Positions 1-64,000 of a stretch of DNA of 64,000 bases are shown piece by piece (position 1 is the stretch's first letter; every line of letters begins with the position of its first letter). The stretch comes from Hyunsoonleella jejuensis. GTDB taxonomy: Bacteria > Bacteroidota > Bacteroidia > Flavobacteriales > Flavobacteriaceae. The translations under genes and the position numbers were made by a program. Under the pieces are notes generated by a model that was given only the letters and a program-made list of their open reading frames with translations, did no database searches and was not told where the DNA came from. The stretch covers positions 558,001 to 622,000 of the forward strand of contig NZ_FOFN01000002.1 of the NCBI RefSeq assembly GCF_900111025.1, read 5' to 3'.

Positions 1-382
1 TAATAGTAATATCATTACAAAGGGTTAGTGGGGAACTTTTGTTCTCATAAAGCAATTGCACGAGCTTAACTTTAGAATCTAAAAAATCATCCACAGCCTC
101 AATCTCTTTACCATCAAGCTCCAAATCTTCTTCAATTCTTTTTATGGTAGATTGGTTAAGTACGTGTTTTCTTGTGAAGATTTTATCTTTTCGATATTCT
201 TGACCAAAAAGATAATACACCACTAAACCAAAAAAAGGAAAAAACACCAAAACGATGATATACGATAGCGTTTTAGTGGGATTTATGTTTTTAAGTAAAA
301 CAGTAATAACCGCAGATATAGATAGAACATAATTAAGTACAATTAAAATGCTCCAGTAGTTTTCTTTAAGATACGCTAACAT
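1..382 (-). CDS. cls: Cardiolipin synthase, N-terminal part (cut by window edge)
   Basis: Translating the complement from the ATG at 380-382 gives about 127 residues that run off the window. The protein opens with two hydrophobic segments (about residues 8-27 and 36-57) ending in a VVYYLFGQEYRKDK stretch. This is the typical PLD-nuclease N-terminal membrane module of bacterial cardiolipin synthases, which condense phosphatidylglycerol at the inner membrane. The HKD catalytic motifs lie outside the window, so the assignment rests on the N-terminal module alone. Only 6 bp separate it from the stop of the lytic transglycosylase upstream, so the two are probably co-transcribed in an envelope-related operon. 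Confidence 0.75.
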   Translation of the reverse strand, partial: MLAYLKENYWSILIVLNYVLSISAVITVLLKNINPTKTLSYIIVLVFFPFFGLVVYYLFGQEYRKDKIFTRKHVLNQSTIKRIEEDLELDGKEIEAVDDFLDSKVKLVQLLYENKSSPLTLCNDITI

Positions 383-388
383 TAGTTA

Positions 389-1312
389 TTAGTTGTAGTA
401 GCCTTCTTTTGGAATTTCTATAACATATTGTTTTCTTGATTTATTATTTAGATGAGGCTCGCGCAACCATGGGTTATGTATTTTTAAAATCTTGTAATTA
501 ATCCCAAAGCGTTCCGCAAATTTTGTAAAATCGGTTACGGCGGTATCTACTTCAACCTTAAATGTTGGTACGTTTGAATACAGATCTTTCTCCCTAAAAT
601 TAAACCCATATTTACTAGGATTAGATAAAATTTCTTTTAATGCTACTATTCGAAAAAGGTAACGGCCCGTTTCTTCACCTAATAACAAGTCGTAATAGTC
701 TGCGACATTCTGTTCTTTTAAACGCCTTGCTATTCCTGCATTTCCTGCGTTGTAAGCAGCAGCAGCCAAGGTCCAAGACCCTAATTGTTCTTTGGCTTTC
801 AATAAGTATTTGCAGGCCACTTCAGTAGCTTTTTCAAGATGGTAACGTTCATCTACATTTGTGTTTACTTCCAAACCATTTTCACGACCGGTAGCTTTCA
901 TAATTTGCCAAACCCCTCTGGCTCCGGCAGGAGAAACGGCATTTGTTAATCCACTTTCTATCACTGCCAAATATTTAAAATCATCTGGCACTCCGTTTTT
1001 CTTCAAAATAGGTTCAATAATCGGAAAATACTTTTGCGCACGCTTAAACATCAATAAACCGTTAGATTGCCAATAGGTGTTCACTAGCAGTTCTCTATCC
1101 ATACGCTCTAAAATATCCGGGTTTTCTAAAGGCATACGCTCACCAGCAAAAGTTAAATCTTCGGGTACCTGTAAGGCATACACGTTGTAGTCGTTAATAA
1201 TTTTCTTTTCGAAATTTTCATCGGTAGGTGCGTCTTGGAGGGCATAAGTGAATAATAAACATAAACTTAATAATCCTACAAGTGCAAGAATTCGTTCAAT
1301 GGTCTTCATCAT
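389..1312 (-). CDS. Lytic transglycosylase, MltD/SLT type
   Basis: A 307-residue exported enzyme expected to cleave peptidoglycan between MurNAc and GlcNAc. A hydrophobic signal segment spans about residues 8-24. The goose-lysozyme-like SLT domain covers about 95-225, with the catalytic glutamate at E119 in YLAVIESGL followed by SPAGARGVWQIM, and later AAAAYNAGNAG. The C-terminal region (about 245-305) resembles a degenerate LysM module (FAERFGINYKILKIHNPWL). Two ATG codons are adjacent at the start and either is possible. It lies between the alpha/beta hydrolase gene (31 bp gap) and cls (6 bp gap) on the same strand. Confidence 0.9.
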   Translation of the reverse strand: MMKTIERILALVGLLSLCLLFTYALQDAPTDENFEKKIINDYNVYALQVPEDLTFAGERMPLENPDILERMDRELLVNTYWQSNGLLMFKRAQKYFPIIEPILKKNGVPDDFKYLAVIESGLTNAVSPAGARGVWQIMKATGRENGLEVNTNVDERYHLEKATEVACKYLLKAKEQLGSWTLAAAAYNAGNAGIARRLKEQNVADYYDLLLGEETGRYLFRIVALKEILSNPSKYGFNFREKDLYSNVPTFKVEVDTAVTDFTKFAERFGINYKILKIHNPWLREPHLNNKSRKQYVIEIPKEGYYN

Positions 1313-1343
1313 TAATAAGTTTTTACTAAAGGTAAAATATTTT

Positions 1344-2009
1344 TTAGTTTTCTAAAATTATACGTGGTAAATTCTCGTTAAACCATTTGTATTTATAGAT
1401 TACCATGGCGTGCGTACCATTTTTTATCGTTATACAGTTGGATATATTTTTGATAGGAAAAACAGGGTCTTTGTCGCCATGAATGTGAACAATATGCGAT
1501 GGACAAATGGATTGACTCCAATTTAGCATCTTATCAATGGCCCAATCAAGATACTGTTTATCACTTACTGAAAGATACATTTTATATAGGTTAAGACGTT
1601 TTTTTACCTTATCACCGTAAGCATATTTAGCCAATAAGTCTATTCTACTTGCTATTCCAGTAGGCAACAATTTATAGGCTTTTGTTGATTTAGCAATATG
1701 CATACGGCGAGGTAATTCTTCTCTTGTTTTCACACTTGAAATTATAATAAGCTTTCTTAAAGCAACGTGCTTACACATTTCTTGCACTAAAACACCACCA
1801 AAGGACACGCCAATTAACACAGGCTTGTCATGTTTTATTTCTTTTACCATTCTTAAAGCATACGCACTTAATTCTTCATTTTTTTCGGGCAGAAACCATT
1901 CTAAATAATGCAGTTTGAACTGATCTTTCGGTAATTTTATATGTTCGAAAATTAACGGACTTGCAGCCATTCCCGGCATTAAATACACATGTATTAACTC
2001 TTGACTCAT
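1344..2009 (-). CDS. Alpha/beta hydrolase
   Basis: A 221-residue cytoplasmic protein of the alpha/beta hydrolase fold. The nucleophile elbow is GVSFGG with Ser69. The candidate acid is Asp179 or Asp181 in HGDKDPVF, and the candidate base is His200 in NGTHAMV, completing a plausible triad. An oxyanion-type MPGM segment lies near residue 12. No signal peptide is seen. The substrate cannot be inferred. It leads the leftward run hydrolase, transglycosylase, cls and is divergent from the small acetyltransferase-like gene, with closely spaced promoter elements between them. Confidence 0.8.
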   Translation of the reverse strand: MSQELIHVYLMPGMAASPLIFEHIKLPKDQFKLHYLEWFLPEKNEELSAYALRMVKEIKHDKPVLIGVSFGGVLVQEMCKHVALRKLIIISSVKTREELPRRMHIAKSTKAYKLLPTGIASRIDLLAKYAYGDKVKKRLNLYKMYLSVSDKQYLDWAIDKMLNWSQSICPSHIVHIHGDKDPVFPIKNISNCITIKNGTHAMVIYKYKWFNENLPRIILEN

Positions 2010-2054
2010 AAGGTTTTAACCTTGTTATTACTTTATTCTGTGGATTTTTTTTCG

Positions 2055-2093
2055 TACTTTTGCACAAAGTTATAGAAATAGTGTGCACTATTT
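2055..2093. promoter_or_regulatory. Back-to-back -7 elements and inverted repeat between divergent genes
   Basis: TACTTTTG at 2055-2062 reads rightward toward the gene at 2130. TAACTTTG at 2065-2072 reads leftward toward the gene ending at 1344. Both match the Bacteroidota -7 consensus TAnnTTTG. They are followed by an inverted repeat, AAATAGTG-TG-CACTATTT, at 2076-2093. No clear -33 TTG was found at standard spacing, so assignment rests on the -7 boxes alone. Confidence 0.5.
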
Positions 2094-2129
2094 ATGACTT
2101 TACTTCTTTTAAATTAAATAAAAACACAT

Positions 2130-2429
2130 ATGGTTGAAACTGCTGAACAATTGGTTGACAATGATTTTCTACGTCAATTCGAAATTAAGATGAATGGGCA
2201 TTTAGCAAAAATTGAATACTCTTTACAGGAACGAAAGATTTTTTTAACCAAGTTGATTATTCCTGAGGAAATAAATGATGAAGGGTTTAAAAAAGAGTTT
2301 ATAGCTGCGGTTTTCGAACAAATTCAAGATCGAAATTTAAGTGTGATGCCTACGTGTCCTGCCATTGCAAAATTTGTAAGAAGCAACAGGAAATATAAAA
2401 GAATGTTACCTGTTGGGGTTAGAATATAA
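2130..2429 (+). CDS. Small GNAT-related protein (NATD1/YidJ-like)
   Basis: A 99-residue protein resembling the single-domain acetyltransferase-like family (COG2388), which has a truncated GNAT fold. The supporting pattern is a short beta-rich N-terminus with FEIKMNGHLAKIEYSL, a central FLTKLIIPEEINDEGF segment, and the terminal PTCPAIAKFVRSN motif typical of the family. Its acyl acceptor is unknown. It stands alone, divergent from the hydrolase gene and ending before a strong terminator shared with mtaB. Confidence 0.75.
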   Translation: MVETAEQLVDNDFLRQFEIKMNGHLAKIEYSLQERKIFLTKLIIPEEINDEGFKKEFIAAVFEQIQDRNLSVMPTCPAIAKFVRSNRKYKRMLPVGVRI

Positions 2430-2456
2430 GCAAAATAAAATGTTATATTAAAAAAT

Positions 2457-2487
2457 AAATCCGAAGCTAAAACCTTCGGATTTTTTT
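2457..2487. terminator. Bidirectional intrinsic terminator
   Basis: The stem AAATCCGAAG pairs with CTTCGGATTT around a 6-base loop and is followed by a T-run. It lies between the convergent ends of the acetyltransferase-like gene and mtaB. Confidence 0.9.
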
Positions 2488-2509
2488 ATGACAGTTTAAC
2501 AATACACCT

Positions 2510-3859
2510 TTATTCTTGATGAGATGATGAAAGAACTTCAGGGTGATATACAAACTTAAAACGTACCAAACCATCATCATCAATTTTAGTAAGTTCTACA
2601 TCATGTAAGGTGTTTATCAAATCAGGATTCCAAGGTGCTTTTACTTTAACGTAATTTTCGGTAAATCCATGGATGTAGCCTTCTTTATTTTCACTTTCAA
2701 AAAGTACAGTTCTTGTGGTTCCTAAATGACTTTCATAAAATGCACGTCGCTTCTTTACCGATAATCCACGTAACATTTTACTGCGCTTACTTCTAACGTT
2801 ATTAGGTACAACACCATCCATTTCAGTAGCTTCAGTATTATCTCTTTCAGAATAAGTAAACACATGTAAATATGAAATATCTAATTCATTTAGAAAGTTG
2901 TATGTTTCTAAGAAATGATCATCAGTTTCTCCAGGAAATCCAACAATAACGTCCACACCAATACAAGCATGCGGCATTACTTCTTTTATTTTTATTACGC
3001 GATCTACATATAACTCTCTCATGTAGCGACGTTTCATTTTTTTAAGTATTTCGTTGCTTCCAGATTGCAAAGGCACATGAAAATGCGGCACAAAAGCTCT
3101 AGACTTTGATACTAAATCTATAGTTTCATTTTTAAGCAAGTTAGGCTCTATAGATGAAATTCGTAGGCGCTCTATACCTTCAACTTTGTCTAATTCAGTA
3201 ACCAAATCTAAAAACGTGTGTTCGTGTTTTTTATTACCAAATTCACCTTTACCGTAATCGCCAATATTCACGCCCGTTAGAACAATTTCCTTAATATTTT
3301 GCTCTGAAATTTCACGAGCATTTCTCAATACGTTTTCCATAGTATCACTACGCGAAATGCCACGCGCTAAAGGGATGGTACAATAGGTACACTTATAATC
3401 GCACCCGTCCTGAACTTTTAAGAATGCCCTAGTTCTGTCCCCTATGGAATAAGACCCTACGTAAAAATCAGCATCTTCAATTTCACAGGAATGCACTTCA
3501 CCAAAATCGTTTTTGGTTAAATCGTTTAGGTAATCAGTAATCTTAAATTTTTCCGTAGCTCCTAACACTAAATCCACACCACTTACATCGGCTAATTCTT
3601 GAGGTTTTAATTGTGCATAACAACCTACTGCTGCTACAAAAGCCTCAGGATTCGATTTTTGGGCTTGCTTAACAATAGTTTTAAAGCGCTTGTCGGCATT
3701 TTCGGTTACGGAACACGTATTTATAACGTAAATATCTGCTTTTTCAGAAAAATCTACACGATCAAAACCTTCATTTACAAAGTTTCTAGCAATAGTAGAG
3801 GTCTCTGAAAAATTCAACTTGCAACCTAATGTGTAAAATGCTACCTTTTTGTTATTCAC
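2510..3859 (-). CDS. mtaB: tRNA t6A37 methylthiotransferase MtaB
   Basis: A 449-residue radical-SAM methylthiotransferase, the family that converts t6A37 to ms2t6A in tRNAs reading ANN codons. The N-terminal UPF0004 domain carries the three auxiliary-cluster cysteines C13, C49 and C80. The radical-SAM cluster motif is C153-x3-C157-x2-C160 (CDYKCTYC). A TRAM-like domain occupies the last 70 residues or so. Length and the YTLGCKLNFSET opening favour MtaB over MiaB or RimO. The start is GTG, as no in-frame ATG gives the conserved N-terminus. Its promoter may use TAAATTTG at 3921-3928 on the minus strand. Confidence 0.92.
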   Translation of the reverse strand: MNNKKVAFYTLGCKLNFSETSTIARNFVNEGFDRVDFSEKADIYVINTCSVTENADKRFKTIVKQAQKSNPEAFVAAVGCYAQLKPQELADVSGVDLVLGATEKFKITDYLNDLTKNDFGEVHSCEIEDADFYVGSYSIGDRTRAFLKVQDGCDYKCTYCTIPLARGISRSDTMENVLRNAREISEQNIKEIVLTGVNIGDYGKGEFGNKKHEHTFLDLVTELDKVEGIERLRISSIEPNLLKNETIDLVSKSRAFVPHFHVPLQSGSNEILKKMKRRYMRELYVDRVIKIKEVMPHACIGVDVIVGFPGETDDHFLETYNFLNELDISYLHVFTYSERDNTEATEMDGVVPNNVRSKRSKMLRGLSVKKRRAFYESHLGTTRTVLFESENKEGYIHGFTENYVKVKAPWNPDLINTLHDVELTKIDDDGLVRFKFVYHPEVLSSSHQE

Positions 3860-3943
3860 TTTAATGAACCCAAACTTGTTTCAGGGAATTTTAAAATTTA
3901 TCTTTACGGCTGAAAGTGTGCAAATTTACAACTAATAAATTAT

Positions 3944-5569
3944 ATGATAAAACGTATTTGGCATCAAATAATTAGCTATTTATCAATTAGTTGTATTTGT
4001 ATTAGTCTTTTTTCATGCGGAAAAGATTCCAACTTAAACAAGGACCATCTTGTTTTTCGTTATAACGAATTTGCAAACATCAACACCTTAGACCCTGCAT
4101 TTTCCCGAACATTACAAGATAATTCCGTTTGTAACCAACTGTTTAATGGTTTGGTACAGTTGGATGACAAATTGAATATTTTACCTTGTATTGCAAAGGA
4201 TTGGAACGTTTCTGAAGATGGAAAAACCTATACATTTAATCTTAGAAATGATGTGTATTTCCATAAGCACGAGTTGTTTGGAAAAGACTCTACCAGAGTT
4301 GTTGTGGCAAAAGATTTTTCCTATAGCTTAAATAGACTTAAAGACGAAAAATTAGCCGCTCCGGGTAGTTGGGTATTAAATAAGGTTGCAAATTTCAGGG
4401 CTATTAATGATACTATTTTTGAGATTTCACTAAAACAACCCTTTCCGGCATTTATTGGCTTATTAACAATGAAATATTGTTCGGTAGTTCCCAAGGAAGT
4501 TGTGGAACATTATGGAACAGCGTTTCGCTCCCACCCTATAGGTACCGGTCCTTTTAAATTTAAGCGTTGGGAAGAAAATATAAAATTAGTATTTAGGCGC
4601 AATGAAAATTATTTTGAAACCGATGAGCAAGGACATAAGCTTCCGTACTTAGAAGCTGTAGCCCTTACCTTTCTCCCAGATAAACAAAGTGAATTTCTAC
4701 AATTTGCACAAGGTAATATCGACTATTTATCAGGATTGGACGCTTCATATAAAGACGAATTATTAACGGCTGATGGCAAATTAAGAGAATCGTATGCGAA
4801 ATCTGTGAATATGACCACAGGCCCCTATTTGAATACTGAATATTTAGGTTTCTACCTAGATTCTGAAACTCCAGAAATACAATCTAAACTTATTAGAAAA
4901 GCCATTAATTATGGTTTTGATAGAAAGAAAATGATGATATACCTGCGCAACGGTATTGGCAATCCTGCTCATGGTGGGTTTATACCTATTGGGCTTCAAG
5001 GGTATGATGCGTCAATCGGATTTACGTATCAACCTGGAAAAGCAAAAGCACTCATTAATCAATTTAAGGAAGAAAGTGGCATCACTAATCCAGAAATTAC
5101 CTTAGTAACGTCTAGTAATTACTTAAGTTTTTGTGAATTTATTCAACGTGAATTAGAAAAAGCAGGTTTAAAAATAAATGTTGATGTAATGCCCGAAGCC
5201 ACATTGAGATCTGCACGAACTGAAGGAAAAGTAGATATGTTTAGAAGCTCATGGGTAGCCGATTATATGGATGCAGAAAACTACCTCTCTATTTTTTACA
5301 GTAAAAATTTCACACCAAAGGGTTCTAATTATTTTCATTTTAAGCACAAAACCGTAGATAGTTTGTATAATAAAGCATTTACTATTTCTGATATTGAAAA
5401 ACGAAAATATTTATACACTACCATTGATTCCCTTGCCATGGAAAATGCCATTATGGTTCCTCTTTTCTATGATGAAGTTGTTCGATTTACAAGAAAGAAT
5501 GTGAAAGGGTTAGGAATTAATCCAATTAACATGTTGGATTTGAGGCGCGTTACGAAATCTGTCGAATAA
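3944..5569 (+). CDS. Oligopeptide-type ABC transporter substrate-binding lipoprotein
   Basis: A 541-residue protein of the SBP_bac_5 (OppA/DppA) family. A type II signal ends in LFSCGK, placing the lipidated cysteine at C25. The mature part contains the diagnostic blocks NINTLDPAFSR, GLVQLDDKLNILPCIAKDWNVS and HPIGTGPFKFKRW. No permease or ATPase gene is adjacent, so it is an orphan binding protein here. The ligand could be a peptide or another solute. It is divergent from mtaB across 84 bp and converges on the PD40 gene with only 2 bp between stop codons. Confidence 0.88.
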   Translation: MIKRIWHQIISYLSISCICISLFSCGKDSNLNKDHLVFRYNEFANINTLDPAFSRTLQDNSVCNQLFNGLVQLDDKLNILPCIAKDWNVSEDGKTYTFNLRNDVYFHKHELFGKDSTRVVVAKDFSYSLNRLKDEKLAAPGSWVLNKVANFRAINDTIFEISLKQPFPAFIGLLTMKYCSVVPKEVVEHYGTAFRSHPIGTGPFKFKRWEENIKLVFRRNENYFETDEQGHKLPYLEAVALTFLPDKQSEFLQFAQGNIDYLSGLDASYKDELLTADGKLRESYAKSVNMTTGPYLNTEYLGFYLDSETPEIQSKLIRKAINYGFDRKKMMIYLRNGIGNPAHGGFIPIGLQGYDASIGFTYQPGKAKALINQFKEESGITNPEITLVTSSNYLSFCEFIQRELEKAGLKINVDVMPEATLRSARTEGKVDMFRSSWVADYMDAENYLSIFYSKNFTPKGSNYFHFKHKTVDSLYNKAFTISDIEKRKYLYTTIDSLAMENAIMVPLFYDEVVRFTRKNVKGLGINPINMLDLRRVTKSVE

Positions 5570-5571
5570 GA

Positions 5572-6492
5572 CTATTTTTCTATGGTGAAATAATAAATAT
5601 CGTCATCACCCTTACCTTTATCTCGTTTAGAAACAAAATAACCTGAATTTCCATTAGCAAGCATCACCAGTGAAAAATCATCATCTGCACTATTAAACGG
5701 TTTTGGCAATTTTTCTGCTTTGGCAAAGGTACCGTCTTGGTTCATTTTACTTTTATAAATATCGAAACCTCCGAATCCGTTAGATTTGTTAGATGAAAAA
5801 TAGAGCGTGTTATTTTTGCTCATTACTGGAAACATTTCGCGGCTATAAGAATTAATTCTAGATCCAAGATTCTTAGGCGCTCCAAATGTACCATCTTCTA
5901 GGATTTCAACGCTAAATATATCTGAACCTCCTTTTGTAGATTGCCTACCACCTCTAAAATTTGATATAAAATATAACGTTCTCCCATCAGCACTCAAAGA
6001 TGGATGCGCATAAGAGTACTTAAGTTTACAAAACGGTAAGACCTTGAAATTTGTATAGCCAATACCTTCTTTAAACTCTCCCACTTCTAAATGGAAGTTG
6101 GCTTTATTGAAACTACCCTTAGGCATGTTTTTGTTGGTATAAGTTGTCATAATGTAAATACGACTACCATCACTATTTAGAACTGCACTAGTGATTGACC
6201 CCAAACTTGCCTCAGGATCAATTTTTAGCTCTTCTATAGCATCAATATTTCCATCTGATAAAATGCGCCCTTTGTAAACCGACAAAACCCCTTCACCGCT
6301 AAATGCAACTTTGGGCTTTCCATTTTTTTTTAACTGATATGTTGTGAATATAATCTGATTATTACCAAAAGGCACAATCCCAAAATGGGGAAACTCGGAG
6401 TTGACATCTAAATTATTTACAACAATTTCGGAATCTTGTGGATACCCCAAAAGACCATAAAAAAATATTAGAAAGCAATAAAGAGATTTCAA
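5572..6492 (-). CDS. Exported PD40 (WD40-like) beta-propeller protein
   Basis: A protein of about 306 residues whose C-terminal two thirds carry WD40-like PD40 repeats, such as HPSLSADGRTLYFIS, FPVMSKNNTLYFSSNKSNG and GGFDIYKSKM. These resemble the propeller part of OmpA-associated PD40 proteins, but no OmpA domain follows. The reading frame is open to a TTG at 6522. However, a -7 element (TATATTTG on the minus strand, 6512-6519) overlaps that codon, so I prefer the TTG at 6492, which opens directly with a signal-like hydrophobic segment. No ATG is available. Function unknown, probably envelope-associated. Confidence 0.7.
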   Translation of the reverse strand: MKSLYCFLIFFYGLLGYPQDSEIVVNNLDVNSEFPHFGIVPFGNNQIIFTTYQLKKNGKPKVAFSGEGVLSVYKGRILSDGNIDAIEELKIDPEASLGSITSAVLNSDGSRIYIMTTYTNKNMPKGSFNKANFHLEVGEFKEGIGYTNFKVLPFCKLKYSYAHPSLSADGRTLYFISNFRGGRQSTKGGSDIFSVEILEDGTFGAPKNLGSRINSYSREMFPVMSKNNTLYFSSNKSNGFGGFDIYKSKMNQDGTFAKAEKLPKPFNSADDDFSLVMLANGNSGYFVSKRDKGKGDDDIYYFTIEK

Positions 6493-6511
6493 GATAGAAC
6501 GATTTGTATTA

Positions 6512-6519
6512 CAAATATA
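6512..6519 (-). promoter_or_regulatory. Putative -7 element for the PD40 gene
   Basis: TATATTTG on the minus strand matches TAnnTTTG. Its position argues that translation starts at 6492 and not at the farther upstream TTG. Confidence 0.4.
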
Positions 6520-6552
6520 CAAATCTTTAATAATTAAGGTCTTAGCCTTAAA

Positions 6553-7728
6553 TTAATCCCTACGGTATTTTTTAGTTTCGTTAAAAACATGCTCTAAAAT
6601 TGCTTTATCTTGCTCCGAGAATTCTAAGTTACGTCTAGACATAACTACCTTAGCGACCTCAAAGGCTTTTTTGGTTAAGTATGTGGTAAATCCACTATTG
6701 CCTCCCCAACTAAAACTTGGGACAAAATTTCTTGGAAAACCACTACCAAAAATATTTGAGCTAACACCTACAACAGTACCTGTATTAAACATCGTATTGA
6801 TACCGCACTTACTATGGTCGCCCATCATTAAACCACAAAATTGCAACCCTGTTTTTGCAAAACTTTCGGTTTGATAATCCCATAAACGCACCTCGGCATA
6901 ATTATTCTTTAAATTTGAATTGTTAGTGTCCGCACCAAGATTACACCACTCGCCTAAAACAGAATTACCCAAATATCCTTCATGCCCTTTATTGGAGTTA
7001 GCAAATAATACCGCATTTTTTACTTCTCCTCCAACTCTACAATTAGGACCAATTGTGGTAGCCCCATAAATTTTTGCTCCCATTTTTACATGAGCATTTT
7101 CACATAGTCCTAATGGCCCTCTAATTAATGACCCTTCCATAATTTCGGAGTTCTTACCAATATAAATGGGGCCGCTACTTGCGTTTAAGGTCGTAAACTC
7201 TAACGAAGCGCCTTCTTCTATAAAAATATTTTCAGGAGCTATTACATTATTGCTGGCTGGAATTGGTTGAGACGTTTTTCCTTTTGTTAGTAGTGTGAAA
7301 TCTTCCTGAATGGCATCTTCATTTTTCGAAAAAATATCCCATGTGTTTTCAATTTTAATACAATCACTACTGAACTCAATAGCTTCATAAGCATCAAAAT
7401 CAATATTTTCTTGCCCCTCCTTAGCATAAAACGCTATAACATCTTCCTCTTTAAAAATAGCTTGGTTTTCGTTTAAATCCTTTATCATTTCAACAAGCTG
7501 AAAATTTGGTAGGTAAGAGGCATTCACCATAATATTTTCTTCCATTTCAACCATAGGATACTTTTCAGACAAGTAATCTTCTGTTACTGTGGTTGTAGTA
7601 GTATCTAAATACGATTCCCACTTTTCCCTAATGGTTAAAATACCAACACGTATGTCAGCCACTGGCCTAGTGAATGTAAATGGCAATAAATTATTTCTAG
7701 AAGGTCCGTCAAAAAGAATGTAGTTCAT
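6553..7728 (-). CDS. GlmU-family sugar nucleotidyltransferase-like protein
   Basis: A 391-residue cytoplasmic protein typical of Bacteroidota. An N-terminal GlmU-like segment (about 1-100) opens with NYILFDGPSRNNLLPFTFTRPVADIRVG. It is followed by a left-handed beta-helix from about 175 onward, built of hexapeptide repeats such as IYIGKNSEIMEGSLIRGPLGLCENAHV. It probably transfers a nucleotide to a sugar phosphate, with the helix serving as trimerisation or acyltransferase module. The substrate is unknown. The C-terminal helix (about 355-391) is charged. It is followed by the PD40 gene 31 bp downstream. Confidence 0.85.
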   Translation of the reverse strand: MNYILFDGPSRNNLLPFTFTRPVADIRVGILTIREKWESYLDTTTTTVTEDYLSEKYPMVEMEENIMVNASYLPNFQLVEMIKDLNENQAIFKEEDVIAFYAKEGQENIDFDAYEAIEFSSDCIKIENTWDIFSKNEDAIQEDFTLLTKGKTSQPIPASNNVIAPENIFIEEGASLEFTTLNASSGPIYIGKNSEIMEGSLIRGPLGLCENAHVKMGAKIYGATTIGPNCRVGGEVKNAVLFANSNKGHEGYLGNSVLGEWCNLGADTNNSNLKNNYAEVRLWDYQTESFAKTGLQFCGLMMGDHSKCGINTMFNTGTVVGVSSNIFGSGFPRNFVPSFSWGGNSGFTTYLTKKAFEVAKVVMSRRNLEFSEQDKAILEHVFNETKKYRRD

Positions 7729-7820
7729 AGCTAAAATTAAAGTTTAGAGTTTGAGGTTTGAAGTTTTCACCTCAGCCATCAACCAAAAATTATTGTACTA
7801 AGTTCTGGGAAGTAAAAATA

Positions 7821-7850
7821 AAAAAGCCTCTCTACAGTAGAAAGGCTTTT
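7821..7850 (-). terminator. Intrinsic terminator of the L31 gene
   Basis: AAAAGCCT pairs with AGGCTTTT around a 13-base loop. On the minus strand a T-rich tract follows, as expected for a gene ending at 7874. Confidence 0.8.
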
Positions 7851-7873
7851 AGTAAATATATTTTTGTGCAAGT

Positions 7874-8125
7874 TTATTTCTTAAACTTAGCGTATTTGTT
7901 CTTAAACTTATCAATACGACCAGCAGTATCCACCAATTTAGACTTACCTGTGTAGTAAGGGTGCGATGTTCTAGAAATTTCCATCTTTACGAGTGGGTAT
8001 TCAACACCGTCAACTTCAATCGTTTCATTTGTTGCAGCAGTAGATTTCGTTAAAAACACATCGTCGTTAGACATATCTTTGAATGCTACTATTCTATAAT
8101 TTTCTGGATGTATACCTTTTTTCAT
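7874..8125 (-). CDS. rpmE2: 50S ribosomal protein L31, type B
   Basis: An 83-residue L31 of the zinc-free type B class. It carries [19 protein letters not shown] at the N-terminus and [25 protein letters not shown] at the C-terminus, and no CxxC zinc ligands. L31 bridges the two ribosomal subunits. It is monocistronic, with a recognisable promoter upstream and a terminator downstream. Type B proteins are often derepressed under zinc limitation, but no Zur site was recognised. Confidence 0.97.
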
Positions 8126-8160
8126 CGCTTTACGCTTTAAATCATATTTTTTTAGAGGTG

Positions 8161-8190
8161 CAAATTTAAGTAATTTTTACAAATCCACAA
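8161..8190 (-). promoter_or_regulatory. Promoter of rpmE2
   Basis: On the minus strand, TTG (8188-8190) is separated by 19 bp from TAAATTTG (8161-8168). This is the best bipartite match to the Bacteroidota sigma-ABfr promoter (TTG ... TAnnTTTG) in the window. Confidence 0.7.
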
Positions 8191-8237
8191 TTACTTTTTA
8201 ATATTTTTTCTTTAAGATTATAAATGTAACGTTTTAC

Positions 8238-8245
8238 TATCTTTG
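8238..8245 (+). promoter_or_regulatory. Putative -7 element of the DUF4199 gene
   Basis: TATCTTTG matches TAnnTTTG, 35 bp before the start codon at 8281. No good -33 element is seen. Confidence 0.45.
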
Positions 8246-8280
8246 AAATCACAATTTCAAAAAGAAATTTAAGCAAAAAA

Positions 8281-8814
8281 ATGGGGAAATCTGTAAAAAC
8301 ATTAGCTAGAAATTACGGGGTGTATCTTGGTGTTTTATTGTCAATAATTTACATTCTTGTATATTTTATAAATTTAAACTTATTCGTAAATTCTACATTT
8401 GGCATTTCCCTTTATATCATTTGTGTTATTTTTGGTATCGTTGCCGTAGCAAAAGTTAAACAATATTATAATGGTTATTTAAGTTTTAAAGATTGTTTTA
8501 CATCCTATTTTATAACAATATTCATAGGGTTGCTTTTTATGACTTTATTATCTTATATTTTATTTAATTTTATTGACGTCGAAGCAGCTGCCGCATTAAA
8601 AGAGCTATCTAAAGAAAAACTTGTAGAAGTTTATAATAATTTAAACGTTTCAAAAGAAAAAATAAACGAAATGCTTTTACAAATGGAAGCTGACAATCTT
8701 TTTTCGTTCAAAAATTCTTTTTCCACATTACTTATCAGATATATACTGCCTTTAAGCATAATTGGCCTATTAGTTTCTGCTACCCTCAAAAAAAGAAATC
8801 AAGACACAGAATAA
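8281..8814 (+). CDS. DUF4199 membrane protein
   Basis: A 177-residue integral membrane protein with about four hydrophobic segments (about 14-33, 39-58, 78-98 and 150-166). A polar stretch lies between segments 3 and 4 (VEAAAALKELSKEKLVEVYNNLNVSKEKINE). This layout is that of the DUF4199 family of Bacteroidota, whose role is unknown. It stands 39 bp upstream of the glycosyltransferase gene on the same strand. The pairing, common in this group, suggests a role in envelope glycan or lipid-linked sugar handling, but this is inference. Confidence 0.8.
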   Translation: MGKSVKTLARNYGVYLGVLLSIIYILVYFINLNLFVNSTFGISLYIICVIFGIVAVAKVKQYYNGYLSFKDCFTSYFITIFIGLLFMTLLSYILFNFIDVEAAAALKELSKEKLVEVYNNLNVSKEKINEMLLQMEADNLFSFKNSFSTLLIRYILPLSIIGLLVSATLKKRNQDTE

Positions 8815-8853
8815 ATTCATTATTTTTGAGCTGTAATTTAGGGCAAAAAACGA

Positions 8854-9801
8854 ATGAATATATCCGTAGTTATACCACTACTTAACGAAGAAGAATCATT
8901 AAAAGAATTATATGACTGGATTGTACAAGTTATGCAATCTAATGATTTTTCATATGAAATTATTTTTATTGATGACGGCAGTACGGATGGTTCTTGGGAA
9001 ATTATTTCAGAATTATCAAAAAAAAATGCTGATGTTAAAGGCATTCGTTTTTTAAGGAACTTTGGGAAATCCCAAGCGCTTCATGCTGGTTTTGAAAAAG
9101 CTCAGGGTGATGTGGTAATTACCATGGATGCCGATTTACAGGATAATCCAGAGGAGATCCCAGAATTGTATGATTTGATAACTAAAGATGGTTACGATTT
9201 GGTATCAGGATGGAAAAAGAAACGTTACGACGCTGTTCTTAGCAAAAACCTGCCATCCAAACTTTTTAATTGGGCAGCGAGAAAAACTTCTGGTGTAAAA
9301 TTACATGATTTTAATTGCGGACTTAAGTCTTACAGAAAAGCAGTAGTAAAAAACATTGATGTTAATGGTGAAATGCACCGCTATATTCCAGTTTTGGCCA
9401 AAAATGCCGGTTATAACAATATTACCGAAAAAGTGGTTAAGCATCAAGCCAGAAAATATGGCGAAACCAAATTTGGCATAGATAGATTTATTCATGGTTT
9501 TCTGGACTTAATAACGATATGGTTTTTATCTCGTTTTGGTAAGCGCCCAATGCATTTATTTGGTTCTTTAGGTGTGCTTATGTTTGCTATTGGTTTTGCG
9601 TTTGCACTGTATTTAGGTATTGATAAGCTATTTATAAACACCTCTGGAAGATTGATTACGCAACGGCCTCAATTTTACATCGCCTTAGTTACAATGGTTA
9701 TTGGTACCCAGTTTTTTGTTGCAGGCTTTTTAGGTGAGTTAATTTTAAGAAACAGACCAGATAAGCGTCGTTATCTAATAAAAAATCAGTTAAATTTATA
9801 A
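8854..9801 (+). CDS. Family 2 glycosyltransferase, polyprenyl-phosphate type
   Basis: A 315-residue membrane-anchored GT2 enzyme of the DPM1/ArnC/GtrB group, which load a sugar onto polyprenyl phosphate. The N-terminal GT-A domain (about 1-225) has VVIPLLNEEES, IDDGSTDGS and the metal-binding MDADLQDNPEE. Two transmembrane helices follow (about 232-257 and 272-295). The gene follows the DUF4199 gene closely. The sugar transferred cannot be read from the sequence. Confidence 0.9.
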   Translation: MNISVVIPLLNEEESLKELYDWIVQVMQSNDFSYEIIFIDDGSTDGSWEIISELSKKNADVKGIRFLRNFGKSQALHAGFEKAQGDVVITMDADLQDNPEEIPELYDLITKDGYDLVSGWKKKRYDAVLSKNLPSKLFNWAARKTSGVKLHDFNCGLKSYRKAVVKNIDVNGEMHRYIPVLAKNAGYNNITEKVVKHQARKYGETKFGIDRFIHGFLDLITIWFLSRFGKRPMHLFGSLGVLMFAIGFAFALYLGIDKLFINTSGRLITQRPQFYIALVTMVIGTQFFVAGFLGELILRNRPDKRRYLIKNQLNL

Positions 9802-9874
9802 TACCACTATCACCTTTCGGTAAATAATTACTTAAAAAACACTGCTTTAAAACTGTATTTTTAATCACAATGTT

Positions 9875-9882
9875 TACTTTTG
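9875..9882 (+). promoter_or_regulatory. Putative -7 element of the phosphohexomutase operon
   Basis: TACTTTTG matches TAnnTTTG. A weak CTG lies 19 bp upstream in place of TTG. The start codon follows at 9908. Confidence 0.4.
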
Positions 9883-9907
9883 TTTACCATTACAAACCAA
9901 GATAATT

Positions 9908-11638
9908 ATGATTTACATTGAGCCAAAAATTTTAGAAAGAATAAACACATGGCTAACACCATCTTTTGATGCTGAAACACAGCAAACCATTAAAGATAGC
10001 ATCGCAAACAACCCAAAGGATATTCAAGAAAGTTTCTATAAAGATCTGGAATTTGGCACGGGTGGTATGCGTGGCATAATGGGGGTAGGCACTAATCGTA
10101 TCAATAAATATACCCTAGGAAAAAGCACTCAAGGTTTAAGTAACTATCTACATAAGCAATTTCCAAACGAAACGCCGAAAGCGGTAATTGCTTACGATTG
10201 TAGGCACAATAGCCAAACCTTGGCTAAAGTAGTGGCTAACGTGTTTTCTGCAAACGGCATCGAAGTGTTTTTGTTTGAAGATTTAAGGCCTACACCAGAA
10301 TTATCCTTTGCTGTAAAGCATTTAAACTGCCATTGCGGCATTGTGCTTACGGCATCTCACAACCCTCCAGAATACAACGGATATAAAGTATATTGGCAAG
10401 ATGGCGGTCAACTTGTACCTCCTCATGACAGCGCGGTTATTAATATGATAAACGATTTAAACTATGCTGATATAAAATTCGAGGCTAACAATGAGTTAAT
10501 TCATTATGTAGGAAAAGATGTAGACGATGTATTTATTGATGCTTCTGTTGAAAACGGAAAAGTAGGCGCTACCCAAGATGCTAAAGACAATTTAAATATT
10601 GTATTCACATCACTGCACGGTACCTCTATTACAGCAGTTCCTGAAACCTTAAAGCGTGCAGGTTATAAAAATGTACATATTGTTGAAGAGCAACGCAAAC
10701 CAGATGGTGGATTCCCAACGGTAAAATCACCAAACCCAGAAGAACCAGCAGCTCTAAAGATGGCTTTAGAACTTGCTAATGAAGTTGGAGCCGACATAGT
10801 GATTGGAACTGATCCTGACTGTGATAGATTAGGCGTTGCAGTTAGAAATTCTGAAAATAAATTACAATTGCTAAATGGTAATCAAACTATGGTAATGATG
10901 GTTGATTTTCTTTTGAAAAAGTGGAAATCTGAAGGCAAAATAAAAGGAAAGGAGTTTATAGCTACTACCATAGTCTCTACCCCAATGCTCAATAAATTAG
11001 CCGATGCTTACGGCGTGGATAATAAAATAGTGTTAACAGGTTTTAAATGGATTGCAAAACTAATTAAAGACCATCCTGAGCTAGATTTTATTGGTGGTGG
11101 TGAAGAAAGTTTTGGTTTTATGGTAGGCGATTTTGTTCGTGATAAAGATGCTGTTACCTCTACCCTTTTAGCTTGTGAAATAGCAGCAATCACTAAGGCT
11201 AATGGTAGTTCTTTCTTCGAAGAATTAATTAAGCTTTATGTAGAACATGGTTTTTACAAAGAGAAATTAGTATCGCTTACTAAAAAAGGAATTGAAGGTG
11301 CAGAAGAAATAAAACAAATGATGGCAGATGCACGAGAAAACCCCTTAACGGTCGTTAACGGTTCGAAAGTAGTTAAAATTGAAGATTACGAATCTGCCAC
11401 ATCAAAAAATCTAAGTACAGGTGAAACATCTTCGCTTGATATACCAAAATCAAATGTAATCATTTATTATACTGAAGATGGCAGTCAGGTAGCCTTAAGA
11501 CCAAGCGGTACAGAACCAAAAATTAAGTTTTATGTTAGTGTAAATTCAGAATTAGATAGTACTGAAAACTTTAAAAACACTGAAGCTCAATTAGACACTA
11601 AAGCAGAAACGATTCTGAAGGATATGAACTTGATTTAA
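9908..11638 (+). CDS. Phospho-sugar mutase (phosphoglucomutase/phosphomannomutase)
   Basis: A 576-residue alpha-D-phosphohexomutase that interconverts hexose 1- and 6-phosphates. The family's four diagnostic loops are present in order: the phosphoserine loop [14 protein letters not shown], the metal loop [10 protein letters not shown], the sugar-binding GGGEESFGF, and the phosphate-binding [12 protein letters not shown]. Length matches the PgcA-like class of Firmicutes and Bacteroidota. Its stop overlaps the start of the ABC exporter gene by one base (TAATG), so the two are translationally coupled. Confidence 0.95.
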
Positions 11639-13473
11639 TGAGTCATTTTACAAATATTTTAAGGTACGCAAAGCCTTATCGAAGTTATGCCGTAGGACAC
11701 ATTATTTCTAATGTGTTTTTTGCGTTATTTGGCACGCTATCTTTTATTGCATTAAAGCCAATGTTGGATGTAATTTTTGATAAGGAAAAAAGTATTCCAA
11801 CTGAAAAACCAGTTTATACAAGCATTGAAAAACTAGGTGATTTTGCAGGAGATTATTTAAATTATGAAATGCATCAATTTACCGGAGGGGACAAAGGTAA
11901 AGCCTTAATGTTCACTATTGGATTAATAGTGGTAATGTTTTTATTAAAGAATCTATTTGGTTATTTGGCCAATTACTTTCTCGTATTTTTAAGAAATGGC
12001 GTAATTCGCGATATACGCAATAGGGTGTATAAGAAAACTATGGAATTACCGCTATCGTTTTTATCAGACCAAAGAAAGGGAGATATTTTGGCTAGAGTGA
12101 CTGGGGATGTTCAAGATTTACAATATTCATTTTTATCGGTTTTAGAGCTTATAGTTAGAGAACCGCTAACAATTATATTTACCATAATCGCAATGGTATA
12201 TATAAGTCCACAGCTCACCCTTTTCGTGTTTATTTTTATTCCCGTGATGGGATTCGTAATATCCAGAATAGGTAAAAGTTTAAAACGTAAATCAGACAGG
12301 GTTCAAAAAGAGCAAGGTATGTTTTTATCAACCTTAGAAGAGACGCTTACTGGATTAAGAATTATTAAGGGTTTTAGTGCTGAAGGAAAGTTTAATGAGA
12401 AATTTCAAGAGTCTACATCGCGCTTTTACAGATTTTCAAATAAATTGATGAACAGGCAAAATTTAGCATCTCCTGCAAGCGAGTTTTTAGGAATTTGCAT
12501 GATTTCAGTAATTTTATGGTATGGTGGAAAACTCGTATTAAGTAATGATACCAACTTAGCACTAGACGGTAGTAAGTTTTTAATTTATATGGGGCTTGCC
12601 TATAATATACTTACGCCTGCCAAAGCCATTTCCCGTGGACTTTACAACATCAAGAAGGGAGGTGCTGCAGCAGAACGCATTCAAGAGATTATCGATACAC
12701 CAAATCCACTAAAAGACAAACCTGATGCGATAGTAAAAGATGGGTTTGAATCTAAAATAGAATTTAAAAATATTTCCTTTAAATACCAGGACGAATACGT
12801 GCTTAAAAATTTTAGCTTATCTATTCCAAAAGGAAAAACAGTAGCCTTGGTTGGACAATCAGGAAGTGGAAAATCAACTGTTGCAAACCTCATCACTCGC
12901 TTTTATGATGTAAATGAAGGTGAAATTTTAATAGATGCGGTAAACATACAAGATTTAACTACAAGCTCTTTACGCAAGCAACTGGGAATAGTAACCCAAG
13001 ATGCTATTTTATTTAACGATAGTATAAAAAACAACTTAAAGTTAGGCAACCAATCTGCTACAGACGAAGATATTATAGAAGCGCTTAAGGTTGCTAATGC
13101 TTGGGAATTTGTAAAAGATTTGGATGGTGTACTTGAATATAATATTGGAGATGCTGGCGGTAAACTTTCTGGAGGGCAAAAACAACGTTTAAGTATTGCG
13201 AGAGCTGTTTTAAAGAGTCCGCCAATTATGATTTTAGACGAAGCTACATCTGCTCTTGACACCGAAAGTGAAAGATTGGTGCAGGTAGCTTTAGAAAATA
13301 TGATGAAGAACAGAACATCGATTGTAATTGCACACCGCTTATCTACCATTCAAAATGCCGATGAAATCGTAGTATTAAATAAAGGTGAGATTGTTGAACA
13401 GGGTAGACACAATGAGCTTATTGCTAAAAAAGGCACCTATCAAAAACTTGTTGAAATGCAAAGTATTGCTTAG
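11638..13473 (+). CDS. ABC exporter, ATPase fused to permease (MsbA-like)
   Basis: A 611-residue half-transporter. The N-terminal membrane domain has about six helices (about 20-345). The nucleotide-binding domain follows with Walker A GQSGSGKST, signature LSGGQKQRLS, Walker B MILDEATSALD and a switch histidine in IVIAHRLST. The closest functional class is the MsbA/lipid A flippase-like exporters. The substrate is inferred to be a lipid or lipid-linked compound. It is coupled to the phosphohexomutase gene and followed by an intrinsic terminator. Confidence 0.92.
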   Translation: MSHFTNILRYAKPYRSYAVGHIISNVFFALFGTLSFIALKPMLDVIFDKEKSIPTEKPVYTSIEKLGDFAGDYLNYEMHQFTGGDKGKALMFTIGLIVVMFLLKNLFGYLANYFLVFLRNGVIRDIRNRVYKKTMELPLSFLSDQRKGDILARVTGDVQDLQYSFLSVLELIVREPLTIIFTIIAMVYISPQLTLFVFIFIPVMGFVISRIGKSLKRKSDRVQKEQGMFLSTLEETLTGLRIIKGFSAEGKFNEKFQESTSRFYRFSNKLMNRQNLASPASEFLGICMISVILWYGGKLVLSNDTNLALDGSKFLIYMGLAYNILTPAKAISRGLYNIKKGGAAAERIQEIIDTPNPLKDKPDAIVKDGFESKIEFKNISFKYQDEYVLKNFSLSIPKGKTVALVGQSGSGKSTVANLITRFYDVNEGEILIDAVNIQDLTTSSLRKQLGIVTQDAILFNDSIKNNLKLGNQSATDEDIIEALKVANAWEFVKDLDGVLEYNIGDAGGKLSGGQKQRLSIARAVLKSPPIMILDEATSALDTESERLVQVALENMMKNRTSIVIAHRLSTIQNADEIVVLNKGEIVEQGRHNELIAKKGTYQKLVEMQSIA

Positions 13474-13502
13474 AATTTTAGATAGATTAGACTTAAAAAA
13501 GT

Positions 13503-13539
13503 AAAAAAGGATAGTGATTTGGGTAACTATCCTTTTTTT
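13503..13539 (+). terminator. Intrinsic terminator after the ABC exporter
   Basis: AAAAAAGGATAG pairs with CTATCCTTTTTTT around a 12-base loop, 30 bp after the stop codon. The remaining bases up to 13776 show no gene. Confidence 0.9.
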
Positions 13540-13776
13540 GTTCATGTTAGACTTGGGGACGGCTAACATATATAAGTAGGTTTCTGATACAAATCTATAT
13601 CAAAAATACATACCAACCAAGGAAAAAATGCATTTTATCGTATTTTTTTACTTTTAATCGATATTAATTTTCATAATTATATGATTATTAAATAGTTATA
13701 TATTCTTAAAATCTCATCATAAATCTCAAATTAAACTTTCAGTATATTTATCAGTCTAAACTACCAAACCACTTTT

Positions 13777-14319
13777 GTGATAGACGAAGCACAATTAGTA
13801 GAACAATTACAATCTGATAAAGAAAAAGAAAAAGCCTTTAGAGCGCTCATGTCGCTTTACAAGGAGCGTTTATATTGGCATATCCGAAACATTGTAAAAT
13901 CTCATGATGACGCAGATGATGTGCTTCAAAATACATTTATTAAAGTTTACAAAAACATTCATAACTTTAAAGGAGATAGCAAACTGTTTTCTTGGATGTA
14001 CCGCATTGCTACCAACGAGTCTATAACCTTGATTAATAAAAACGCGAAGCGATTACAAATTACAAGTGAAGAAGTGCAGCAACTTGCCATTAACAACTTA
14101 ATATCAGATGTGTATTTTGAAGGTAATGTCATTCAACTAAAATTACAAAAAGCGATCGCTACGCTTCCCGAAAAACAACAACTAGTGTTTAACATGAAGT
14201 ATTTTGAAGATATAAAATACAAGGATATGTCTGAAATTCTAGAAACAAGTGAAGGTGCTCTTAAAGCCTCCTATCATATTGCAGTAAAAAAAATTGAAGC
14301 TTATTTAACTGATAATTAA
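13777..14319 (+). CDS. ECF-type RNA polymerase sigma factor
   Basis: A 180-residue sigma-70 family protein of the ECF class. Region 2 includes DDADDVLQNTFIKVYKNIHNFKGDSKLFSWMYRIATNE. Region 4 has LPEKQQLVFNMKYFEDIKYKDMSEILETSEGALKASYHIAVKKI. The start is GTG at 13777, as no in-frame ATG fits. It heads a three-gene unit with a single-pass membrane protein and an exported LTxxQ-like protein, a layout expected for a signal-responsive sigma/anti-sigma module. Confidence 0.93.
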   Translation: MIDEAQLVEQLQSDKEKEKAFRALMSLYKERLYWHIRNIVKSHDDADDVLQNTFIKVYKNIHNFKGDSKLFSWMYRIATNESITLINKNAKRLQITSEEVQQLAINNLISDVYFEGNVIQLKLQKAIATLPEKQQLVFNMKYFEDIKYKDMSEILETSEGALKASYHIAVKKIEAYLTDN

Positions 14320-14361
14320 ACCTTTTGAAAAAAAATTAGTCATAAGCGTAAGATTAACAAC

Positions 14362-14868
14362 ATGAACAACAAAAATTTTAAACATATAAAATCTCCTGGA
14401 TTTAATGTCCCAAAAGACTACTTTGATGCTTTTGAAGACAGGCTACTAGATAGAATTAATGCTGAAGAAAGCATTATAAGTACGAAATCTACAGGTTTTA
14501 AAGCACCTGAAGGATACTTTAACACTTTGGAAGACCGTATTATTAATATCGTTTCAGAGGAAAAAGAGACTAAAGTTATTTCCCTTCTAAACAGAAAAAC
14601 AATAGTTTATGTTTCTAGTGTTGCAGCAGCAGCTTTAGTACTTTTTAATCTGTCAATTTTTAACAACAATATTTCCATTGAAGACCTGGAGGTAGGCACG
14701 GTTGAAAATTATATTTTAGATGAAGATATCAGTTCATACGAAATTGCTTCTTTATTCAGTGATGAACTACCTACGGAAGATAGTATGATCAACTATAATT
14801 TGAATGAAGAAAATCTTGAAGAATACCTGCTAAACAATGCAGATATTGAAAGCTTGATGGTTGAATAA
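14362..14868 (+). CDS. Single-pass membrane protein next to the ECF sigma factor
   Basis: A 168-residue protein with one transmembrane helix (about 85-103). The cytoplasmic N-terminal part contains two copies of a short motif: SPGFNVPKDYFDAFEDRLL near residue 10 and STGFKAPEGYFNTLEDRII near residue 43. The C-terminal part is very acidic. It shows no zinc-binding HxxxCxxC motif of ZAS anti-sigma factors. Its position makes it a candidate anti-sigma or docking protein for the upstream sigma factor. That role is inferred from position only. Confidence 0.7.
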   Translation: MNNKNFKHIKSPGFNVPKDYFDAFEDRLLDRINAEESIISTKSTGFKAPEGYFNTLEDRIINIVSEEKETKVISLLNRKTIVYVSSVAAAALVLFNLSIFNNNISIEDLEVGTVENYILDEDISSYEIASLFSDELPTEDSMINYNLNEENLEEYLLNNADIESLMVE

Positions 14869-14870
14869 TA

Positions 14871-15326
14871 ATGCAAAATACAATGAAAAAAATACTATTT
14901 ATTATCCTGTTTTTTGTATCCGTAAGCGCTATAGCCCAAAGAGGCAATAGAGAACGCATAAAAGCCTTAAAAATCTCTTTTATTACGGAGCGTTTAAGCC
15001 TTACAGAAAAAGAGGCTCAAGAATTTTGGCCTATTTACAATGCTTTTGAGCAAAAAATGAACACAATAAGGTACAAGGAAATGAGAAGTATAAGAAAAGA
15101 TATTCGTGAAGACCTAGATACCATGACAGAGGAAGACGCCTCCGCCCTTGTTCAACGTTTTAGAAAGGCTGAACGTGAAATGTATGATTTAAAAAACACA
15201 TTTTCAGAAAAATTATCTAAAATTATTTCTGCCAAAAAAATAATTCAACTTAGAATAGCTGAAGACGATTTTAAACGAAAAATGTTAGATGAGTTTAAGA
15301 AACGAAGAGGCTCAGAAAAAAAATAA
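14871..15326 (+). CDS. Exported Spy/CpxP-like putative sensor of the ECF sigma module
   Basis: A 151-residue protein with a signal peptide (cleavage likely after AIAQ) and a highly charged all-helical mature part. LSLTEKEAQEFWPIYNAF recalls the LTxxQ family. In flavobacteria such proteins are often annotated as a sensor of an ECF-type sigma factor. The start overlaps the previous stop region (TAATAATG). An internal ATG at 14883 gives a cleaner signal peptide and is equally plausible. It is the third gene of the sigma operon and could report envelope stress. Confidence 0.75.
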   Translation: MQNTMKKILFIILFFVSVSAIAQRGNRERIKALKISFITERLSLTEKEAQEFWPIYNAFEQKMNTIRYKEMRSIRKDIREDLDTMTEEDASALVQRFRKAEREMYDLKNTFSEKLSKIISAKKIIQLRIAEDDFKRKMLDEFKKRRGSEKK

Positions 15327-15333
15327 ATATCAA

Positions 15334-16395
15334 CTATTCCCTAAATATAAGCTTAGATATTCTACCATTGCCTGCGGCATAAGCTACAGAATCGTTCAAG
15401 AATCTAATGGTATAAAAGCCCTCGTCACTCAAATGTTTCCATGTAGACCCGGAGTCGTTACTATAATCAACACCATTAAATCCAACAGCTACCAATGCTT
15501 TCGCTTTTCGGTTTGGTATATACTGTACACAACTTTTATAACTGGGGTTTTGGTTTTGTGCCACTAATTCCCAAGTTTTCCCTCCATCTTTGGTTCTTAT
15601 TTTGTTTGCTGAATTTGCGTCAGGCTGGGTATAATCGCCACCAATAGCAAATCCGTTTAATTCATCATAAAAAGCTACAGAATATATCCCCTCTGTTTCT
15701 TTTGCTTGAATTATGGGTGTTTTCACAGTCTCCCAAGTGTAACCTTTATCTGGTGAATAATAAATGTTACCATGGGTAGTTCCTATCCAGGTCTTGTCGC
15801 CAACAATGGCAATATTGGTGTCGCTTGCCGCAAAAGCGCCTTCACCTTCCTCAGCTTTTGGTAAATCTGCACAAGATAATTTTGTCCATGTATGGCCACC
15901 ATCTCGTGTAATTATAATGGATAAACAACCTTCTATACTATCGCCAATAGCAATACCTTCTTGGTCGTTCCAGAATGCCATCGAATCGTAAAAAGCTTTG
16001 GGGTGGGTTTCTTGGTATGCAATCATAAAAGGTGAACTATAATTATTTAAGTCAATTTTATATAAAATCGCTGGGCTCTCAATTGATAAAACTAAATAAC
16101 CCCTATCCGTTACAGCTAAAGACCTGAAGTTTTCTTTAAACCTTAAAAATGATACATCTTTCGAATTAGTTATAATTCTATCATGTTCATTAAATTCATA
16201 AAATCCTGTTCTCCCATCACTCGCAGCAAAATACAAAGTATTATGCTGTATCTCTATTGCCCTAACATTCAATAGCGTGTCATTTAAAAGTGTCTCTATT
16301 TCAATCTTAGAAAAATCCTTTGGTTTAAACGCTTCTTTTTTTCCACAGGAAACCAAAACTGAAAAACATAAAAAAAATAGAGACAAACGTTTCAT
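15334..16395 (-). CDS. YCF48/BNR-type beta-propeller lipoprotein
   Basis: A 353-residue lipoprotein with lipobox LVSCGK (lipidated Cys about 17). Blades carry BNR/Asp-box-like motifs: ITRDGGHTWTKL, SPDKGYTWETV, TKDGGKTWELV and SNDSGSTWKHL. Such propellers occur in photosystem assembly factor YCF48 and in sialidases. Here no sialidase catalytic residues were recognised. It is often labelled an oxidoreductase in related genomes, without support visible here. It converges on the sigma-module sensor gene. Confidence 0.82.
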   Translation of the reverse strand: MKRLSLFFLCFSVLVSCGKKEAFKPKDFSKIEIETLLNDTLLNVRAIEIQHNTLYFAASDGRTGFYEFNEHDRIITNSKDVSFLRFKENFRSLAVTDRGYLVLSIESPAILYKIDLNNYSSPFMIAYQETHPKAFYDSMAFWNDQEGIAIGDSIEGCLSIIITRDGGHTWTKLSCADLPKAEEGEGAFAASDTNIAIVGDKTWIGTTHGNIYYSPDKGYTWETVKTPIIQAKETEGIYSVAFYDELNGFAIGGDYTQPDANSANKIRTKDGGKTWELVAQNQNPSYKSCVQYIPNRKAKALVAVGFNGVDYSNDSGSTWKHLSDEGFYTIRFLNDSVAYAAGNGRISKLIFRE

Positions 16396-16469
16396 AATTA
16401 CTAATTTTTAAGAAAGATAAGTCTTAACATTCAAAAAATAAAACATTCGTCTATTCGTAGTTATTAACG

Positions 16470-16477
16470 TAACTTTG
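16470..16477 (+). promoter_or_regulatory. Putative -7 element of the RsmB-like gene
   Basis: TAACTTTG matches TAnnTTTG, 80 bp before the start at 16557. No clear -33 element is present. Confidence 0.4.
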
Positions 16478-16556
16478 TGCCCATATTTAATTAAAACATT
16501 CAAAGTTCATAGCAATTAAAACTGTAAATTGAATACTGGATACTTAGAACTAAAAA

Positions 16557-17774
16557 ATGCGCTTACACAGAAACCTTTGCTTCGCCGTAATAGACGGTTT
16601 AACCCAAATTTTTAATGAGGAGCAATATGCCGATAAAGTGATTCAACAGCTATTAAAGCGAGATAAACGCTGGGGTGCACGAGACCGTGGATTTGTGGCC
16701 GAAACAACGTATGATATTGTACGTTGGAAACGTCTGTATGCAGAAATCGCCGAAGTAAAAGAACCGTTCGATCGCGACAACCTTTGGCGCATGTTTGCTG
16801 TATGGGCAACTTTAAAAGGTATAAAATTACCCGATTGGAAATACTTTGAAAATACACCAACACGAAAAATAAAAGGACGCTTTGATGAACTTTCTAAAGT
16901 TAGAAAGTTACGAGAATCTATTCCAGATTGGATGGACGAGGTTGGTTTAGCCGAATTGGGAGAGGCTAAATGGACCAAGGAAATCGCGATGCAAAATGAA
17001 CAAGCTGAAGTTATTCTTAGAGTTAACACATTAAAAACAACAAAAGAAAAACTACAAAACATACTTTTTGATGAAAACAACATAGAAACTGTATTTATCG
17101 AAAGGTATCCATCTGCTTTAAAACTAACGGAGCGTGCTAATGTATTTGTAACCGATGCCTTTAAAAATGGACTCTTTGAAGTACAAGATGCCTCATCTCA
17201 ATTGGTGGCAGAATTCTTAGATGTACAACCAGGCATGAAAGTAGTAGACACCTGTGCAGGGGCAGGCGGAAAAACCTTACACATCGCTTCTTTAATGCAA
17301 AACAAAGGACAAATTGTGGCGATGGACATTTACGAAAGTAAACTTAAAAAGCTAAAAATAAGAGCGCGAAGAAATGGCGTGCATAATGTAGATTTAAAAG
17401 TGATTGACTCTACAAAACCCATTAAAAAACTGTACAATAAAGCTGATAGGGTTTTAATTGATGCTCCATGTTCTGGTTTGGGTGTACTGCGCAGAAATCC
17501 AGATGCGAAATGGAAATTAGAACCTGAGTTTTTAGATAGAATTAGAGGTGTACAACAAGATGTCCTACAACAATACTCCAGAATGGTAAAAGAAGGTGGT
17601 AAATTAGTATATGCTACTTGTTCGGTATTACCATCTGAAAATCAAAATCAAGTAGAGGCCTTTTTAAACTCTGAAGGAGGAGCTAATTTTGAATTGCTAA
17701 AAGATAAAAAAATATTAGCCCATGAAAATGGTTATGATGGATTTTACATGGCGTTGTTGGAACGAAAATCTTAG
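16557..17774 (+). CDS. RsmB/NOL1-type rRNA m5C methyltransferase
   Basis: A 405-residue SAM-dependent RNA cytosine-5 methyltransferase. The Rossmann core begins near residue 220 with DTCAGAGGKTLHIASLMQ. The two cysteines of the reaction are present in DAPCSGLGVLRRNPDAKW and YATCSVLPSENQNQ, as in RsmB/NOP2 proteins. The N-terminal 120 residues resemble a divergent NusB-like RNA-binding domain. The exact target nucleotide is not readable from the sequence. Confidence 0.9.
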   Translation: MRLHRNLCFAVIDGLTQIFNEEQYADKVIQQLLKRDKRWGARDRGFVAETTYDIVRWKRLYAEIAEVKEPFDRDNLWRMFAVWATLKGIKLPDWKYFENTPTRKIKGRFDELSKVRKLRESIPDWMDEVGLAELGEAKWTKEIAMQNEQAEVILRVNTLKTTKEKLQNILFDENNIETVFIERYPSALKLTERANVFVTDAFKNGLFEVQDASSQLVAEFLDVQPGMKVVDTCAGAGGKTLHIASLMQNKGQIVAMDIYESKLKKLKIRARRNGVHNVDLKVIDSTKPIKKLYNKADRVLIDAPCSGLGVLRRNPDAKWKLEPEFLDRIRGVQQDVLQQYSRMVKEGGKLVYATCSVLPSENQNQVEAFLNSEGGANFELLKDKKILAHENGYDGFYMALLERKS

Positions 17775-17827
17775 CCTAGTAACATTCTGAACTTGTTTCG
17801 GAATTTCTTCTTGCTTATCTTGCCTAT

Positions 17828-18361
17828 ATGAAAAACATAGTCTTCCTAGGCAAAAGTATTGATAACTATATCGCTGGAAAAAACGGGGAACTGGATTGGT
17901 TGGATATGATTCCAAACCCTGACCAATTAGATATGGGTTACAACGATTTGATGAACGCCATTGATGCCATTGTCATGGGAAGCGCCTCTTTTAAAACTGT
18001 TTTGGGTTTTGGTATAGATTGGCCTTACACCAAACCCGTTTTTGTGTTAAGTCGTTCCATAAAAGAAATTCCTGTGAATCTAGAGGATAAGGTTACCTTA
18101 ATTCAAGGAAAGGAAAGAGATGTCTTAGATACTATTCAGAACCAAGGTTATAAAACCTTATATATTGATGGTGGTAACGTAGTTCAAAACTTTTTAAAGC
18201 AGGATTTAATTGATGAACTTAGATTAACCACAGTTCCCATCATTCTAGGTGATGGCATTCCGCTTTTTGATGTGTTACCTAAATCCTTAGAGTTTGAGCA
18301 TGTTAAAACCGAAGTGTTTTGTAACCAGATTGTGCAGAGTTGTTACAAAAGAAAACGATGA
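17828..18361 (+). CDS. Dihydrofolate reductase-family (RibD C-terminal) protein
   Basis: A 177-residue protein of the RibD_C/DHFR-like reductase superfamily. It opens with MKNIVFLGKSIDNYIAGKNG and carries the NADPH-binding-type TLYIDGGNVVQNFL and the LTTVPIILGDGIPLF block. These stand-alone homologues (YyaP/YwjB type) have no established substrate. Its last bases overlap the start of the next gene (ATGA). Confidence 0.85.
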   Translation: MKNIVFLGKSIDNYIAGKNGELDWLDMIPNPDQLDMGYNDLMNAIDAIVMGSASFKTVLGFGIDWPYTKPVFVLSRSIKEIPVNLEDKVTLIQGKERDVLDTIQNQGYKTLYIDGGNVVQNFLKQDLIDELRLTTVPIILGDGIPLFDVLPKSLEFEHVKTEVFCNQIVQSCYKRKR

Positions 18362-19218
18362 CTGACAGTCTAAAATCATATCTCAATAGTCTTTTACAGC
18401 AACCCATCAAAAAAATTTCTAGGGTCTCAGGCGGCGACATCTCACAAGCCTACCGTATTGAAACCGCAACCAATAGTTATTTTTTAAAACTAAATAACGC
18501 TACCAATGCGTTAACCATGTTTCAAACTGAGACTTATGGGTTAGAGACTATCGCTAAGACCAACACTATAAAAACACCAACTGTCTTAGCTTGCGATAGT
18601 TTTAAAGATTCAGCGTTTTTGTTCATGGAATTTATTGAAAGCAAATCACCATCAACTAAAGATTTTATAAACCTTGGTGAACAATTAGCAAAATTACATG
18701 AAAGCACTTGTGATACGTATGGCTTAGACCATGATAATTTTATTGGCCGCTTACCGCAAAGCAATACCGAACATAGCGCTTGGGTCGATTTTTACACATA
18801 CGAACGCTTATTACCGCAACTAGAGTTAGCCAAACAACAAAGGTTACTTCTAAGCTCTGAATGTCCAAGTGTAACACACATAAAAACTCAACTAAAACCG
18901 CTTTTTGAAGACATTAAACCTAGCCTGCTTCACGGTGATTTATGGAGTGGCAATTACCTAATTTCAAAAAATGGCGAACCCTATTTGATAGATCCTGCCG
19001 TATATTATGGCCATCACGAAGTGGATATTGCCATGAGCAAACTCTTTGGTGGTTTTGGCGATGCTTTTTATGAGCGCTATTTTTCCCGTATACCATCTAG
19101 TGAACATTCTTCCGCAAGAATTGAGATATATCAATTGTACTTTTTATTAGTGCATTTAAATATGTTTGGGAGGTCTTACTACGGTTCTGTGAGTTCTATT
19201 TTGAGGAAGTATTTTTAA
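18358..19218 (+). CDS. Fructosamine kinase-family protein
   Basis: A 286-residue kinase-like protein with the FN3K hallmarks: LHGDLWSGNYL (catalytic aspartate and metal-binding asparagine) and DPAVYYGHHEVDIAMSKLFGGF. It would phosphorylate ketoamine adducts so that they break down, repairing glycated proteins. The frame is open upstream to 18340. The ATG at 18358 makes a 4-bp ATGA overlap with the preceding stop and is the better start. Confidence 0.88.
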   Translation: MTDSLKSYLNSLLQQPIKKISRVSGGDISQAYRIETATNSYFLKLNNATNALTMFQTETYGLETIAKTNTIKTPTVLACDSFKDSAFLFMEFIESKSPSTKDFINLGEQLAKLHESTCDTYGLDHDNFIGRLPQSNTEHSAWVDFYTYERLLPQLELAKQQRLLLSSECPSVTHIKTQLKPLFEDIKPSLLHGDLWSGNYLISKNGEPYLIDPAVYYGHHEVDIAMSKLFGGFGDAFYERYFSRIPSSEHSSARIEIYQLYFLLVHLNMFGRSYYGSVSSILRKYF

Positions 19219-19267
19219 ATCTAGAAAACCAACATCGCATCATTGAATTTTGAAGGTAACGCCATTA

Positions 19268-20956
19268 TTAAAACGGCACCTCACTAAATATATCCAAAAC
19301 TTGTTGCGTTACAGGATGTATAAACGTAAGTCGTTCTGCATGTAAACATAACCTTTCGCCTTTTACACCATACAAATCATCGCCAATTATTGCCATATTT
19401 AGACCTCCTGAGTGTGCCGCATGCACGCGTAATTGATGGGTGCGCCCTGTAATTGGATAAAAATAGATGCGTGTTTTTCCGTTTTCAACACCAACAACTT
19501 CGTATTTGGTTTTGGCAGGTTTACCATGTTGGTAACATACCAATTGTTGCGGACGGTTATCTAAATCTACCCTTAGCGGTAAATCGATAGTGCCCGATTT
19601 CGTTGAAACTTCACCATCAAGCAATGCAACATAACGTTTTTTTATGGCTCGTTCTATAAACTGTTTTTGAAGGTTTTTATGAGTTTTTTCATTTTTGGCT
19701 ACTAATAACAACCCAGAAGTAGACATATCCAACCGATGCACTAACAGCGGCCCTTTCGCTTTTGGTAAATAACGTTTCATTCTAGTGAGAACTGATTCTT
19801 GAATATGTTTCCCAGGTACCGATAAAAACTCATGTGGTTTATTCACTAACAACAGATAGTCGTCTTCATAAACAATGTCTAATGGAGCATTGTATTCTGA
19901 TACTGTTTGAATAGGATTGTCCTCTACATCTAAACCTTGCATCATGTGCCCTAAAATAGGTTCGCATTTACTGCGACACGACGGATAAAACTGTTTGTGC
20001 TTTCTAACTTCAGATTTTGGCGATGCCCCCCACCAAAATTCTGCCATAGCAATCGGTTTTAAATTGTTTTCATATGCATATTGAAACAACTTTGGTGCAG
20101 CACATTCTCCAGAGCCGGCAGGCGGTGGTACCATAGCATCCTTAAAAATATCTAGTAAATCTTTAGTATTTCCTTCAGCATTCAAAAATCTGTATTGCTC
20201 ATGCAAACGTTTCTGTAAGGATGCTGAGAGCGTAGCGCGCTTTTCTTTTAAAGCTTCAATAGGTTTTAGTAAGCCATCTAAATGATGCTTTGCAGCTTCA
20301 ATTTTGGCTTCCCAATCCTTTTTTAAATCCTTTAAACGGAAATGATAGTAAATACTTTCGCTTTTTAAACCTTCAAGTAAAACTTCAAACGCTTCAGAAG
20401 ACAAGGTGGTTTTAGCAGATTCACGCTTTAGATTTCGCGTTTTCTTTTTAGTTTTTATATCAGCTTTAAACGCTGCAAGTTCTTTATTATAAAGTTTTTG
20501 AAACTCATCTAAAGTCAACCTTGCTTGTTTAAGTTCTGATGCATTTTCTAACGTTTCAATTTCAGCATTTAGCCTATTTAATTCTGCTTCTCCCTTTTTG
20601 TAAAATCCAGTTTCATCCAATGTATTGTAAACTGTAGGTACAAAACCTTTATGATAATTACTTTCAGCCAACTTACCCGAAAACGCTGCTAAATATCCTA
20701 AATCACCATTATATTGCTGTACTACCATTACCCCAAACATTTTCCCTATAACTAAGCCTTCAGTATCAGGATGCAATCCAAAATTATGTTTAAAATCAGT
20801 TTGGGATTCTAAATAGCGTTGCAAATCTTCAGCCGCCAAAACACTCAATTCGTGCGGCTCATAATAGAATGGAAAGGTGAATTGTTTTGGTAAGACGATA
20901 TCAGCTTCAAAAGTAAACTTATGAAAAAACGTATCTGTAAAATTAGGGTGTTGCAT
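19268..20956 (-). CDS. RluA-family pseudouridine synthase with long N-terminal coiled coil
   Basis: A 562-residue protein. The C-terminal 200 residues or so form an RluA-type pseudouridine synthase: LLLVNKPHEFLSVPG, the catalytic-Asp motif LVHRLDMSTSGLLLVAKN, and GRTHQLRVHAAH. The N-terminal 330 residues are unusual. They include a long charged helical region (about 125-270) and a Cys-containing block (GSGECAAPKLFQYAYENNLKPIAMAEFWWG) known from large RluA homologues of Bacteroidota and some Proteobacteria. The target uridine is unknown. Its start overlaps the end of the next upstream gene by 14 bp. Confidence 0.88.
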   Translation of the reverse strand: MQHPNFTDTFFHKFTFEADIVLPKQFTFPFYYEPHELSVLAAEDLQRYLESQTDFKHNFGLHPDTEGLVIGKMFGVMVVQQYNGDLGYLAAFSGKLAESNYHKGFVPTVYNTLDETGFYKKGEAELNRLNAEIETLENASELKQARLTLDEFQKLYNKELAAFKADIKTKKKTRNLKRESAKTTLSSEAFEVLLEGLKSESIYYHFRLKDLKKDWEAKIEAAKHHLDGLLKPIEALKEKRATLSASLQKRLHEQYRFLNAEGNTKDLLDIFKDAMVPPPAGSGECAAPKLFQYAYENNLKPIAMAEFWWGASPKSEVRKHKQFYPSCRSKCEPILGHMMQGLDVEDNPIQTVSEYNAPLDIVYEDDYLLLVNKPHEFLSVPGKHIQESVLTRMKRYLPKAKGPLLVHRLDMSTSGLLLVAKNEKTHKNLQKQFIERAIKKRYVALLDGEVSTKSGTIDLPLRVDLDNRPQQLVCYQHGKPAKTKYEVVGVENGKTRIYFYPITGRTHQLRVHAAHSGGLNMAIIGDDLYGVKGERLCLHAERLTFIHPVTQQVLDIFSEVPF

Positions 20957-21347
20957 CTTTTAAAAAATCCCCAGAAATAATCTGTTGGCTATTCTCAATA
21001 TTCTGGTTGTAAAGATACACCCATGAAATTAAGGGTTCGCCATTTTCCAAAAAAACACTGGTTTGTACTCTTGTAAAAAGACTTTCTTTTAGATTATCCT
21101 CATCAAATCCTTCATAGTCGTCAAGAACACTAAAAACGTTATCAATATTTTGTAGCTTAAAAACTGTCCCAAAAACCTTGTTTGAAGAGCTGTCACTTAA
21201 AACAACCCCTGGAAACCAAGAAATCCTGTAGAGGATTCCTAATATATGACCTTTCCCTACTAGTTCTGAATTCTTAGAAAGAAATCGCGACATATCATTA
21301 TCCGATGCCTGTTGTAATGTGCCGTATACAAATAGGTATTTAGACAT
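20943..21347 (-). CDS. Gamma-glutamylcyclotransferase-like (AIG2) protein
   Basis: A 134-residue protein with the GGCT/AIG2 fold. It has the substrate loop FVYGTLQ, the G-x-L-Y segment ILGILYRI, and the catalytic-type glutamate in VLDDYEGFDE. This family cleaves gamma-glutamyl amides to give 5-oxoproline. That could feed the 5-oxoprolinase genes at 25.8-28.1 kb, though the link is speculative. The frame opens at a TTG, and the adjacent ATG at 21347 is the better start. Confidence 0.8.
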   Translation of the reverse strand: MSKYLFVYGTLQQASDNDMSRFLSKNSELVGKGHILGILYRISWFPGVVLSDSSSNKVFGTVFKLQNIDNVFSVLDDYEGFDEDNLKESLFTRVQTSVFLENGEPLISWVYLYNQNIENSQQIISGDFLKDATP

Positions 21348-21364
21348 CAAAAAATAACTAGGAG

Positions 21365-21754
21365 TTAAACAAACCTATTCAAATCCACCTGATTAATCTG
21401 CCCATGAGAAGCATGCGCTACCAACTCGCCATTTTTAATCACCAAAAGTTGCGGCGATTCGTGGATCAACTGAAACGCATAACCCACTTCATCCGAAATT
21501 TGGCGGTAATTCAAAATATCTAAGTAATACAAATCCAACTCCTTTTCGCTAAAATTATAGTCCTCAATAAACTGTCGTTGTACCATACTACTAATACCAC
21601 ATCGCGTAGAATGTTTAAAAATAACCTGAGTTTTTATGCTAGATTTTTGTTTTATGTAGTCAATCTGCTTCAAATCGTTTAAAGGAATCCACGGCAACAT
21701 CTTCTCCGCTTTCGCTACTTTTTCTCCTCCAAATAATTTATTTAATAATCCCAT
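21365..21754 (-). CDS. ytxJ: Bacillithiol-system redox protein YtxJ
   Basis: A 129-residue thioredoxin-fold protein of the YtxJ family (monothiol bacilliredoxin-like). The active-site segment is KHSTRCGISSMV with a single cysteine. The C-terminal half carries ESPQLLVIKNGELV, with the cis-proline segment typical of thioredoxin folds. Its presence implies that the organism makes bacillithiol. It lies 17 bp upstream of the cyclotransferase-like gene, and with the RluA gene they form a leftward unit. Confidence 0.85.
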   Translation of the reverse strand: MGLLNKLFGGEKVAKAEKMLPWIPLNDLKQIDYIKQKSSIKTQVIFKHSTRCGISSMVQRQFIEDYNFSEKELDLYYLDILNYRQISDEVGYAFQLIHESPQLLVIKNGELVAHASHGQINQVDLNRFV

Positions 21755-21820
21755 AAATTGCTATTAATTATACGTTATAATATTCAAACGTAAAGTCTGC
21801 ACATTTAGTGTTCACTATTT

Positions 21821-21930
21821 TGGGCGTTACCCCTTTGGTCGCTATGGCTCCCGAAGCGGGGTCGGGCTTTACGTTCCAAGTCCTCGGTCGTACCTCCCTG
21901 TGGGCTTTCCACTGCAATCCCTAACGCGCC
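21821..21930 (+). repeat. GC-rich dispersed intergenic repeat, copy A
   Basis: It begins GGGCGTTACCC and ends CAATCCCTAACGC, with GTCGGGCTTT and GTGGGCTTTCC inside. It is far more GC-rich than its surroundings. The ends form a short inverted repeat (GCGTTA / TAACGC). Related copies lie at 54783-54920 and 61191-61382. It fills most of the 363-bp gap between ytxJ and clpB. The rest of the gap shows no gene. Confidence 0.75.
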
Positions 21931-22117
21931 ACTGTTATGTGCTTACTCAAACCTTAAGTCGCTTATTAAGCTTAACCTTACAACTGACTAAAAGTCATTA
22001 TTCTTAGGAAAAATCAAGACATTTTGTCTTAAATTATAACACTTTCAAAATTGGTAAGGTAATTGACTTATACATTGCAAAAATAGAGTTAGAAAAACAC
22101 ACCATAAAATATAAACG

Positions 22118-24721
22118 ATGAATTTTAATAATTATACCATAAAATCACAAGAAGCCATACAACAGGCGCAACAAATAGCGCAAAGCTTCGGGCATCAACA
22201 AATAGAAAATGAGCATATTTTTAAGGGCATTTTCGAAGTTGATGAAAATGTATTACCATTTATCTTAAAAAAGTTAAATGTAAATGTTTCAATCTTAGAG
22301 CAAGCACTAAACAAGCAACTGGAAAGTTTCTCTAAAGTTTCAGGTGCAGACATTATGCTTTCTCGAGAAGGGGGAAAAACCTTAAACGAAGCGTCAATCA
22401 TTGCCAAAAAAATGAAAGACGACTTTGTGTCTATAGAACATTTAATTCTAGCAGTTTTTAAATCAAATAGCAAAATTGCACAAATGCTAAAAGACCAAGG
22501 TGTTACCGAAAAAGGCCTAAAAGCAGCTATTGAAGAACTGCGTAAGGGCGAAAACGTTACGTCTCAAAGTCAGGAGGAAACGTACAACGCTTTAAATAAA
22601 TATGCAAAAAACCTAAACCAGCTTGCAAAAGACGGAAAATTAGATCCTGTTATTGGTCGTGATGAAGAGATTCGTAGAATTCTTCAAATATTATCACGTC
22701 GTACCAAAAACAATCCAATTTTGGTTGGAGAACCAGGAACTGGTAAAACCGCAATTGCTGAAGGTTTGGCACATAGAATTATTGATGGCGACATCCCTGA
22801 AAATCTAAAGGAAAAACAAATTTTTGCTTTAGATATGGGAGCGCTTATCGCGGGAGCAAAATATAAAGGTGAGTTTGAAGAGCGTTTAAAAGCAGTCATC
22901 AAAGAAGTTACAACTAGTGATGGCGATATCGTACTATTTATAGACGAAATACACACACTTGTAGGTGCAGGTGGCGGCCAAGGTGCGATGGATGCGGCTA
23001 ACATTTTAAAGCCAGCATTAGCCCGTGGTGAATTGAGAGCCATAGGTGCAACTACATTAGATGAATATCAAAAATACTTTGAAAAAGACAAAGCCCTAGA
23101 GCGTCGTTTTCAAAAAGTAATGGTAGATGAGCCAGATACCGAAAGTGCTATTTCAATTTTAAGAGGAATTAAGGAAAAGTACGAAACACATCATAAAGTA
23201 CGTATAAAAGACGATGCTATTATTGGCGCAGTGGAATTGTCTCAACGCTATATTACAAACCGTTTTTTACCAGATAAGGCTATCGATTTAATGGATGAAG
23301 CAGCATCTAAAATGCGTATGGAAATCAATTCTAAACCAGAGGAACTCGATGTTTTGGATAGAAAAATCATGCAATTGGAAATTGAAATTGAAGCGATAAA
23401 GCGCGAGAAAGATGAAACTAAATTAAAATCATTAAGTTCTGATTTGGCAAACCTTAAAGAACAACGCAATGAGATTTTCGCGAAATGGAAAAGTGAAAAA
23501 GAAGTGGTAGATAATATTCAGAATACAAAATCTGATATTGAAAACTTCAAACTTGAAGCTGAAAAAGCAGAACGCGAGGGTGATTACGGAAAAGTAGCAG
23601 AGTTACGCTATGGCAAGATAAAAGAAGCCCAAGAGCAACTTGAAAACTTACAAAAGCAATTACAAGAACAATCTGAAAACTCTTTGATAAAAGAGGAAGT
23701 AACCTATGATGATATTGCTGAAGTTGTAGCAAAATGGACAGGTATTCCAGTAACCAAAATGCTGCAAAGTGAGCGTGAAAAGTTATTGAAGTTGGAAGAC
23801 GAGTTACACAAACGTGTAGTTGGGCAAGAAGAAGCCATTGAAGCTGTGAGTGATGCGGTTCGTAGAAGTCGTGCAGGTTTACAAAATCCACAAAAACCTA
23901 TTGGAACATTTTTATTCCTAGGAACAACTGGTGTTGGTAAAACCGAATTAGCTAAGGCTTTAGCTGAATACTTGTTTGATGATGAAAACGCAATGACCAG
24001 AATAGATATGAGTGAATATCAAGAACGTCATGCCGTAAGTAGATTGGTTGGTGCACCTCCAGGATATGTAGGTTATGATGAAGGTGGACAATTAACTGAA
24101 GCCGTTAGGAGAAAGCCGTATTCAGTAGTACTATTAGATGAAATCGAAAAAGCACACCCTGATACGTTCAATATTTTATTACAAGTTTTGGATGAAGGGC
24201 ATTTAACTGATAACAAAGGGCGTGTAGCAAATTTCAAAAACACTATCATAATTATGACATCCAACATGGGCAGTCAGATTATACAAGAACGTTTTGAGGC
24301 TACCAAGGATATCGATTCAGCAATAGAAGCTGCAAAAATTGATGTGTTAGCCCTATTAAAACAAAGTGTAAGACCGGAATTCTTAAACAGAATTGACGAT
24401 ACGGTAATGTTTACGCCTTTAACCAAGGAAAATATCACCGATATTGTGGGGCTTCAACTAAAAAATGTGACTAAGATGTTAGCGCATCAAAATATTACAT
24501 TTGATGCCACACAAGAAGCAGTGGCTTATTTAGCAGAAAAAGGTTATAACCCAGAATACGGTGCTAGACCCGTGAAAAGAGTGATTCAAAAAGAAGTGCT
24601 CAACGCTCTAAGTAAAGAGATTTTAGCTGGAAAAGTAACAACAGATAGCGTTATCCTCTTGGACGCTTTTGATGACATGTTGGTTTTTAGAAATCAAAGC
24701 GACTTAGTAGAAAACATATAA
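22118..24721 (+). CDS. clpB: ATP-dependent disaggregase ClpB
   Basis: An 867-residue HSP100 disaggregase. The N-domain covers about 1-145. The first AAA module has Walker [10 protein letters not shown] and [16 protein letters not shown] coiled-coil middle domain (about 405-525) distinguishes ClpB from ClpA and ClpC. The second AAA module has [15 protein letters not shown] and [15 protein letters not shown]. With DnaK it rescues aggregated proteins after stress. It is monocistronic with a terminator 30 bp downstream. No CIRCE or other heat-shock operator was recognised in the upstream gap. Confidence 0.97.
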
Positions 24722-24750
24722 AAAATAGTTTAGTTTGGTTGGTTAGTTTG

Positions 24751-24790
24751 AAAAGCAACGGGCTCCTTTCTTTGGCAAACGTTGCTTTTT
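24751..24790 (+). terminator. Intrinsic terminator of clpB
   Basis: AAAAGCAACG pairs with CGTTGCTTTT around a 19-base loop and is followed by a T-rich tract. Confidence 0.85.
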
Positions 24791-25048
24791 CTTTATACAA
24801 TCACTGTATTCATAACCGTTTGTATATCACATATTAAGACTGAAAAACGAATCCATTCATCGAAAAAGGAAATAATAAAAGGGCTTGGTTCATAATAATT
24901 ATTACTTTTAAATGTTTATTATTCTGTTGATAAAAATCTATAAAGGCATCCCATTGTCTTGTCTTAAATTTTTAATTTCACACAAATCTTATCGCCCCAA
25001 TAAGAAGAATAAAAAGTTATAATATTTAAAGGAAACCTACTTTTATTT
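24791..25048. other. Intergenic stretch without recognised content
   Basis: AT-rich DNA between the clpB terminator and deoC. I see no gene and no clear promoter consensus. Confidence 0.6.
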
Positions 25049-25792
25049 ATGAATTTATCCAACTTTATAGATTACACATTTTTAAAGCCAACTGCTACGG
25101 AAAGAGATATTATAAATGTGTGTAAAATAGCAAAGGCAAATAAGTATTTTTCGGTATGCGTAAATGGTAGCTACGTAAAATTAGCGCAAGAATTATTAAA
25201 AGATACCGAGGTAAAAGTATGTACCGTTATAGGTTTCCCTTTTGGCGCCATGTCCACACAAAGTAAAATTTCTGAAGCCATAAATGCTGTTGCAGATGGA
25301 GCCGAAGAGATAGATATGGTAATAAATCTTGGATATCTTAAAAGTAGTAATTACGTCTCTGTTTTAAGAGATATTTCAGACGTTAAAAGGGCAATAGGCA
25401 ATACTACGTTAAAAGTGATTATTGAAATTTCTGAGCTAAACAAAAATGAAATTGTTAAAGCTTGTGAAATTGCAGTAGATGCCAATGCCGATTTTGTAAA
25501 AACATCTACAGGTTTTGCTTCTGGAGGTGCTACGTTTACTGCAGTGAAAATCATGAAAAAAACTGTTAAAGACAGTGCCAAAATCAAGGCATCTGGTGGT
25601 ATTAGCGATTTTGAAACTGCTGTAAAATATTTAGAAGCTGGTGCGGATAGAATTGGCACTTCTTCAGTTCTTAAACCAGAGAAAGACACACTGCAAAAAC
25701 GAAATTCTAAAATATACAGACGCTATATGGAAACCTCTCAAAAAAGTGAAGTTTCCCTAGAAGTCTTAAAGGATATTAAAGTAGAGCTTTAA
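25049..25792 (+). CDS. deoC: Deoxyribose-phosphate aldolase, divergent paralogue
   Basis: A 247-residue class I aldolase that cleaves 2-deoxyribose 5-phosphate to glyceraldehyde 3-phosphate and acetaldehyde. The catalytic set is intact: D89 in EEIDMVIN, Schiff-base K151 in FVKTSTG and K180 in IKASGG. It differs from the second copy (33974-34639) at the N-terminus (IDYTFLK in place of IDHTLLK) and by a basic C-terminal tail after residue 205. It converges on pxpC with a 17-bp overlap. The divergence leaves room for a different aldehyde substrate. Confidence 0.88.
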   Translation: MNLSNFIDYTFLKPTATERDIINVCKIAKANKYFSVCVNGSYVKLAQELLKDTEVKVCTVIGFPFGAMSTQSKISEAINAVADGAEEIDMVINLGYLKSSNYVSVLRDISDVKRAIGNTTLKVIIEISELNKNEIVKACEIAVDANADFVKTSTGFASGGATFTAVKIMKKTVKDSAKIKASGGISDFETAVKYLEAGADRIGTSSVLKPEKDTLQKRNSKIYRRYMETSQKSEVSLEVLKDIKVEL

Positions 25793-26630
25793 GATTAAAG
25801 TTGATTTTATCGCCTGTAAACTTTTGTGCTAAAGTATTAATTGCCATTTCAGAAAGTTGTAAAACTCTCGGATAGCCACCTGTAGTTTGACAATCCCGCA
25901 TTAATACAATTAGTTTTCCAGAAGGTGTTAATTGTACCGTTCCTGGTAATACAGATGATGTAAGGATTGGTTCTAGATTATTCTCAAAGGGCTCTTTAAG
26001 CTGATATGCCATCCGATTATTATCTTTTGAAACCGTAAATATAGTCTTAAATAATTGTTTCTTTTGAATTTCACTCAGTCTATCAAACTCAAGTCCTTGA
26101 TAAACTTCCAATGTTGATGATGTAAGATATGAATCATCAATTTTTAATCCTGCAAAGTGTTTTTGGCTAGCAGTAAGTGATTTATTAATATTCAATACAT
26201 CACCCTTTTTTAAATTTCTGTATTCAGTTATGCCCTGATACATGCTTTTACTACCTAAAACTTCTTTAGTCTTAAAACCACCTGAAACTGCCAAATAAGT
26301 TCTGAACCCAGAGACTAGGGTTCCATAACGCAAAACATCACCTTTCTTAATAGAAATGATGCGATTGTTTTCAATCCTATTTTTATTAATTGAAGCCTTC
26401 ATATTGGCTCCAGTAATAGCTATAGCCGCGTCAATTTCAAATACTAATTTGGGCCCGCTCATGGTAATTTCTAAAACCGCAGCATCCTGATTGTTTCCAA
26501 CCAAAGCATTTGCTATCGCTGCTGCTCTTGAATCCATTACACCAGAAACTGGCACACCATAATGCTGATAGCCCATTCTGCCATTATCTTGAATAGTTGT
26601 ATAAAGTCCCGCGCTTAACACCTTAACCAT
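25776..26630 (-). CDS. pxpC: 5-oxoprolinase subunit PxpC
   Basis: A 284-residue protein of the biotin-dependent carboxyltransferase/KipA family (AHS2 domain). It carries GLYTTIQDNGRMGYQHYGVPVSGVMD and MRDCQTTGGYPRVLQ. With PxpA and PxpB it forms the bacterial ATP-dependent 5-oxoprolinase that opens pyroglutamate to glutamate. It is last in the operon and overlaps pxpB by 8 bp. Confidence 0.93.
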   Translation of the reverse strand: MVKVLSAGLYTTIQDNGRMGYQHYGVPVSGVMDSRAAAIANALVGNNQDAAVLEITMSGPKLVFEIDAAIAITGANMKASINKNRIENNRIISIKKGDVLRYGTLVSGFRTYLAVSGGFKTKEVLGSKSMYQGITEYRNLKKGDVLNINKSLTASQKHFAGLKIDDSYLTSSTLEVYQGLEFDRLSEIQKKQLFKTIFTVSKDNNRMAYQLKEPFENNLEPILTSSVLPGTVQLTPSGKLIVLMRDCQTTGGYPRVLQLSEMAINTLAQKFTGDKINFNLKALL

Positions 26631-27354
26631 CTAGCACCTCACTTTCTATTTGATATATACCAGCATCAACTAAGGTTTGAATGTCCTGATACACTTTTAA
26701 GGTTACTGGATAAAATTGGAGACTATCACCAGCTTTCGCAAAACATGGTTCTGCTTTTGAAACATCAAAAAAATGGACTGGACTGTTTCCGATAATATTC
26801 CATCCTCCAGGGCTTTCACTAGGATAAACACCTGTTTGTTTGCCACCAATAGCTACAGCGCCTTTTTCAATTTTCAATCGTGGAGTCGCTCTTCTTGGTG
26901 TAAATAGCTGCTCATCTAAACCTCCTAGGTATAAAAAGCCTGGTAAAAATCCGATAAAATAAATCGTGTAGACGCTTTGTGAATGCATCTTAATAACATC
27001 ATCTACGTCTATGCGCTTTTCTTTTGAAAGCAATTCCAAATCAATTCCAAAACTTTGATCATAGCACACAGGGATTTTCCATAGGGTATGTTTCGACTCA
27101 TAAACCTCATCTGCCGATTGATACAAATCACTCAACTTTAATATTTCAGAAGAAACATCAAAGTTTGAAACATCATAAGTAATTAAAAGTGATGCATAGG
27201 CATGATTTAAAGTCATAATATTGGAGAAATCACTTTGCGCTATTTTTGATTTAAACCTTAGTATATCATTTAAGATAGCTTTATCAATATACTGAGGCCA
27301 CTCCATAAGAATTGAAGACGCTCCAAATTGTTTATATATTAACTCAAACGTCAT
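26623..27354 (-). CDS. pxpB: 5-oxoprolinase subunit PxpB
   Basis: A 243-residue AHS1/KipI-family protein with IYFIGFLPGFLYLGGLDEQLFTPRR and VAIGGKQTGVYPSESPGGWNIIG, the hallmark blocks of PxpB. The frame opens at a TTG. The next codon is an ATG at 27354, placed three bases after the pxpA stop, and is the likely start. It interacts with PxpC in 5-oxoprolinase. Confidence 0.93.
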   Translation of the reverse strand: MTFELIYKQFGASSILMEWPQYIDKAILNDILRFKSKIAQSDFSNIMTLNHAYASLLITYDVSNFDVSSEILKLSDLYQSADEVYESKHTLWKIPVCYDQSFGIDLELLSKEKRIDVDDVIKMHSQSVYTIYFIGFLPGFLYLGGLDEQLFTPRRATPRLKIEKGAVAIGGKQTGVYPSESPGGWNIIGNSPVHFFDVSKAEPCFAKAGDSLQFYPVTLKVYQDIQTLVDAGIYQIESEVLDG

Positions 27355-27357
27355 CAA

Positions 27358-28098
27358 TTATTGAATGAGAATATCTTTTGATTCTAAACTATGCACTAAT
27401 CTATTGACCAATCCAATTGCTTTGGGGTTATCACCATGAATACAAAATGTATGTGCCTTTATTTCAATCTTCTTACCCGATGCAGTTTTTACTTTTCCTT
27501 CAGAAATCATCCGAAACACATGTTCAAATACTTCATTTTCATCGTTTAAAACTGCATTTTCTTTTTGTCTAGAAACCAAAGTTAAATCGTCGTTATAATT
27601 TCTATCAGCGAAGGCCTCATAGATTATGGGGATTTTATTTTGCACGGCAACGTCTGCAATTACAGATTTATAGGGCACATAAAGATATACTGGTAAGTGC
27701 ATGCTCTTCATCACTTCAACTATAACGGTTGCAATATTTTTGTCCTTCATTGCCATATTGTAAAGCGCGCCGTGTGGTTTCACATGATGTAAAGCAGCAT
27801 GCTCTTCTTCTATAATTGCTTTTAAGTTATTTAATTGATCTTCTATGGTTTTAAACAATGCTGCACAAGGCATTTCCATAGGAATTCGTCCAAAATTTTC
27901 AACATCAGGAAACGACGGGTGTGCACCAATTTTAACATTATAACGCTTCGCTAACCGCACTGCAGTTCGCATAGTGTTTTCATCTCCTGCATGTCCGCCA
28001 CAAGCGATGTTACATGAGGAAATAAAGGGCATCAATTGTGCGTCGTTGCCTATGCCCTCTCCTAAATCGGCATTTATATCTATGGAAAACTGTGGCAT
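27358..28098 (-). CDS. pxpA: 5-oxoprolinase subunit PxpA (LamB/YcsF family)
   Basis: A 246-residue LamB/YcsF protein. It has DINADLGEGIGNDAQLMPFISSCNIACGGHAGDE, VKPHGALYNMAMKD, EAFADRNYNDD and the C-terminal CIHGDNPKA. These are the conserved acid/histidine clusters of the subunit thought to act on 5-oxoproline. It overlaps the stop of the NRAMP-like gene by one base, so the four genes form a tight operon. Confidence 0.94.
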   Translation of the reverse strand: MPQFSIDINADLGEGIGNDAQLMPFISSCNIACGGHAGDENTMRTAVRLAKRYNVKIGAHPSFPDVENFGRIPMEMPCAALFKTIEDQLNNLKAIIEEEHAALHHVKPHGALYNMAMKDKNIATVIVEVMKSMHLPVYLYVPYKSVIADVAVQNKIPIIYEAFADRNYNDDLTLVSRQKENAVLNDENEVFEHVFRMISEGKVKTASGKKIEIKAHTFCIHGDNPKAIGLVNRLVHSLESKDILIQ

Positions 28099-29327
28099 TA
28101 AAATAGGTTCAAATCAAATACTTTGTTTATAGCTGCTATGGCCAAAAGCATACTTATTACAAAAATAAGTACGCCGAAGCTATTAGTCAAATTACTGTTT
28201 TTGTATTTGCCTAATAATTCGCTTCTATTCATCACCCATAAAAGAAAACCAGTAATTATTGGAAGCAATATACCATTTGCTATTTGTGCGAATTTAATAA
28301 TTTCTATGGGTTTGAACCCTGACGAGGATATACAAACTCCTAAAACCAGAATAAACCCCCAAACCAACCTAAAGCGTATCGATTTAAGGTTGGAATCCCA
28401 ACCTAAACACCCTGTAGCAACATATGCAGCCGCCAAAGGTGCGGTAATAGCGCTGGTGATGCCTGCAGCAAATAATCCAATAGCTAAAAAATATTTTGAA
28501 AAACTACCAAATAACGGTTCTAAACCTAAAGCTAAGTCTGCTGCGTTATTAATTTGCCCATTTGAGATTGATGTAGCGGACACGATAACACTCATAGATA
28601 CTAACCCTCCTAAAATAATAGCTATGAATGTATCTTTTCTTGCATACCCTAAATCCTCAATGCTTCTCCATTTCTCTTTTACTAGCGAGGCATGCAAAAA
28701 GAGGTTATAAGGTACTACTGTTGTGCCAATTAAAGCTATAATTAACAATGTACTCCCGTTAGGGAATTGCGGTAGTAGCGCGCCTTTAAATAATTGAGAA
28801 ATATCTGGTTTAGTTAAGATTGCCGTAACTATAAATGCTAAACTCATCAATATTACTAAAGCTATTAGGGCACGTTCTAATACTTTGTAATTGCCTAAAT
28901 ACAATAATATGAAAGCAATAATTCCAATGAGAAAGCTAAAACCGTTTAATTGAAAAGCACCTAAGCGTATATTTGACGTTCCAAATATAGTTTCTAACCC
29001 CAAAACGCCTCCACCAATGTTACCTCCTTCATAAGCCGCATTTCCAATAACTATGGCTGAAAGTACTAAGGCAATTGATAAAAATTTTAGAAATGGTGTT
29101 TTAATTTCTTGACGAAGAACCTCAGATAAGCCTTTTTGAGTTACCAACCCCAATCTTGCTGTCATCTCTTGAAGTACAATGGTAGCGATAACCGACAGCA
29201 CCATGGCCCATAGCAATACATAACCAAACTGCACACCCGAAAGCGTACAGACCGTAACTGTTCCTGGGCCAATGAAAGCTGCTGCTAGCAATGGCCCAGG
29301 TCCAATATTTTTAAAAAAGTTTTTCAA
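28098..29327 (-). CDS. NRAMP-fold transporter lacking the metal ligands, in the 5-oxoprolinase operon
   Basis: A 409-residue membrane protein with about 11 helices and clear overall similarity to NRAMP carriers. In helix 1 the metal-binding DPGN of true NRAMPs reads GPGT (FIGPGTVT). In helix 6 the MPH motif reads VPY (VVPYNLFLH). A metal-transport role is therefore doubtful. Bacillus subtilis has an NRAMP relative (ycsG) beside ycsF and kipIA, so the association with 5-oxoprolinase is conserved, and uptake of 5-oxoproline or a related acid is a fair guess. The start is TTG, with no usable ATG. It follows the S41 peptidase gene by 23 bp. Confidence 0.82.
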   Translation of the reverse strand: MKNFFKNIGPGPLLAAAFIGPGTVTVCTLSGVQFGYVLLWAMVLSVIATIVLQEMTARLGLVTQKGLSEVLRQEIKTPFLKFLSIALVLSAIVIGNAAYEGGNIGGGVLGLETIFGTSNIRLGAFQLNGFSFLIGIIAFILLYLGNYKVLERALIALVILMSLAFIVTAILTKPDISQLFKGALLPQFPNGSTLLIIALIGTTVVPYNLFLHASLVKEKWRSIEDLGYARKDTFIAIILGGLVSMSVIVSATSISNGQINNAADLALGLEPLFGSFSKYFLAIGLFAAGITSAITAPLAAAYVATGCLGWDSNLKSIRFRLVWGFILVLGVCISSSGFKPIEIIKFAQIANGILLPIITGFLLWVMNRSELLGKYKNSNLTNSFGVLIFVISMLLAIAAINKVFDLNLF

Positions 29328-29350
29328 GCTAAAATGGTTTCTTAAATATA

Positions 29351-32300
29351 CTATTTTAACTGGCTCAATAATTCCTCAACTGCTTTTTTAAGTTGAGTAT
29401 CTGAATTTTTCGCCTTGTCATCTGGATTATTATACACTATAATATCTGGAACTGCTGGCCCCAATTCCATGTTAGATTTTGTCTCCTTAACATACCAACC
29501 TCTAAATGGCATTCTTACATAAGACCCATCAATTAGTCCTGCGCTACCTGTTGATATTACCGCACCAAAAGTGGGTACTCCAACTAAAGTTCCAATATCT
29601 AGAGTTTTATAAGCATGTGAAAAAATTTCTGCATTTGAATAACTATTTTGATTACATAGAGCAATCGATGGCTTTGTCCAAGATGCCAGTGGCAAACGCT
29701 CACTATAAGGGTAATGGTTGATAAATTTTGTATGTTCAGACTCTAGGTTTTTAGCCGCACCTCTTGGAACAGTGTATGCGTGTTGCTTTACATTTAATAC
29801 TGCCATTAAATAATCAGTAGTCCAGCCACCACCATTAAATCTCACATCAATAACAAGACCATCCTTACCAAGCCCTGCAGCTGTCAATTCACGTTCAAAA
29901 CGCTCAAAACTTGTCCAATTCATCCCTTGAATATGAATATAGCCCAATCTACCGTTGGAGTATTTATCGGTTAAACGCTTGCGCTCTTTTACCCAAGCAT
30001 TATAATTTTCACTGCGATTACTATATTGTGGTCGTATTACAATTTCTTTTGAAGTGCCTCCACGAGTTATCTCTAAATAGATTTTTTCGTTCGCCGTACC
30101 TTGTAAAAATTCATATATGTTTGAGGATGCAGTTAAATCATTTCCATTAACAGACATTATAATATCACCTAATTGTATTTGGCTAGCAACCCTATCTGCA
30201 GGCATTCCGGGTACTACAGAAACTACTTTCAACTTTCCATTTGAGGTTGGCTCCAGTTCTACACCCAATAACCCTGTCCTTTCGGGTTGTAAATCTTCTC
30301 GTGTTTCAACACGATACAAGCCCATGTGGCTCGCATTAATTTGCCCAAGCATCCAATTAAAAATAGTCTGAAAATCACTTCGGGTGGAAGCGCTTAATGC
30401 CAACGGCTCATAGGTTCTTCTTAGCTTATCCCAGTCCTGTCCATGAAAATCCGGATCGTAAAAGCCATCATTTATAGCTTTCCAAGCTTCATTAAATATT
30501 TGCTGAGACTCTACATTGTAATCAATATCTAGTTTAGCAGAAAATGATAAAGACTCCATTTTATCGTTAGACATATTGATACTTGATAAACTACCGCCTC
30601 TTTTTGTTAGATAAATTTTAGATAGTTTTTTATCTGATGTGACATTTGAAGGTCTTGTACTATTCGTAGTAAGCGCCTTTTTATCTTTTCCGTCCCATTT
30701 TACTTTGAATAAATCAGACTCTACTTCAGCATCTCCTCTACTCCCATTTCCGGTATAATAATAAATAGTTTTAGAATCTTTTGAAAATAACAAACCAAAC
30801 TCACCTCCTACAAAAGAAGTTACCTGAACTTGGCGCTCGTGAATATCATCAAAATCAATAACAACATCCTTTACTTTTGGTGTTTTATCCTTTTTGTCTT
30901 TGTCTTCTTTTTTATCTTCTTTTTTGTCCTTGCTATCATCGGTATCTTCCTCCCAATCTTGAGAAGTCTTTTCCCAATCAGCTTTTGTTAACCATGTAAA
31001 CCAAACATCGTAATCACTATTGTTTCTATTTGAAGAAAACATCAGTTTTTTACCATCTGGACTCCAAACAGGACTTCTGTCTTGTTTTGGGTGCATTGAA
31101 ATATTTACTGGTTTTTGGCTATTATCAGCTTTATGAATATAAATTTCAGAATTAAAATCCAAATCACTTAAACTATAGGCTAGCCATTTAGAATCTGGAG
31201 ACCAAGCCACACCGTTTGCCGTTGCCCAACCATCTAACAGTGTTTTTTTATTGGAAAGCTTTCCTTTATTATCAATATTCGCAACTACCAATTGCCCTCT
31301 TCCTAAATTGTATGCTATTGCTTTACCGTCGGGAGACATCACCAAGTTGTCCTCATCCGCTTCGGTCTTAGTAATCCTCTCGATTTTATGCTTCAGGGTT
31401 TTAAATAAATCTGATTCATTTTCATTATCAGATGTTACCATGTAGACATCTTTTTGTCCATCCCTATCCGAAACGAAAAGGAGTGTGCTATCGTTCAACC
31501 AGGTGGCATTCGTATCTCTAAAAGAAGATCTTGTTAGGTTTACAGTTCGTTTTTTATCTTTTGAAGTTTCACGGATAAAAATTTCACCTCTTATAGTAAT
31601 TGCGGCATAATTTCCGTTAGGCGAAATGGCAATATCATCAACATCGCTACTATACGTTTTATGTACAACGGGATTAAATCTATAATCTGAAGCAATGTTG
31701 ATATTTATCTCTTTTTGATTTGCTGTAGCAGCATTAATCAAGAACACCTTATTACCTTTTACAGCTATAATATCTTTTCCATTCCTACTAATTTGAAATG
31801 AAAACATACCCATGTCGGAAAAGCTAGTAACTTGTGAAATCTCACCTTTTAAAGCACCACTATCATTTATATTCAATTTATGAACGTTGTATTTTCCGCT
31901 TCTAGACGATTGAAAGTAAATGGTATTATTGTCTCCCCATTGCGGGTAAAAATCGTTACCATCGTAATCTGTTAGTTTCGTATAACTATCATTTTTAATA
32001 TTATATAACCAAATATCCCTGTTTGCCGGCCCCCTGTAGGCTTCCCGTTCCAGCCTACAACTTCCCTTTACAAATACTACAAACTTGCCATTAGGCGAAA
32101 GTGCAGCATCAAAACCTGTAGCATCTAAATATCGTTTTGGCGTACCTCCTTTTTCATTTACAATATGTGTTTCGTACTCGCGCTCTACTTGCACAAAATT
32201 TCTGCGTGTTGAAAAAACAATATCTCCATTAGAGGTGTAATCAGTTACAATATCCGAAGTAGAATGGTATGTTAATCGTTTTGGTGCGCCACCAATAGCC

Positions 32301-32581
32301 GGCATTACAAAAACATCGTTATTTCCAAATCGCTCACTGATGAATGCAATAGACTTACCATCGGCACTCCAAACCGGCTTGGTATCGTAAGCTTCATGAA
32401 CTGTTAGTCGTTTGGGATTTTGTCCATTAATGGTTGCCGTCCAAATATCGCCTTGATAATTGAAGGCAATGGTTTGTCCGTCCGGACTTACAGCTGGATA
32501 ATTGATTAAAGGGTTTTGAGAAAAACCTAAACTTACACATGCAAAAATTGAAAATGCTAAAAACGTAGAGTTTAATTTCAT
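29351..32581 (-). CDS. Tricorn-like S41 peptidase
   Basis: A 1076-residue exported protease. A signal peptide ends near SLGFSQ. Two beta-propeller regions of PD40 repeats span about 25-540 (for example YPAVSPDGQTIAF and PVWSADGKSIAFIS). A Lys/Asp-rich linker follows (about 545-575), then a core, a PDZ domain (about 770-850, GLLGVELEP ... GMPADRVASQIQLGDIIMSVNG), and the S41 catalytic domain with NQNSYSNAEIFSHAYK carrying the nucleophilic serine. It probably degrades peptides in the periplasm or at the cell surface. It is the first gene of the leftward run ending in pxpC, which may be coincidental. Confidence 0.92.
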   Translation of the reverse strand: MKLNSTFLAFSIFACVSLGFSQNPLINYPAVSPDGQTIAFNYQGDIWTATINGQNPKRLTVHEAYDTKPVWSADGKSIAFISERFGNNDVFVMPAIGGAPKRLTYHSTSDIVTDYTSNGDIVFSTRRNFVQVEREYETHIVNEKGGTPKRYLDATGFDAALSPNGKFVVFVKGSCRLEREAYRGPANRDIWLYNIKNDSYTKLTDYDGNDFYPQWGDNNTIYFQSSRSGKYNVHKLNINDSGALKGEISQVTSFSDMGMFSFQISRNGKDIIAVKGNKVFLINAATANQKEININIASDYRFNPVVHKTYSSDVDDIAISPNGNYAAITIRGEIFIRETSKDKKRTVNLTRSSFRDTNATWLNDSTLLFVSDRDGQKDVYMVTSDNENESDLFKTLKHKIERITKTEADEDNLVMSPDGKAIAYNLGRGQLVVANIDNKGKLSNKKTLLDGWATANGVAWSPDSKWLAYSLSDLDFNSEIYIHKADNSQKPVNISMHPKQDRSPVWSPDGKKLMFSSNRNNSDYDVWFTWLTKADWEKTSQDWEEDTDDSKDKKEDKKEDKDKKDKTPKVKDVVIDFDDIHERQVQVTSFVGGEFGLLFSKDSKTIYYYTGNGSRGDAEVESDLFKVKWDGKDKKALTTNSTRPSNVTSDKKLSKIYLTKRGGSLSSINMSNDKMESLSFSAKLDIDYNVESQQIFNEAWKAINDGFYDPDFHGQDWDKLRRTYEPLALSASTRSDFQTIFNWMLGQINASHMGLYRVETREDLQPERTGLLGVELEPTSNGKLKVVSVVPGMPADRVASQIQLGDIIMSVNGNDLTASSNIYEFLQGTANEKIYLEITRGGTSKEIVIRPQYSNRSENYNAWVKERKRLTDKYSNGRLGYIHIQGMNWTSFERFERELTAAGLGKDGLVIDVRFNGGGWTTDYLMAVLNVKQHAYTVPRGAAKNLESEHTKFINHYPYSERLPLASWTKPSIALCNQNSYSNAEIFSHAYKTLDIGTLVGVPTFGAVISTGSAGLIDGSYVRMPFRGWYVKETKSNMELGPAVPDIIVYNNPDDKAKNSDTQLKKAVEELLSQLK

Positions 32582-32668
32582 TTTTATAGGCTATTTAAAT
32601 TAAAACCATAAAAATAAAACTTCATTACCTATATGAACAACAGATTAATACTGTTTAACAAAATATTA

Positions 32669-33805
32669 TTACAATTTAGAACTATTTAGAGCATAAATAG
32701 CAAAACTACCCAACCAGTGTCCGCCCATGTAATCATCACCAAAAATACTAGGAAGCGAATAATTAATATGTTGATTTGCCACTGTTTTTAAATGTCCGTA
32801 TTCAGGTAAACCATCGGCAATTTTATATAAGTTCCAAGCACGTGAAAAATTAACACCGTCTAAATGTACCAAATGCCCATCGGTTCTATCTGAAACTACG
32901 CCTACTTCAATATTAAAATCTTTATTTTTTAATTGAGGTAAAAAATTATTTAACCAGACTTTATAATCTTCCAATGGTATTAAACGTTTTATTAAGGCCG
33001 CTTCTTCAAGACATGGCGATAAAAAATCACTTCCGCTTGGTTCCCAAGTAATCGGACAATTTTCATCTGTTTCATAGAAATATAGAGCCCTATCCTTAAT
33101 CGCATTCTTTAGAGCCTCATCATTTAACGTTTCCGCATAATCATAGGCAAATGATAAGCCAAACGCAGTATTGGTATGGGTTCCTACACGCTGCGGGTAA
33201 TTTAATTTCGGTAAAAATTCAATGTATTTTTCAACAATTAAATCCGTTAACGGTTGTAAACTTGCTTCTAAAATCCGCGCTGTTTCATCATCCCAAGCAT
33301 GCAGTTCTTCTGCTAGTTTAAGCAACCAAGCCCAACCATACGTGCGTTCGTAAGATTTGTTGTGTTTTCCATGGAAATACCCCACCTCTGCTTGAATGTT
33401 TTCTTTTGAAATATTATAAAGCAAACGTTGTTTTATCTCATCTGCATTAACCAGATTTGGAAACGATTTTAACAAACTTACTAAACTCCAGTGCCCGTGC
33501 ACCGATGAATGCCAGTCGAAACAGCCGTAAAATGCAGGATGTAATTGTGTAGGTGATTTTAAATCTTCATCACCACCCAATGTTTGTGATAAACGGTTTG
33601 GATACTCAATATTTATACAGTGCAACGGTAATTCCGCAAGCTTTTGAGCCTGTTCTAAATCTAATTTTGGGGTTTCTGTACTTAGTTCAGAATTTATATT
33701 GAGATACATATTATCCAGTTTATTCTCTTTTTCGCTCTTATTTGAGGAATTACAACCACACAAAAATGCAACTAAGACAATATAAAAATAGTATTTCATA
33801 GCCAT
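32669..33805 (-). CDS. DUF2891 lipoprotein
   Basis: A 378-residue protein with lipobox FLCGCN (lipidated Cys about 18) and the DUF2891 signature blocks NIEYPNRLSQTLGGDEDL, HPAFYGCFDWHSSVHGHW, YGWAWLLKLAEEL and GTHTNTAFGLSFAYDYA. The helical repeat character resembles alpha/alpha-toroid proteins. The function is unknown. It is the leftward neighbour upstream of the S41 peptidase (87 bp gap). Confidence 0.88.
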   Translation of the reverse strand: MAMKYYFYIVLVAFLCGCNSSNKSEKENKLDNMYLNINSELSTETPKLDLEQAQKLAELPLHCINIEYPNRLSQTLGGDEDLKSPTQLHPAFYGCFDWHSSVHGHWSLVSLLKSFPNLVNADEIKQRLLYNISKENIQAEVGYFHGKHNKSYERTYGWAWLLKLAEELHAWDDETARILEASLQPLTDLIVEKYIEFLPKLNYPQRVGTHTNTAFGLSFAYDYAETLNDEALKNAIKDRALYFYETDENCPITWEPSGSDFLSPCLEEAALIKRLIPLEDYKVWLNNFLPQLKNKDFNIEVGVVSDRTDGHLVHLDGVNFSRAWNLYKIADGLPEYGHLKTVANQHINYSLPSIFGDDYMGGHWLGSFAIYALNSSKL

Positions 33806-33945
33806 ACCCTAAAGTTTTAAACATGCCAAATGTACCTTACCTATTGATATTTAGCAAATTATTATACAATAACCTTTTTTTTGAACTTCGCTGTTTTTGT
33901 ATTGAATATCTCTTCTAACGATAAACTTCAATACAACTAAATAGA

Positions 33946-33953
33946 TAACTTTG
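33946..33953 (+). promoter_or_regulatory. Putative -7 element of the second deoC
   Basis: TAACTTTG matches TAnnTTTG, 20 bp before the start codon at 33974. Confidence 0.45.
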
Positions 33954-33973
33954 TAAAAAGCAAACACATTTTT

Positions 33974-34639
33974 ATGAAACCATTAAACCGTTATATAGAC
34001 CACACACTTCTTAAAGCCAATGCTACAACGCAAGAAATTATAAACCTTTGCGAAGAGGCAAAAGCACATAACTTTTTTTCGGTATGTGTTAATAGTGCTT
34101 ATGTGCCATTAGCACAAAATCAATTAAAAGACACTACTGTAAAAGTTTGCGCTGTAGTAGGATTCCCTTTAGGAGCCACAAGTACCAAAACAAAAGTTTT
34201 TGAAGCTAAAACAGCCGTTGAAGAAGGCGCAGATGAAATTGATATGGTAATGAACATCGGACTCTTAAAAAGTAAAGATTTTGATAGTGTTTGGAAAGAT
34301 ATTGAAGCTGTAAAAAAACAATTACCTAATACCACCTTAAAAGTTATACTAGAAACTTGCTATTTAGAGGACATTGAAATTATTAAAGCCAGTGAATTAG
34401 CCATACAAAGTGGTGCAGATTTTATAAAAACATCAACTGGATTTGGAACAAGAGGCGCATCAGTGCACGATGTAAAACTTATGAAAAGCGTATGCAAAGG
34501 TTGTGTGAAAATTAAAGCTTCGGGAGGTATAAGAGACACCAAAACCGCATTAGAATATATTAATTTAGGAGTAGACCGTTTGGGTACGTCATCTGGGATT
34601 GCTATTGTTAAAGGTGGAACATCTGATTCGGAGTATTAA
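33974..34639 (+). CDS. deoC: Deoxyribose-phosphate aldolase, canonical copy
   Basis: A 221-residue DERA that splits 2-deoxyribose 5-phosphate in deoxynucleoside catabolism. The catalytic residues are D90 (DEIDMVMN), Schiff-base K152 (FIKTSTG) and K181 (IKASGG). The N-terminal IDHTLLK motif is canonical, unlike the paralogue at 25049-25792. The gene stands alone between divergent and convergent neighbours, with no other nucleoside catabolism genes nearby. Confidence 0.94.
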   Translation: MKPLNRYIDHTLLKANATTQEIINLCEEAKAHNFFSVCVNSAYVPLAQNQLKDTTVKVCAVVGFPLGATSTKTKVFEAKTAVEEGADEIDMVMNIGLLKSKDFDSVWKDIEAVKKQLPNTTLKVILETCYLEDIEIIKASELAIQSGADFIKTSTGFGTRGASVHDVKLMKSVCKGCVKIKASGGIRDTKTALEYINLGVDRLGTSSGIAIVKGGTSDSEY

Positions 34640-34707
34640 AAACGGATGCGTTTCGACATAGCACTTGTCAGTCGCTATCAGGTGAAAAAACCTATTCAAA
34701 AAGAGAT

Positions 34708-36243
34708 TTACCCCAACCACCCCTCACGATCCAAACTACGATACTGAATCGCCTCACTAATATGTGATCCATTAACGTTTTCAGAACCTTCCAAATCAGC
34801 AATCGTTCTTGAAACTTTCAAAATCCTATCATAGGCTCTAGCGGATAAATTCAATCGCTCCATAGCTGTTTTTAAAAGCTCTTTTGAAGCATTATCCAAA
34901 ACACAATGTTTTCGAATTTGCTTCACATTCATTTGTGCATTATAATGTACCGTTTCAGAATCTGCAAAGCGTTTACTCTGTATGTCCCTTGCTGCAGTTA
35001 CTCGATTTCTAATATCTACTGAGGTTTCCCCTTTTCTATCATCACTCAATTTATCGAATGGCACAGGTGTTACTTCTATATGAATATCGATTCTATCTAA
35101 TAACGGACCAGAAATCTTTCCTAAATAGCGTTGCATTTCAGCTGGACTTGAGGTAACTGGCGCATCTGGATCGTTAAAATAGCCTCCTGGACTTGGGTTC
35201 ATACTCGCCACCAACATAAACGATGATGGATAGGTTACTGTAAATTTCGCTCTGGAAATCGTTACTTCCCTATCTTCTAACGGTTGACGCATCACTTCCA
35301 AAACTTCACGCTTAAATTCTGGTAATTCATCTAAAAACAACACACCATTATGCGATAGAGAGATTTCTCCCGGTTGCGGATAACTTCCACCACCAACAAG
35401 TGCTACATTAGATATAGTATGATGAGGACTTCGAAACGGGCGTTGCGCCATCAATCCGGTATCTTTTACCCGCCCCACTACAGAATGTATTTTTGTAGTT
35501 TCCAAAGCTTCATGTAACGTCATAGGAGGTAAAATACTGGGTAAGCGTTTCGCCAACATGGTTTTTCCTGCCCCTGGTGGTCCGATTAAAATGATATTAT
35601 GACCTCCAGCTGCAGCAATTTCCATACAGCGCTTAATACCTTCTTGCCCTTTTACATCAGAAAAATCAAACTCTGGATAATTCAAGTTTTTTTCAAACTC
35701 TTTTCGGGTATCTATAATGGTTTGCTCTAAAGGTTCGCCTTTATCAAAATAGTTGATGACCTGCTTTATATTATCAACGCCATATACTTCTAAGTCATTC
35801 ACAATGGCCGCTTCTTTCGCATTTGCTGATGGTAAAATAAACCCTTTAAAACCTTCTGCCCTAGCTTTTACAGCAATGGGCAATGCCCCTTTTATGGGTT
35901 GCAATGTACCATCGAGAGACAACTCACCCATTATTAAATATTGCTCTAAATTTTCAGCTTTTATTTGACTAGAAGATGCCAAAATACCAATAGCCAAAGT
36001 TAAATCGTAAGCGCTGCCCTCTTTACGTAAATCAGCAGGCGACATATTGATAATTATTTTCTTTCCTGGTATTCTATAGCCGTTATTCTGAAGTGCAGCA
36101 GCTATTCTAAAATTACTTTCTTTTATGGCATTATCTGGAAGCCCGACTAAATGATAACCCACACCTTTATCTACATTTACTTCTACAGTTACGGTAGAAG
36201 CTTCTACACCAAATACAGCGCTAGCAAAAACTTTTTTAAGCAT
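34708..36243 (-). CDS. YifB/ComM-family Mg-chelatase-like AAA ATPase
   Basis: A 511-residue protein. An N-terminal Lon-S5-like domain (about 20-145, [20 protein letters not shown]) precedes an AAA module with Walker [15 protein letters not shown], Walker [12 protein letters not shown], and a C-terminal Mg-chelatase subunit domain with [19 protein letters not shown]. Homologues (ComM) are helicases that extend heteroduplexes during natural transformation. It is separated by 52 bp from the transglutaminase gene upstream. Confidence 0.93.
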
Positions 36244-36295
36244 ATTCTTTCTTTACAGCCTAAATGTAAGAAATGTATTTGAATTTAGAAATGAT

Positions 36296-37333
36296 TTAGA
36301 AATTCTCCGCAACAAAAGTTCTAGGTTTTGACACCTTAATGGTATAAGACAACACTACGTCTTTTCTCACTTTTGCATGCACATCATAATGTCCTTTTTT
36401 ATTAAATTGATACGCTATTTCTAAATTACCATTTTTATAATTTTTCTTTGTTGGGGTTATGGTCTTATAACGTAAACCACCACTAAACACTAGCGTAATA
36501 TCTTTTATTGGTGCTTCATTTAAAATCTCAAACTCAAACATCACAGTATCCCCAACCTCTATATCTGTTACTAAAGTATTGGGCATAATAGGAATTAAAC
36601 TATGTTTATAAGTATCACGGTATATTATTGGTGCTTTTATAAATGCTTCTAATGTAGGTTTTTCATCTAAAAGCTGCCATTCTTTCTTTAGTGGAAAATG
36701 ATTTTTACTAAAGAGTTCCGGCGACGCCAAAAAATAGCCTTCAATATAATCTTTAACGAATTCTTCTTCATCTAAATTATAAAAACCACTAGCTTGGGTG
36801 GTGTCGGCGAAGTACCATTTATCATTAAGTTTTACCACATTCCATGAATGATTTGGGAAATCAACAGTATTTACATTCGTTCTCACAGTACGCGCATACC
36901 CATCTACAATTTCACATTCAATATCAGCAAGATTGGTTAATGCTTTCAAAATATAAGCATACCCTGAACAAATCGATTTTTTATCCCTTACCAACCTATT
37001 AAATACTTTAGCTTGTTGTTTGGTGTTCCATTTTTCGAGAGCAGAAACATTATTGTATAATTGTCTGCGCTTTTTAAGTGTAGCTTCACTAAAATAATGG
37101 TCGCTTTCAATATTAAAACACACCCAAGTATGAATTGCCCTAAATTGCTCCACTTGGGTGTTTAAATTATGCGTAAGATTGTGTACCAATAACGGCATGT
37201 TGCGTAATGAAGCTTTACTATAAGACTTTGCGATACTATCTGCTTTTGTGAAATCTATATGCTTAAAATTAGATTTTTGTGCATTCACATGAAAGCATAA
37301 AAGCGAGAGTAGTATTGGGAATAATCGCTTCAT
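36296..37333 (-). CDS. Exported transglutaminase-like protein (kyphoscoliosis-peptidase type)
   Basis: A 345-residue protein with a signal peptide ending near FHVNAQ. The transglutaminase-like domain (about 55-190) shows the Cys-His-Asp order: KSICSGYAYILKAL (Cys), NHSWNVVKL (His) and WYFADTTQASG (Asp). The C-terminal half looks like a beta-sandwich. Such proteins may be proteases or cross-linkers in the envelope. The frame opens at TTG, and the following ATG at 37333 is preferred. A decayed second copy lies at about 50757-51070. Confidence 0.85.
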   Translation of the reverse strand: MKRLFPILLSLLCFHVNAQKSNFKHIDFTKADSIAKSYSKASLRNMPLLVHNLTHNLNTQVEQFRAIHTWVCFNIESDHYFSEATLKKRRQLYNNVSALEKWNTKQQAKVFNRLVRDKKSICSGYAYILKALTNLADIECEIVDGYARTVRTNVNTVDFPNHSWNVVKLNDKWYFADTTQASGFYNLDEEEFVKDYIEGYFLASPELFSKNHFPLKKEWQLLDEKPTLEAFIKAPIIYRDTYKHSLIPIMPNTLVTDIEVGDTVMFEFEILNEAPIKDITLVFSGGLRYKTITPTKKNYKNGNLEIAYQFNKKGHYDVHAKVRKDVVLSYTIKVSKPRTFVAENF

Positions 37334-37349
37334 CAAAACAAGTAGTTAT

Positions 37350-37991
37350 TTAGCTTTTTTTTGAGCTATATACTTCATTAACTTCAACTTCACCCATCAA
37401 ATCGATGTCATCACCAGTCAACTCAACCTTTAAAAATTTTTGTCCTTTTTTAATGACAAATTTTTGCGTTTCATAACCAATATAACTCACCAAGAGTACA
37501 TCACCTTCTTTTAATACTTTCGGAAATTTAAACTTACCATCAAAATCTGCTGTTGCACCAATTCGTGTACCTTTCAATAGAATATTTGCGCCTGCAAGCG
37601 GACCAGATTCATCTAAAACAACACCGCTTAACAAATTATCTTGCACCACTTCTTTCTGAACAGCTTTATTTGAAGAATTTTCTTGAGCATGAAACGTGTG
37701 CAATGACACTAATGAAAAAACCGCAAGAGCAGCAACTCTTAAAAATGTGAATTTACTTCCTTTCAATTTTTGAGATTTCGTAGTTCTTTTTAGTTGAGAT
37801 GATTTAAATACGCCACAGGTATTTTCTTTTTTGCTTTGTAAATAATCTAACAATGCTTTGTCAGGCATGTGCCTGAAATCAATCACTTCTTTTTGGCATA
37901 AGTTACAGAATGCGCCTCCATCTGTCTTTTCGAATTTACTAAAATTTCCCGAACAAGGTTTACTAATTGAAATGTTTAAATGTTGTTTCAT
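37350..37991 (-). CDS. Membrane protein with Cys-rich N-terminus and carboxypeptidase-like regulatory domain
   Basis: A 213-residue protein. The N-terminus (about 1-62) has three conserved cysteines after C13 (FCNLCQKEVIDF and NTCG), resembling a small metal-binding module. A transmembrane helix lies near 82-98. A carboxypeptidase-regulatory-like domain (about 120-195) contains SGVVLDESGPLAGANILLKGT and FDGKFKFP. Topology would put the Cys module in the cytoplasm and the beta-sandwich outside. It precedes the transglutaminase gene by 16 bp. A decayed copy of the pair lies at 50.8-51.4 kb. Confidence 0.78.
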   Translation of the reverse strand: MKQHLNISISKPCSGNFSKFEKTDGGAFCNLCQKEVIDFRHMPDKALLDYLQSKKENTCGVFKSSQLKRTTKSQKLKGSKFTFLRVAALAVFSLVSLHTFHAQENSSNKAVQKEVVQDNLLSGVVLDESGPLAGANILLKGTRIGATADFDGKFKFPKVLKEGDVLLVSYIGYETQKFVIKKGQKFLKVELTGDDIDLMGEVEVNEVYSSKKS

Positions 37992-38204
37992 GATATGTAT
38001 ATGTTTAAGATATCTCGAAACTATATATAACGAGAGATTAAACCTATCAAGTTTTAGGGAACTACATGTATGAATGAGTAAACTATGTTTTTAATTAGTC
38101 CTTAATCCGTAAAACGGTATTAAACCACTAAGAATAACGGCTCCATTTTATGCTCTAAGTTAATGTCTAGAGAAATGAATATGAAATCTTCATATGTAAA
38201 TAAA

Positions 38205-40106
38205 TTAAAAGTAGAATTTGTTATTTGGCAATACACAAGATTCGCCAACCTCTTTTAGAACAGGAATTATACCAAGTTCTATAGTTCGCTGCATAACTTT
38301 AGAATTATCTTTATGACATTGTAAACAAGCGCCAATAAGAAGGATCTTTTTTTGCTCTTCTACCGTAAATGGCCTAAAATTTTCTCTAGTAGAATTAACA
38401 ACATTTTTATCTACATTTTTTAAAAACGGTACCCAAGCATCTTCTGGTAAGTTATCATTTGGATTTAAGGCATATTCTGGAGTAAATACCCATGTGCCTT
38501 TACCATTACTAATTTTATAAACCAATGTACCATTACCATAACCTAAAGTAGCTGAATTGGCATGACACGATTTACAGTCGCGCACGGTCTTAGTAGTTGT
38601 ATGAGGCGAATTTGGCGCATACAATCTATGAAAAGAAACATCACTATCTGGCTTACCAACATAACTTCCTTTGTCAATAGTTAAAATCATGCCTGGTATA
38701 GCTGGTTCAATAACGTTTTTTTCTTTATACACTCTTACCCCTAGAGCTGGTTGTGAAGACGAAAATTCTGCTACGTATTCCTTCCATGCCCCTTTTACAT
38801 ATTTTTTTTCTAACAAATCGTAACCATTGGGCTCCTTACTATCAAATTGATTATGGCAACCTATACAACGAGAAGTCCAAGACGAATGGCACGCACTACA
38901 ACTCACATTTTTATGCGCATAGTCTCTAGAGCAAACATCGGACTGTGGTTTCAACTTATGTAAATTATTATCGTTTTTTCCAATTAAAAAAGCGTTACCA
39001 GTTGAGTCTACAAATGTATTTACCAACGGATGTCCATCTTTTTCAACAGCTATTATTTGCTTATCGGTATGTGTGTAATCACGATGTAAAAACACCAACA
39101 TACTTTCTCTATCTAATGAATCATAAGGAATTGTATTTGGTTTTTCCTTAAAATGGCAATCACTGCATTGCAAAGTAACAGCTTCTTCTTCATGAGCATA
39201 ACTTAAACCGTTACCCATAACTTCATGAGATGAATGACAATCTATACACAACAAACCTTTTGCATGATGCACATCTTCCTCTAAATGTTTATAAACTCTT
39301 TTATCTTCCAATACAGAGTAGTCTGACCTATTAATTACCTCATCTTCTTCTAATAAGGTTTCTTGTAAACCTAAATAATTAGTAGAAATTCTACTAGAAC
39401 GACTATGGCAACCAAAACAATGCGTGTCATTAACAAAAATATCTGTTGAAGGATGAAATTGTGGTAATTCGGTTTTATTTGAAACCAAATATTGTTTAAG
39501 GTCTTTTTTAGCATCATTAGAATAGTTAAGATGGCACGCATTGCATCCTCCCCCTCTACTTAGTTGATTTATTTCACCATATGATGTTTTTTGTGCCCCC
39601 AAATGGCAATTGGCACATAAATCTCTCAGGTGCTTATCGGCAGCAGAATATTGTAAATCCTTTATATGATAGTGATAATTTAAACTATCGGCTTCACCAA
39701 AAATAAATTTATTAACAGCAACAATACCACTATTTGTAGTCATCAATGATTTTTTAATTTTATGTAACTCATTTGGATGACATTTACCGCAAGTTTCTTT
39801 GGCATCTAATAAATTACCAGGCACCAAAACCATGCCTTTATGTGCACTGGTTTTATCGAATGATGCTTTATTTCCTAAATGACAACTCGCACAACCTATA
39901 AATTCTGGATTATGATACTTTGAATAGCCTTTGGTATTTTGATGACATTCTAAACAAGATTCGCCTACCACTAATTCAACATTGGAATAAACAGCATCTT
40001 TAAAAACAGGAGATTTTAAAAATACTTTATTTCTAATTAAAAAAAGCATTGCAAATAGTAAAATAGCAATAGCAAAAACCCATCTGGAATATACTTTTTT
40101 ATTCAT
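38205..40106 (-). CDS. Dodecahaem c-type cytochrome of the sulfur island
   Basis: A 633-residue protein with an N-terminal membrane anchor (about 9-25) and a large extracytoplasmic part containing 12 CxxCH haem sites: CLECH, CASCH, CGKCH, CANCH, CNACH, CFGCH, CIDCH, CSDCH, CSACH, CIGCH, CKSCH and CLQCH. It probably moves electrons between the molybdoenzyme/NrfD module and the respiratory chain, or reacts with a sulfur species itself as octahaem tetrathionate reductases do. The frame opens at GTG 40163, but the ATG at 40106, just after a TAAATTTG -7 box, is preferred. It is divergent from the molybdoenzyme gene with two palindromes between them. Confidence 0.9.
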   Translation of the reverse strand: MNKKVYSRWVFAIAILLFAMLFLIRNKVFLKSPVFKDAVYSNVELVVGESCLECHQNTKGYSKYHNPEFIGCASCHLGNKASFDKTSAHKGMVLVPGNLLDAKETCGKCHPNELHKIKKSLMTTNSGIVAVNKFIFGEADSLNYHYHIKDLQYSAADKHLRDLCANCHLGAQKTSYGEINQLSRGGGCNACHLNYSNDAKKDLKQYLVSNKTELPQFHPSTDIFVNDTHCFGCHSRSSRISTNYLGLQETLLEEDEVINRSDYSVLEDKRVYKHLEEDVHHAKGLLCIDCHSSHEVMGNGLSYAHEEEAVTLQCSDCHFKEKPNTIPYDSLDRESMLVFLHRDYTHTDKQIIAVEKDGHPLVNTFVDSTGNAFLIGKNDNNLHKLKPQSDVCSRDYAHKNVSCSACHSSWTSRCIGCHNQFDSKEPNGYDLLEKKYVKGAWKEYVAEFSSSQPALGVRVYKEKNVIEPAIPGMILTIDKGSYVGKPDSDVSFHRLYAPNSPHTTTKTVRDCKSCHANSATLGYGNGTLVYKISNGKGTWVFTPEYALNPNDNLPEDAWVPFLKNVDKNVVNSTRENFRPFTVEEQKKILLIGACLQCHKDNSKVMQRTIELGIIPVLKEVGESCVLPNNKFYF

Positions 40107-40121
40107 TATCAAGTAATTGCC

Positions 40122-40129
40122 CAAATTTA
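40122..40129 (-). promoter_or_regulatory. Putative -7 element of the dodecahaem cytochrome gene
   Basis: TAAATTTG on the minus strand lies 15 bp before the preferred ATG. The palindrome at 40171-40188 would be centred about 60-65 bp upstream of the start of transcription, a usual place for Crp-type activation. Confidence 0.5.
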
Positions 40130-40170
40130 CAATATTTCTAGCATTAAATACTTTAATACACACAAAGCTT

Positions 40171-40188
40171 ATGTAACAAAAGTAACAT
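40171..40188. promoter_or_regulatory. Crp/Fnr-type palindrome 1, divergent region
   Basis: ATGTAAC-AAAA-GTAACAT has 7-bp arms with one mismatch and a 4-bp spacer, the spacing of Crp/Fnr dimers. It lies between the divergent cytochrome and molybdoenzyme genes. A close relative (GTAAC-N4-GTTAC) lies upstream of the rhodanese operon. Confidence 0.6.
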
Positions 40189-40202
40189 ATAAATACTTGA
40201 TT

Positions 40203-40220
40203 TTATGACATTTATCATAA
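40203..40220. promoter_or_regulatory. Crp/Fnr-type palindrome 2, divergent region
   Basis: TTATGACATTTATCATAA has perfect 6-bp outer arms (TTATGA / TCATAA). It is centred about 42 bp upstream of a start of transcription predicted from TATATTTA at 40241-40248, the class II activator position. The related AGTTGACAAAAGTCATAA lies at 46709-46726. Confidence 0.6.
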
Positions 40221-40270
40221 TTATATAGCAGATTTAAAAATATATTTAAGCCTGAAAAATAAATAGGATT

Positions 40271-42514
40271 ATGGTCTCTTCCAGACGAAAATTTATAAAG
40301 ATTTCTGCATTAGGTTTAGGAGGTTTAGCAACAACTTCAACAGTATATCAACTATTTTCATCAAACCCTTTATTAGATGCCGCCATTAAAGAAAATGTAG
40401 CCAGAAAACTTGTTAGATCTGCTACATATTGTGAGGTATGTTTCTGGAAATGCGCAGCTTGGGCATATACGGATACAAGTGGTGATATAAAGAAGATTAT
40501 TGGAAATGATACAGACCCACATTGTTATGGGCGACTATGCCCTAGGGGAACTGGCGGTGTTGGAATGTATTCTGATGAAGATAGACTTAAAAAACCATTA
40601 ATTAGAACAGTTGTTGATGGCGAAGAAACCTTTAGAGAGGCAAGTTGGGATGAAGCATTAGATGTAATTGCTTCAAAATTCAAACATATTAAAGATGCTT
40701 ATGGAGCAGAATCTTTTGCTTTATTAAAACATGGTTCTCCAGGAAAACATTTAGAACATTTATTTAAAGCCTATGGGTCTGATACCATTGCTGAACCTGC
40801 TTATGCGCAATGCAGAGGCCCAAGAGAGGCTGGTTTTGCTTTAACTTATGGTTCGTGGGTGGGCTCTCCAGAACCTACAGATATTCGTGATACTAAATGT
40901 CTTGTACTCATTGGTTCTCATATTGGTGAAAATATGCACAATACTCAAGTACAAGAAATGTCTGATGCTATTGATAATGGAGCAACAATAATTACTGTAG
41001 ATCCAAGATTTTCAACAGCAGCAAGCAAATCTCAACATTGGTTAGCTATTAAACCAGCTACAGATATTGCCCTAATGTTGGCTTGGATGCATGTAATAAT
41101 TAAAGAAGGTTTATACGACAAGGACTATGTAAAAAAATATACTACCGGATTTAATGAGTTAAAAGATCACGTCTTAAACTTCACCCCAGAATGGGCCTAT
41201 GGCATAACAACTATTAAACCAGAAATGATTAGAAAAACTGCAAGAGAAATGGCATATGCAGCTCCTGCTGTTATTATTCATCCTGGACGCCATGTAAGTT
41301 GGTATGGAGATGACACACAGCGAGCAAGAGCTGTGGCAATTTTAAATGGGTTATTAGGCTCTTGGGGACGACGAGGCGGCTTCTACTTTAAAGAAAGCAT
41401 TAAGGTACCTAAATTTCCGCATCCAGAATATCCACACCCAAAATGGGATTGGAAAGATATTGGTGAAAAATATCCGCTCGCGCAAATGGGAATAACAACT
41501 GAAGTTATTAAATGTGCCATCCCAAGTGATGGTAATAAATATCCCGTAAAAGCTATGATGATTGCGGGTACAAACATTACAAAATCTATTCCAAATAAAA
41601 AACTCTTAGAAGAGGCTATGGATAATCTTGAGTTCGTAGTAGTTATGGATACCATGCCTATGGATGTTACTGGTTATGCAGATGTTGTGTTGCCCGAATG
41701 TACTTATTTAGAACGTTATGATGGTATTCGTTCTGCAACGAACAGAACTCCTTCTATTGCCGTGAGAGTTCCTGCTGTACCACCAAAATATGATTCTAAA
41801 CCTGGTTGGTGGGTTGCCAAACAAATTGGTGAACGCATCGGTTTAGGCGAGTATTTTAAATATGATGATTACGAAGAAGTAATTGAATGGCAATTGAATA
41901 AAATGGGAACTTCGTTAGAAGAAATGAAAAAGATTGGAGTGAAGCATTTCCCCCGTACCTCTGGACCGTTATATTTAGACGAAAATAAAACCTACGAGTT
42001 TCCAACTGAAAGTGGCAAAATTGAATTGTACTCCAAAGAATTAAAAAGTTTAGGATTCGATCCGCTGCCTGTTTATACCAAGCATCCAGAACCCCCTCAA
42101 GGGTTTTATAGATTAAATTACGGTAGAGCACCTATGCACACTTTTAGTAGAACAGCTAACAATCCTAATTTAAACGATTTAAAAAGTGAAAATAATCTTT
42201 GGGTAAACCCAAAAGTTGCAAGAATTATGGGTTTAAAAACAGGACAATCTGTTTGGTTAAGAAATCAAGATAAAATCACCTCTACTTTCTCTATAAAAGT
42301 TAGAGTTACCGAACGTATTCGTTGGGATTCTGTTTATATGGTTCATGGTTTTGGACATGATAATAAAAAGTTAACAAGAGCTTTTGGCAAAGGCATAAAC
42401 GATACTCAAATGATAAGCAAAGTTGCTATTGATCCCATTATGGGAGGAACAGGAATGAGAGGCAACTTTGTTGAGATTTTAACCCAAGATCCACATAAAA
42501 CTATAGAAATATGA
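40271..42514 (+). CDS. Tat-exported molybdopterin oxidoreductase, polysulfide/thiosulfate reductase type
   Basis: A 747-residue catalytic subunit of the PsrA/PhsA branch of the DMSO reductase superfamily. The twin-arginine signal is SRRKFIK at residues 4-10. The N-terminal [4Fe-4S] site is C54-x2-C57-x3-C61-x28-C90. C181 in YAQCRGPREAG is the candidate molybdenum ligand. Later MGD-binding segments (VIIHPGRHVSWYGDD, LVLIGSHIGENMHNTQ) are intact. Length (about 750) fits Psr/Phs and is shorter than tetrathionate or arsenate reductases. Reaction direction (sulfur-compound reduction or oxidation) cannot be told. A Qrc-like electron-transfer role is an alternative. It leads the operon and overlaps the ferredoxin gene by ATGA. 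Confidence 0.88.
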   Translation: MVSSRRKFIKISALGLGGLATTSTVYQLFSSNPLLDAAIKENVARKLVRSATYCEVCFWKCAAWAYTDTSGDIKKIIGNDTDPHCYGRLCPRGTGGVGMYSDEDRLKKPLIRTVVDGEETFREASWDEALDVIASKFKHIKDAYGAESFALLKHGSPGKHLEHLFKAYGSDTIAEPAYAQCRGPREAGFALTYGSWVGSPEPTDIRDTKCLVLIGSHIGENMHNTQVQEMSDAIDNGATIITVDPRFSTAASKSQHWLAIKPATDIALMLAWMHVIIKEGLYDKDYVKKYTTGFNELKDHVLNFTPEWAYGITTIKPEMIRKTAREMAYAAPAVIIHPGRHVSWYGDDTQRARAVAILNGLLGSWGRRGGFYFKESIKVPKFPHPEYPHPKWDWKDIGEKYPLAQMGITTEVIKCAIPSDGNKYPVKAMMIAGTNITKSIPNKKLLEEAMDNLEFVVVMDTMPMDVTGYADVVLPECTYLERYDGIRSATNRTPSIAVRVPAVPPKYDSKPGWWVAKQIGERIGLGEYFKYDDYEEVIEWQLNKMGTSLEEMKKIGVKHFPRTSGPLYLDENKTYEFPTESGKIELYSKELKSLGFDPLPVYTKHPEPPQGFYRLNYGRAPMHTFSRTANNPNLNDLKSENNLWVNPKVARIMGLKTGQSVWLRNQDKITSTFSIKVRVTERIRWDSVYMVHGFGHDNKKLTRAFGKGINDTQMISKVAIDPIMGGTGMRGNFVEILTQDPHKTIEI

Positions 42515-43044
42515 GATATGCCATGGTTATAGACACATTAAAATGTGTTGGATGTAGTGATTGTGTGGTTGCGTGTCAAACAGAAAACGATGTTCCTATT
42601 GGATATTGTAGAGACTGGATTACAGAAACTGTAAGCGGCGCCTATCCCAATATTGAGTTGGAGCTAAAATCAGAACGTTGCAACCATTGTGAAAACGCTC
42701 CTTGTGTAAGGTGCTGCCCTACTGGCGCAAGCCATATTGTTAAAGGTGGTATTGTTTTAGTAACCGCAAATGAATGTATAGGTTGTGGTGCCTGTATAGA
42801 ATCCTGTCCTTACGATGCAAGATACCAGCATCCAGATGGGTATGTAGATAAGTGTACCTTTTGCCACCACAGATTAGAAAAAGGCCAGCTACCAGCATGT
42901 GTAGCAGTTTGTCCTACGAAGTGTATGTATTTTGGAGATTTAGACAACCCAAACAGTGACGTATCAAGATTATTAAAAAACAGAAAGTGGAAAACCCTAG
43001 CGCCAGAAGCTGGAACTAAACCGCAGGTATACTATTTAATTTAA
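42511..43044 (+). CDS. Four-cluster ferredoxin subunit (PsrB/DmsB type)
   Basis: A 177-residue electron-transfer subunit with four [4Fe-4S] ligand sets: CVGCSDCVVAC, CNHCENAPCVRCC, CIGCGACIESC and CTFCHHRLEKGQLPACVAVC with its following CPTKC. It carries electrons between the molybdoenzyme and the NrfD-type subunit. The ATGA overlap with the molybdoenzyme gene shows translational coupling. It lacks a Tat signal, as expected if it is exported together with the catalytic subunit. Confidence 0.93.
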   Translation: MRYAMVIDTLKCVGCSDCVVACQTENDVPIGYCRDWITETVSGAYPNIELELKSERCNHCENAPCVRCCPTGASHIVKGGIVLVTANECIGCGACIESCPYDARYQHPDGYVDKCTFCHHRLEKGQLPACVAVCPTKCMYFGDLDNPNSDVSRLLKNRKWKTLAPEAGTKPQVYYLI

Positions 43045-43054
43045 TATTAAGATT

Positions 43055-43996
43055 ATGCAAGAAGAAATTTTCGTTAGCGGAAGAAATATTCCTAATATAG
43101 ATCCTTCACTAGAAATTTGGCATTGGCCCATTTCCCTTTATCTTTTCTTAGGTGGGCTAGCCGCAGGTATATTATTCTTTGCAGGTGTAGTTACCATCTT
43201 AGGCAAAGAGAAAGACTACCCTACAACAGTTAAATATGCGTCTTTAGTGCCCCCAATAGCGTTAACATTGGGACTATTAGCTTTGGTCTACGATTTAACA
43301 CACCCATTATATACTTGGCAATTGTACACAACAATTCGTTTAGAATCGCCAATGTCGTGGGGTGCGTGGGTACTACTAATTACTACACCATTATCTTTTA
43401 TGTGGGTGTTTAGCTATTATTCCGAATTATTTCCGAAATGGAAACTAAAGTTTAAGTTTCTTAAGAAATTTGAAAAATTCTTGAAGACAAATCGCAAGAA
43501 TATGGCCTATGCATTGGTACCCTTATCAATAATTTTAGGTGTTTATACTGGAATTTTACTGTCTGCCTTTAATGCAAGACCTTTATGGAATAACGCCATT
43601 TTAGGGCCACTGTTCTTAACCTCAGGCCTATCAACTGGAGCTGCTACCATTATTCTCTTAGCTAAAACCACAAAAGAAAGACACTTGTTTAGTAAGATAG
43701 ACTTAGCATTAGTAATAATAGAATTAGGGCTTATTGTTCATATGATCATGGGCATGTACGCAGGTTCTGAAGTACAATTAGATGCTATGCATCTATTAAT
43801 AGGTGGCGAGTTTACATTAATGTTTTTTGGTTTTGTTGTTATACTTGGTTTGATTGTTCCTGGCATACTCGAAGCCTTAGAAATAAAAGGGTTTAAAGTA
43901 CCGGTTGCAATACCAGCTATACTCATTCTAATTGGCGGATTAATATTCAGATTTGTAATGGTAGAAGCAGGACAAATAACAAGATACCTTTATTAG
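43055..43996 (+). CDS. NrfD/PsrC-type quinone-interacting membrane subunit
   Basis: A 313-residue integral membrane protein with about eight helices, opening with WHWPISLYLFLGGLAAGILFFAG, the typical NrfD/PsrC start. Acidic and histidine residues within the helices (for example GLIVHMIMGMYAGSEV) may take part in quinone binding. It anchors the molybdoenzyme and ferredoxin and exchanges electrons with menaquinone. It lies 10 bp after the ferredoxin gene. Confidence 0.92.
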   Translation: MQEEIFVSGRNIPNIDPSLEIWHWPISLYLFLGGLAAGILFFAGVVTILGKEKDYPTTVKYASLVPPIALTLGLLALVYDLTHPLYTWQLYTTIRLESPMSWGAWVLLITTPLSFMWVFSYYSELFPKWKLKFKFLKKFEKFLKTNRKNMAYALVPLSIILGVYTGILLSAFNARPLWNNAILGPLFLTSGLSTGAATIILLAKTTKERHLFSKIDLALVIIELGLIVHMIMGMYAGSEVQLDAMHLLIGGEFTLMFFGFVVILGLIVPGILEALEIKGFKVPVAIPAILILIGGLIFRFVMVEAGQITRYLY

Positions 43997-44005
43997 ATAA
44001 AGATT

Positions 44006-44533
44006 ATGAAAGAAAAAAAACAAAACAAACACGTCTATTGGAATCCATATTTTGGAGGGTTTCTTCTCGGAATATTAATCATTCTCACATTTTTTATAAC
44101 TGGCAGAGGCTTAGGAGCAAGTGGCGCCATGAAAAGCGGTGTAGTTACCATAGTAAATGCAACATCCCCCACACATGTAGAGAACAATTCATACTACAGC
44201 AGGTTTGTAAACGATGGTGAATCTCCCATGAATAACTGGTTGGTATTCGAAACCATAGGCGTTTTAATAGGCGCATTTATTTCTGGATCTTTATCTGGAA
44301 GAATTGGATGGCGCGTACAACACTCTCCAAAAATTACCAAAAGACGTAGATTAATTTTTGCCTTAAGTGGTGGCATTCTTTTTGGAATTGGAGCCCAAAT
44401 AGCAAGAGGTTGCACCAGTGGTGCTGCTTTAAGTGGTATGGCTGTATTGTCAACCGGTGGTTTTATTACCATGCTTTCCATTTTTGGCACTGCATTCTTG
44501 TTTGCATATTTCTTTAGAAAAAACTGGATTTAA
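44006..44533 (+). CDS. YeeE/YedE-family half-transporter 1 (thiosulfate transporter-like)
   Basis: A 175-residue membrane protein of the YeeE/YedE (TsuA-like) family with about four helices. The conserved cysteine motif is IARGCTSGAALSGMA. Full-length thiosulfate transporters contain two such halves with several cysteines passing the substrate by S-H-S contacts. Here the halves are separate genes, so the two products probably pair. It sits 9 bp after the NrfD gene, so substrate delivery or export of a sulfur compound is likely. Confidence 0.85.
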   Translation: MKEKKQNKHVYWNPYFGGFLLGILIILTFFITGRGLGASGAMKSGVVTIVNATSPTHVENNSYYSRFVNDGESPMNNWLVFETIGVLIGAFISGSLSGRIGWRVQHSPKITKRRRLIFALSGGILFGIGAQIARGCTSGAALSGMAVLSTGGFITMLSIFGTAFLFAYFFRKNWI

Positions 44534-44551
44534 AATTTAAAAAACAAACTT

Positions 44552-45142
44552 ATGGGACCATTAATTCCTAACGATTTAATTTCATTTGAATGGAGCGGTA
44601 TAATAGCCATTATTATAGGAATACTATTTGGATTTATATTAGAATCTTCGGGCTTCTCATCTTCTAGAAAATTAGCTGGTACGTTTTATGGTTATGATTT
44701 CGCTGTATTAAAAGTGTTTTTTACAGCTGCGGTAGTATCGTTAATTGGGCTCTTATATATGGATTATTTAGGTTATATAGATATGAATAGTTTATATGTT
44801 CATCCTACATATTTATGGGGCGCTATTATTGGAGGCGCTATAATGGGCATAGGATTTGTAGCTGGAGGATTTTGTCCGGGAACTAGTTTGTCGGCAGTAG
44901 CTATTGGCAAAATAGATGCTATAGTTAACGTTATTGGCATTATGGTTGGAGTCTTTATATTTTCAGAATTATATCCACTTTTTGAACCCATATACAATGG
45001 CTACTTTCAAGGAAATATTACCTTAATCGATTCTTTGGGAATAAACCCCTATTGGTTTGTATTCCTTTTAACAATAGTGGCTATTATAATGTTTGTGGTA
45101 ACAGACATGATTCGTAAACGTGTGAAAAAAGTCTTTTACTAA
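44552..45142 (+). CDS. YeeE/YedE-family half-transporter 2
   Basis: A 196-residue membrane protein with about five helices and the family cysteine motif GGFCPGTSLSAVAIGK. It complements the preceding half-transporter (18 bp upstream), and the two together match the length of one TsuA-type protein. The likely substrate is thiosulfate or another sulfur species, judged from family and context. Confidence 0.85.
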   Translation: MGPLIPNDLISFEWSGIIAIIIGILFGFILESSGFSSSRKLAGTFYGYDFAVLKVFFTAAVVSLIGLLYMDYLGYIDMNSLYVHPTYLWGAIIGGAIMGIGFVAGGFCPGTSLSAVAIGKIDAIVNVIGIMVGVFIFSELYPLFEPIYNGYFQGNITLIDSLGINPYWFVFLLTIVAIIMFVVTDMIRKRVKKVFY

Positions 45143-45161
45143 TAACTAAAATTACACAATT

Positions 45162-45836
45162 ATGGTAAATAGAAAATTAGTTAAATTTTTGTCTTTTAGG
45201 TATATAATTCTTGCGTCCATACTATTGGTGTTGGCGGGTGGTTTAGTATTGTTACCTAAATACGAAAAGCAAGAAGGCATTAGCCCCGAACAATTGTTAA
45301 AGCATGTAATTAGCCCTGAACGCTATATAACCACTGATGAGCTTGCTGATAGAATAATTAACCAAGACCCTTCTTTATTATTAATTGATGTTAGAGACGA
45401 AAAAGACTTTAAAACGTATAGCTTACCAAATGCGGTGAATATACCTTTAAAAAATATTTTTAACGCAGATTCAGAACCTTATTTAGATCAAGACCAATTT
45501 GATGTCATCCTATTTTCTAATGACAATTTCTACTCAGACCAAGCATGGTTGTTGTGCAGTAGAAAAAATTACAAAAACCTTCACGTATTAAAAGGTGGAA
45601 TTAATAATTGGTTCAACACCATAATAAATCCAAAAGAACCAACAGAAAACATGGCTTCTAACTCGTTTGAAACATACGCGTTTCGTAAAGCTGCAAGTAT
45701 GTATTTTGGTGTGGCATATCCAAAGATAATTCAAAAACAACCTGTTACCTCTAAGACAAAAAAGACCACAAATGTGGTAAAAACAATAATTCCGAAGAAA
45801 AAAAAGAAAAAAATGCCTATTGAGGGTGGTTGTTAA
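45162..45836 (+). CDS. Membrane-anchored rhodanese-like protein without catalytic Cys, ending in -GGC (1)
   Basis: A 224-residue protein with one N-terminal helix (about 13-31) and an extracytoplasmic rhodanese domain (about 55-152: LLIDVRDEKDFKTYSLPNAVNIP and HVLKGGINNWF). The active-site loop reads ILFSNDNFYSDQAW, without the usual cysteine. A flexible basic tail follows, ending KKKKKKMPIEGGC, so the last residue is a free cysteine. The next gene ends in the same way. The tail might act as a swinging sulfur carrier. This is inferred from the repeated pattern only. Confidence 0.8.
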   Translation: MVNRKLVKFLSFRYIILASILLVLAGGLVLLPKYEKQEGISPEQLLKHVISPERYITTDELADRIINQDPSLLLIDVRDEKDFKTYSLPNAVNIPLKNIFNADSEPYLDQDQFDVILFSNDNFYSDQAWLLCSRKNYKNLHVLKGGINNWFNTIINPKEPTENMASNSFETYAFRKAASMYFGVAYPKIIQKQPVTSKTKKTTNVVKTIIPKKKKKKMPIEGGC

Positions 45837-45865
45837 GGTGTTTATCATTATAAAACTATTTAAGC

Positions 45866-46480
45866 ATGAAAGAATTAGAAAAAACAAAGCGTATCTCAAT
45901 AGCGTCAACACTATTTATATTAGCTATTTTAATCGGTCTTTTAACCTATAAACGTCCAAAACACATATATGCGATAAATACTCAAAAAACATTAGAAAAT
46001 ATTACTAATACTGATGTTCTTGTAACATTAGAGGCTATAAAAAATCCTAATCATGTTATAGTAGATGTAAGAAGTCCTATCGAGTTTGAAAAAGGCCATC
46101 TAGCAAATGCTATCAATATTCATACTCCCGAAATTTTAAATGAACAGAATTCAGCTTTATTTAAAGAGCTAAAAGCATCAAACAAAACAGTCTTACTTTA
46201 CGGCAACAACCCACAAGAAGCAAATGTAGCTTTTATGTTTTTGTTTCAATTAGGTTATGATAATTTAAAACTTTTGGCCATTGAAAATAGTTATTCTCAA
46301 AACAAACTTGTCTCTCAAAATTCTGAAGTTGAAAAACTAAAAACAGATATTAGGTCTTTTATAGATGAATCTGTAAAAAAATCAGAAGTAAAAGTGATCC
46401 CAAAACAAATTATTCAGCCACCAAAAAAAATTATTCCCGTTCAAAAAAAGAAGAAAAAAATCCCCGAGGGAGGTTGTTAA
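45866..46480 (+). CDS. Membrane-anchored rhodanese-like protein without catalytic Cys, ending in -GGC (2)
   Basis: A 204-residue paralogue of the preceding protein. One helix spans about 10-27. The rhodanese domain (about 45-140) has VIVDVRSPIEFEKGHLANAINI, but the active-site loop is VLLYGNNPQEANVAF, with glycine in place of cysteine. A Pro/Lys-rich tail ends KKKKKIPEGGC. No other cysteine is present in the whole sequence, so the terminal Cys is the only thiol. It is the last gene of the operon before a terminator. Confidence 0.8.
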   Translation: MKELEKTKRISIASTLFILAILIGLLTYKRPKHIYAINTQKTLENITNTDVLVTLEAIKNPNHVIVDVRSPIEFEKGHLANAINIHTPEILNEQNSALFKELKASNKTVLLYGNNPQEANVAFMFLFQLGYDNLKLLAIENSYSQNKLVSQNSEVEKLKTDIRSFIDESVKKSEVKVIPKQIIQPPKKIIPVQKKKKKIPEGGC

Positions 46481-46491
46481 AAAACACATTC

Positions 46492-46530
46492 AAAAAAGCT
46501 ATTTAATAAAAATTAAGTAGCTTTTTTTTA
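46492..46530 (+). terminator. Terminator after the molybdoenzyme/rhodanese operon
   Basis: AAAAAGCTA pairs with TAGCTTTTT, followed by more T. The rest of the 310-bp gap to 46790 holds two Crp/Fnr-type palindromes and a promoter but no gene. Confidence 0.75.
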
Positions 46531-46665
46531 TTTAGAAAACAAACGCAATAATCCATTTTTGCCATTCTAAAACGGCTTCTTATAAATTTTAATTTTCATA
46601 ATAAAAAGAACTTCGTACCGCATACGCATATTTAAGTATAAAATACTGATAAACACATATTTAAT

Positions 46666-46683
46666 AGGTAACAAATGTTACAG
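46666..46683. promoter_or_regulatory. Crp/Fnr-type palindrome 1, rhodanese operon
   Basis: The core GTAAC-AAAT-GTTAC (46668-46681) is a perfect 5-4-5 palindrome. It resembles the site at 40171-40188 and lies 43 bp, about four helical turns, upstream of the second site. Confidence 0.6.
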
Positions 46684-46708
46684 AACTTACTGAGTATTTA
46701 TAAGCAAA

Positions 46709-46726
46709 AGTTGACAAAAGTCATAA
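46709..46726. promoter_or_regulatory. Crp/Fnr-type palindrome 2, rhodanese operon
   Basis: AGTTGACAAAAGTCATAA, with core TTGAC-N4-GTCAT, has FNR-like spacing. It is centred about 43 bp upstream of the start of transcription predicted from TAATTTTA at 46747-46754, a class II activator position. Confidence 0.6.
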
Positions 46727-46790
46727 AAAAATGTTACCCCTGAATATAATTTTACATTAATCAAGATAATTAATTTTAAATAATTATAAC

Positions 46791-47777
46791 ATGAAAAAGT
46801 CAGTTCTATTTTTAGCGACATTATTCACAATGTTAGCTGCTATTGCAAGCGGTTTTTCACAAGAGGATAATCTTGCTACCAGTACTCCAGATGAATTTAA
46901 TACTTTGGTAAACTATCTGGAAAGTAATACTCAATTTATTAAAGGTGAATTCCCATTAATTACTGCCGATGAGCTTAGGAAAAATTTTAAAAACCCTAAA
47001 TACCAAATTGTTGATATAAGGACCGACAGTTGGTTCGAATATGGGCATATTAAAAATGCCGCTAACGTTCCTGCTGGCGAACTCCTAAATTATTTTGAAA
47101 CTAGCATAAACCCAGCAGATTTTGATAAAATAGTTTTAATATGCTATTCTGGTCAATCGGCTGCATACTATTCTGCTTTATTGCGACTAGCCGGATTTGA
47201 TAATGTGTACAGTCTGAAATGGGGAATGAGCTCTTGGAGAGAAGATTTCGCAAATAATGCATGGACCAAGAATACAAAAAACTCATTTGCAGAACAACTT
47301 GAAACAACAGTACATACAAAACCTGCAACAGGTAATCATCCTGTTTTAGCTACTGGAAAAACAGAAGCTAAAGCGATTCTTAAAACCCGATTAGAAGAAC
47401 TATTTGCTAAACCTTATAAAGATTTTATATTAAAACCAGACGCTGTATTTACAACTCCTAGCGATTACTTCATTGTAAATTATAATAATGAAGAAGTATA
47501 TAATAACGGACATATTCCTGGAGCTATTCATTACAAACCAGGATCTTCCTTACTCGTTGACACAGATCTCACCTCACTACCTATCAACAAGAAGATTGCC
47601 CTATACACCTCTACAGGACAGGAAGCAGCTTACCTAGTAGCATATCTAAGTGTTTTAGGGTATGATATGGGTAACATAGCTTATGGCGAAAATGGATTTA
47701 TGAACGAAATCCTTAAAACCAAAGGTTGGGACGCATTTTCTGAAAAAGAAATTAACATGTTCCCCGTAATAGAATAA
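46791..47777 (+). CDS. Exported tandem rhodanese, one active and one inactive domain
   Basis: A 328-residue protein with a cleavable signal peptide (to about residue 24). The first rhodanese domain (about 55-155) has the active loop LICYSGQSAAY with C118. The second (about 205-310) has LYTSTGQEAAY with Thr273 at the catalytic position, so it is probably not a sulfurtransferase. The protein would act in the periplasm on polysulfide or thiosulfate sulfane sulfur, as the Wolinella Sud protein does. It heads the second operon of the island. Confidence 0.88.
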   Translation: MKKSVLFLATLFTMLAAIASGFSQEDNLATSTPDEFNTLVNYLESNTQFIKGEFPLITADELRKNFKNPKYQIVDIRTDSWFEYGHIKNAANVPAGELLNYFETSINPADFDKIVLICYSGQSAAYYSALLRLAGFDNVYSLKWGMSSWREDFANNAWTKNTKNSFAEQLETTVHTKPATGNHPVLATGKTEAKAILKTRLEELFAKPYKDFILKPDAVFTTPSDYFIVNYNNEEVYNNGHIPGAIHYKPGSSLLVDTDLTSLPINKKIALYTSTGQEAAYLVAYLSVLGYDMGNIAYGENGFMNEILKTKGWDAFSEKEINMFPVIE

Positions 47778-47804
47778 CAACCCAATACCATAAAACATAT
47801 AATC

Positions 47805-48821
47805 ATGAAAAAATTAGCATTATTATTAATCGGATTATTATTAGTTCCTGCTCTATTTCTAACTTCATGTGACAGAGGAGACGATCTTGATGACAACGGT
47901 TCAGTTGCCACACCAGCATTTACACTTTTAAAAGAGTACATGACTCAAAACAACTTAGATATAGGCAATGTTCTTACAAACACAAATAATCAAAAATTTG
48001 TGGTCGGTGCTCCAGCAGCGGCAGATCTTCAAACCTTCCTTGACACATATTACATCATGGATATACGAAGTAATGCAGACTTTTTAAATGCACATATTGA
48101 AGGTGCGAATAATGTAGCGTTCTCTGATATTCTCACTACTGCTGCAACCACTAGCAAACCAATTTTGGTTGTTTGCTATACTGGTCAAACAGCTTGTTAT
48201 GCTACAGCCTTGTTACGACTTTATGGCTACCCTAGTACAAGATCTCTTAAATGGGGGATGTCTGGGTGGAACGCTTTAACTGCAGGACCATGGAACGGTA
48301 AGATAGGTTCAAAACTTGCAGATGGACATAATAATTGGACACATCAGGGTGCTCCAGCAACATTAGTATTTGATAATCCAACAATTTCAACAACATTAAC
48401 AGATGGTGAAGCAATCCTTAAGCAACGCGTAGAAGCTTTAGTTGCTGCAGGATTTGGTTCGGTTACAGTAAGCGGATCTGATGTGCTAAACAATCCATCT
48501 CAGTACTTTATCAATAATTATTTTAGCGAAGCAGATTATTCAGGTTTCGGACATATTAATGGCGCCTACAGAATACTTCCATTAACCCTAGGAGATGATT
48601 CTTATTTAGGCCTAGACCCAGATCCTAATGCTAAGGTTGTTACCTATTGTTATACCGGTCAAACTTCCGCAGTAATGACCGCTTGCTTAAGAGTTTTAGG
48701 TTACGATGCGTACACCATGACATTCGGTATGAATGGTATTTTCAACACCAATCCTTCATGGAAAACAAACCAATGGGGAGGCGATTCAAATCCTAAAAAT
48801 TTACCAGTTATTACCAATTAA
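47805..48821 (+). CDS. Tandem rhodanese lipoprotein, both domains with catalytic Cys
   Basis: A 338-residue lipoprotein with lipobox FLTSCD (lipidated C22). Both rhodanese domains have the CYTGQT active loop, with C124 and C282. It is a paralogue of the preceding gene product but with two active sites, and it is membrane-tethered. It would transfer sulfane sulfur in the periplasm or at the outer membrane. It is separated by 27 bp from the preceding gene and followed by a porin gene after 20 bp. Confidence 0.88.
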   Translation: MKKLALLLIGLLLVPALFLTSCDRGDDLDDNGSVATPAFTLLKEYMTQNNLDIGNVLTNTNNQKFVVGAPAAADLQTFLDTYYIMDIRSNADFLNAHIEGANNVAFSDILTTAATTSKPILVVCYTGQTACYATALLRLYGYPSTRSLKWGMSGWNALTAGPWNGKIGSKLADGHNNWTHQGAPATLVFDNPTISTTLTDGEAILKQRVEALVAAGFGSVTVSGSDVLNNPSQYFINNYFSEADYSGFGHINGAYRILPLTLGDDSYLGLDPDPNAKVVTYCYTGQTSAVMTACLRVLGYDAYTMTFGMNGIFNTNPSWKTNQWGGDSNPKNLPVITN

Positions 48822-48841
48822 TAGGCCCTAACATAAAAGAT

Positions 48842-49894
48842 ATGAAAAGCATTTATAAATTGCTCATTTTAGCCCTGTTATTTAATACAAATGCAGTGCT
48901 CTCTCAAGGTTGCGATATAGATGATCCTACAAGCAGTGATGCTGAAGGCAATACACCAAATATTAAATTATTTGGTTATCTGCAACCAGAATATAATTAT
49001 AATTTTACAGATGGCGATCAGGACAATACCATAAGATTCAGGCGCGCCCGTTTAGGTGTAAGAGGTAAAGTGCTAAATGACTTTTCTTACTACTTTATGT
49101 TTGAAGCAAGTCCGTTTATAGGTGGCACTGCAGATACGTACTTAATGGATGCCTTTGTAACCTATGAGGCCGATAACTGGGCTCGTATCTCCGTTGGTAC
49201 ATTCAAGCAGCCCTTTAGTTTAGATGTTGCTACACCTTGTCACATGATCAGGACCATAGAACGTTCTGTGGTAGCCGATCAATTGGTGGCACCTCAGCGG
49301 GACTTTGGTTTAGCAGTCTTCGGTGGTAACAAATTCAATAAGCTAAATTATTCAGTTGCTATTATGAATGGTACAGGCCTTAACCAAGGTGATAACAATA
49401 CCAAGAAAGATATTATGGGTAGAGCTACCTATAAAATTACTAAATATCTAACTGTGGGAGGTAGTTTTAGATTTGGTCACCCAATACCAAATAACAATGA
49501 GGATCATCGATCATCTTATGGTGGTGAATTATTGTTAGAATTGGACAAATTGAGAGTTCAGGCTGAATATATTTATGATGAAGGTGCCTATTTCGCAGGT
49601 GCAGCAGGTGGCTGCGGTACTACACCAATAGCATTAGGTGAAAAGCGAGATGGAGCCTATATGTTGGCTACATACGCCGTAAATGAAAAATTCGAACCCG
49701 TTTTAAAATATGAATATTTTGATCCAGATATAGACATGAAGAACAATATTGGTTATTTGGAAAGGATGACTGTAGGATTTAACTACTTTGTGAATAACAA
49801 AGTAAGATTTCAATTAAACTATCTTGCCAATATTGAAACGGTTGCTAATGTAAACAACGACCAATTATTAGCTCAAGTACAAATTAAGTTTTAG
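48842..49894 (+). CDS. OprP/OprO-type outer-membrane porin of the sulfur island
   Basis: A 350-residue outer-membrane beta-barrel with a signal peptide (to about residue 21). It has the family opening KLFGYLQPEYNYNF, RFRRARLGVRGKV and TFKQPFSLDVATP, and it ends with a C-terminal aromatic (QVQIKF). Anion-selective porins of this family let phosphate or other oxyanions through. Here passage of thiosulfate or another sulfur oxyanion is a reasonable inference. It is last in the rhodanese operon and followed by a terminator. Confidence 0.85.
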   Translation: MKSIYKLLILALLFNTNAVLSQGCDIDDPTSSDAEGNTPNIKLFGYLQPEYNYNFTDGDQDNTIRFRRARLGVRGKVLNDFSYYFMFEASPFIGGTADTYLMDAFVTYEADNWARISVGTFKQPFSLDVATPCHMIRTIERSVVADQLVAPQRDFGLAVFGGNKFNKLNYSVAIMNGTGLNQGDNNTKKDIMGRATYKITKYLTVGGSFRFGHPIPNNNEDHRSSYGGELLLELDKLRVQAEYIYDEGAYFAGAAGGCGTTPIALGEKRDGAYMLATYAVNEKFEPVLKYEYFDPDIDMKNNIGYLERMTVGFNYFVNNKVRFQLNYLANIETVANVNNDQLLAQVQIKF

Positions 49895-49934
49895 TTAGTT
49901 ATTAATTTTCATAACATTTGATTTAAGTCCTTTT

Positions 49935-49970
49935 AAAACACCCCTTTAACTTCTGTTAGAGGGGTTTTTC
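49935..49970 (+). terminator. Terminator after the porin gene
   Basis: ACCCCT pairs with AGGGGT around a 14-base loop and is followed by TTTT. Confidence 0.7.
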
Positions 49971-49983
49971 GTGGATAATTGAT

Positions 49984-49991
49984 TATCTTTG
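49984..49991 (+). promoter_or_regulatory. Putative -7 element of the Crp/Fnr gene
   Basis: TATCTTTG matches TAnnTTTG. It overlaps an in-frame TTG at 49989, which is therefore unlikely to be the start codon. Confidence 0.5.
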
Positions 49992-50015
49992 TATATAACA
50001 ATCCTACCACTAAAA

Positions 50016-50675
50016 ATGAATAGTCAAGAATCCATACTTAGGCAGCAAATCCTCGATTGTTATTCTGAAATTTTCGAAAATGAATTAATAGATGAAATCG
50101 TTAAAGTAGGTTATTTTAACACTATCAAAGATGGCGAACTTTTAATTGATATTGGTAGTGAGCTAACGCATATCCCCCTAATACTAAAAGGTGTAGTAAA
50201 AATTATAAGAAGAGAAAAAAATGGTGAGGAAATAGTGCTTCATTTTTTGGAACGCGGCAGCACCTGTGCCATATCATTTGCTAATTGTATTAACCGTAGA
50301 AAAAGTATTTTTAAGGGTGTTGTGGAAACTACAATGAAAGCTATTTTTTTACCAGTGGAATATATAGATGAATGGTTGGTAAAATATAAATCATGGCGCC
50401 ATTTTATTATTGATAGTTACCATTTTAGATTATTAGAAATGGTAGAATCTATTGACGGTTTAGCATTTATGAAAATGGATGAAAGAACATTAAAATTCTT
50501 GTCCGACAAAGTAAAAATTAACAATAATGCTGATTTAAAAATAACACATCAAGAAATTGCCGATGATTTAAATACGTCTAGAGTTGTAATTACAAGAATA
50601 CTGAAACAATTACACGATGAAAAAAAAATCTATTCAACTAGAAATAAAATTAGAGTCTTAGAGTTACTTGATTAA
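50016..50675 (+). CDS. Crp/Fnr-family regulator of the sulfur island
   Basis: A 219-residue regulator with an N-terminal cyclic-nucleotide-binding-like domain and a C-terminal winged helix (ITHQEIADDLNTSRVVITRILKQL). It lacks the N-terminal FNR cluster cysteines. It has C15, and C84 and C91 in GSTCAISFANCINRR near the effector pocket, which could sense a thiol or sulfane-sulfur species. The ATG at 50016 is chosen over an upstream TTG that overlaps the promoter. It is probably the protein that binds the palindromes in the two control regions of the island. Confidence 0.88.
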   Translation: MNSQESILRQQILDCYSEIFENELIDEIVKVGYFNTIKDGELLIDIGSELTHIPLILKGVVKIIRREKNGEEIVLHFLERGSTCAISFANCINRRKSIFKGVVETTMKAIFLPVEYIDEWLVKYKSWRHFIIDSYHFRLLEMVESIDGLAFMKMDERTLKFLSDKVKINNNADLKITHQEIADDLNTSRVVITRILKQLHDEKKIYSTRNKIRVLELLD

Positions 50676-50756
50676 TTTCACCTTCTTTTCCTTCACAACA
50701 CGCCTTCATAACCCCATTTAATTTGAGTCAAAATCGTTATATTTAACAAAGCATAA

Positions 50757-51070
50757 CACGTTGTAGATGCAGGTTTTGCATCAAAAATTGGGTATTTTTT
50801 ATGACGTGGAAAATGATTTTTGGCAAAGAGTTCTGGCGATGCCAAAAAATAGCCCTCAATACAATCTTTGATGAATTGTTCTTCGCTAAATTGTAGAAAC
50901 CACTGGCCTGAGTGGAATCTACGAAATACAATTTTTTGTTAAGCTTTAGAATATTCCATTAATGATTTGGAAAATCAACAGTAATTAAATTCCTCTAGTT
51001 GTGTAAAATAAAATTTTTGAGCATTTCTCGGGAAAACACCCGCAACAATAGTATTGGCAACAATCGCTTC
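50757..51070 (-). pseudogene. Decayed transglutaminase-like gene
   Basis: A remnant of the gene at 36296-37333. On the minus strand it begins with GTG in place of ATG, followed by KRLLPILLL, and then a deletion of more than 100 residues with frameshifts. A recognisable block FVDSTQASGFYNLA matches FADTTQASGFYNLD of the intact protein. It keeps the gene order and strand of the intact pair. Confidence 0.8.
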
Positions 51071-51084
51071 ACTGAAAATTAAGT

Positions 51085-51379
51085 TGTATTAAGACTTTTT
51101 AGAGTAAAAACTTCATTATCTTCAACTTCTCACATTAAGTCATGATCTACTTAAATTTTTGAGATTTCATAGTAGTATGTAATCGAGATGATTTAAAATG
51201 CCACAGGAATTTTCTTTTTTGCTTTGTAAATAATCTAACAATGCTTTGTCAGGTATGTGCCTGAAATCAATCACTTCTTTTTCACATAAGTTACTGAATC
51301 CTCCAGCTGTTGTTTGTTCAAAGGTACTGAATTGCTCTGAGCACGGGTTACTAATCAAGATAATAGAATTTGTTTTCAT
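51085..51379 (-). pseudogene. Decayed regulatory-domain protein gene
   Basis: A remnant of the gene at 37350-37991. The first 62 codons are intact and close to the original: EKEVIDFRHIPDKALLDYLQ differs from the intact QKEVIDFRHMPDKALLDYLQ only at the first residue and at an Ile/Met position. One of the Cys ligands is Ser here. The frame then stops, the transmembrane and beta-sandwich codons are deleted, and a fragment matching the original 3-prime end follows. The remaining bases of the 50676-51611 gap hold no gene. Confidence 0.85.
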
Positions 51380-51511
51380 AATGTTTAAATTTTATGGTTA
51401 TCTCGAATCTAGAAATAAGAAATACTGCAGACTATTTAGATATATTCTGGTTGACATTTGAATGAGCTACGTATGCTTTTGGATTAGTTTAAGTTTTTTT
51501 GGACAAAAAAA

Positions 51512-51534
51512 GAATCCCGCCAAAAGCGGGATTC
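51512..51534 (-). terminator. Terminator of the nitrate-operon porin gene
   Basis: GAATCCCGC and GCGGGATTC form a 9-bp GC-rich stem with a 5-base loop. A T-run follows on the minus strand. Confidence 0.9.
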
Positions 51535-51567
51535 AAAAATTGGAATATCAAACTAATTAACACTTTG

Positions 51568-51603
51568 TATTATGAAAATTATTTCCAATTCATTTTCATA
51601 ATA
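51568..51603. repeat. AT-rich 12-bp inverted repeat
   Basis: TATTATGAAAAT and ATTTTCATAATA are perfect complements separated by 12 bases, directly after the porin stop codon. It may protect the 3-prime end or act as an upstream part of the terminator. Confidence 0.6.
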
Positions 51604-51611
51604 TTATCTAT

Positions 51612-52853
51612 TTACTTTGCTGTATTTAAAAATTTAGGCTTAATCACTAACATTGCCCAAGCCCAGTTTTGAGTGTCCTTTACTCCTGGAATGTCCGCCA
51701 CATCACTTGGCTCAAAGAAATGAGAATAACCACCTACTAATGTAAATTCCTTAAATTTCTTAGCTAACACAATATCAATTTCAGATCCTAAATCGTTCCC
51801 CATACCATCAAGGTCTGATTGTTCAGTAAAGTAATGTCCTGCAACTGTAAGTGCTACACCTGAGATTTTAGTTTTATAGGATAACTGAAAATCATTTAAA
51901 CCACCCGCATTGCCATGATTACCAACATAAAATCTATCAATTAAGCCATTAAATGCATGGTTTGTTCCGTATAGTGGGAAGAATGCAGCAGACTCACTAT
52001 TTCTTCCTGAAATACGCTCTACGGTTGCAATAAGAGCACTTTTATCACTTAGTTTGTAGGCAGCAGCTAAACTGGCTAAGTATGCACCTTTAACATCTAC
52101 ACCGCCTAGTCGCTCTCCTTCTTGAATAAACAAGTTAGAGGTTAACGTTAAAGCGCCTAATTTATAATCTGCATGTATACCTGCCGTAATTAAGCTAGAT
52201 TTATTAGATCCATCTACGTTAGAATCTTGAAAGGTATTTACCAATCCTAAGAAGGACACATTAAGCTTTTCACCGTTGCTATTGGCTCTTACAAAAACCA
52301 TATCTCTATAAGAGAATAAGGCTGAAGTATTGTAAACTTCGTCTAGTGTAGTATTTAAAGCACCACCAATATCTAAACTCAATTTATTTTTCTTGTACTT
52401 ATATACAGCCGCATCGTGCGTGCGTGCTTGTTGTGCCCATCCTAAACCACCAAGAATTCTTTGATCATCATAAGATAGTGGCTGACGCCCTAATTTTAAG
52501 CTAGAAGATGTGCCCAACTTTAAATTGGCCCAAGCCTCTTGTACTCTAAAATTTCCATTTCCATTTGTTGCTATTTGTGGTCTATCACCAAAGGCAAACA
52601 CTTCTTGAAAACTAGTGTATACTGTATAGGTTTCGGCTTTATATTTAGCTATTAAAGCTGCTCTTACCGTGGTTCTTAAAAAACCTTCATCGGCATCTGT
52701 AGCTGTTTGTGCAGGAAAAGTGCCTCCTGTAAAATTTCCGCCGTTTCCAAAATATTCGCTACGTGGTCTAAATTCCCCTTCTAAGGTAAACTGTGCTTGC
52801 GCTAATTGAACCATCAATGCCATCAAGCCTATTAAAACATATTGCTTTCTCAT
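51612..52853 (-). CDS. Alginate-export-like outer-membrane porin of the nitrate operon
   Basis: A 413-residue outer-membrane beta-barrel with a signal peptide ending LAQAQF. It has EFRPRSEYFGNG, the block VQEAWANLKLGTSSSLKLGRQPLSYDDQRILGG, and FTLVGGYSHFFEPS near the end, typical of the alginate_exp barrel family. The family name reflects the founding member. In this position, after the NrtABCD-type genes, the likely cargo is nitrate or nitrite. A 147-bp gap separates it from the ATPase gene, so it may also have its own promoter. Confidence 0.82.
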   Translation of the reverse strand: MRKQYVLIGLMALMVQLAQAQFTLEGEFRPRSEYFGNGGNFTGGTFPAQTATDADEGFLRTTVRAALIAKYKAETYTVYTSFQEVFAFGDRPQIATNGNGNFRVQEAWANLKLGTSSSLKLGRQPLSYDDQRILGGLGWAQQARTHDAAVYKYKKNKLSLDIGGALNTTLDEVYNTSALFSYRDMVFVRANSNGEKLNVSFLGLVNTFQDSNVDGSNKSSLITAGIHADYKLGALTLTSNLFIQEGERLGGVDVKGAYLASLAAAYKLSDKSALIATVERISGRNSESAAFFPLYGTNHAFNGLIDRFYVGNHGNAGGLNDFQLSYKTKISGVALTVAGHYFTEQSDLDGMGNDLGSEIDIVLAKKFKEFTLVGGYSHFFEPSDVADIPGVKDTQNWAWAMLVIKPKFLNTAK

Positions 52854-53000
52854 TTTTTACTTGTTTTTAACGTTTAATTCGTGTTTGAGTTTTTAATTAA
52901 TTGTTTTCGTTTTGGGTTGTACTTTTCCTAGGCTCATGGAACGTGTTAGATTCCACAAACTTTTTTGTTTACTATTTAATTTGCTTATTGGTTTACTTTT

Positions 53001-53828
53001 CTAGTGCTCTAAAAAGTCTATTAAATGTTTTCTGTATTTATAATAATCGTCGTGCTCTAACACGGCTTTTCTTGTTCTTGGTCTTTCAAATTCAATATCC
53101 AAAACATCACCAATTTTTGCTCTGGGGCCGCTGGTCATCATTACCACGCGGTCTGCTAAAAATATCGCCTCATCCACATCATGGGTAATCATTACCGCAG
53201 TAATTTTTTCTTTATTCCAAATCTCTATTAAAATGTCCTGTAATTCGCCACGAGTTAAAGAATCTAGCATCCCGAAAGGCTCGTCTAGTAACAATACTTT
53301 TGGTTTAATAGCAAATGCTCTGGCGATACCTACACGCTGTTGCATTCCTTGTGATAAATCAGAGGCACGTTTATTAAACGCATCTTCTAAACCTACTTTC
53401 TGTAAATAGTATTTTGCAATATCATTGCGTTGTCCTTTTGTAGCATGTGGGAATACTTGATTTACACCCAACATCACGTTCTGTAAAGCGGTCATCCAAG
53501 GCATTAAACTTGGTGCTTGAAATATCACACCTCTATCTGGTCCCGGGCCTTTAATATGTTTCCCTAATACGGAAATGTTTCCTCCAGAAATCGGATTCAA
53601 TCCTGCAATCATAGAAAGCATCGTCGTTTTTCCACACCCAGAATGCCCGATAATAGTAACGAATTCCTCTTTTCTAATTTGAAGATTTAAATGTTCCAAA
53701 ACCACATAGTCTCCTTTTGGTGTCGGGTACACTTTCTTTAAGTCTTTTAAATCAAGCATCACTTCATGCGATGGAAAAATGCCATTATGTGCTGTTGTTT
53801 TAGCTGTGTCTGTAATAATAGTACTCAT
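53001..53828 (-). CDS. Nitrate-type ABC transporter ATPase 2
   Basis: A 275-residue ABC ATPase of the NrtD/SsuB/TauB group. It has Walker A GHSGCGKTT, signature LSQGMQQRVGIARA, Walker B VLLLDEPFGMLD, and ITHDVDEAIFLADRVVMMTSGPRAKIG, the nitrate/taurine-type C-terminus. The frame is open to a TTG at 53858 inside the previous gene. The ATG at 53828, 10 bases after the upstream stop, is preferred. It pairs with the next ATPase to form a heterodimeric motor. Confidence 0.9.
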   Translation of the reverse strand: MSTIITDTAKTTAHNGIFPSHEVMLDLKDLKKVYPTPKGDYVVLEHLNLQIRKEEFVTIIGHSGCGKTTMLSMIAGLNPISGGNISVLGKHIKGPGPDRGVIFQAPSLMPWMTALQNVMLGVNQVFPHATKGQRNDIAKYYLQKVGLEDAFNKRASDLSQGMQQRVGIARAFAIKPKVLLLDEPFGMLDSLTRGELQDILIEIWNKEKITAVMITHDVDEAIFLADRVVMMTSGPRAKIGDVLDIEFERPRTRKAVLEHDDYYKYRKHLIDFLEH

Positions 53829-53838
53829 AACTTGATGC

Positions 53839-54687
53839 TTATCTAAATTGGTTAACAAAATCTTTTGGCGCTAAATCTGGAAGTACAAATTCTTCCGAAG
53901 CTTGCGACTTACGCTCTTCCCCAATATCCATCAAATACTCAATAATGGCATTTCTGGTTTTCTTATAGTTTGGGTTGTCGTTCATTTCAGTTTTATCACG
54001 CGGACGCTCAATATCAATCTTAAACTCAGGCCCTAAGGTTGCATTTGGTCCCGGACGCAACGGAATGATACGATCTGCCATATAAATTCCTTCATCCACA
54101 TCATTGGTAATCAATAAAGCGGTACGCTTATCTTTCCCCCAGATGTTTAAAATTTCATCTTGTAAAGTACCACGTGTTAAAGCATCTAGCGCTCCTAAAG
54201 GCTCATCCATAATAATCATCTCTGGTTTCATCGATAAAGCTCTCGCTACAGACACACGCTGGCGCATACCACCCGATAATTCTTTCGGTCTTTTATTAAT
54301 CGCAGGCGTTAAACCTACCATATCTACATAATCTGCAACAATCTCATTCAACTCTTTTTTGGGCTTTTTCGGGAAAGCTTCTTTCACCGCCATATACACA
54401 TTTTGTCCCACAGTTAACCATGGTAATAAGGAGTAATTCTGAAAAATCACCCCGCGTTCATGACTCGTTCCAACAACCGGTTCACCTTTAAACAACACCT
54501 CACCTTTTGTAGGTTCCAGCAACCCGTTTATCAAGTTCACCAATGTCGTTTTTCCACTTCCCGTAAACCCAACAATCGCTACAAACTCACCCTCTTCTAT
54601 CTCCAAATTAATGTTAGATAGCACCTCGGTAGCGTTCTCGTCATTTCCGTAGGTTTTATAAATATTTTTTAACTCTAAGTATGCCAT
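53839..54687 (-). CDS. Nitrate-type ABC transporter ATPase 1
   Basis: A 282-residue ABC ATPase with Walker A GFTGSGKTT, signature LSGGMRQRVSVARA, Walker B MIIMDEPLGALD and LITNDVDEGIYMADRIIPLRPGP. It is NrtC/NrtD-like but lacks the substrate-binding C-terminal domain of cyanobacterial NrtC. The duplicate ATPase layout (two different ATPases, one permease gene, one binding protein) is typical of nitrate and bicarbonate transporters. Confidence 0.9.
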   Translation of the reverse strand: MAYLELKNIYKTYGNDENATEVLSNINLEIEEGEFVAIVGFTGSGKTTLVNLINGLLEPTKGEVLFKGEPVVGTSHERGVIFQNYSLLPWLTVGQNVYMAVKEAFPKKPKKELNEIVADYVDMVGLTPAINKRPKELSGGMRQRVSVARALSMKPEMIIMDEPLGALDALTRGTLQDEILNIWGKDKRTALLITNDVDEGIYMADRIIPLRPGPNATLGPEFKIDIERPRDKTEMNDNPNYKKTRNAIIEYLMDIGEERKSQASEEFVLPDLAPKDFVNQFR

Positions 54688-55014
54688 CTTCTTAATGTTT
54701 ATTTGTTTATCTGTTTAACTGTTTACACTTACTCGTTCAGCTATTCTAAACGAATCAACGTATAAACAAATCCACTTTTTTAGGGCGTTCCCTCCGTTTC
54801 CATACCTACAAGGTTTTTTAGAAACCTTGCAGGAGTCACTCCGGTCGGGCTTTCCGTTGCAAGTCCTCGCTTCGCCTTTGGGCTCCGCTGTGGGCTTTCC
54901 TCTGCAATCCCTAACGCGGGTCTATCCGCCAATTTTGTGTTTCAACTCTAAGTCTCAGTGTATCCGCAAACTTGCGCAACTTTAAACTTTGAACTTGAAA
55001 CTTTAAACTCATTT
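54688..55014. other. Gap between permease and ATPase genes, filled mainly by a repeat
   Basis: A 327-bp gap inside the presumed nitrate transport operon. It contains GC-rich repeat copy B (54783-54920). No gene is seen. Its presence may lower read-through to the ATPase genes. Confidence 0.6.
54783..54920 (+). repeat. GC-rich dispersed intergenic repeat, copy B
   Basis: It starts GGGCGTTCCC and ends CAATCCCTAACGCGGG, with GGTCGGGCTTTCCG inside, as in copy A. A separate hairpin, CAAGGTTT-N5-AAACCTTG, with flanking CCT/AGG at 54805-54833, interrupts it near the left end. Confidence 0.75.
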
Positions 55015-56121
55015 TTATATCGCATCTGTTTTTTCAAAAGACACCCAGTTTTGTATCGCTAGCATCAGGCGATCTAATAAGAACCCTATGATACCAATAA
55101 CAAACATGGCAACTATAATTTTTGCATTCGAGTCGTTGGCACCATTTTGGAATTCCTCCCAAACAAACAATCCTAAACCAGGACTCTGTGCTAAAAGTTC
55201 AATAGCAATCAACACCATCCACGCTACAGATAAGGTTATTTTTAAACCTGTAAAGATTAAAGGTAAAGACGATGGCAATACCACCTTAAATACTTTTTGG
55301 AAATTCCCAAGCTTCAACACCTTAGCAACGTTGATGTAGTCTTTATCTACCGACGACACACCCATTGACGTGTTTACCAATGTGGCCCACATAGAACATA
55401 AACCAACAGCGATAAACGAAATTGAAAACGAACTATCTTCACTAGAATCTATCAATAATGTTTTTACAATCATAAACACTAACAAGTACCAAACCACTGG
55501 CGATACAGGCTTAAAAATTTGAATAAACCAGTTAAACGCACTTTTAAGTGTTGGACTCAATCCAATAAAAATACCAAGAGGTACAGCTATTAATAAAGCT
55601 AAAAAGAATCCCGCGAATACCGTTTTTAAACTTCTAAAGATTTGATCTACAAACGATGGTCTACCTGTGTACACAATAGCATCTTTACCTTCAGCAATTC
55701 GCTTTTCATTTAAGGCTGCTGTTTTTTCAATAAAAGCAGCTTTATCAGCGCTAATCAACGCATGGTCTTTTAACAACGATTGAAACGATGCCCAAACCTG
55801 AGAAGGTGATGGCAATGTATTGGGTTGACAACTCACATCTCCAGAAGCAATACAAGCAGCCATTTCATCAGCAGCGGCTTGCCCTTGTTCGTTTAGTGCT
55901 TTTTCTATTCTAAATTCAGCTTCAACATTGTAAAGCGCTTTTGCACCCATGTGCCAAAGGGCAATAAATAATAGAACGGAAGCAATAGGCACAATGACTT
56001 TACGTAAAAAGGCTTTATAGTCTTCCTTTTCTAGCTTCCCAGTGAATAGGTCTTTAAAAGAGCTTAAAAAACCTAAGCCCATAAATTTGGTTACCCTTCC
56101 TAATGTTAAACTCTGCTTCAT
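55015..56121 (-). CDS. nrtB: Nitrate-type ABC transporter permease with large exported loop
   Basis: A 368-residue permease of the NrtB/CmpB/SsuC family. The conserved EAA-like loop is in DKDYINVAKVLKLGNFQKVFKVVLPSSLPLIF. After the first helix (about 43-60) there is an insert of about 90 residues (to about 160) containing two cysteines (AACIASGDVSCQPN), absent from cyanobacterial NrtB, which is about 280 residues long. The segment would face the periplasm and might contact the binding protein. Gene order and family support nitrate as substrate. Confidence 0.87.
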   Translation of the reverse strand: MKQSLTLGRVTKFMGLGFLSSFKDLFTGKLEKEDYKAFLRKVIVPIASVLLFIALWHMGAKALYNVEAEFRIEKALNEQGQAAADEMAACIASGDVSCQPNTLPSPSQVWASFQSLLKDHALISADKAAFIEKTAALNEKRIAEGKDAIVYTGRPSFVDQIFRSLKTVFAGFFLALLIAVPLGIFIGLSPTLKSAFNWFIQIFKPVSPVVWYLLVFMIVKTLLIDSSEDSSFSISFIAVGLCSMWATLVNTSMGVSSVDKDYINVAKVLKLGNFQKVFKVVLPSSLPLIFTGLKITLSVAWMVLIAIELLAQSPGLGLFVWEEFQNGANDSNAKIIVAMFVIGIIGFLLDRLMLAIQNWVSFEKTDAI

Positions 56122-56168
56122 GATTCTTTTGTTTTATTGTCGTTTAGTGTTTTGTATTTTGATAATAC

Positions 56169-56283
56169 TGTCAGTTCGAGTGGATTTCGCGATTGATAAT
56201 GAGTGAAATTTGTATCGAGAACTATGCTCTTCCTAAATGTTCTCGATACGATTTTTCATGCTTCAAAATCACTCGAACTGACA
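56169..56283. repeat. Nested inverted-repeat element between nrtA- and nrtB-like genes
   Basis: The ends are perfect 14-bp inverted repeats, TGTCAGTTCGAGTG (56169-56182) and CACTCGAACTGACA (56270-56283). Inside lies an 11-bp inverted repeat, GTATCGAGAAC / GTTCTCGATAC (56212-56222 and 56239-56249). The RNA would fold into a long stem. It resembles a REP/MITE-like dispersed flavobacterial repeat. Confidence 0.8.
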
Positions 56284-56296
56284 TTATATATGTGTC

Positions 56297-57688
56297 TTAC
56301 TGTACAGCCTTCTCTTTGTTACCAATTTTAAAACTGTTGATGTATCCAATAGGGTCTTTTGCATCATAGGTTGTACCGTCAATAAAGTCGGCCGTTGCAG
56401 GCTTGTAACCATCAGTTGCAGGAATATCGCTTGCAGGAATTTTACCTTCCTCAACCAATATCTTTGCTGCTTTTGTCCAGATATCTGGTCTGTAAATATC
56501 TTTGATAGTTGATGCATACCAATCTGCTGGCTTAGACTCAGGAATTTGTCCCCATCGTCTCATTTGCGTTAAAAACCAAATACCATCAGAGTAGAACGGA
56601 TACGTAGCATTGTACTTGTAGAATACGTTAAAGTCTGGCATTTCTCTCTTATCACCTTTCTCAAATTCAAACGTTCCTGTCATAGAGTTTGCCAATACAG
56701 CTTCGTCAGCACCTACGTATTGCGACATAGATAATATTTTTACAGCCTCTGCTCTGTTTCCTGGTTCGTCTAACCATTTACCAGCTCTAATTAATGCTTT
56801 AGTTACAGCAATAGCAGTATTAGGGTTTTCATCCACAAATTTCTTAGTCATTACAAATACTTTCTCTGGGTTATTCTTCCAGATGTCGTAGTTTGTTGTT
56901 ACAGGTACACCAATACCTTTAAATACCGCTTGTTGGTTCCAAGGCTCACCCACGCAGTACCCATAAATAGTACCAGCTTCTAGTGTTGCAGGCATTTGTG
57001 GCGGAGGCGTTACAGATAATAAAACCTCAGCATCAATTTGTCCTTGTACGTTATCAGCAGTATACATTCCTGGGTGGATGCCAGCAGCTGCTAACCAATA
57101 TCTTATTTCGTAGTTGTGTGTAGATACGGGGAATACCATACCCATTTTAAAGGCTTTACCAGAGTTTTTGTACTCATCAATTACAGGCTTTAAAGCCTCA
57201 GCTTTAATAGGGTGAATTGGCTTACCATCAGCACCTTTTGGTACATTTGGCTTCATTTTGCTCCAAACATCGTTTGAAACTGTAATACCGTTACCGTTAA
57301 GGTCCATTGAAAATGGTGTTACCAATTCTGCTTGACGACCAAAACCTGCACCTGCAGCAATGGGTTGACCCGCTAACATGTGCGATCCGTCTAACTGACC
57401 ATCAATGACACGGTCCAATACGTTTTTCCAGTTAGATTGTGCTTCAACAGAAACAAATAAGCCTTCATCTTCGAAGAATCCTTTTTCTTTAGCAATCGCT
57501 AAAGGCGCCATATCTGTTAATTTGATAAACCCAAAAGTTAACTGTGGCTTTTCAATGTCTAATGTTTTTGTAGTACTTGCTGGAGTAGCTTCAGCTACAA
57601 CAGTTTCTTTTTTCTTTTCTCCACCACAAGCAAATAGTAGAACTGCTACGGGTAAAATCCAAGAGGTGCGTTTTAATAGAGATTTCAT
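56297..57688 (-). CDS. nrtA: Nitrate-type substrate-binding lipoprotein (NrtA/CmpA family)
   Basis: A 463-residue lipoprotein with lipobox LLFACGG (lipidated C21). It carries the family blocks [73 protein letters not shown] and [15 protein letters not shown]. It binds nitrate or nitrite outside the inner membrane and delivers it to the permease. It is first in the operon. A palindrome TAAGTA-N4-TACTTA lies 22 bp before the start codon. A 115-bp inverted-repeat element follows its stop. Confidence 0.9.
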
Positions 57689-57709
57689 GTTACGTGTTTT
57701 TTAATTAAC

Positions 57710-57725
57710 TAAGTATAAATACTTA
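57710..57725. promoter_or_regulatory. Operator-like palindrome upstream of the nitrate operon
   Basis: TAAGTATAAATACTTA is a perfect palindrome of form TAAGTA-N4-TACTTA. The same arms and spacing occur at 62166-62181 before the FNR-type regulator gene. Confidence 0.65.
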
Positions 57726-57734
57726 TTTTTTTGA

Positions 57735-57742
57735 CAAATATA
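57735..57742 (-). promoter_or_regulatory. Putative -7 element of the nitrate operon
   Basis: TATATTTG on the minus strand matches TAnnTTTG. The palindrome at 57710-57725 would lie just downstream, near the start of transcription. Confidence 0.45.
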
Positions 57743-58330
57743 TAAGTACACTTAGATTTTACCCATGCTAATCCCCATAAACACACCTCTTTTTACACAT
57801 AAGCAAACCTATTAAAACACAGGTTTTTATTTTATGTATTTGATTACAAGTGTTTTAAAATAAATTTAAGCACGATAAAATTTACGTAATACACTACGTA
57901 TAAACATGTTGTTGTTGATAACATTTTACCTGTGTTTTACTTAGAACGGGAAATATTGAATTGAAGATTGGGGGTTTTGAGAGTAAAAACTACGTAGTTT
58001 TCTTAACTACTAAATATAATACAAGCCTTTTGCTGGACTAAGCTTGAATTTATATTATTTGGTGGTACGCTTATTGGTTTTGTGTATGATTTCGTTGCGT
58101 GCTTAAGCACTAAAGTTAGCAAATAATCAAGGATAGAAAATTCCAGCGGTCCCGATAGCTATCGGTATTCGTATGTAAACCTTTACTAGTAATGAATTAT
58201 ACTCATCTTATATTTACAAACTGTGATGTAGGAAAATATCATTTAGTTTTAAATAATTACTGTCTAGATTTTATTAGATTTGTTTACAATACAATAGAAT
58301 TATATAGTGAACCAGCTTAAATTTAATTTT
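57743..58330. other. Intergenic region with several perfect palindromes
   Basis: No gene is seen. It contains TACGTA-N6-TACGTA (57883-57900), the 16-bp palindrome AAAACTACGTAGTTTT (57986-58001), and CCGATAGCTATCGG (58152-58165). TACGTAGTTTTC at 57991-58002 recurs at 61063-61074 beyond the DUF262 gene. A -7 element, TAGATTTG, lies at 58275-58282 and could drive the DUF262 gene. Confidence 0.6.
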
Positions 58331-60928
58331 ATGAATATAAATGAATTGAACAAACAAGAGATGTTTGAGAAGATTTTCAAAGAGCATATGAAAGTAGAGA
58401 CTTATTCAAAGTCTATTGAAAGTCTTTTTAGCATTAGATCAAAGAGTAAAATTGATTTTGCACCATATTACCAAAGGAACTATGTTTGGGATTCTCACAA
58501 GGCTACTTATTTTATAGAAAGTATATTAATGGGAACTGAAATTCCACCGTTAATTTTCTTTAATAGTAAAGATTCAATTGAAGTTATCGACGGAAGACAG
58601 AGGTATGAAACCATTTTAAGATTTATGAATGGTGAGTTTTCACTAACTAATAAAGGTTTAAATGTACTTAAGCAATTAAAAGGGTTTACTTGGGATAGCT
58701 TGAGTAAAAAACATCGTGATATAATTGATGTTTTTTCTGATGCTAAAATTAGAATAATAGAATTTCGATTAGTTAATACACCTCCTTTAGATGTTTTATT
58801 ACAGGATAAAGTAAAAAAAGAAATTTTTTCTAGATATAATTCTGGAATTACACCTTTAAAAAAGGATGAGATCGATAACGCAATATATGACAATGACGAT
58901 TTGTCCAACTTTTTTAAACAACATTATCAGGATAACCCAAGAGATAAAGAACTTGTTTTTAAAAACTTTTTTAAACAGCCAGTTAATCCAGTTGTAGACT
59001 ATCCAATTGCAAAAATAATGTCATTCACAAGAAGGTCGTTGGTTTTAGCATTATATCCAATAAATTATTATGTCAGAGGAACTGGCAGAACTAATATACT
59101 TTCCAAACTTTACGAGTACTTTTCAGATACCAATGTTGAAAATCAGCAAACAGTACTTAATAAATATTTCGAAAAAATAGAATTTCTTAATAAGGTTAGA
59201 ATTTATTCTAAAGAAAAAGATTTCGATAATAATCGTCTTGCGCTTGAATGCTTTTTATGGGGACTTCATATTCTAGATTTAGAAGATATTGAATACGTAG
59301 ATTCTGATGAGTTTATTTCAGAAATAGCAAGTCACATACATGAAAATATTAGTTATTATACTCTGGTTGATTACAATTTTTCGTCAGAAATAATGACTAG
59401 ATTTCTAAGTACTTCAGAGTTTCTGTCGAAAAGATTTCAAATCTCTTTCGATAAATATATTACTGCTGACGAGGAAACTAAAAAGAAAATAAAAGAATTC
59501 AGCAAGCCAGAAGAAAGTTCTACACGATTAGCTGAATTGGAATCATTGCGATTATCAAAACCTGAACCGGTTAATAATTCAATTGATGATATAATTAGGG
59601 TAATGACTCGCAGAAGATATATGATAAGGCCGTCTTATCAGAGAAAAGAGGTTATTAATATTAATAAGGCTTCTGCGATTATTGAGAGTATTTTATTAGG
59701 TATTAAATTACCTCCGATTTTTGTTTTCAAAAGAACAGATGGTATAAATGAAGTAATAGATGGACAACAGCGTTTGCTAACATTATTAGGGTTTATTGGT
59801 GAGGATTATCTAGATGAGAACAATAAGCTATCTTCCTCTAAAAATCATAAATTTAAATTAAGAAAGCTTCGGATTTTAAAAGAATTAAATGGAAGTTCAT
59901 TTACTGATTTAACTGAAGAAGAAAGAGATAAAATTTTAGATTTTCAAATATATGTTGTTGAAATTGATGCGATTCAAAATCCATATTTTGATCCTGTAGA
60001 CCTATTTATAAGACTGAATGATAAGCCTTATCCAATTCGTGAAAATTCTTTTGAAATGTGGAATTCTTGGGCAAATGTTGAGATAATCTCCGAAATAAAA
60101 CAGTTAAAAAAATCAGTTGATGAGTGGTTTTTTATTAAACAAATAAAGAAGGCTAATGACAGAGACCGAATGGAAAACGAAGAACTATTAACATCACTTT
60201 CATATATAGAATATTATCGTGATTCATCATCATTTCCCAAGACAATTGATGTTTACCAGAAAACTGACAGAATGAATTCAAGAATCAGTACAAAAGGTCG
60301 TATAAGTGCTTTAATGTTGAATATTACGGAAGATGAAGACGCGAGGAAGAAGTTTAAAAAGGCAATTAAAGATGTAAAAAACAACATTAAAAAAATAAAA
60401 TTCGTTTTAATTGATAGAGATGTTAAGAAAGAAGATTTAGCAGATTTTCTTAAGAGTGAGTTGGATTATGTATTTAGTGGTGGTAATGTTCATAAAGGAT
60501 TTAGAAGAAGAATTCAAGACTTCTATTTTTTATGGATTCTTTTAGAAAAATTAAATTTTGAAATGGTAAAATTTCATCGCTTAGCAATTAAAAAAGAGGT
60601 AATAGAAATTATTAGATTTATAAAAAATATACCAGAAGAATTACAAGAAAATAATTTGGGTTATAAGCAGTATTTAAATGCAGTTAATTCTTTTCATAAA
60701 AAATACAAGAAAGCTAAAAGAACGATAAAGTTAAATGAAGAAGAGAAGTTAAAATTAATTAAAACACAAAGAAATCAAAGTTCTTTAAGCGAAGCTCCAA
60801 TTTTTTTAGGAGACGAAATTGAAGTTGATCATATTGAGCCTCTCTCAATAGGTGGTGATGATAAAATGGAAAATTTAGGAATAGCACATAAGAAAGAAAA
60901 TCGGCAGAAAGGATCAAAATTGAACTAA
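58331..60928 (+). CDS. Tandem DUF262-HNH protein, putative anti-phage nuclease
   Basis: An 865-residue protein with two DUF262 domains. The first has YYQRNYVWD and DGRQR (about 87-91). The second has SYQRKEV and DGQQR (about 477-481). A C-terminal HNH nuclease motif follows: EVDHIEPLSIGG (His about 834), ENLGIAH, N, KG. DUF262 proteins such as GmrS and SspE bind or hydrolyse nucleotides and control DNA cleavage of modified or phage DNA. Two copies in one chain are unusual. The frame also allows GTG at 58307. No partner gene is adjacent. It looks AT-richer than its neighbours and is flanked by repeats, consistent with acquisition. Confidence 0.85.
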   Translation: MNINELNKQEMFEKIFKEHMKVETYSKSIESLFSIRSKSKIDFAPYYQRNYVWDSHKATYFIESILMGTEIPPLIFFNSKDSIEVIDGRQRYETILRFMNGEFSLTNKGLNVLKQLKGFTWDSLSKKHRDIIDVFSDAKIRIIEFRLVNTPPLDVLLQDKVKKEIFSRYNSGITPLKKDEIDNAIYDNDDLSNFFKQHYQDNPRDKELVFKNFFKQPVNPVVDYPIAKIMSFTRRSLVLALYPINYYVRGTGRTNILSKLYEYFSDTNVENQQTVLNKYFEKIEFLNKVRIYSKEKDFDNNRLALECFLWGLHILDLEDIEYVDSDEFISEIASHIHENISYYTLVDYNFSSEIMTRFLSTSEFLSKRFQISFDKYITADEETKKKIKEFSKPEESSTRLAELESLRLSKPEPVNNSIDDIIRVMTRRRYMIRPSYQRKEVININKASAIIESILLGIKLPPIFVFKRTDGINEVIDGQQRLLTLLGFIGEDYLDENNKLSSSKNHKFKLRKLRILKELNGSSFTDLTEEERDKILDFQIYVVEIDAIQNPYFDPVDLFIRLNDKPYPIRENSFEMWNSWANVEIISEIKQLKKSVDEWFFIKQIKKANDRDRMENEELLTSLSYIEYYRDSSSFPKTIDVYQKTDRMNSRISTKGRISALMLNITEDEDARKKFKKAIKDVKNNIKKIKFVLIDRDVKKEDLADFLKSELDYVFSGGNVHKGFRRRIQDFYFLWILLEKLNFEMVKFHRLAIKKEVIEIIRFIKNIPEELQENNLGYKQYLNAVNSFHKKYKKAKRTIKLNEEEKLKLIKTQRNQSSLSEAPIFLGDEIEVDHIEPLSIGGDDKMENLGIAHKKENRQKGSKLN

Positions 60929-61190
60929 ATATTTCAAGTGTTAGTATTCACTCTATTAAGTTAAATGTATTACAACGGTTAGAAATGGTTCCGTTTTTAA
61001 TGAACTATATCGTTCGATGAACAAAGTTTGACTTTTCCTACGATAAAATCAATACATACTTATACGTAGTTTTCAACAATAATGGCATTACAAAAAGTGA
61101 AGTACGAGTTACGAGGTAATCTTAGGCAATAAAAAGAGAAATCCTAGATTGCCACGTGGTAAACTCCTCGCAATGACGCTGGCGAGCAAA
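60929..61190. other. Repeat-rich intergenic segment downstream of the DUF262 gene
   Basis: No gene is seen. It includes the 12-bp direct repeat TACGTAGTTTTC (61063-61074) and a segment reading TCCTCGCAATGACG near 61165-61180 that looks like a common dispersed repeat. No terminator was recognised after the DUF262 gene. Confidence 0.5.
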
Positions 61191-61382
61191 CCCGCGTTAG
61201 GGATTGTGCTTCGAGAGCACTTCGATAAACTCAGTGACCACCTCAGCAACCACAGCCCTTCTACTTCGCTCAGGATAGACTTCATCCTTTTTTGCTCTAT
61301 GAAATGACCTTTCGACTGCGCTCAAGGTGACATGCAAAAAAGATATAGCGGAAAGCTCGACCCCTTGTGGGTAACGCCCAAA
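61191..61382 (-). repeat. GC-rich dispersed intergenic repeat, copy C, interrupted
   Basis: On the minus strand it begins GGGCGTTACCC, continues GGTCGAGCTTTCCG and ends CAATCCCTAACGCGGG, like copies A and B. About 130 bp of another repeat type (with CACCTTGAGCGCAGTCGAAA on the minus strand) is inserted in the middle. Confidence 0.75.
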
Positions 61383-61390
61383 ACACAGCA

Positions 61391-62140
61391 TTAACTATCT
61401 AAGAAATAGTTATGGTCGTTTATTTCTTTTTTAAGCGATTGGATATCGTTAATACCGATTTTCTTGCCTTTAGCACTAATTAGTTTTTCTTTTTTTAAAG
61501 CTGAAAACACGCGAATGACTTGCTCTTCTGTTGTACCAGCATAATCGGCATATTCTCTTCTACTTAAAGGAAGGTTTAGAAAGCCATTTAAATCGCCAAA
61601 CTTTCGGTGTATGTATAATAGGGAATCGATGACACGCTCGCGAACCGTCATTTGCGAAATAGACTTTACTTTGTTTTCGCTACGGTTAAGTTCGTTGGCA
61701 TAAAACAACATCATATCGAAGGCAAACTTAGGGTTGTCTAACAGGGTTTCTTGCAGGTTTTCCTTAGAAAAATAACACAACACAGCATCTTGAAGCGCTA
61801 TAGCACCAATGGAATAGTACTCTTCTGTACCGAAACCGCGGTGCCCGATAATTTCGCCTTCTTTAGCGAAACGCACGATTTGTTCGCGTCCGTTAATTCC
61901 AGTGCGAATGACCTTAACGGTACCTTCTAGAATGAAAAAGAGTCCGTTTACCGGCGCGCCTTCCATAATAAACTGTTGCCCTTTTTTACAACGCAACGTG
62001 CTTTTGTTGTCTACTAACGTGGAATTTTCTAGAATGGGAAGGTTTCTATTTACAATACAATTTGAGTTATCGCATGACGCACACGACGTATCTTTTAAGG
62101 AGCGAAACTTTGTATGTGTAGACATGGCGACTGCGGGCAT
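61391..62140 (-). CDS. FNR-type Crp-family regulator with complete iron-sulfur ligand set
   Basis: A 249-residue regulator. The N-terminus has C20-x2-C23-x4-C28, and C122 lies in DAVLCYFSKENL. This matches the positions of the four [4Fe-4S] ligands of E. coli FNR (20, 23, 29, 122), so oxygen sensing is likely. The effector domain spans about 45-160, and the helix-turn-helix about 190-225 (LSRREYADYAGTTEEQVIRVFSALK). An in-frame ATG at 62125 is possible, but the upstream ATG keeps the FNR-like numbering. It probably controls the nitrate transport operon and itself through TAAGTA-N4-TACTTA sites. Confidence 0.9.
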   Translation of the reverse strand: MPAVAMSTHTKFRSLKDTSCASCDNSNCIVNRNLPILENSTLVDNKSTLRCKKGQQFIMEGAPVNGLFFILEGTVKVIRTGINGREQIVRFAKEGEIIGHRGFGTEEYYSIGAIALQDAVLCYFSKENLQETLLDNPKFAFDMMLFYANELNRSENKVKSISQMTVRERVIDSLLYIHRKFGDLNGFLNLPLSRREYADYAGTTEEQVIRVFSALKKEKLISAKGKKIGINDIQSLKKEINDHNYFLDS

Positions 62141-62159
62141 GTTGTTCAGGGTTACACTT

Positions 62160-62167
62160 CAAAAATA
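62160..62167 (-). promoter_or_regulatory. Putative -7 element of the FNR-type gene
   Basis: TATTTTTG on the minus strand matches TAnnTTTG. It overlaps the edge of the palindrome at 62166-62181 by two bases. Confidence 0.45.
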
Positions 62168-62181
62168 AGTAATAATACTTA
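62166..62181. promoter_or_regulatory. Operator-like palindrome upstream of the FNR-type gene
   Basis: TAAGTAATAATACTTA is a perfect palindrome with the same arms and 4-bp spacer as 57710-57725. It overlaps the predicted promoter, so autoregulation is suggested. Confidence 0.65.
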
Positions 62182-62328
62182 GCTTTTTGATGCTTTTACG
62201 TATTTTTATGAGGTTGATAAAATCTATGTTGTATAAGTTTGAATATCTGAATTTTTTAATCTTAATATTTTTGTTTTCATATTAATTTATAAAATATCGC
62301 AGTTTCATTTCTGCTAAAAATCATGAAA

Positions 62329-62354
62329 TCGTTATATTTGTTAGGATATAACGA
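62329..62354. promoter_or_regulatory. ModE-like operator overlapping the moeA promoter
   Basis: TCGTTATAT-N8-ATATAACGA is a perfect 9-bp inverted repeat. Known ModE operators have the form CGTTATAT-N8-ACATAACG, the arrangement at the E. coli modA promoter. The -7 box TATATTTG (62333-62340) lies within it, so binding would block transcription. A ModE-family gene follows moeA. Confidence 0.7.
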
Positions 62355-62363
62355 AAATTTATA

Positions 62364-63542
62364 ATGATTTCCATTTCTGAAGCTATTTCTATTGTAAAAC
62401 AAAACGGTAAGCCTTTACTACAATCGACTATTAAAAAGGTTGAAAAAGCTGGTGGATACGAGCTGTTTGAGGATATTGTATCACCGATAAACATGCCGCC
62501 TTTTAGGCAATCGGCCATGGATGGGTATGCTTTAAATTTGCATGATAACTTATCTTATCAACTAATAGGAGAAGTTAAAGCTGGTGATGGACATGAACCT
62601 CAACTGAAAAAAGGAGAAGCTGTTAGAATATTTACGGGTGCGCCAGTTCCTAAAACCGCAAATGCCGTTATGATGCAAGAAAAAGTGGTGGTTCACGGTG
62701 AAACCATTACGATTTCTGAACAGATTCCATTAGAGCATAATATTCGCCCTTTAGGTGAACAGGTAAAATCTGGAGCTATTGCTTTAAAAAAAGGCACTAA
62801 GTTGACTCCTGCCGCGATTGGTTACTTAATTTCTCTGGGTATTACGGAGGTTTCCGTGTTTAAAAAGCCAAATATCGCGATTGTTACTACAGGAAATGAA
62901 TTGATAGCAGCTGGACAAGAGTTGCCTTATGGGAAAATCTACGAAAGCAACTCAAAAATGTTATTGAGCGCGCTTTATAATTTAAAGTTTTACGATGTGA
63001 GACTTTATAAAGTTGAAGACGATTATACTAAAACTGTTGAGACGCTTAAAGATGCTTTGGATAACAATGATTTGGTGTTAATCACAGGCGGAATTTCTGT
63101 TGGAGATTATGATTTTGTTGGTAAAGCGTTAAGCGAATTACAAGTTGAAGAACTCTTTTATAAAGTGAAACAAAAACCCGGAAAGCCCCTGTTTTATGGC
63201 AAAAAAGAAAACACCCAGGTATTTGCGCTTCCTGGGAATCCTGCCGCAGCTTTATCTTGTTTTTACGTGTATGTATATATCGCTTTGCAACAAATGATGG
63301 ATCGTAAAGATTTAGAATTACCAAGAATAAAAGCCAAAGCTATAAATGGCTTTGTAAAGAAAGGTGATAGGCCACAATTTTTAAAAGGTATTTATGAAGA
63401 TGGTGAAGTTGAAATTTTGGATGGACAAAACTCATCAATGTTACAAACTTTTGCGCTATCCAACGCCTTAGTTTTTGCACCTGAGGATGTGAGCACTATT
63501 ACTATTGGTGATGCCTTAGAAGTGATAGTATTACCACAATAA
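62364..63542 (+). CDS. moeA: Molybdopterin molybdotransferase MoeA
   Basis: A 392-residue enzyme that inserts molybdate into adenylylated molybdopterin to give the molybdenum cofactor. Signatures: MPPFRQSAMDGYAL, RIFTGAPVPKTANAVMMQE, VLITGGISVGDYDFV and LPGNPAAALSCF. A C-terminal domain IV follows residue 320. It supplies cofactor to the molybdoenzyme of the sulfur island and to the nitrate reductase expected to lie outside the window. It is followed after 9 bp by the ModE-like gene and is probably controlled by the ModE-like operator upstream. Confidence 0.95.
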   Translation: MISISEAISIVKQNGKPLLQSTIKKVEKAGGYELFEDIVSPINMPPFRQSAMDGYALNLHDNLSYQLIGEVKAGDGHEPQLKKGEAVRIFTGAPVPKTANAVMMQEKVVVHGETITISEQIPLEHNIRPLGEQVKSGAIALKKGTKLTPAAIGYLISLGITEVSVFKKPNIAIVTTGNELIAAGQELPYGKIYESNSKMLLSALYNLKFYDVRLYKVEDDYTKTVETLKDALDNNDLVLITGGISVGDYDFVGKALSELQVEELFYKVKQKPGKPLFYGKKENTQVFALPGNPAAALSCFYVYVYIALQQMMDRKDLELPRIKAKAINGFVKKGDRPQFLKGIYEDGEVEILDGQNSSMLQTFALSNALVFAPEDVSTITIGDALEVIVLPQ

Positions 63543-63551
63543 TTAAGTATT

Positions 63552-63890
63552 ATGGGTTATAAAATAAAAAGTCGCATTTGGATTGAATCGGAAGACAATG
63601 TGCTTCTTGGTGAAGGTCGTGTGCATTTGCTTAAAGCTATTGACGACACCGGATCGCTTTCTAAGGCTGCAAAATCTTTAAATATCTCGTATAAAAAAGC
63701 GTGGCAATTATTGGATTCGGTGAACAAATCGGCTAAAAAACCAGTAACTATTAATAGTATTGGTGGCAAAGGAGGTGGTGGTGCGGAACTTACAGAATAT
63801 GGAAAATCCTTGATAAACGCATTTGATGAAATTAATAAAAATTGTTGGGCGTTTTTGGATAAAGAATTAGCGAAAATTGAACGATTATAA
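63552..63890 (+). CDS. ModE-type winged-helix regulator without MOP domains
   Basis: A 112-residue protein matching only the N-terminal DNA-binding part of ModE: GRVHLLKAIDDTGSLSKAAKSLNISYKKAWQLLDSVN, then NSIGGKGGGGAELTEYGKSL. The molybdate-binding MOP domains are absent, as in other short ModE proteins, so sensing must use another partner or route. It is co-transcribed with moeA, whose promoter carries a ModE-like operator. Confidence 0.9.
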   Translation: MGYKIKSRIWIESEDNVLLGEGRVHLLKAIDDTGSLSKAAKSLNISYKKAWQLLDSVNKSAKKPVTINSIGGKGGGGAELTEYGKSLINAFDEINKNCWAFLDKELAKIERL

Positions 63891-63967
63891 AAATGCCTAA
63901 AGTTATAAATACTTAAAGTACTTCAAGTTGAGAGTAAAGGCATCTTAAGAAAAATTTGAAACAAAGT

Positions 63968-64000
63968 ATGACCAACAAAGATTTTGCAAAACAATTGGAA
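63968..64000 (+). CDS. Start of an unidentified gene (cut by window edge)
   Basis: An ATG at 63968 opens a frame with residues MTNKDFAKQLE before the window ends. It follows the ModE-like gene by 77 bp and may belong to the same molybdenum or nitrate locus. It is too short to identify. Confidence 0.35.
   Translation, partial: MTNKDFAKQLE

Follow-up and report, generated by a model that had tools for sequence, protein, structure and literature searches.

A Psr-type molybdoenzyme island of Hyunsoonleella jejuensis with terminal-cysteine pseudo-rhodaneses and a putative place in a flavobacterial sulfur-oxidation regulon

Gene content and conservation of the island

The window, by which we mean the whole stretch of DNA analyzed, comprises 64,000 nucleotides of Hyunsoonleella jejuensis (contig NZ_FOFN01000002.1, positions 558,001 to 622,000). 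All the genes and strands given for the island in the preliminary description were present among the open reading frames of the window, and the molybdoenzyme, ferredoxin, NrfD subunit, porin and Crp-type regulator that it named each matched a corresponding profile. The features are as follows.

38205..40106 (ORF to 40163), minus strand: ExtM-like 12-haem c-type cytochrome (12 CxxCH motifs, ExtM profile, AF2 model)
40172..40187, no strand: Crp/Fnr-type palindrome in the promoter region between the divergent cytochrome and psrA genes, differing from TGTAACN4GTTACA at one position
40271..42514, plus strand: PsrA-like Tat molybdoenzyme, C181 candidate Mo ligand (Pfam, PDB match, alignment)
42511..43044, plus strand: PsrB-like ferredoxin (Fer4_11, 81.7 bits), four clusters judged from the Cys pattern
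43055..43996, plus strand: PsrC-like NrfD membrane subunit (NrfD, 165.8 bits)
44006..44533, plus strand: yeeC, YeeE/YedE C-terminal half (Sulf_transp positions 176-309; aligns to TsuA 236-320)
44552..45142, plus strand: yeeN, YeeE/YedE N-terminal half (Sulf_transp positions 10-155; weak alignment to TsuA 3-94, E 0.02)
45162..45836, plus strand: rho1, membrane-anchored pseudo-rhodanese with a Lys-rich tail ending EGGC (Pfam, alignment, AF2, Foldseek)
45866..46480, plus strand: rho2, another pseudo-rhodanese whose tail is like that of rho1 (Pfam, alignment)
46667..46682, no strand: second Crp/Fnr-type palindrome, before rho3, one mismatch
46791..47777, plus strand: rho3, tandem rhodanese, catalytic Cys in domain 1, export judged from the N-terminus (Pfam, alignment)
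47805..48821, plus strand: rho4, tandem rhodanese, lipobox-like start judged by eye, catalytic Cys in both domains (Pfam, alignment)
48842..49894, plus strand: outer-membrane porin, Porin_O_P (ExtI 48 bits, under the cut-off of 150)
49989..50675, plus strand: Crp/Fnr-family regulator (HTH_Crp_2), putative candidate for the palindromes

The order of psrABC, the two YeeE halves and a rhodanese gene was kept in 66 of 80 named loci; of the other 14, nine meet a contig end and five lack a detected yeeE. Because the same order was found again in these 66 loci, the grouping is not due to chance, and the core is a conserved Bacteroidota operon. A MerR-like gene adjoins psrA in 11 of 20 loci. Relatives of PsrA are encoded in at least 573 genome stretches, and the enzyme group is therefore common; the PsrA of genus g91 (11 genomes) is distant, and the one neighborhood read there (L055) has neither yeeE nor rhodanese.

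The PsrA-like protein has a twin-arginine N-terminus (SRRKFIK) and matches Pfam Molybdopterin and Molydop_binding. Its best PDB match was Thermus thermophilus PsrA (2vpw) at 633 bits, the next chain reaching 164 bits, with full-length homology and 47% identity over 387 positions in the first four alignment blocks. C181, proposed earlier as the candidate molybdenum ligand, aligns with C173 of that enzyme, which we take to be its molybdenum ligand, whereas the surroundings of the two residues differ (AQCRGP in the window, SLCTAP in T. thermophilus). Among NCBIfam models, PhsA scored best (459.6 bits; next model, 256 bits). Since this score is under the curated equivalog cut-off of 694 bits, we did not file the protein as PhsA; profile scores place it in the Psr/Phs group among molybdoenzymes. 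The NrfD subunit and multi-cluster ferredoxin encoded in one operon with psrA are what is expected of that group.

Both YeeE/YedE halves match Pfam Sulf_transp as separate genes, in agreement with the preliminary description, and stand in swapped order, the gene matching the C-terminal half of TsuA coming first. The TsuA model gave 39 and 22 bits on the two halves (cut-off 400), and the best NCBIfam model for yeeN was a putative selenium transporter (36 bits, cut-off 200). At one locus (L043), a yeeN-type half is fused to a rho1-like domain.

The 12 CxxCH sites of the cytochrome aligned across 58 sequences, the window's included, except for one loss each in L080 and L114. Its likely real start, 40106, was judged from homologue lengths. 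The NCBIfam ExtM model scored 232 bits over residues 66-627 (cut-off 800), and the AF2 model (pLDDT 83.9) predicts a single N-terminal membrane helix (residues 2-30). A sequence search of the PDB reached only E 0.18 at best and a Foldseek search of the model gave no match at E <= 0.001; therefore, we claim no catalytic role for this cytochrome. In a sample of 296 genomes, it was found only together with psrA (10 of 10). Some Bacteroidota have it fused to a cytochrome-b-like part, and a Rieske/cytochrome-b-like/12-haem module beside psrA is encoded in some members of the phylum other than H. jejuensis.

Catalytic rhodaneses and terminal-cysteine tails

The four rhodanese-like proteins reported earlier all match Pfam Rhodanese, but the first-domain catalytic Cys is present in only two. 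Among proteins longer than 300 aa, the alignment has this residue in the first domain of all rho3 (17/17) and all rho4 (24/24) sequences. It is absent from all 73 rho1 and all 70 rho2 sequences, two of the latter having a Cys within two columns, and by this alignment rho1 and rho2 are pseudo-rhodaneses. After rho genes cut by a contig end had been dropped, a mostly Lys-rich tail ending in Cys was found in 73/73 rho1 and 68/70 rho2. Lacking the active-site Cys and bearing this tail, rho1 and rho2 are not the Sud-type catalytic rhodaneses previously suggested. No other Cys is conserved in these proteins, and 29 of 73 rho1 and 42 of 70 rho2 contain none besides that of the tail. Of the other complete ORFs in the same loci with 150 aa or more, 15 of 1022 have a terminal-Cys tail, as do 4 of 51 other rhodanese-like ORFs. 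The phylum-wide sample has such a tail in 17 of 18 rho genes adjoining psr, a count without the distant rhodanese-like ORF L053:19004, which does not adjoin psr.

The rho1 and rho2 tails co-vary within a genome. Their identity was 0.71 in the same genome and 0.34 between genomes (0/10000 permutations), with 0.08 for a control stretch. With the nearest genome it was 0.61; the own genome was better in 41, tied in 18 and worse in 9 of 68 cases.

SoxY has the terminal motif GGCGG. As far as the accessible text of PMC11237559 describes it, sulfur is bound in this protein by a single conserved Cys on a swinging arm. The tails of rho1 and rho2 look like SoxY-type arms in the idea of a carrier, a conserved Cys on a flexible C-terminal arm, by functional analogy only. 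Unlike SoxY, rho1 and rho2 have a rhodanese fold, a membrane anchor and the Cys as last residue, and we claim no sequence relation. Pfam gives only Rhodanese for both and no SoxY domain; the AF2 model of rho1 has a rhodanese fold, with Foldseek matches to rhodanese structures, and its tail has a pLDDT of 51-73 per block.

A promoter palindrome shared with sulfur-oxidation genes

Both transcription units of the island are preceded by a palindrome, exact in the sister genome G001 and with one mismatch each in the window. It is exact between the cytochrome gene and psrA in five other genomes (L149, L157, L178, L179 and L180) and before rho3 in L153 (G001), L156 (G191) and L181 (G355), and GTAAC-N4-GTTAC occurs in 23 of 41 cytochrome/psrA promoters. 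One-mismatch sites were rejected as regulon evidence (18 versus 13 for the control in the own genome, 29 versus 17 in G001). Because such sites are hardly above control genome-wide, only exact sites were counted. Twelve psr-positive genomes hold 29 exact TGTAACN4GTTACA sites, against 4 for the reversed control, and two of the 12 have none. We read 28 of the 29 (G357:C10, without a locus, was left out), and 22 of the 28 adjoin the island or sulfur-oxidation genes (SQR, SorA-like, PDO-like); the strict count is 20, as L160 and L190 were included on an unannotated 225-aa membrane protein alone. The remaining six adjoin a nitrate reductase (one site) or other genes (five sites), with no selenium gene recognized. 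NapA lies under the palindrome in G191 and is encoded beside the island in L058, whose layout L072 shares. We also observed that the 225-aa membrane protein is found repeatedly with SorA-like genes.

In the window's own genome, the palindrome stands beside SQR-DsrC-DsrE2-like and SorA-like genes. The SorA-like, DsrE2-like and PDO-like proteins all score under their curated cut-offs. A SorA-like gene is present in 3 of 3 island-bearing relatives versus 8 of the 57 without the island; SQR homologues occur in 6 of those 57. SQR was considered as an obligate partner and rejected: it is over its cut-off in 4 of 23 psrA-positive genomes outside g91 versus 73 of 296 overall (15 of 34 with the 11 g91 genomes included), and G001 has the island yet no SQR match at E <= 1e-60.

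With SQR, SorA-like and PDO-like genes under the palindrome as well, the island most likely belongs to a sulfur-oxidation regulon, as judged from promoter sequences; a single regulator would bind these sites. The earlier reading of the genes as one sulfur system agrees with the Psr/Phs-type enzyme, the NrfD subunit and the palindrome common to both transcription units, except for the Sud-type part assigned to rho1 and rho2. It left the direction open; the occurrence of one palindrome upstream of the island and of SQR, SorA-like and PDO-like genes leads us to favor oxidation.

Proposed role, alternatives and nearest known systems

Overall, the island probably helps marine Bacteroidota oxidize reduced sulfur. 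We lean, by a modest measure, toward a model in which it forms the molybdoenzyme branch of a sulfur-oxidation regulon in flavobacteria, with sulfur carried on the tail arms of rho1 and rho2. Thiosulfate, polysulfide or sulfur made by SQR would supply sulfane sulfur to rho3 and rho4, active and putatively periplasmic, which would pass it to the tail cysteines of membrane-anchored rho1 and rho2. These tails would be mobile arms as in SoxY, holding out their sulfur to the YeeE pair and to the PsrA site in the periplasm. PsrA would convert the bound sulfur, with PsrB and the NrfD subunit passing electrons between it and menaquinone. The quinol would be reoxidized via multihaem cytochromes to oxygen or nitrate or, in some other Bacteroidota, by the Rieske/cytochrome-b-like/12-haem module encoded beside psrA. 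The SorA-like sulfite dehydrogenase, under the same palindrome, would complete the oxidation to sulfate.

The characterized Psr/Phs enzymes are, to our knowledge, reductases, which weakens the oxidation reading. It is weakened further by PMC7887784, which, in the part of its text available, reads psr/phs genes of Bacteroidetes bins as reductive. Further points against it are the SQR counts outside g91, the missing SQR match in G001, the SQR and SorA homologues of relatives lacking the island, the scores of the SorA-like, DsrE2-like and PDO-like proteins under their cut-offs, the two genomes with no exact palindrome and the mismatches in the window's own two sites. A smaller but appreciable chance goes to a reductive PsrABC inside the oxidation regulon, splitting thiosulfate, free or tail-bound, into sulfite for the SorA-like enzyme and sulfide for SQR to oxidize; the arms and rhodaneses would deliver the substrate. 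The nearest enzymes, PsrA and PhsA, agree with such a split, and with SQR and a sulfite dehydrogenase also under the palindrome, neither product would accumulate. However, the module beside psrA elsewhere is of a quinol-oxidizing type, which suits a quinol-making enzyme better than a quinol-using one, and no SQR match was found in G001, which has the island.

Under anaerobic sulfur respiration, the enzyme would reduce polysulfide or tetrathionate, like those of Wolinella or Thermus; the rhodaneses would feed it in the manner of Sud, and the cytochrome would donate electrons or serve as a second reductase. Homology to PsrABC speaks for it, as do the octahaem tetrathionate-reductase-family (OTR) genes beside psr in 5 of 80 loci. 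These genes, like those for a PhsC-like cytochrome b (8 of 80 loci), lie beside some Bacteroidales copies (one member of each scanned), and by sequence both point to reduction in those copies. We nevertheless regard respiration as improbable, as the flavobacterial palindrome is common to SorA-like, SQR and PDO-like genes and haem-copper oxidases were found in 8 of 8 psr-positive genomes asked. Selenite or tellurite reduction, suggested by the Bacillus selenitireducens Srr and Geobacter ext systems described below and by the ExtM, ExtI and selenium transporter matches, is very improbable, because these models score far under their cut-offs and the 28 palindrome sites include 22 with sulfur genes, one with nitrate reductase and none with a recognized selenium gene.

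The best curated match of the PsrA-like enzyme is the thiosulfate reductase PhsA. Should this PsrA group prove part of an oxidation regulon, many sediment and coastal-water Bacteroidota could be misread as sulfur reducers. The terminal-Cys arms may also be a handle on how Psr-type enzymes get their sulfur. Extending the oxidation model, we tentatively propose, with more doubt than confidence, a Sox-free, carrier-bound sulfur oxidation across Bacteroidota. Terminal-Cys arms holding the sulfane sulfur, and PsrABC as a quinone-reducing sulfane dehydrogenase, would replace SoxYZ and SoxCD with unrelated proteins, electrons leaving through the Rieske/cytochrome-b-like/12-haem module. The carrier arm would then have been invented twice, once in Sox and once here.

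In the literature, as far as its accessible text goes, we recognized neither this flavobacterial regulon nor any pseudo-rhodaneses with a terminal Cys next to psr. The preliminary description knew of no described system with the full set, which holds only in part: the core with a MerR gene has been published, and the Srr and ext systems are parallels. The available part of PMC6338057 describes a psrABC, two Sulf_transp and rhodanese cluster in Ca. Thermonerobacter (Chlorobi relatives). Relatives of psrABC are given there for Melioribacter and Ignavibacterium, as is a similarity to the PSRLC2 of green sulfur bacteria. The Ca. Thermonerobacter cluster shares its core genes with the island and has a MerR gene ahead of psrA; the account mentions neither a 12-haem cytochrome or tail cysteine nor a second rhodanese or regulon. 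Geobacter extHIJKLMNOPQS, as partly available in PMC5877670, likewise has a rhodanese, a porin, the 12-haem ExtM, a Rieske protein and a cytochrome b, is described without Psr or YeeE, and is tied to selenite and tellurite reduction. The ExtM and ExtI equivalog cut-offs were missed in the island, and the rhodanese behind the SorA-like gene reached 64 bits with ExtH (cut-off 200). B. selenitireducens srrEABCDF, which acts on selenite, resembles the island by description, with Psr-type A, B and C subunits and rhodanese-domain proteins; the accessible account reports no YeeE, cytochrome or Cys tail (PMC12481199). The core cluster is already in print, and three results go further than the preliminary description: the terminal-Cys pseudo-rhodaneses, the link of the ExtM-like cytochrome to psrA and the palindrome link to sulfur-oxidation genes.

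The gene set and its core operon

The preliminary description had listed twelve genes for the island; the window ORFs agreed with it in every position, and its domain assignments were borne out by Pfam and NCBIfam profile searches. The full island is rare among close relatives: the 12-haem cytochrome is present in 3 of 60 relatives, with H. jejuensis itself (G000; 3.48 Mb, 11 contigs) counted among them, and in 1 of 11 congeners. PsrA relatives at E <= 1e-80 occur in 34 of 296 Bacteroidota genomes, G000 included. In a phylum-wide sample of 20 neighbourhoods, of which two (L037 and L038) were picked via the cytochrome, 18 show psrA-psrB-psrC followed by the C-terminal half of yeeE; one exception (L041) ends at a contig edge, and the other (L055, genus g91, distant PsrA) has psrABC alone. 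A named collection gave at least 573 PsrA relatives; the 80 best matches were retained, so this set is biased towards close relatives. Sixty-six of these 80 loci preserve the full order psrA-psrB-psrC-yeeC-yeeN-rho1-rho2, and 9 of the other 14 reach a contig end. No yeeE was detected in five of the 80 (L089, L092, L100, L102 and L124), where a rhodanese is still there. Judged by best match, rho3 (21/80), rho4 (23/80) and the porin (23/80) are accessory genes. In locus L115, psrA is split over two ORFs (a broken copy or a sequencing error), and L081, titled Candidatus Gracilibacteria, encodes a PsrA 73% identical and is probably a misbinned flavobacterial contig.

The part of the published account considered here describes for Ca. 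Thermonerobacter a MerR gene, psrABC, two Sulf_transp genes and one rhodanese; it also notes relatives of psrABC in Melioribacter and Ignavibacterium, and a similarity to PSRLC2 of green sulfur bacteria (PMC6338057). Since that account covers the core genes, the core operon is known but uncharacterised. By eye and by comparison with it, a MerR-looking gene adjoins psrA in 11 of the 20 Bacteroidota loci as well, a feature common to both.

Two other units of the window were read by eye: a nitrate-type ABC transport-looking unit with an outer-membrane protein (51612-57688, minus strand), and a protein of 873 aa in which two parts resemble DUF262 and the end resembles HNH (58307-60928), possibly a defence nuclease.

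A shared palindrome and the direction of the reaction

The Crp/Fnr-type half-sites GTAAC-N4-GTTAC were found in 23 of 41 divergent cytochrome/psrA promoters. Exact TGTAACN4GTTACA sites number 2, 3, 1 and 7 in genomes G000, G001, G036 and G191, against 0, 0, 1 and 0 reversed control sites; eight further psr-positive genomes, two of them with none, hold 16 exact sites against 3 controls. Among the 28 readable of these 29 sites, 22 adjoin island genes or genes of sulfur-oxidation type.

Neighbours of the exact palindrome (28 readable sites)
Cytochrome/psrA promoter: 5
rho3: 3
Sulfide:quinone reductase (SQR): 2
SorA-like gene (sulfite dehydrogenase-like): 6
Cytochrome/OmpP1 gap: 1
Persulfide dioxygenase (PDO)-like gene or its TauE-looking neighbour: 3
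225-aa protein, otherwise the SorA-like partner: 2
Upstream of NapD-NapA: 1
Elsewhere: 5

In G000, one exact site precedes SQR-DsrC-DsrE2-like genes, with an OmpP1/FadL-type porin opposite, and the other precedes SorA-like-cytochrome-rhodanese. The window sites before psrA and rho3 have one mismatch each, and both are exact in the congener G001. SQR and DsrC score above curated cut-offs; the SorA-like (238 bits against 600) and DsrE2-like proteins (102 against 210) fall below theirs, as do the PDO-like ones, which combine metallo-beta-lactamase and rhodanese domains (48 against 625). We infer that the palindrome is bound by the island's own Crp/Fnr protein. Under the palindrome, SorA-like genes repeatedly have as their divergent neighbour a 225-aa membrane protein (L162:7893-8570; relatives in L155, L160, L182 and L190), which matched nothing in Pfam or NCBIfam.

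The families of sulfide:quinone reductase, sulfite dehydrogenase and persulfide dioxygenase are oxidative, and the palindrome-linked SQR, SorA-like and PDO-like genes therefore argue for oxidation. Island-free relatives carry SQR in 6 of 57 genomes and a SorA-like gene in 8 of 57. Phylum-wide, SQR shows no association with the core operon (4/23 psrA-positive genomes outside g91 and 15/34 with it, compared with 73/296 overall). Tetrathionate-reductase-family cytochromes adjoin some Bacteroidales psr copies, and Bacteroidetes psr/phs genes are interpreted as reductive in the portion of PMC7887784 considered here; the direction of the same operon may differ between hosts. Octahaem members of that cytochrome family lie near psrA on five Bacteroidales-type contigs (L098, L101, L103, L108 and L118, the last scanned and above cut-off). 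A periplasmic nitrate reductase operon directly behind the 12-haem gene (L058:1023-7321, NapA above cut-off; L072:1410-7579) suggests nitrate-dependent sulfur oxidation.

OmpP1/FadL-type channels recur beside SQR and psr genes (L161:7273-8664 in G000; L037:7789-9132), and their family f10, of which one member was scanned, is present in 5 of 20 loci. They could be an entry route for hydrophobic zero-valent sulfur.

The 12-haem cytochrome

The window cytochrome resembles ExtM, the 12-haem protein of the Geobacter ext cluster, over its length, at 232 bits against a cut-off of 800. All 12 haem sites align across 58 sequences except for two single losses, site 3 being a longer CX4CH motif in the non-flavobacterial cytochromes read (L043 and L045). 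Outside these sites, C411 and C643 (ORF numbering) are nearly invariant, perhaps as a disulfide or sulfur-binding pair. Twenty of the 58 are long (894-961 aa), and the four of them that were read (L043, L045, L104 and L117) have an N-terminal part resembling cytochrome b by eye; a Rieske gene is often near such fused proteins. Among the 80 loci, 21 contain that gene (family F1, of which one member was scanned). In its flavobacterial form the cytochrome carries one membrane helix, and its neighbours include no recognised Rieske or cytochrome b gene.

The cytochrome occurs in 10 of 296 genomes, all within the 34 psrA-positive ones, and in nine of them the two genes are close together on one contig; by hand calculation ignoring kinship, chance would give this confinement about once in 10^10. 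It is not required everywhere, because 24 psrA-positive genomes are without it.

Pseudo-rhodaneses with terminal cysteine tails

Both rho1 and rho2 match Pfam Rhodanese. The AF2 model of rho1 (mean pLDDT 86.8) shows an ordered domain and, at residues 4-29, a helix, and Foldseek returned 83 matches at E <= 0.001 with rhodanese domains on top. In the alignment, the catalytic column is Cys in 41/41 first domains of rho3 and rho4; it is Ser in 70/73 and Cys in 0/73 rho1, and Gly in 56/70 and Cys in 0/70 rho2, two of which have a Cys within two columns. By the positive-inside rule, the positively charged end of a membrane helix stays on the cytoplasmic side, and since the N-terminus before the helix is so charged, the rhodanese domain would lie in the periplasm, on the same side as the Tat-exported PsrA.

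Gly-Cys forms the C-terminal end of 73/73 rho1 and 68/70 rho2, the exceptions being near a contig end (L069) and in a broken frame (L072). Elsewhere in the same loci, 15 of the 1022 further complete ORFs with a length of 150 aa or more end in Cys, as do 4 of the 51 remaining rhodanese-like ORFs. The tail Cys is the sole Cys of the protein in 29/73 rho1 and 42/70 rho2, and the tail before Gly-Cys is in most cases rich in Lys, and of low confidence in the rho1 model. Phylum-wide, 17 of 18 rho genes adjoining psr (rho1 similarity down to ~60 bits, L042 counted via its cluster membership) keep this end; the other, rho1 of L051, is cut short by a break or a sequencing error. A 461-aa protein (L043:12991-14376) joins the N-terminal half of YeeE (yeeN) to a rho1-like domain and retains Gly-Cys.

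Over the 14 residues preceding the last three (n=68), rho1 and rho2 tails share an identity of 0.71 within one genome compared with 0.34 across genomes (0/10000 permutations) and 0.61 against the genome closest in rho1 body (own genome better in 41, equal in 18 and worse in 9); a control stretch gave 0.08. This co-variation within a genome suggests that both tails stay similar to suit one shared partner. SoxY, a carrier of the Sox pathway, has a swinging arm, as described in the part of PMC11237559 considered here, and the rho1 and rho2 tails may be read as putative carrier arms of a SoxY-like kind, a likeness by analogy and not by membership in SoxY.
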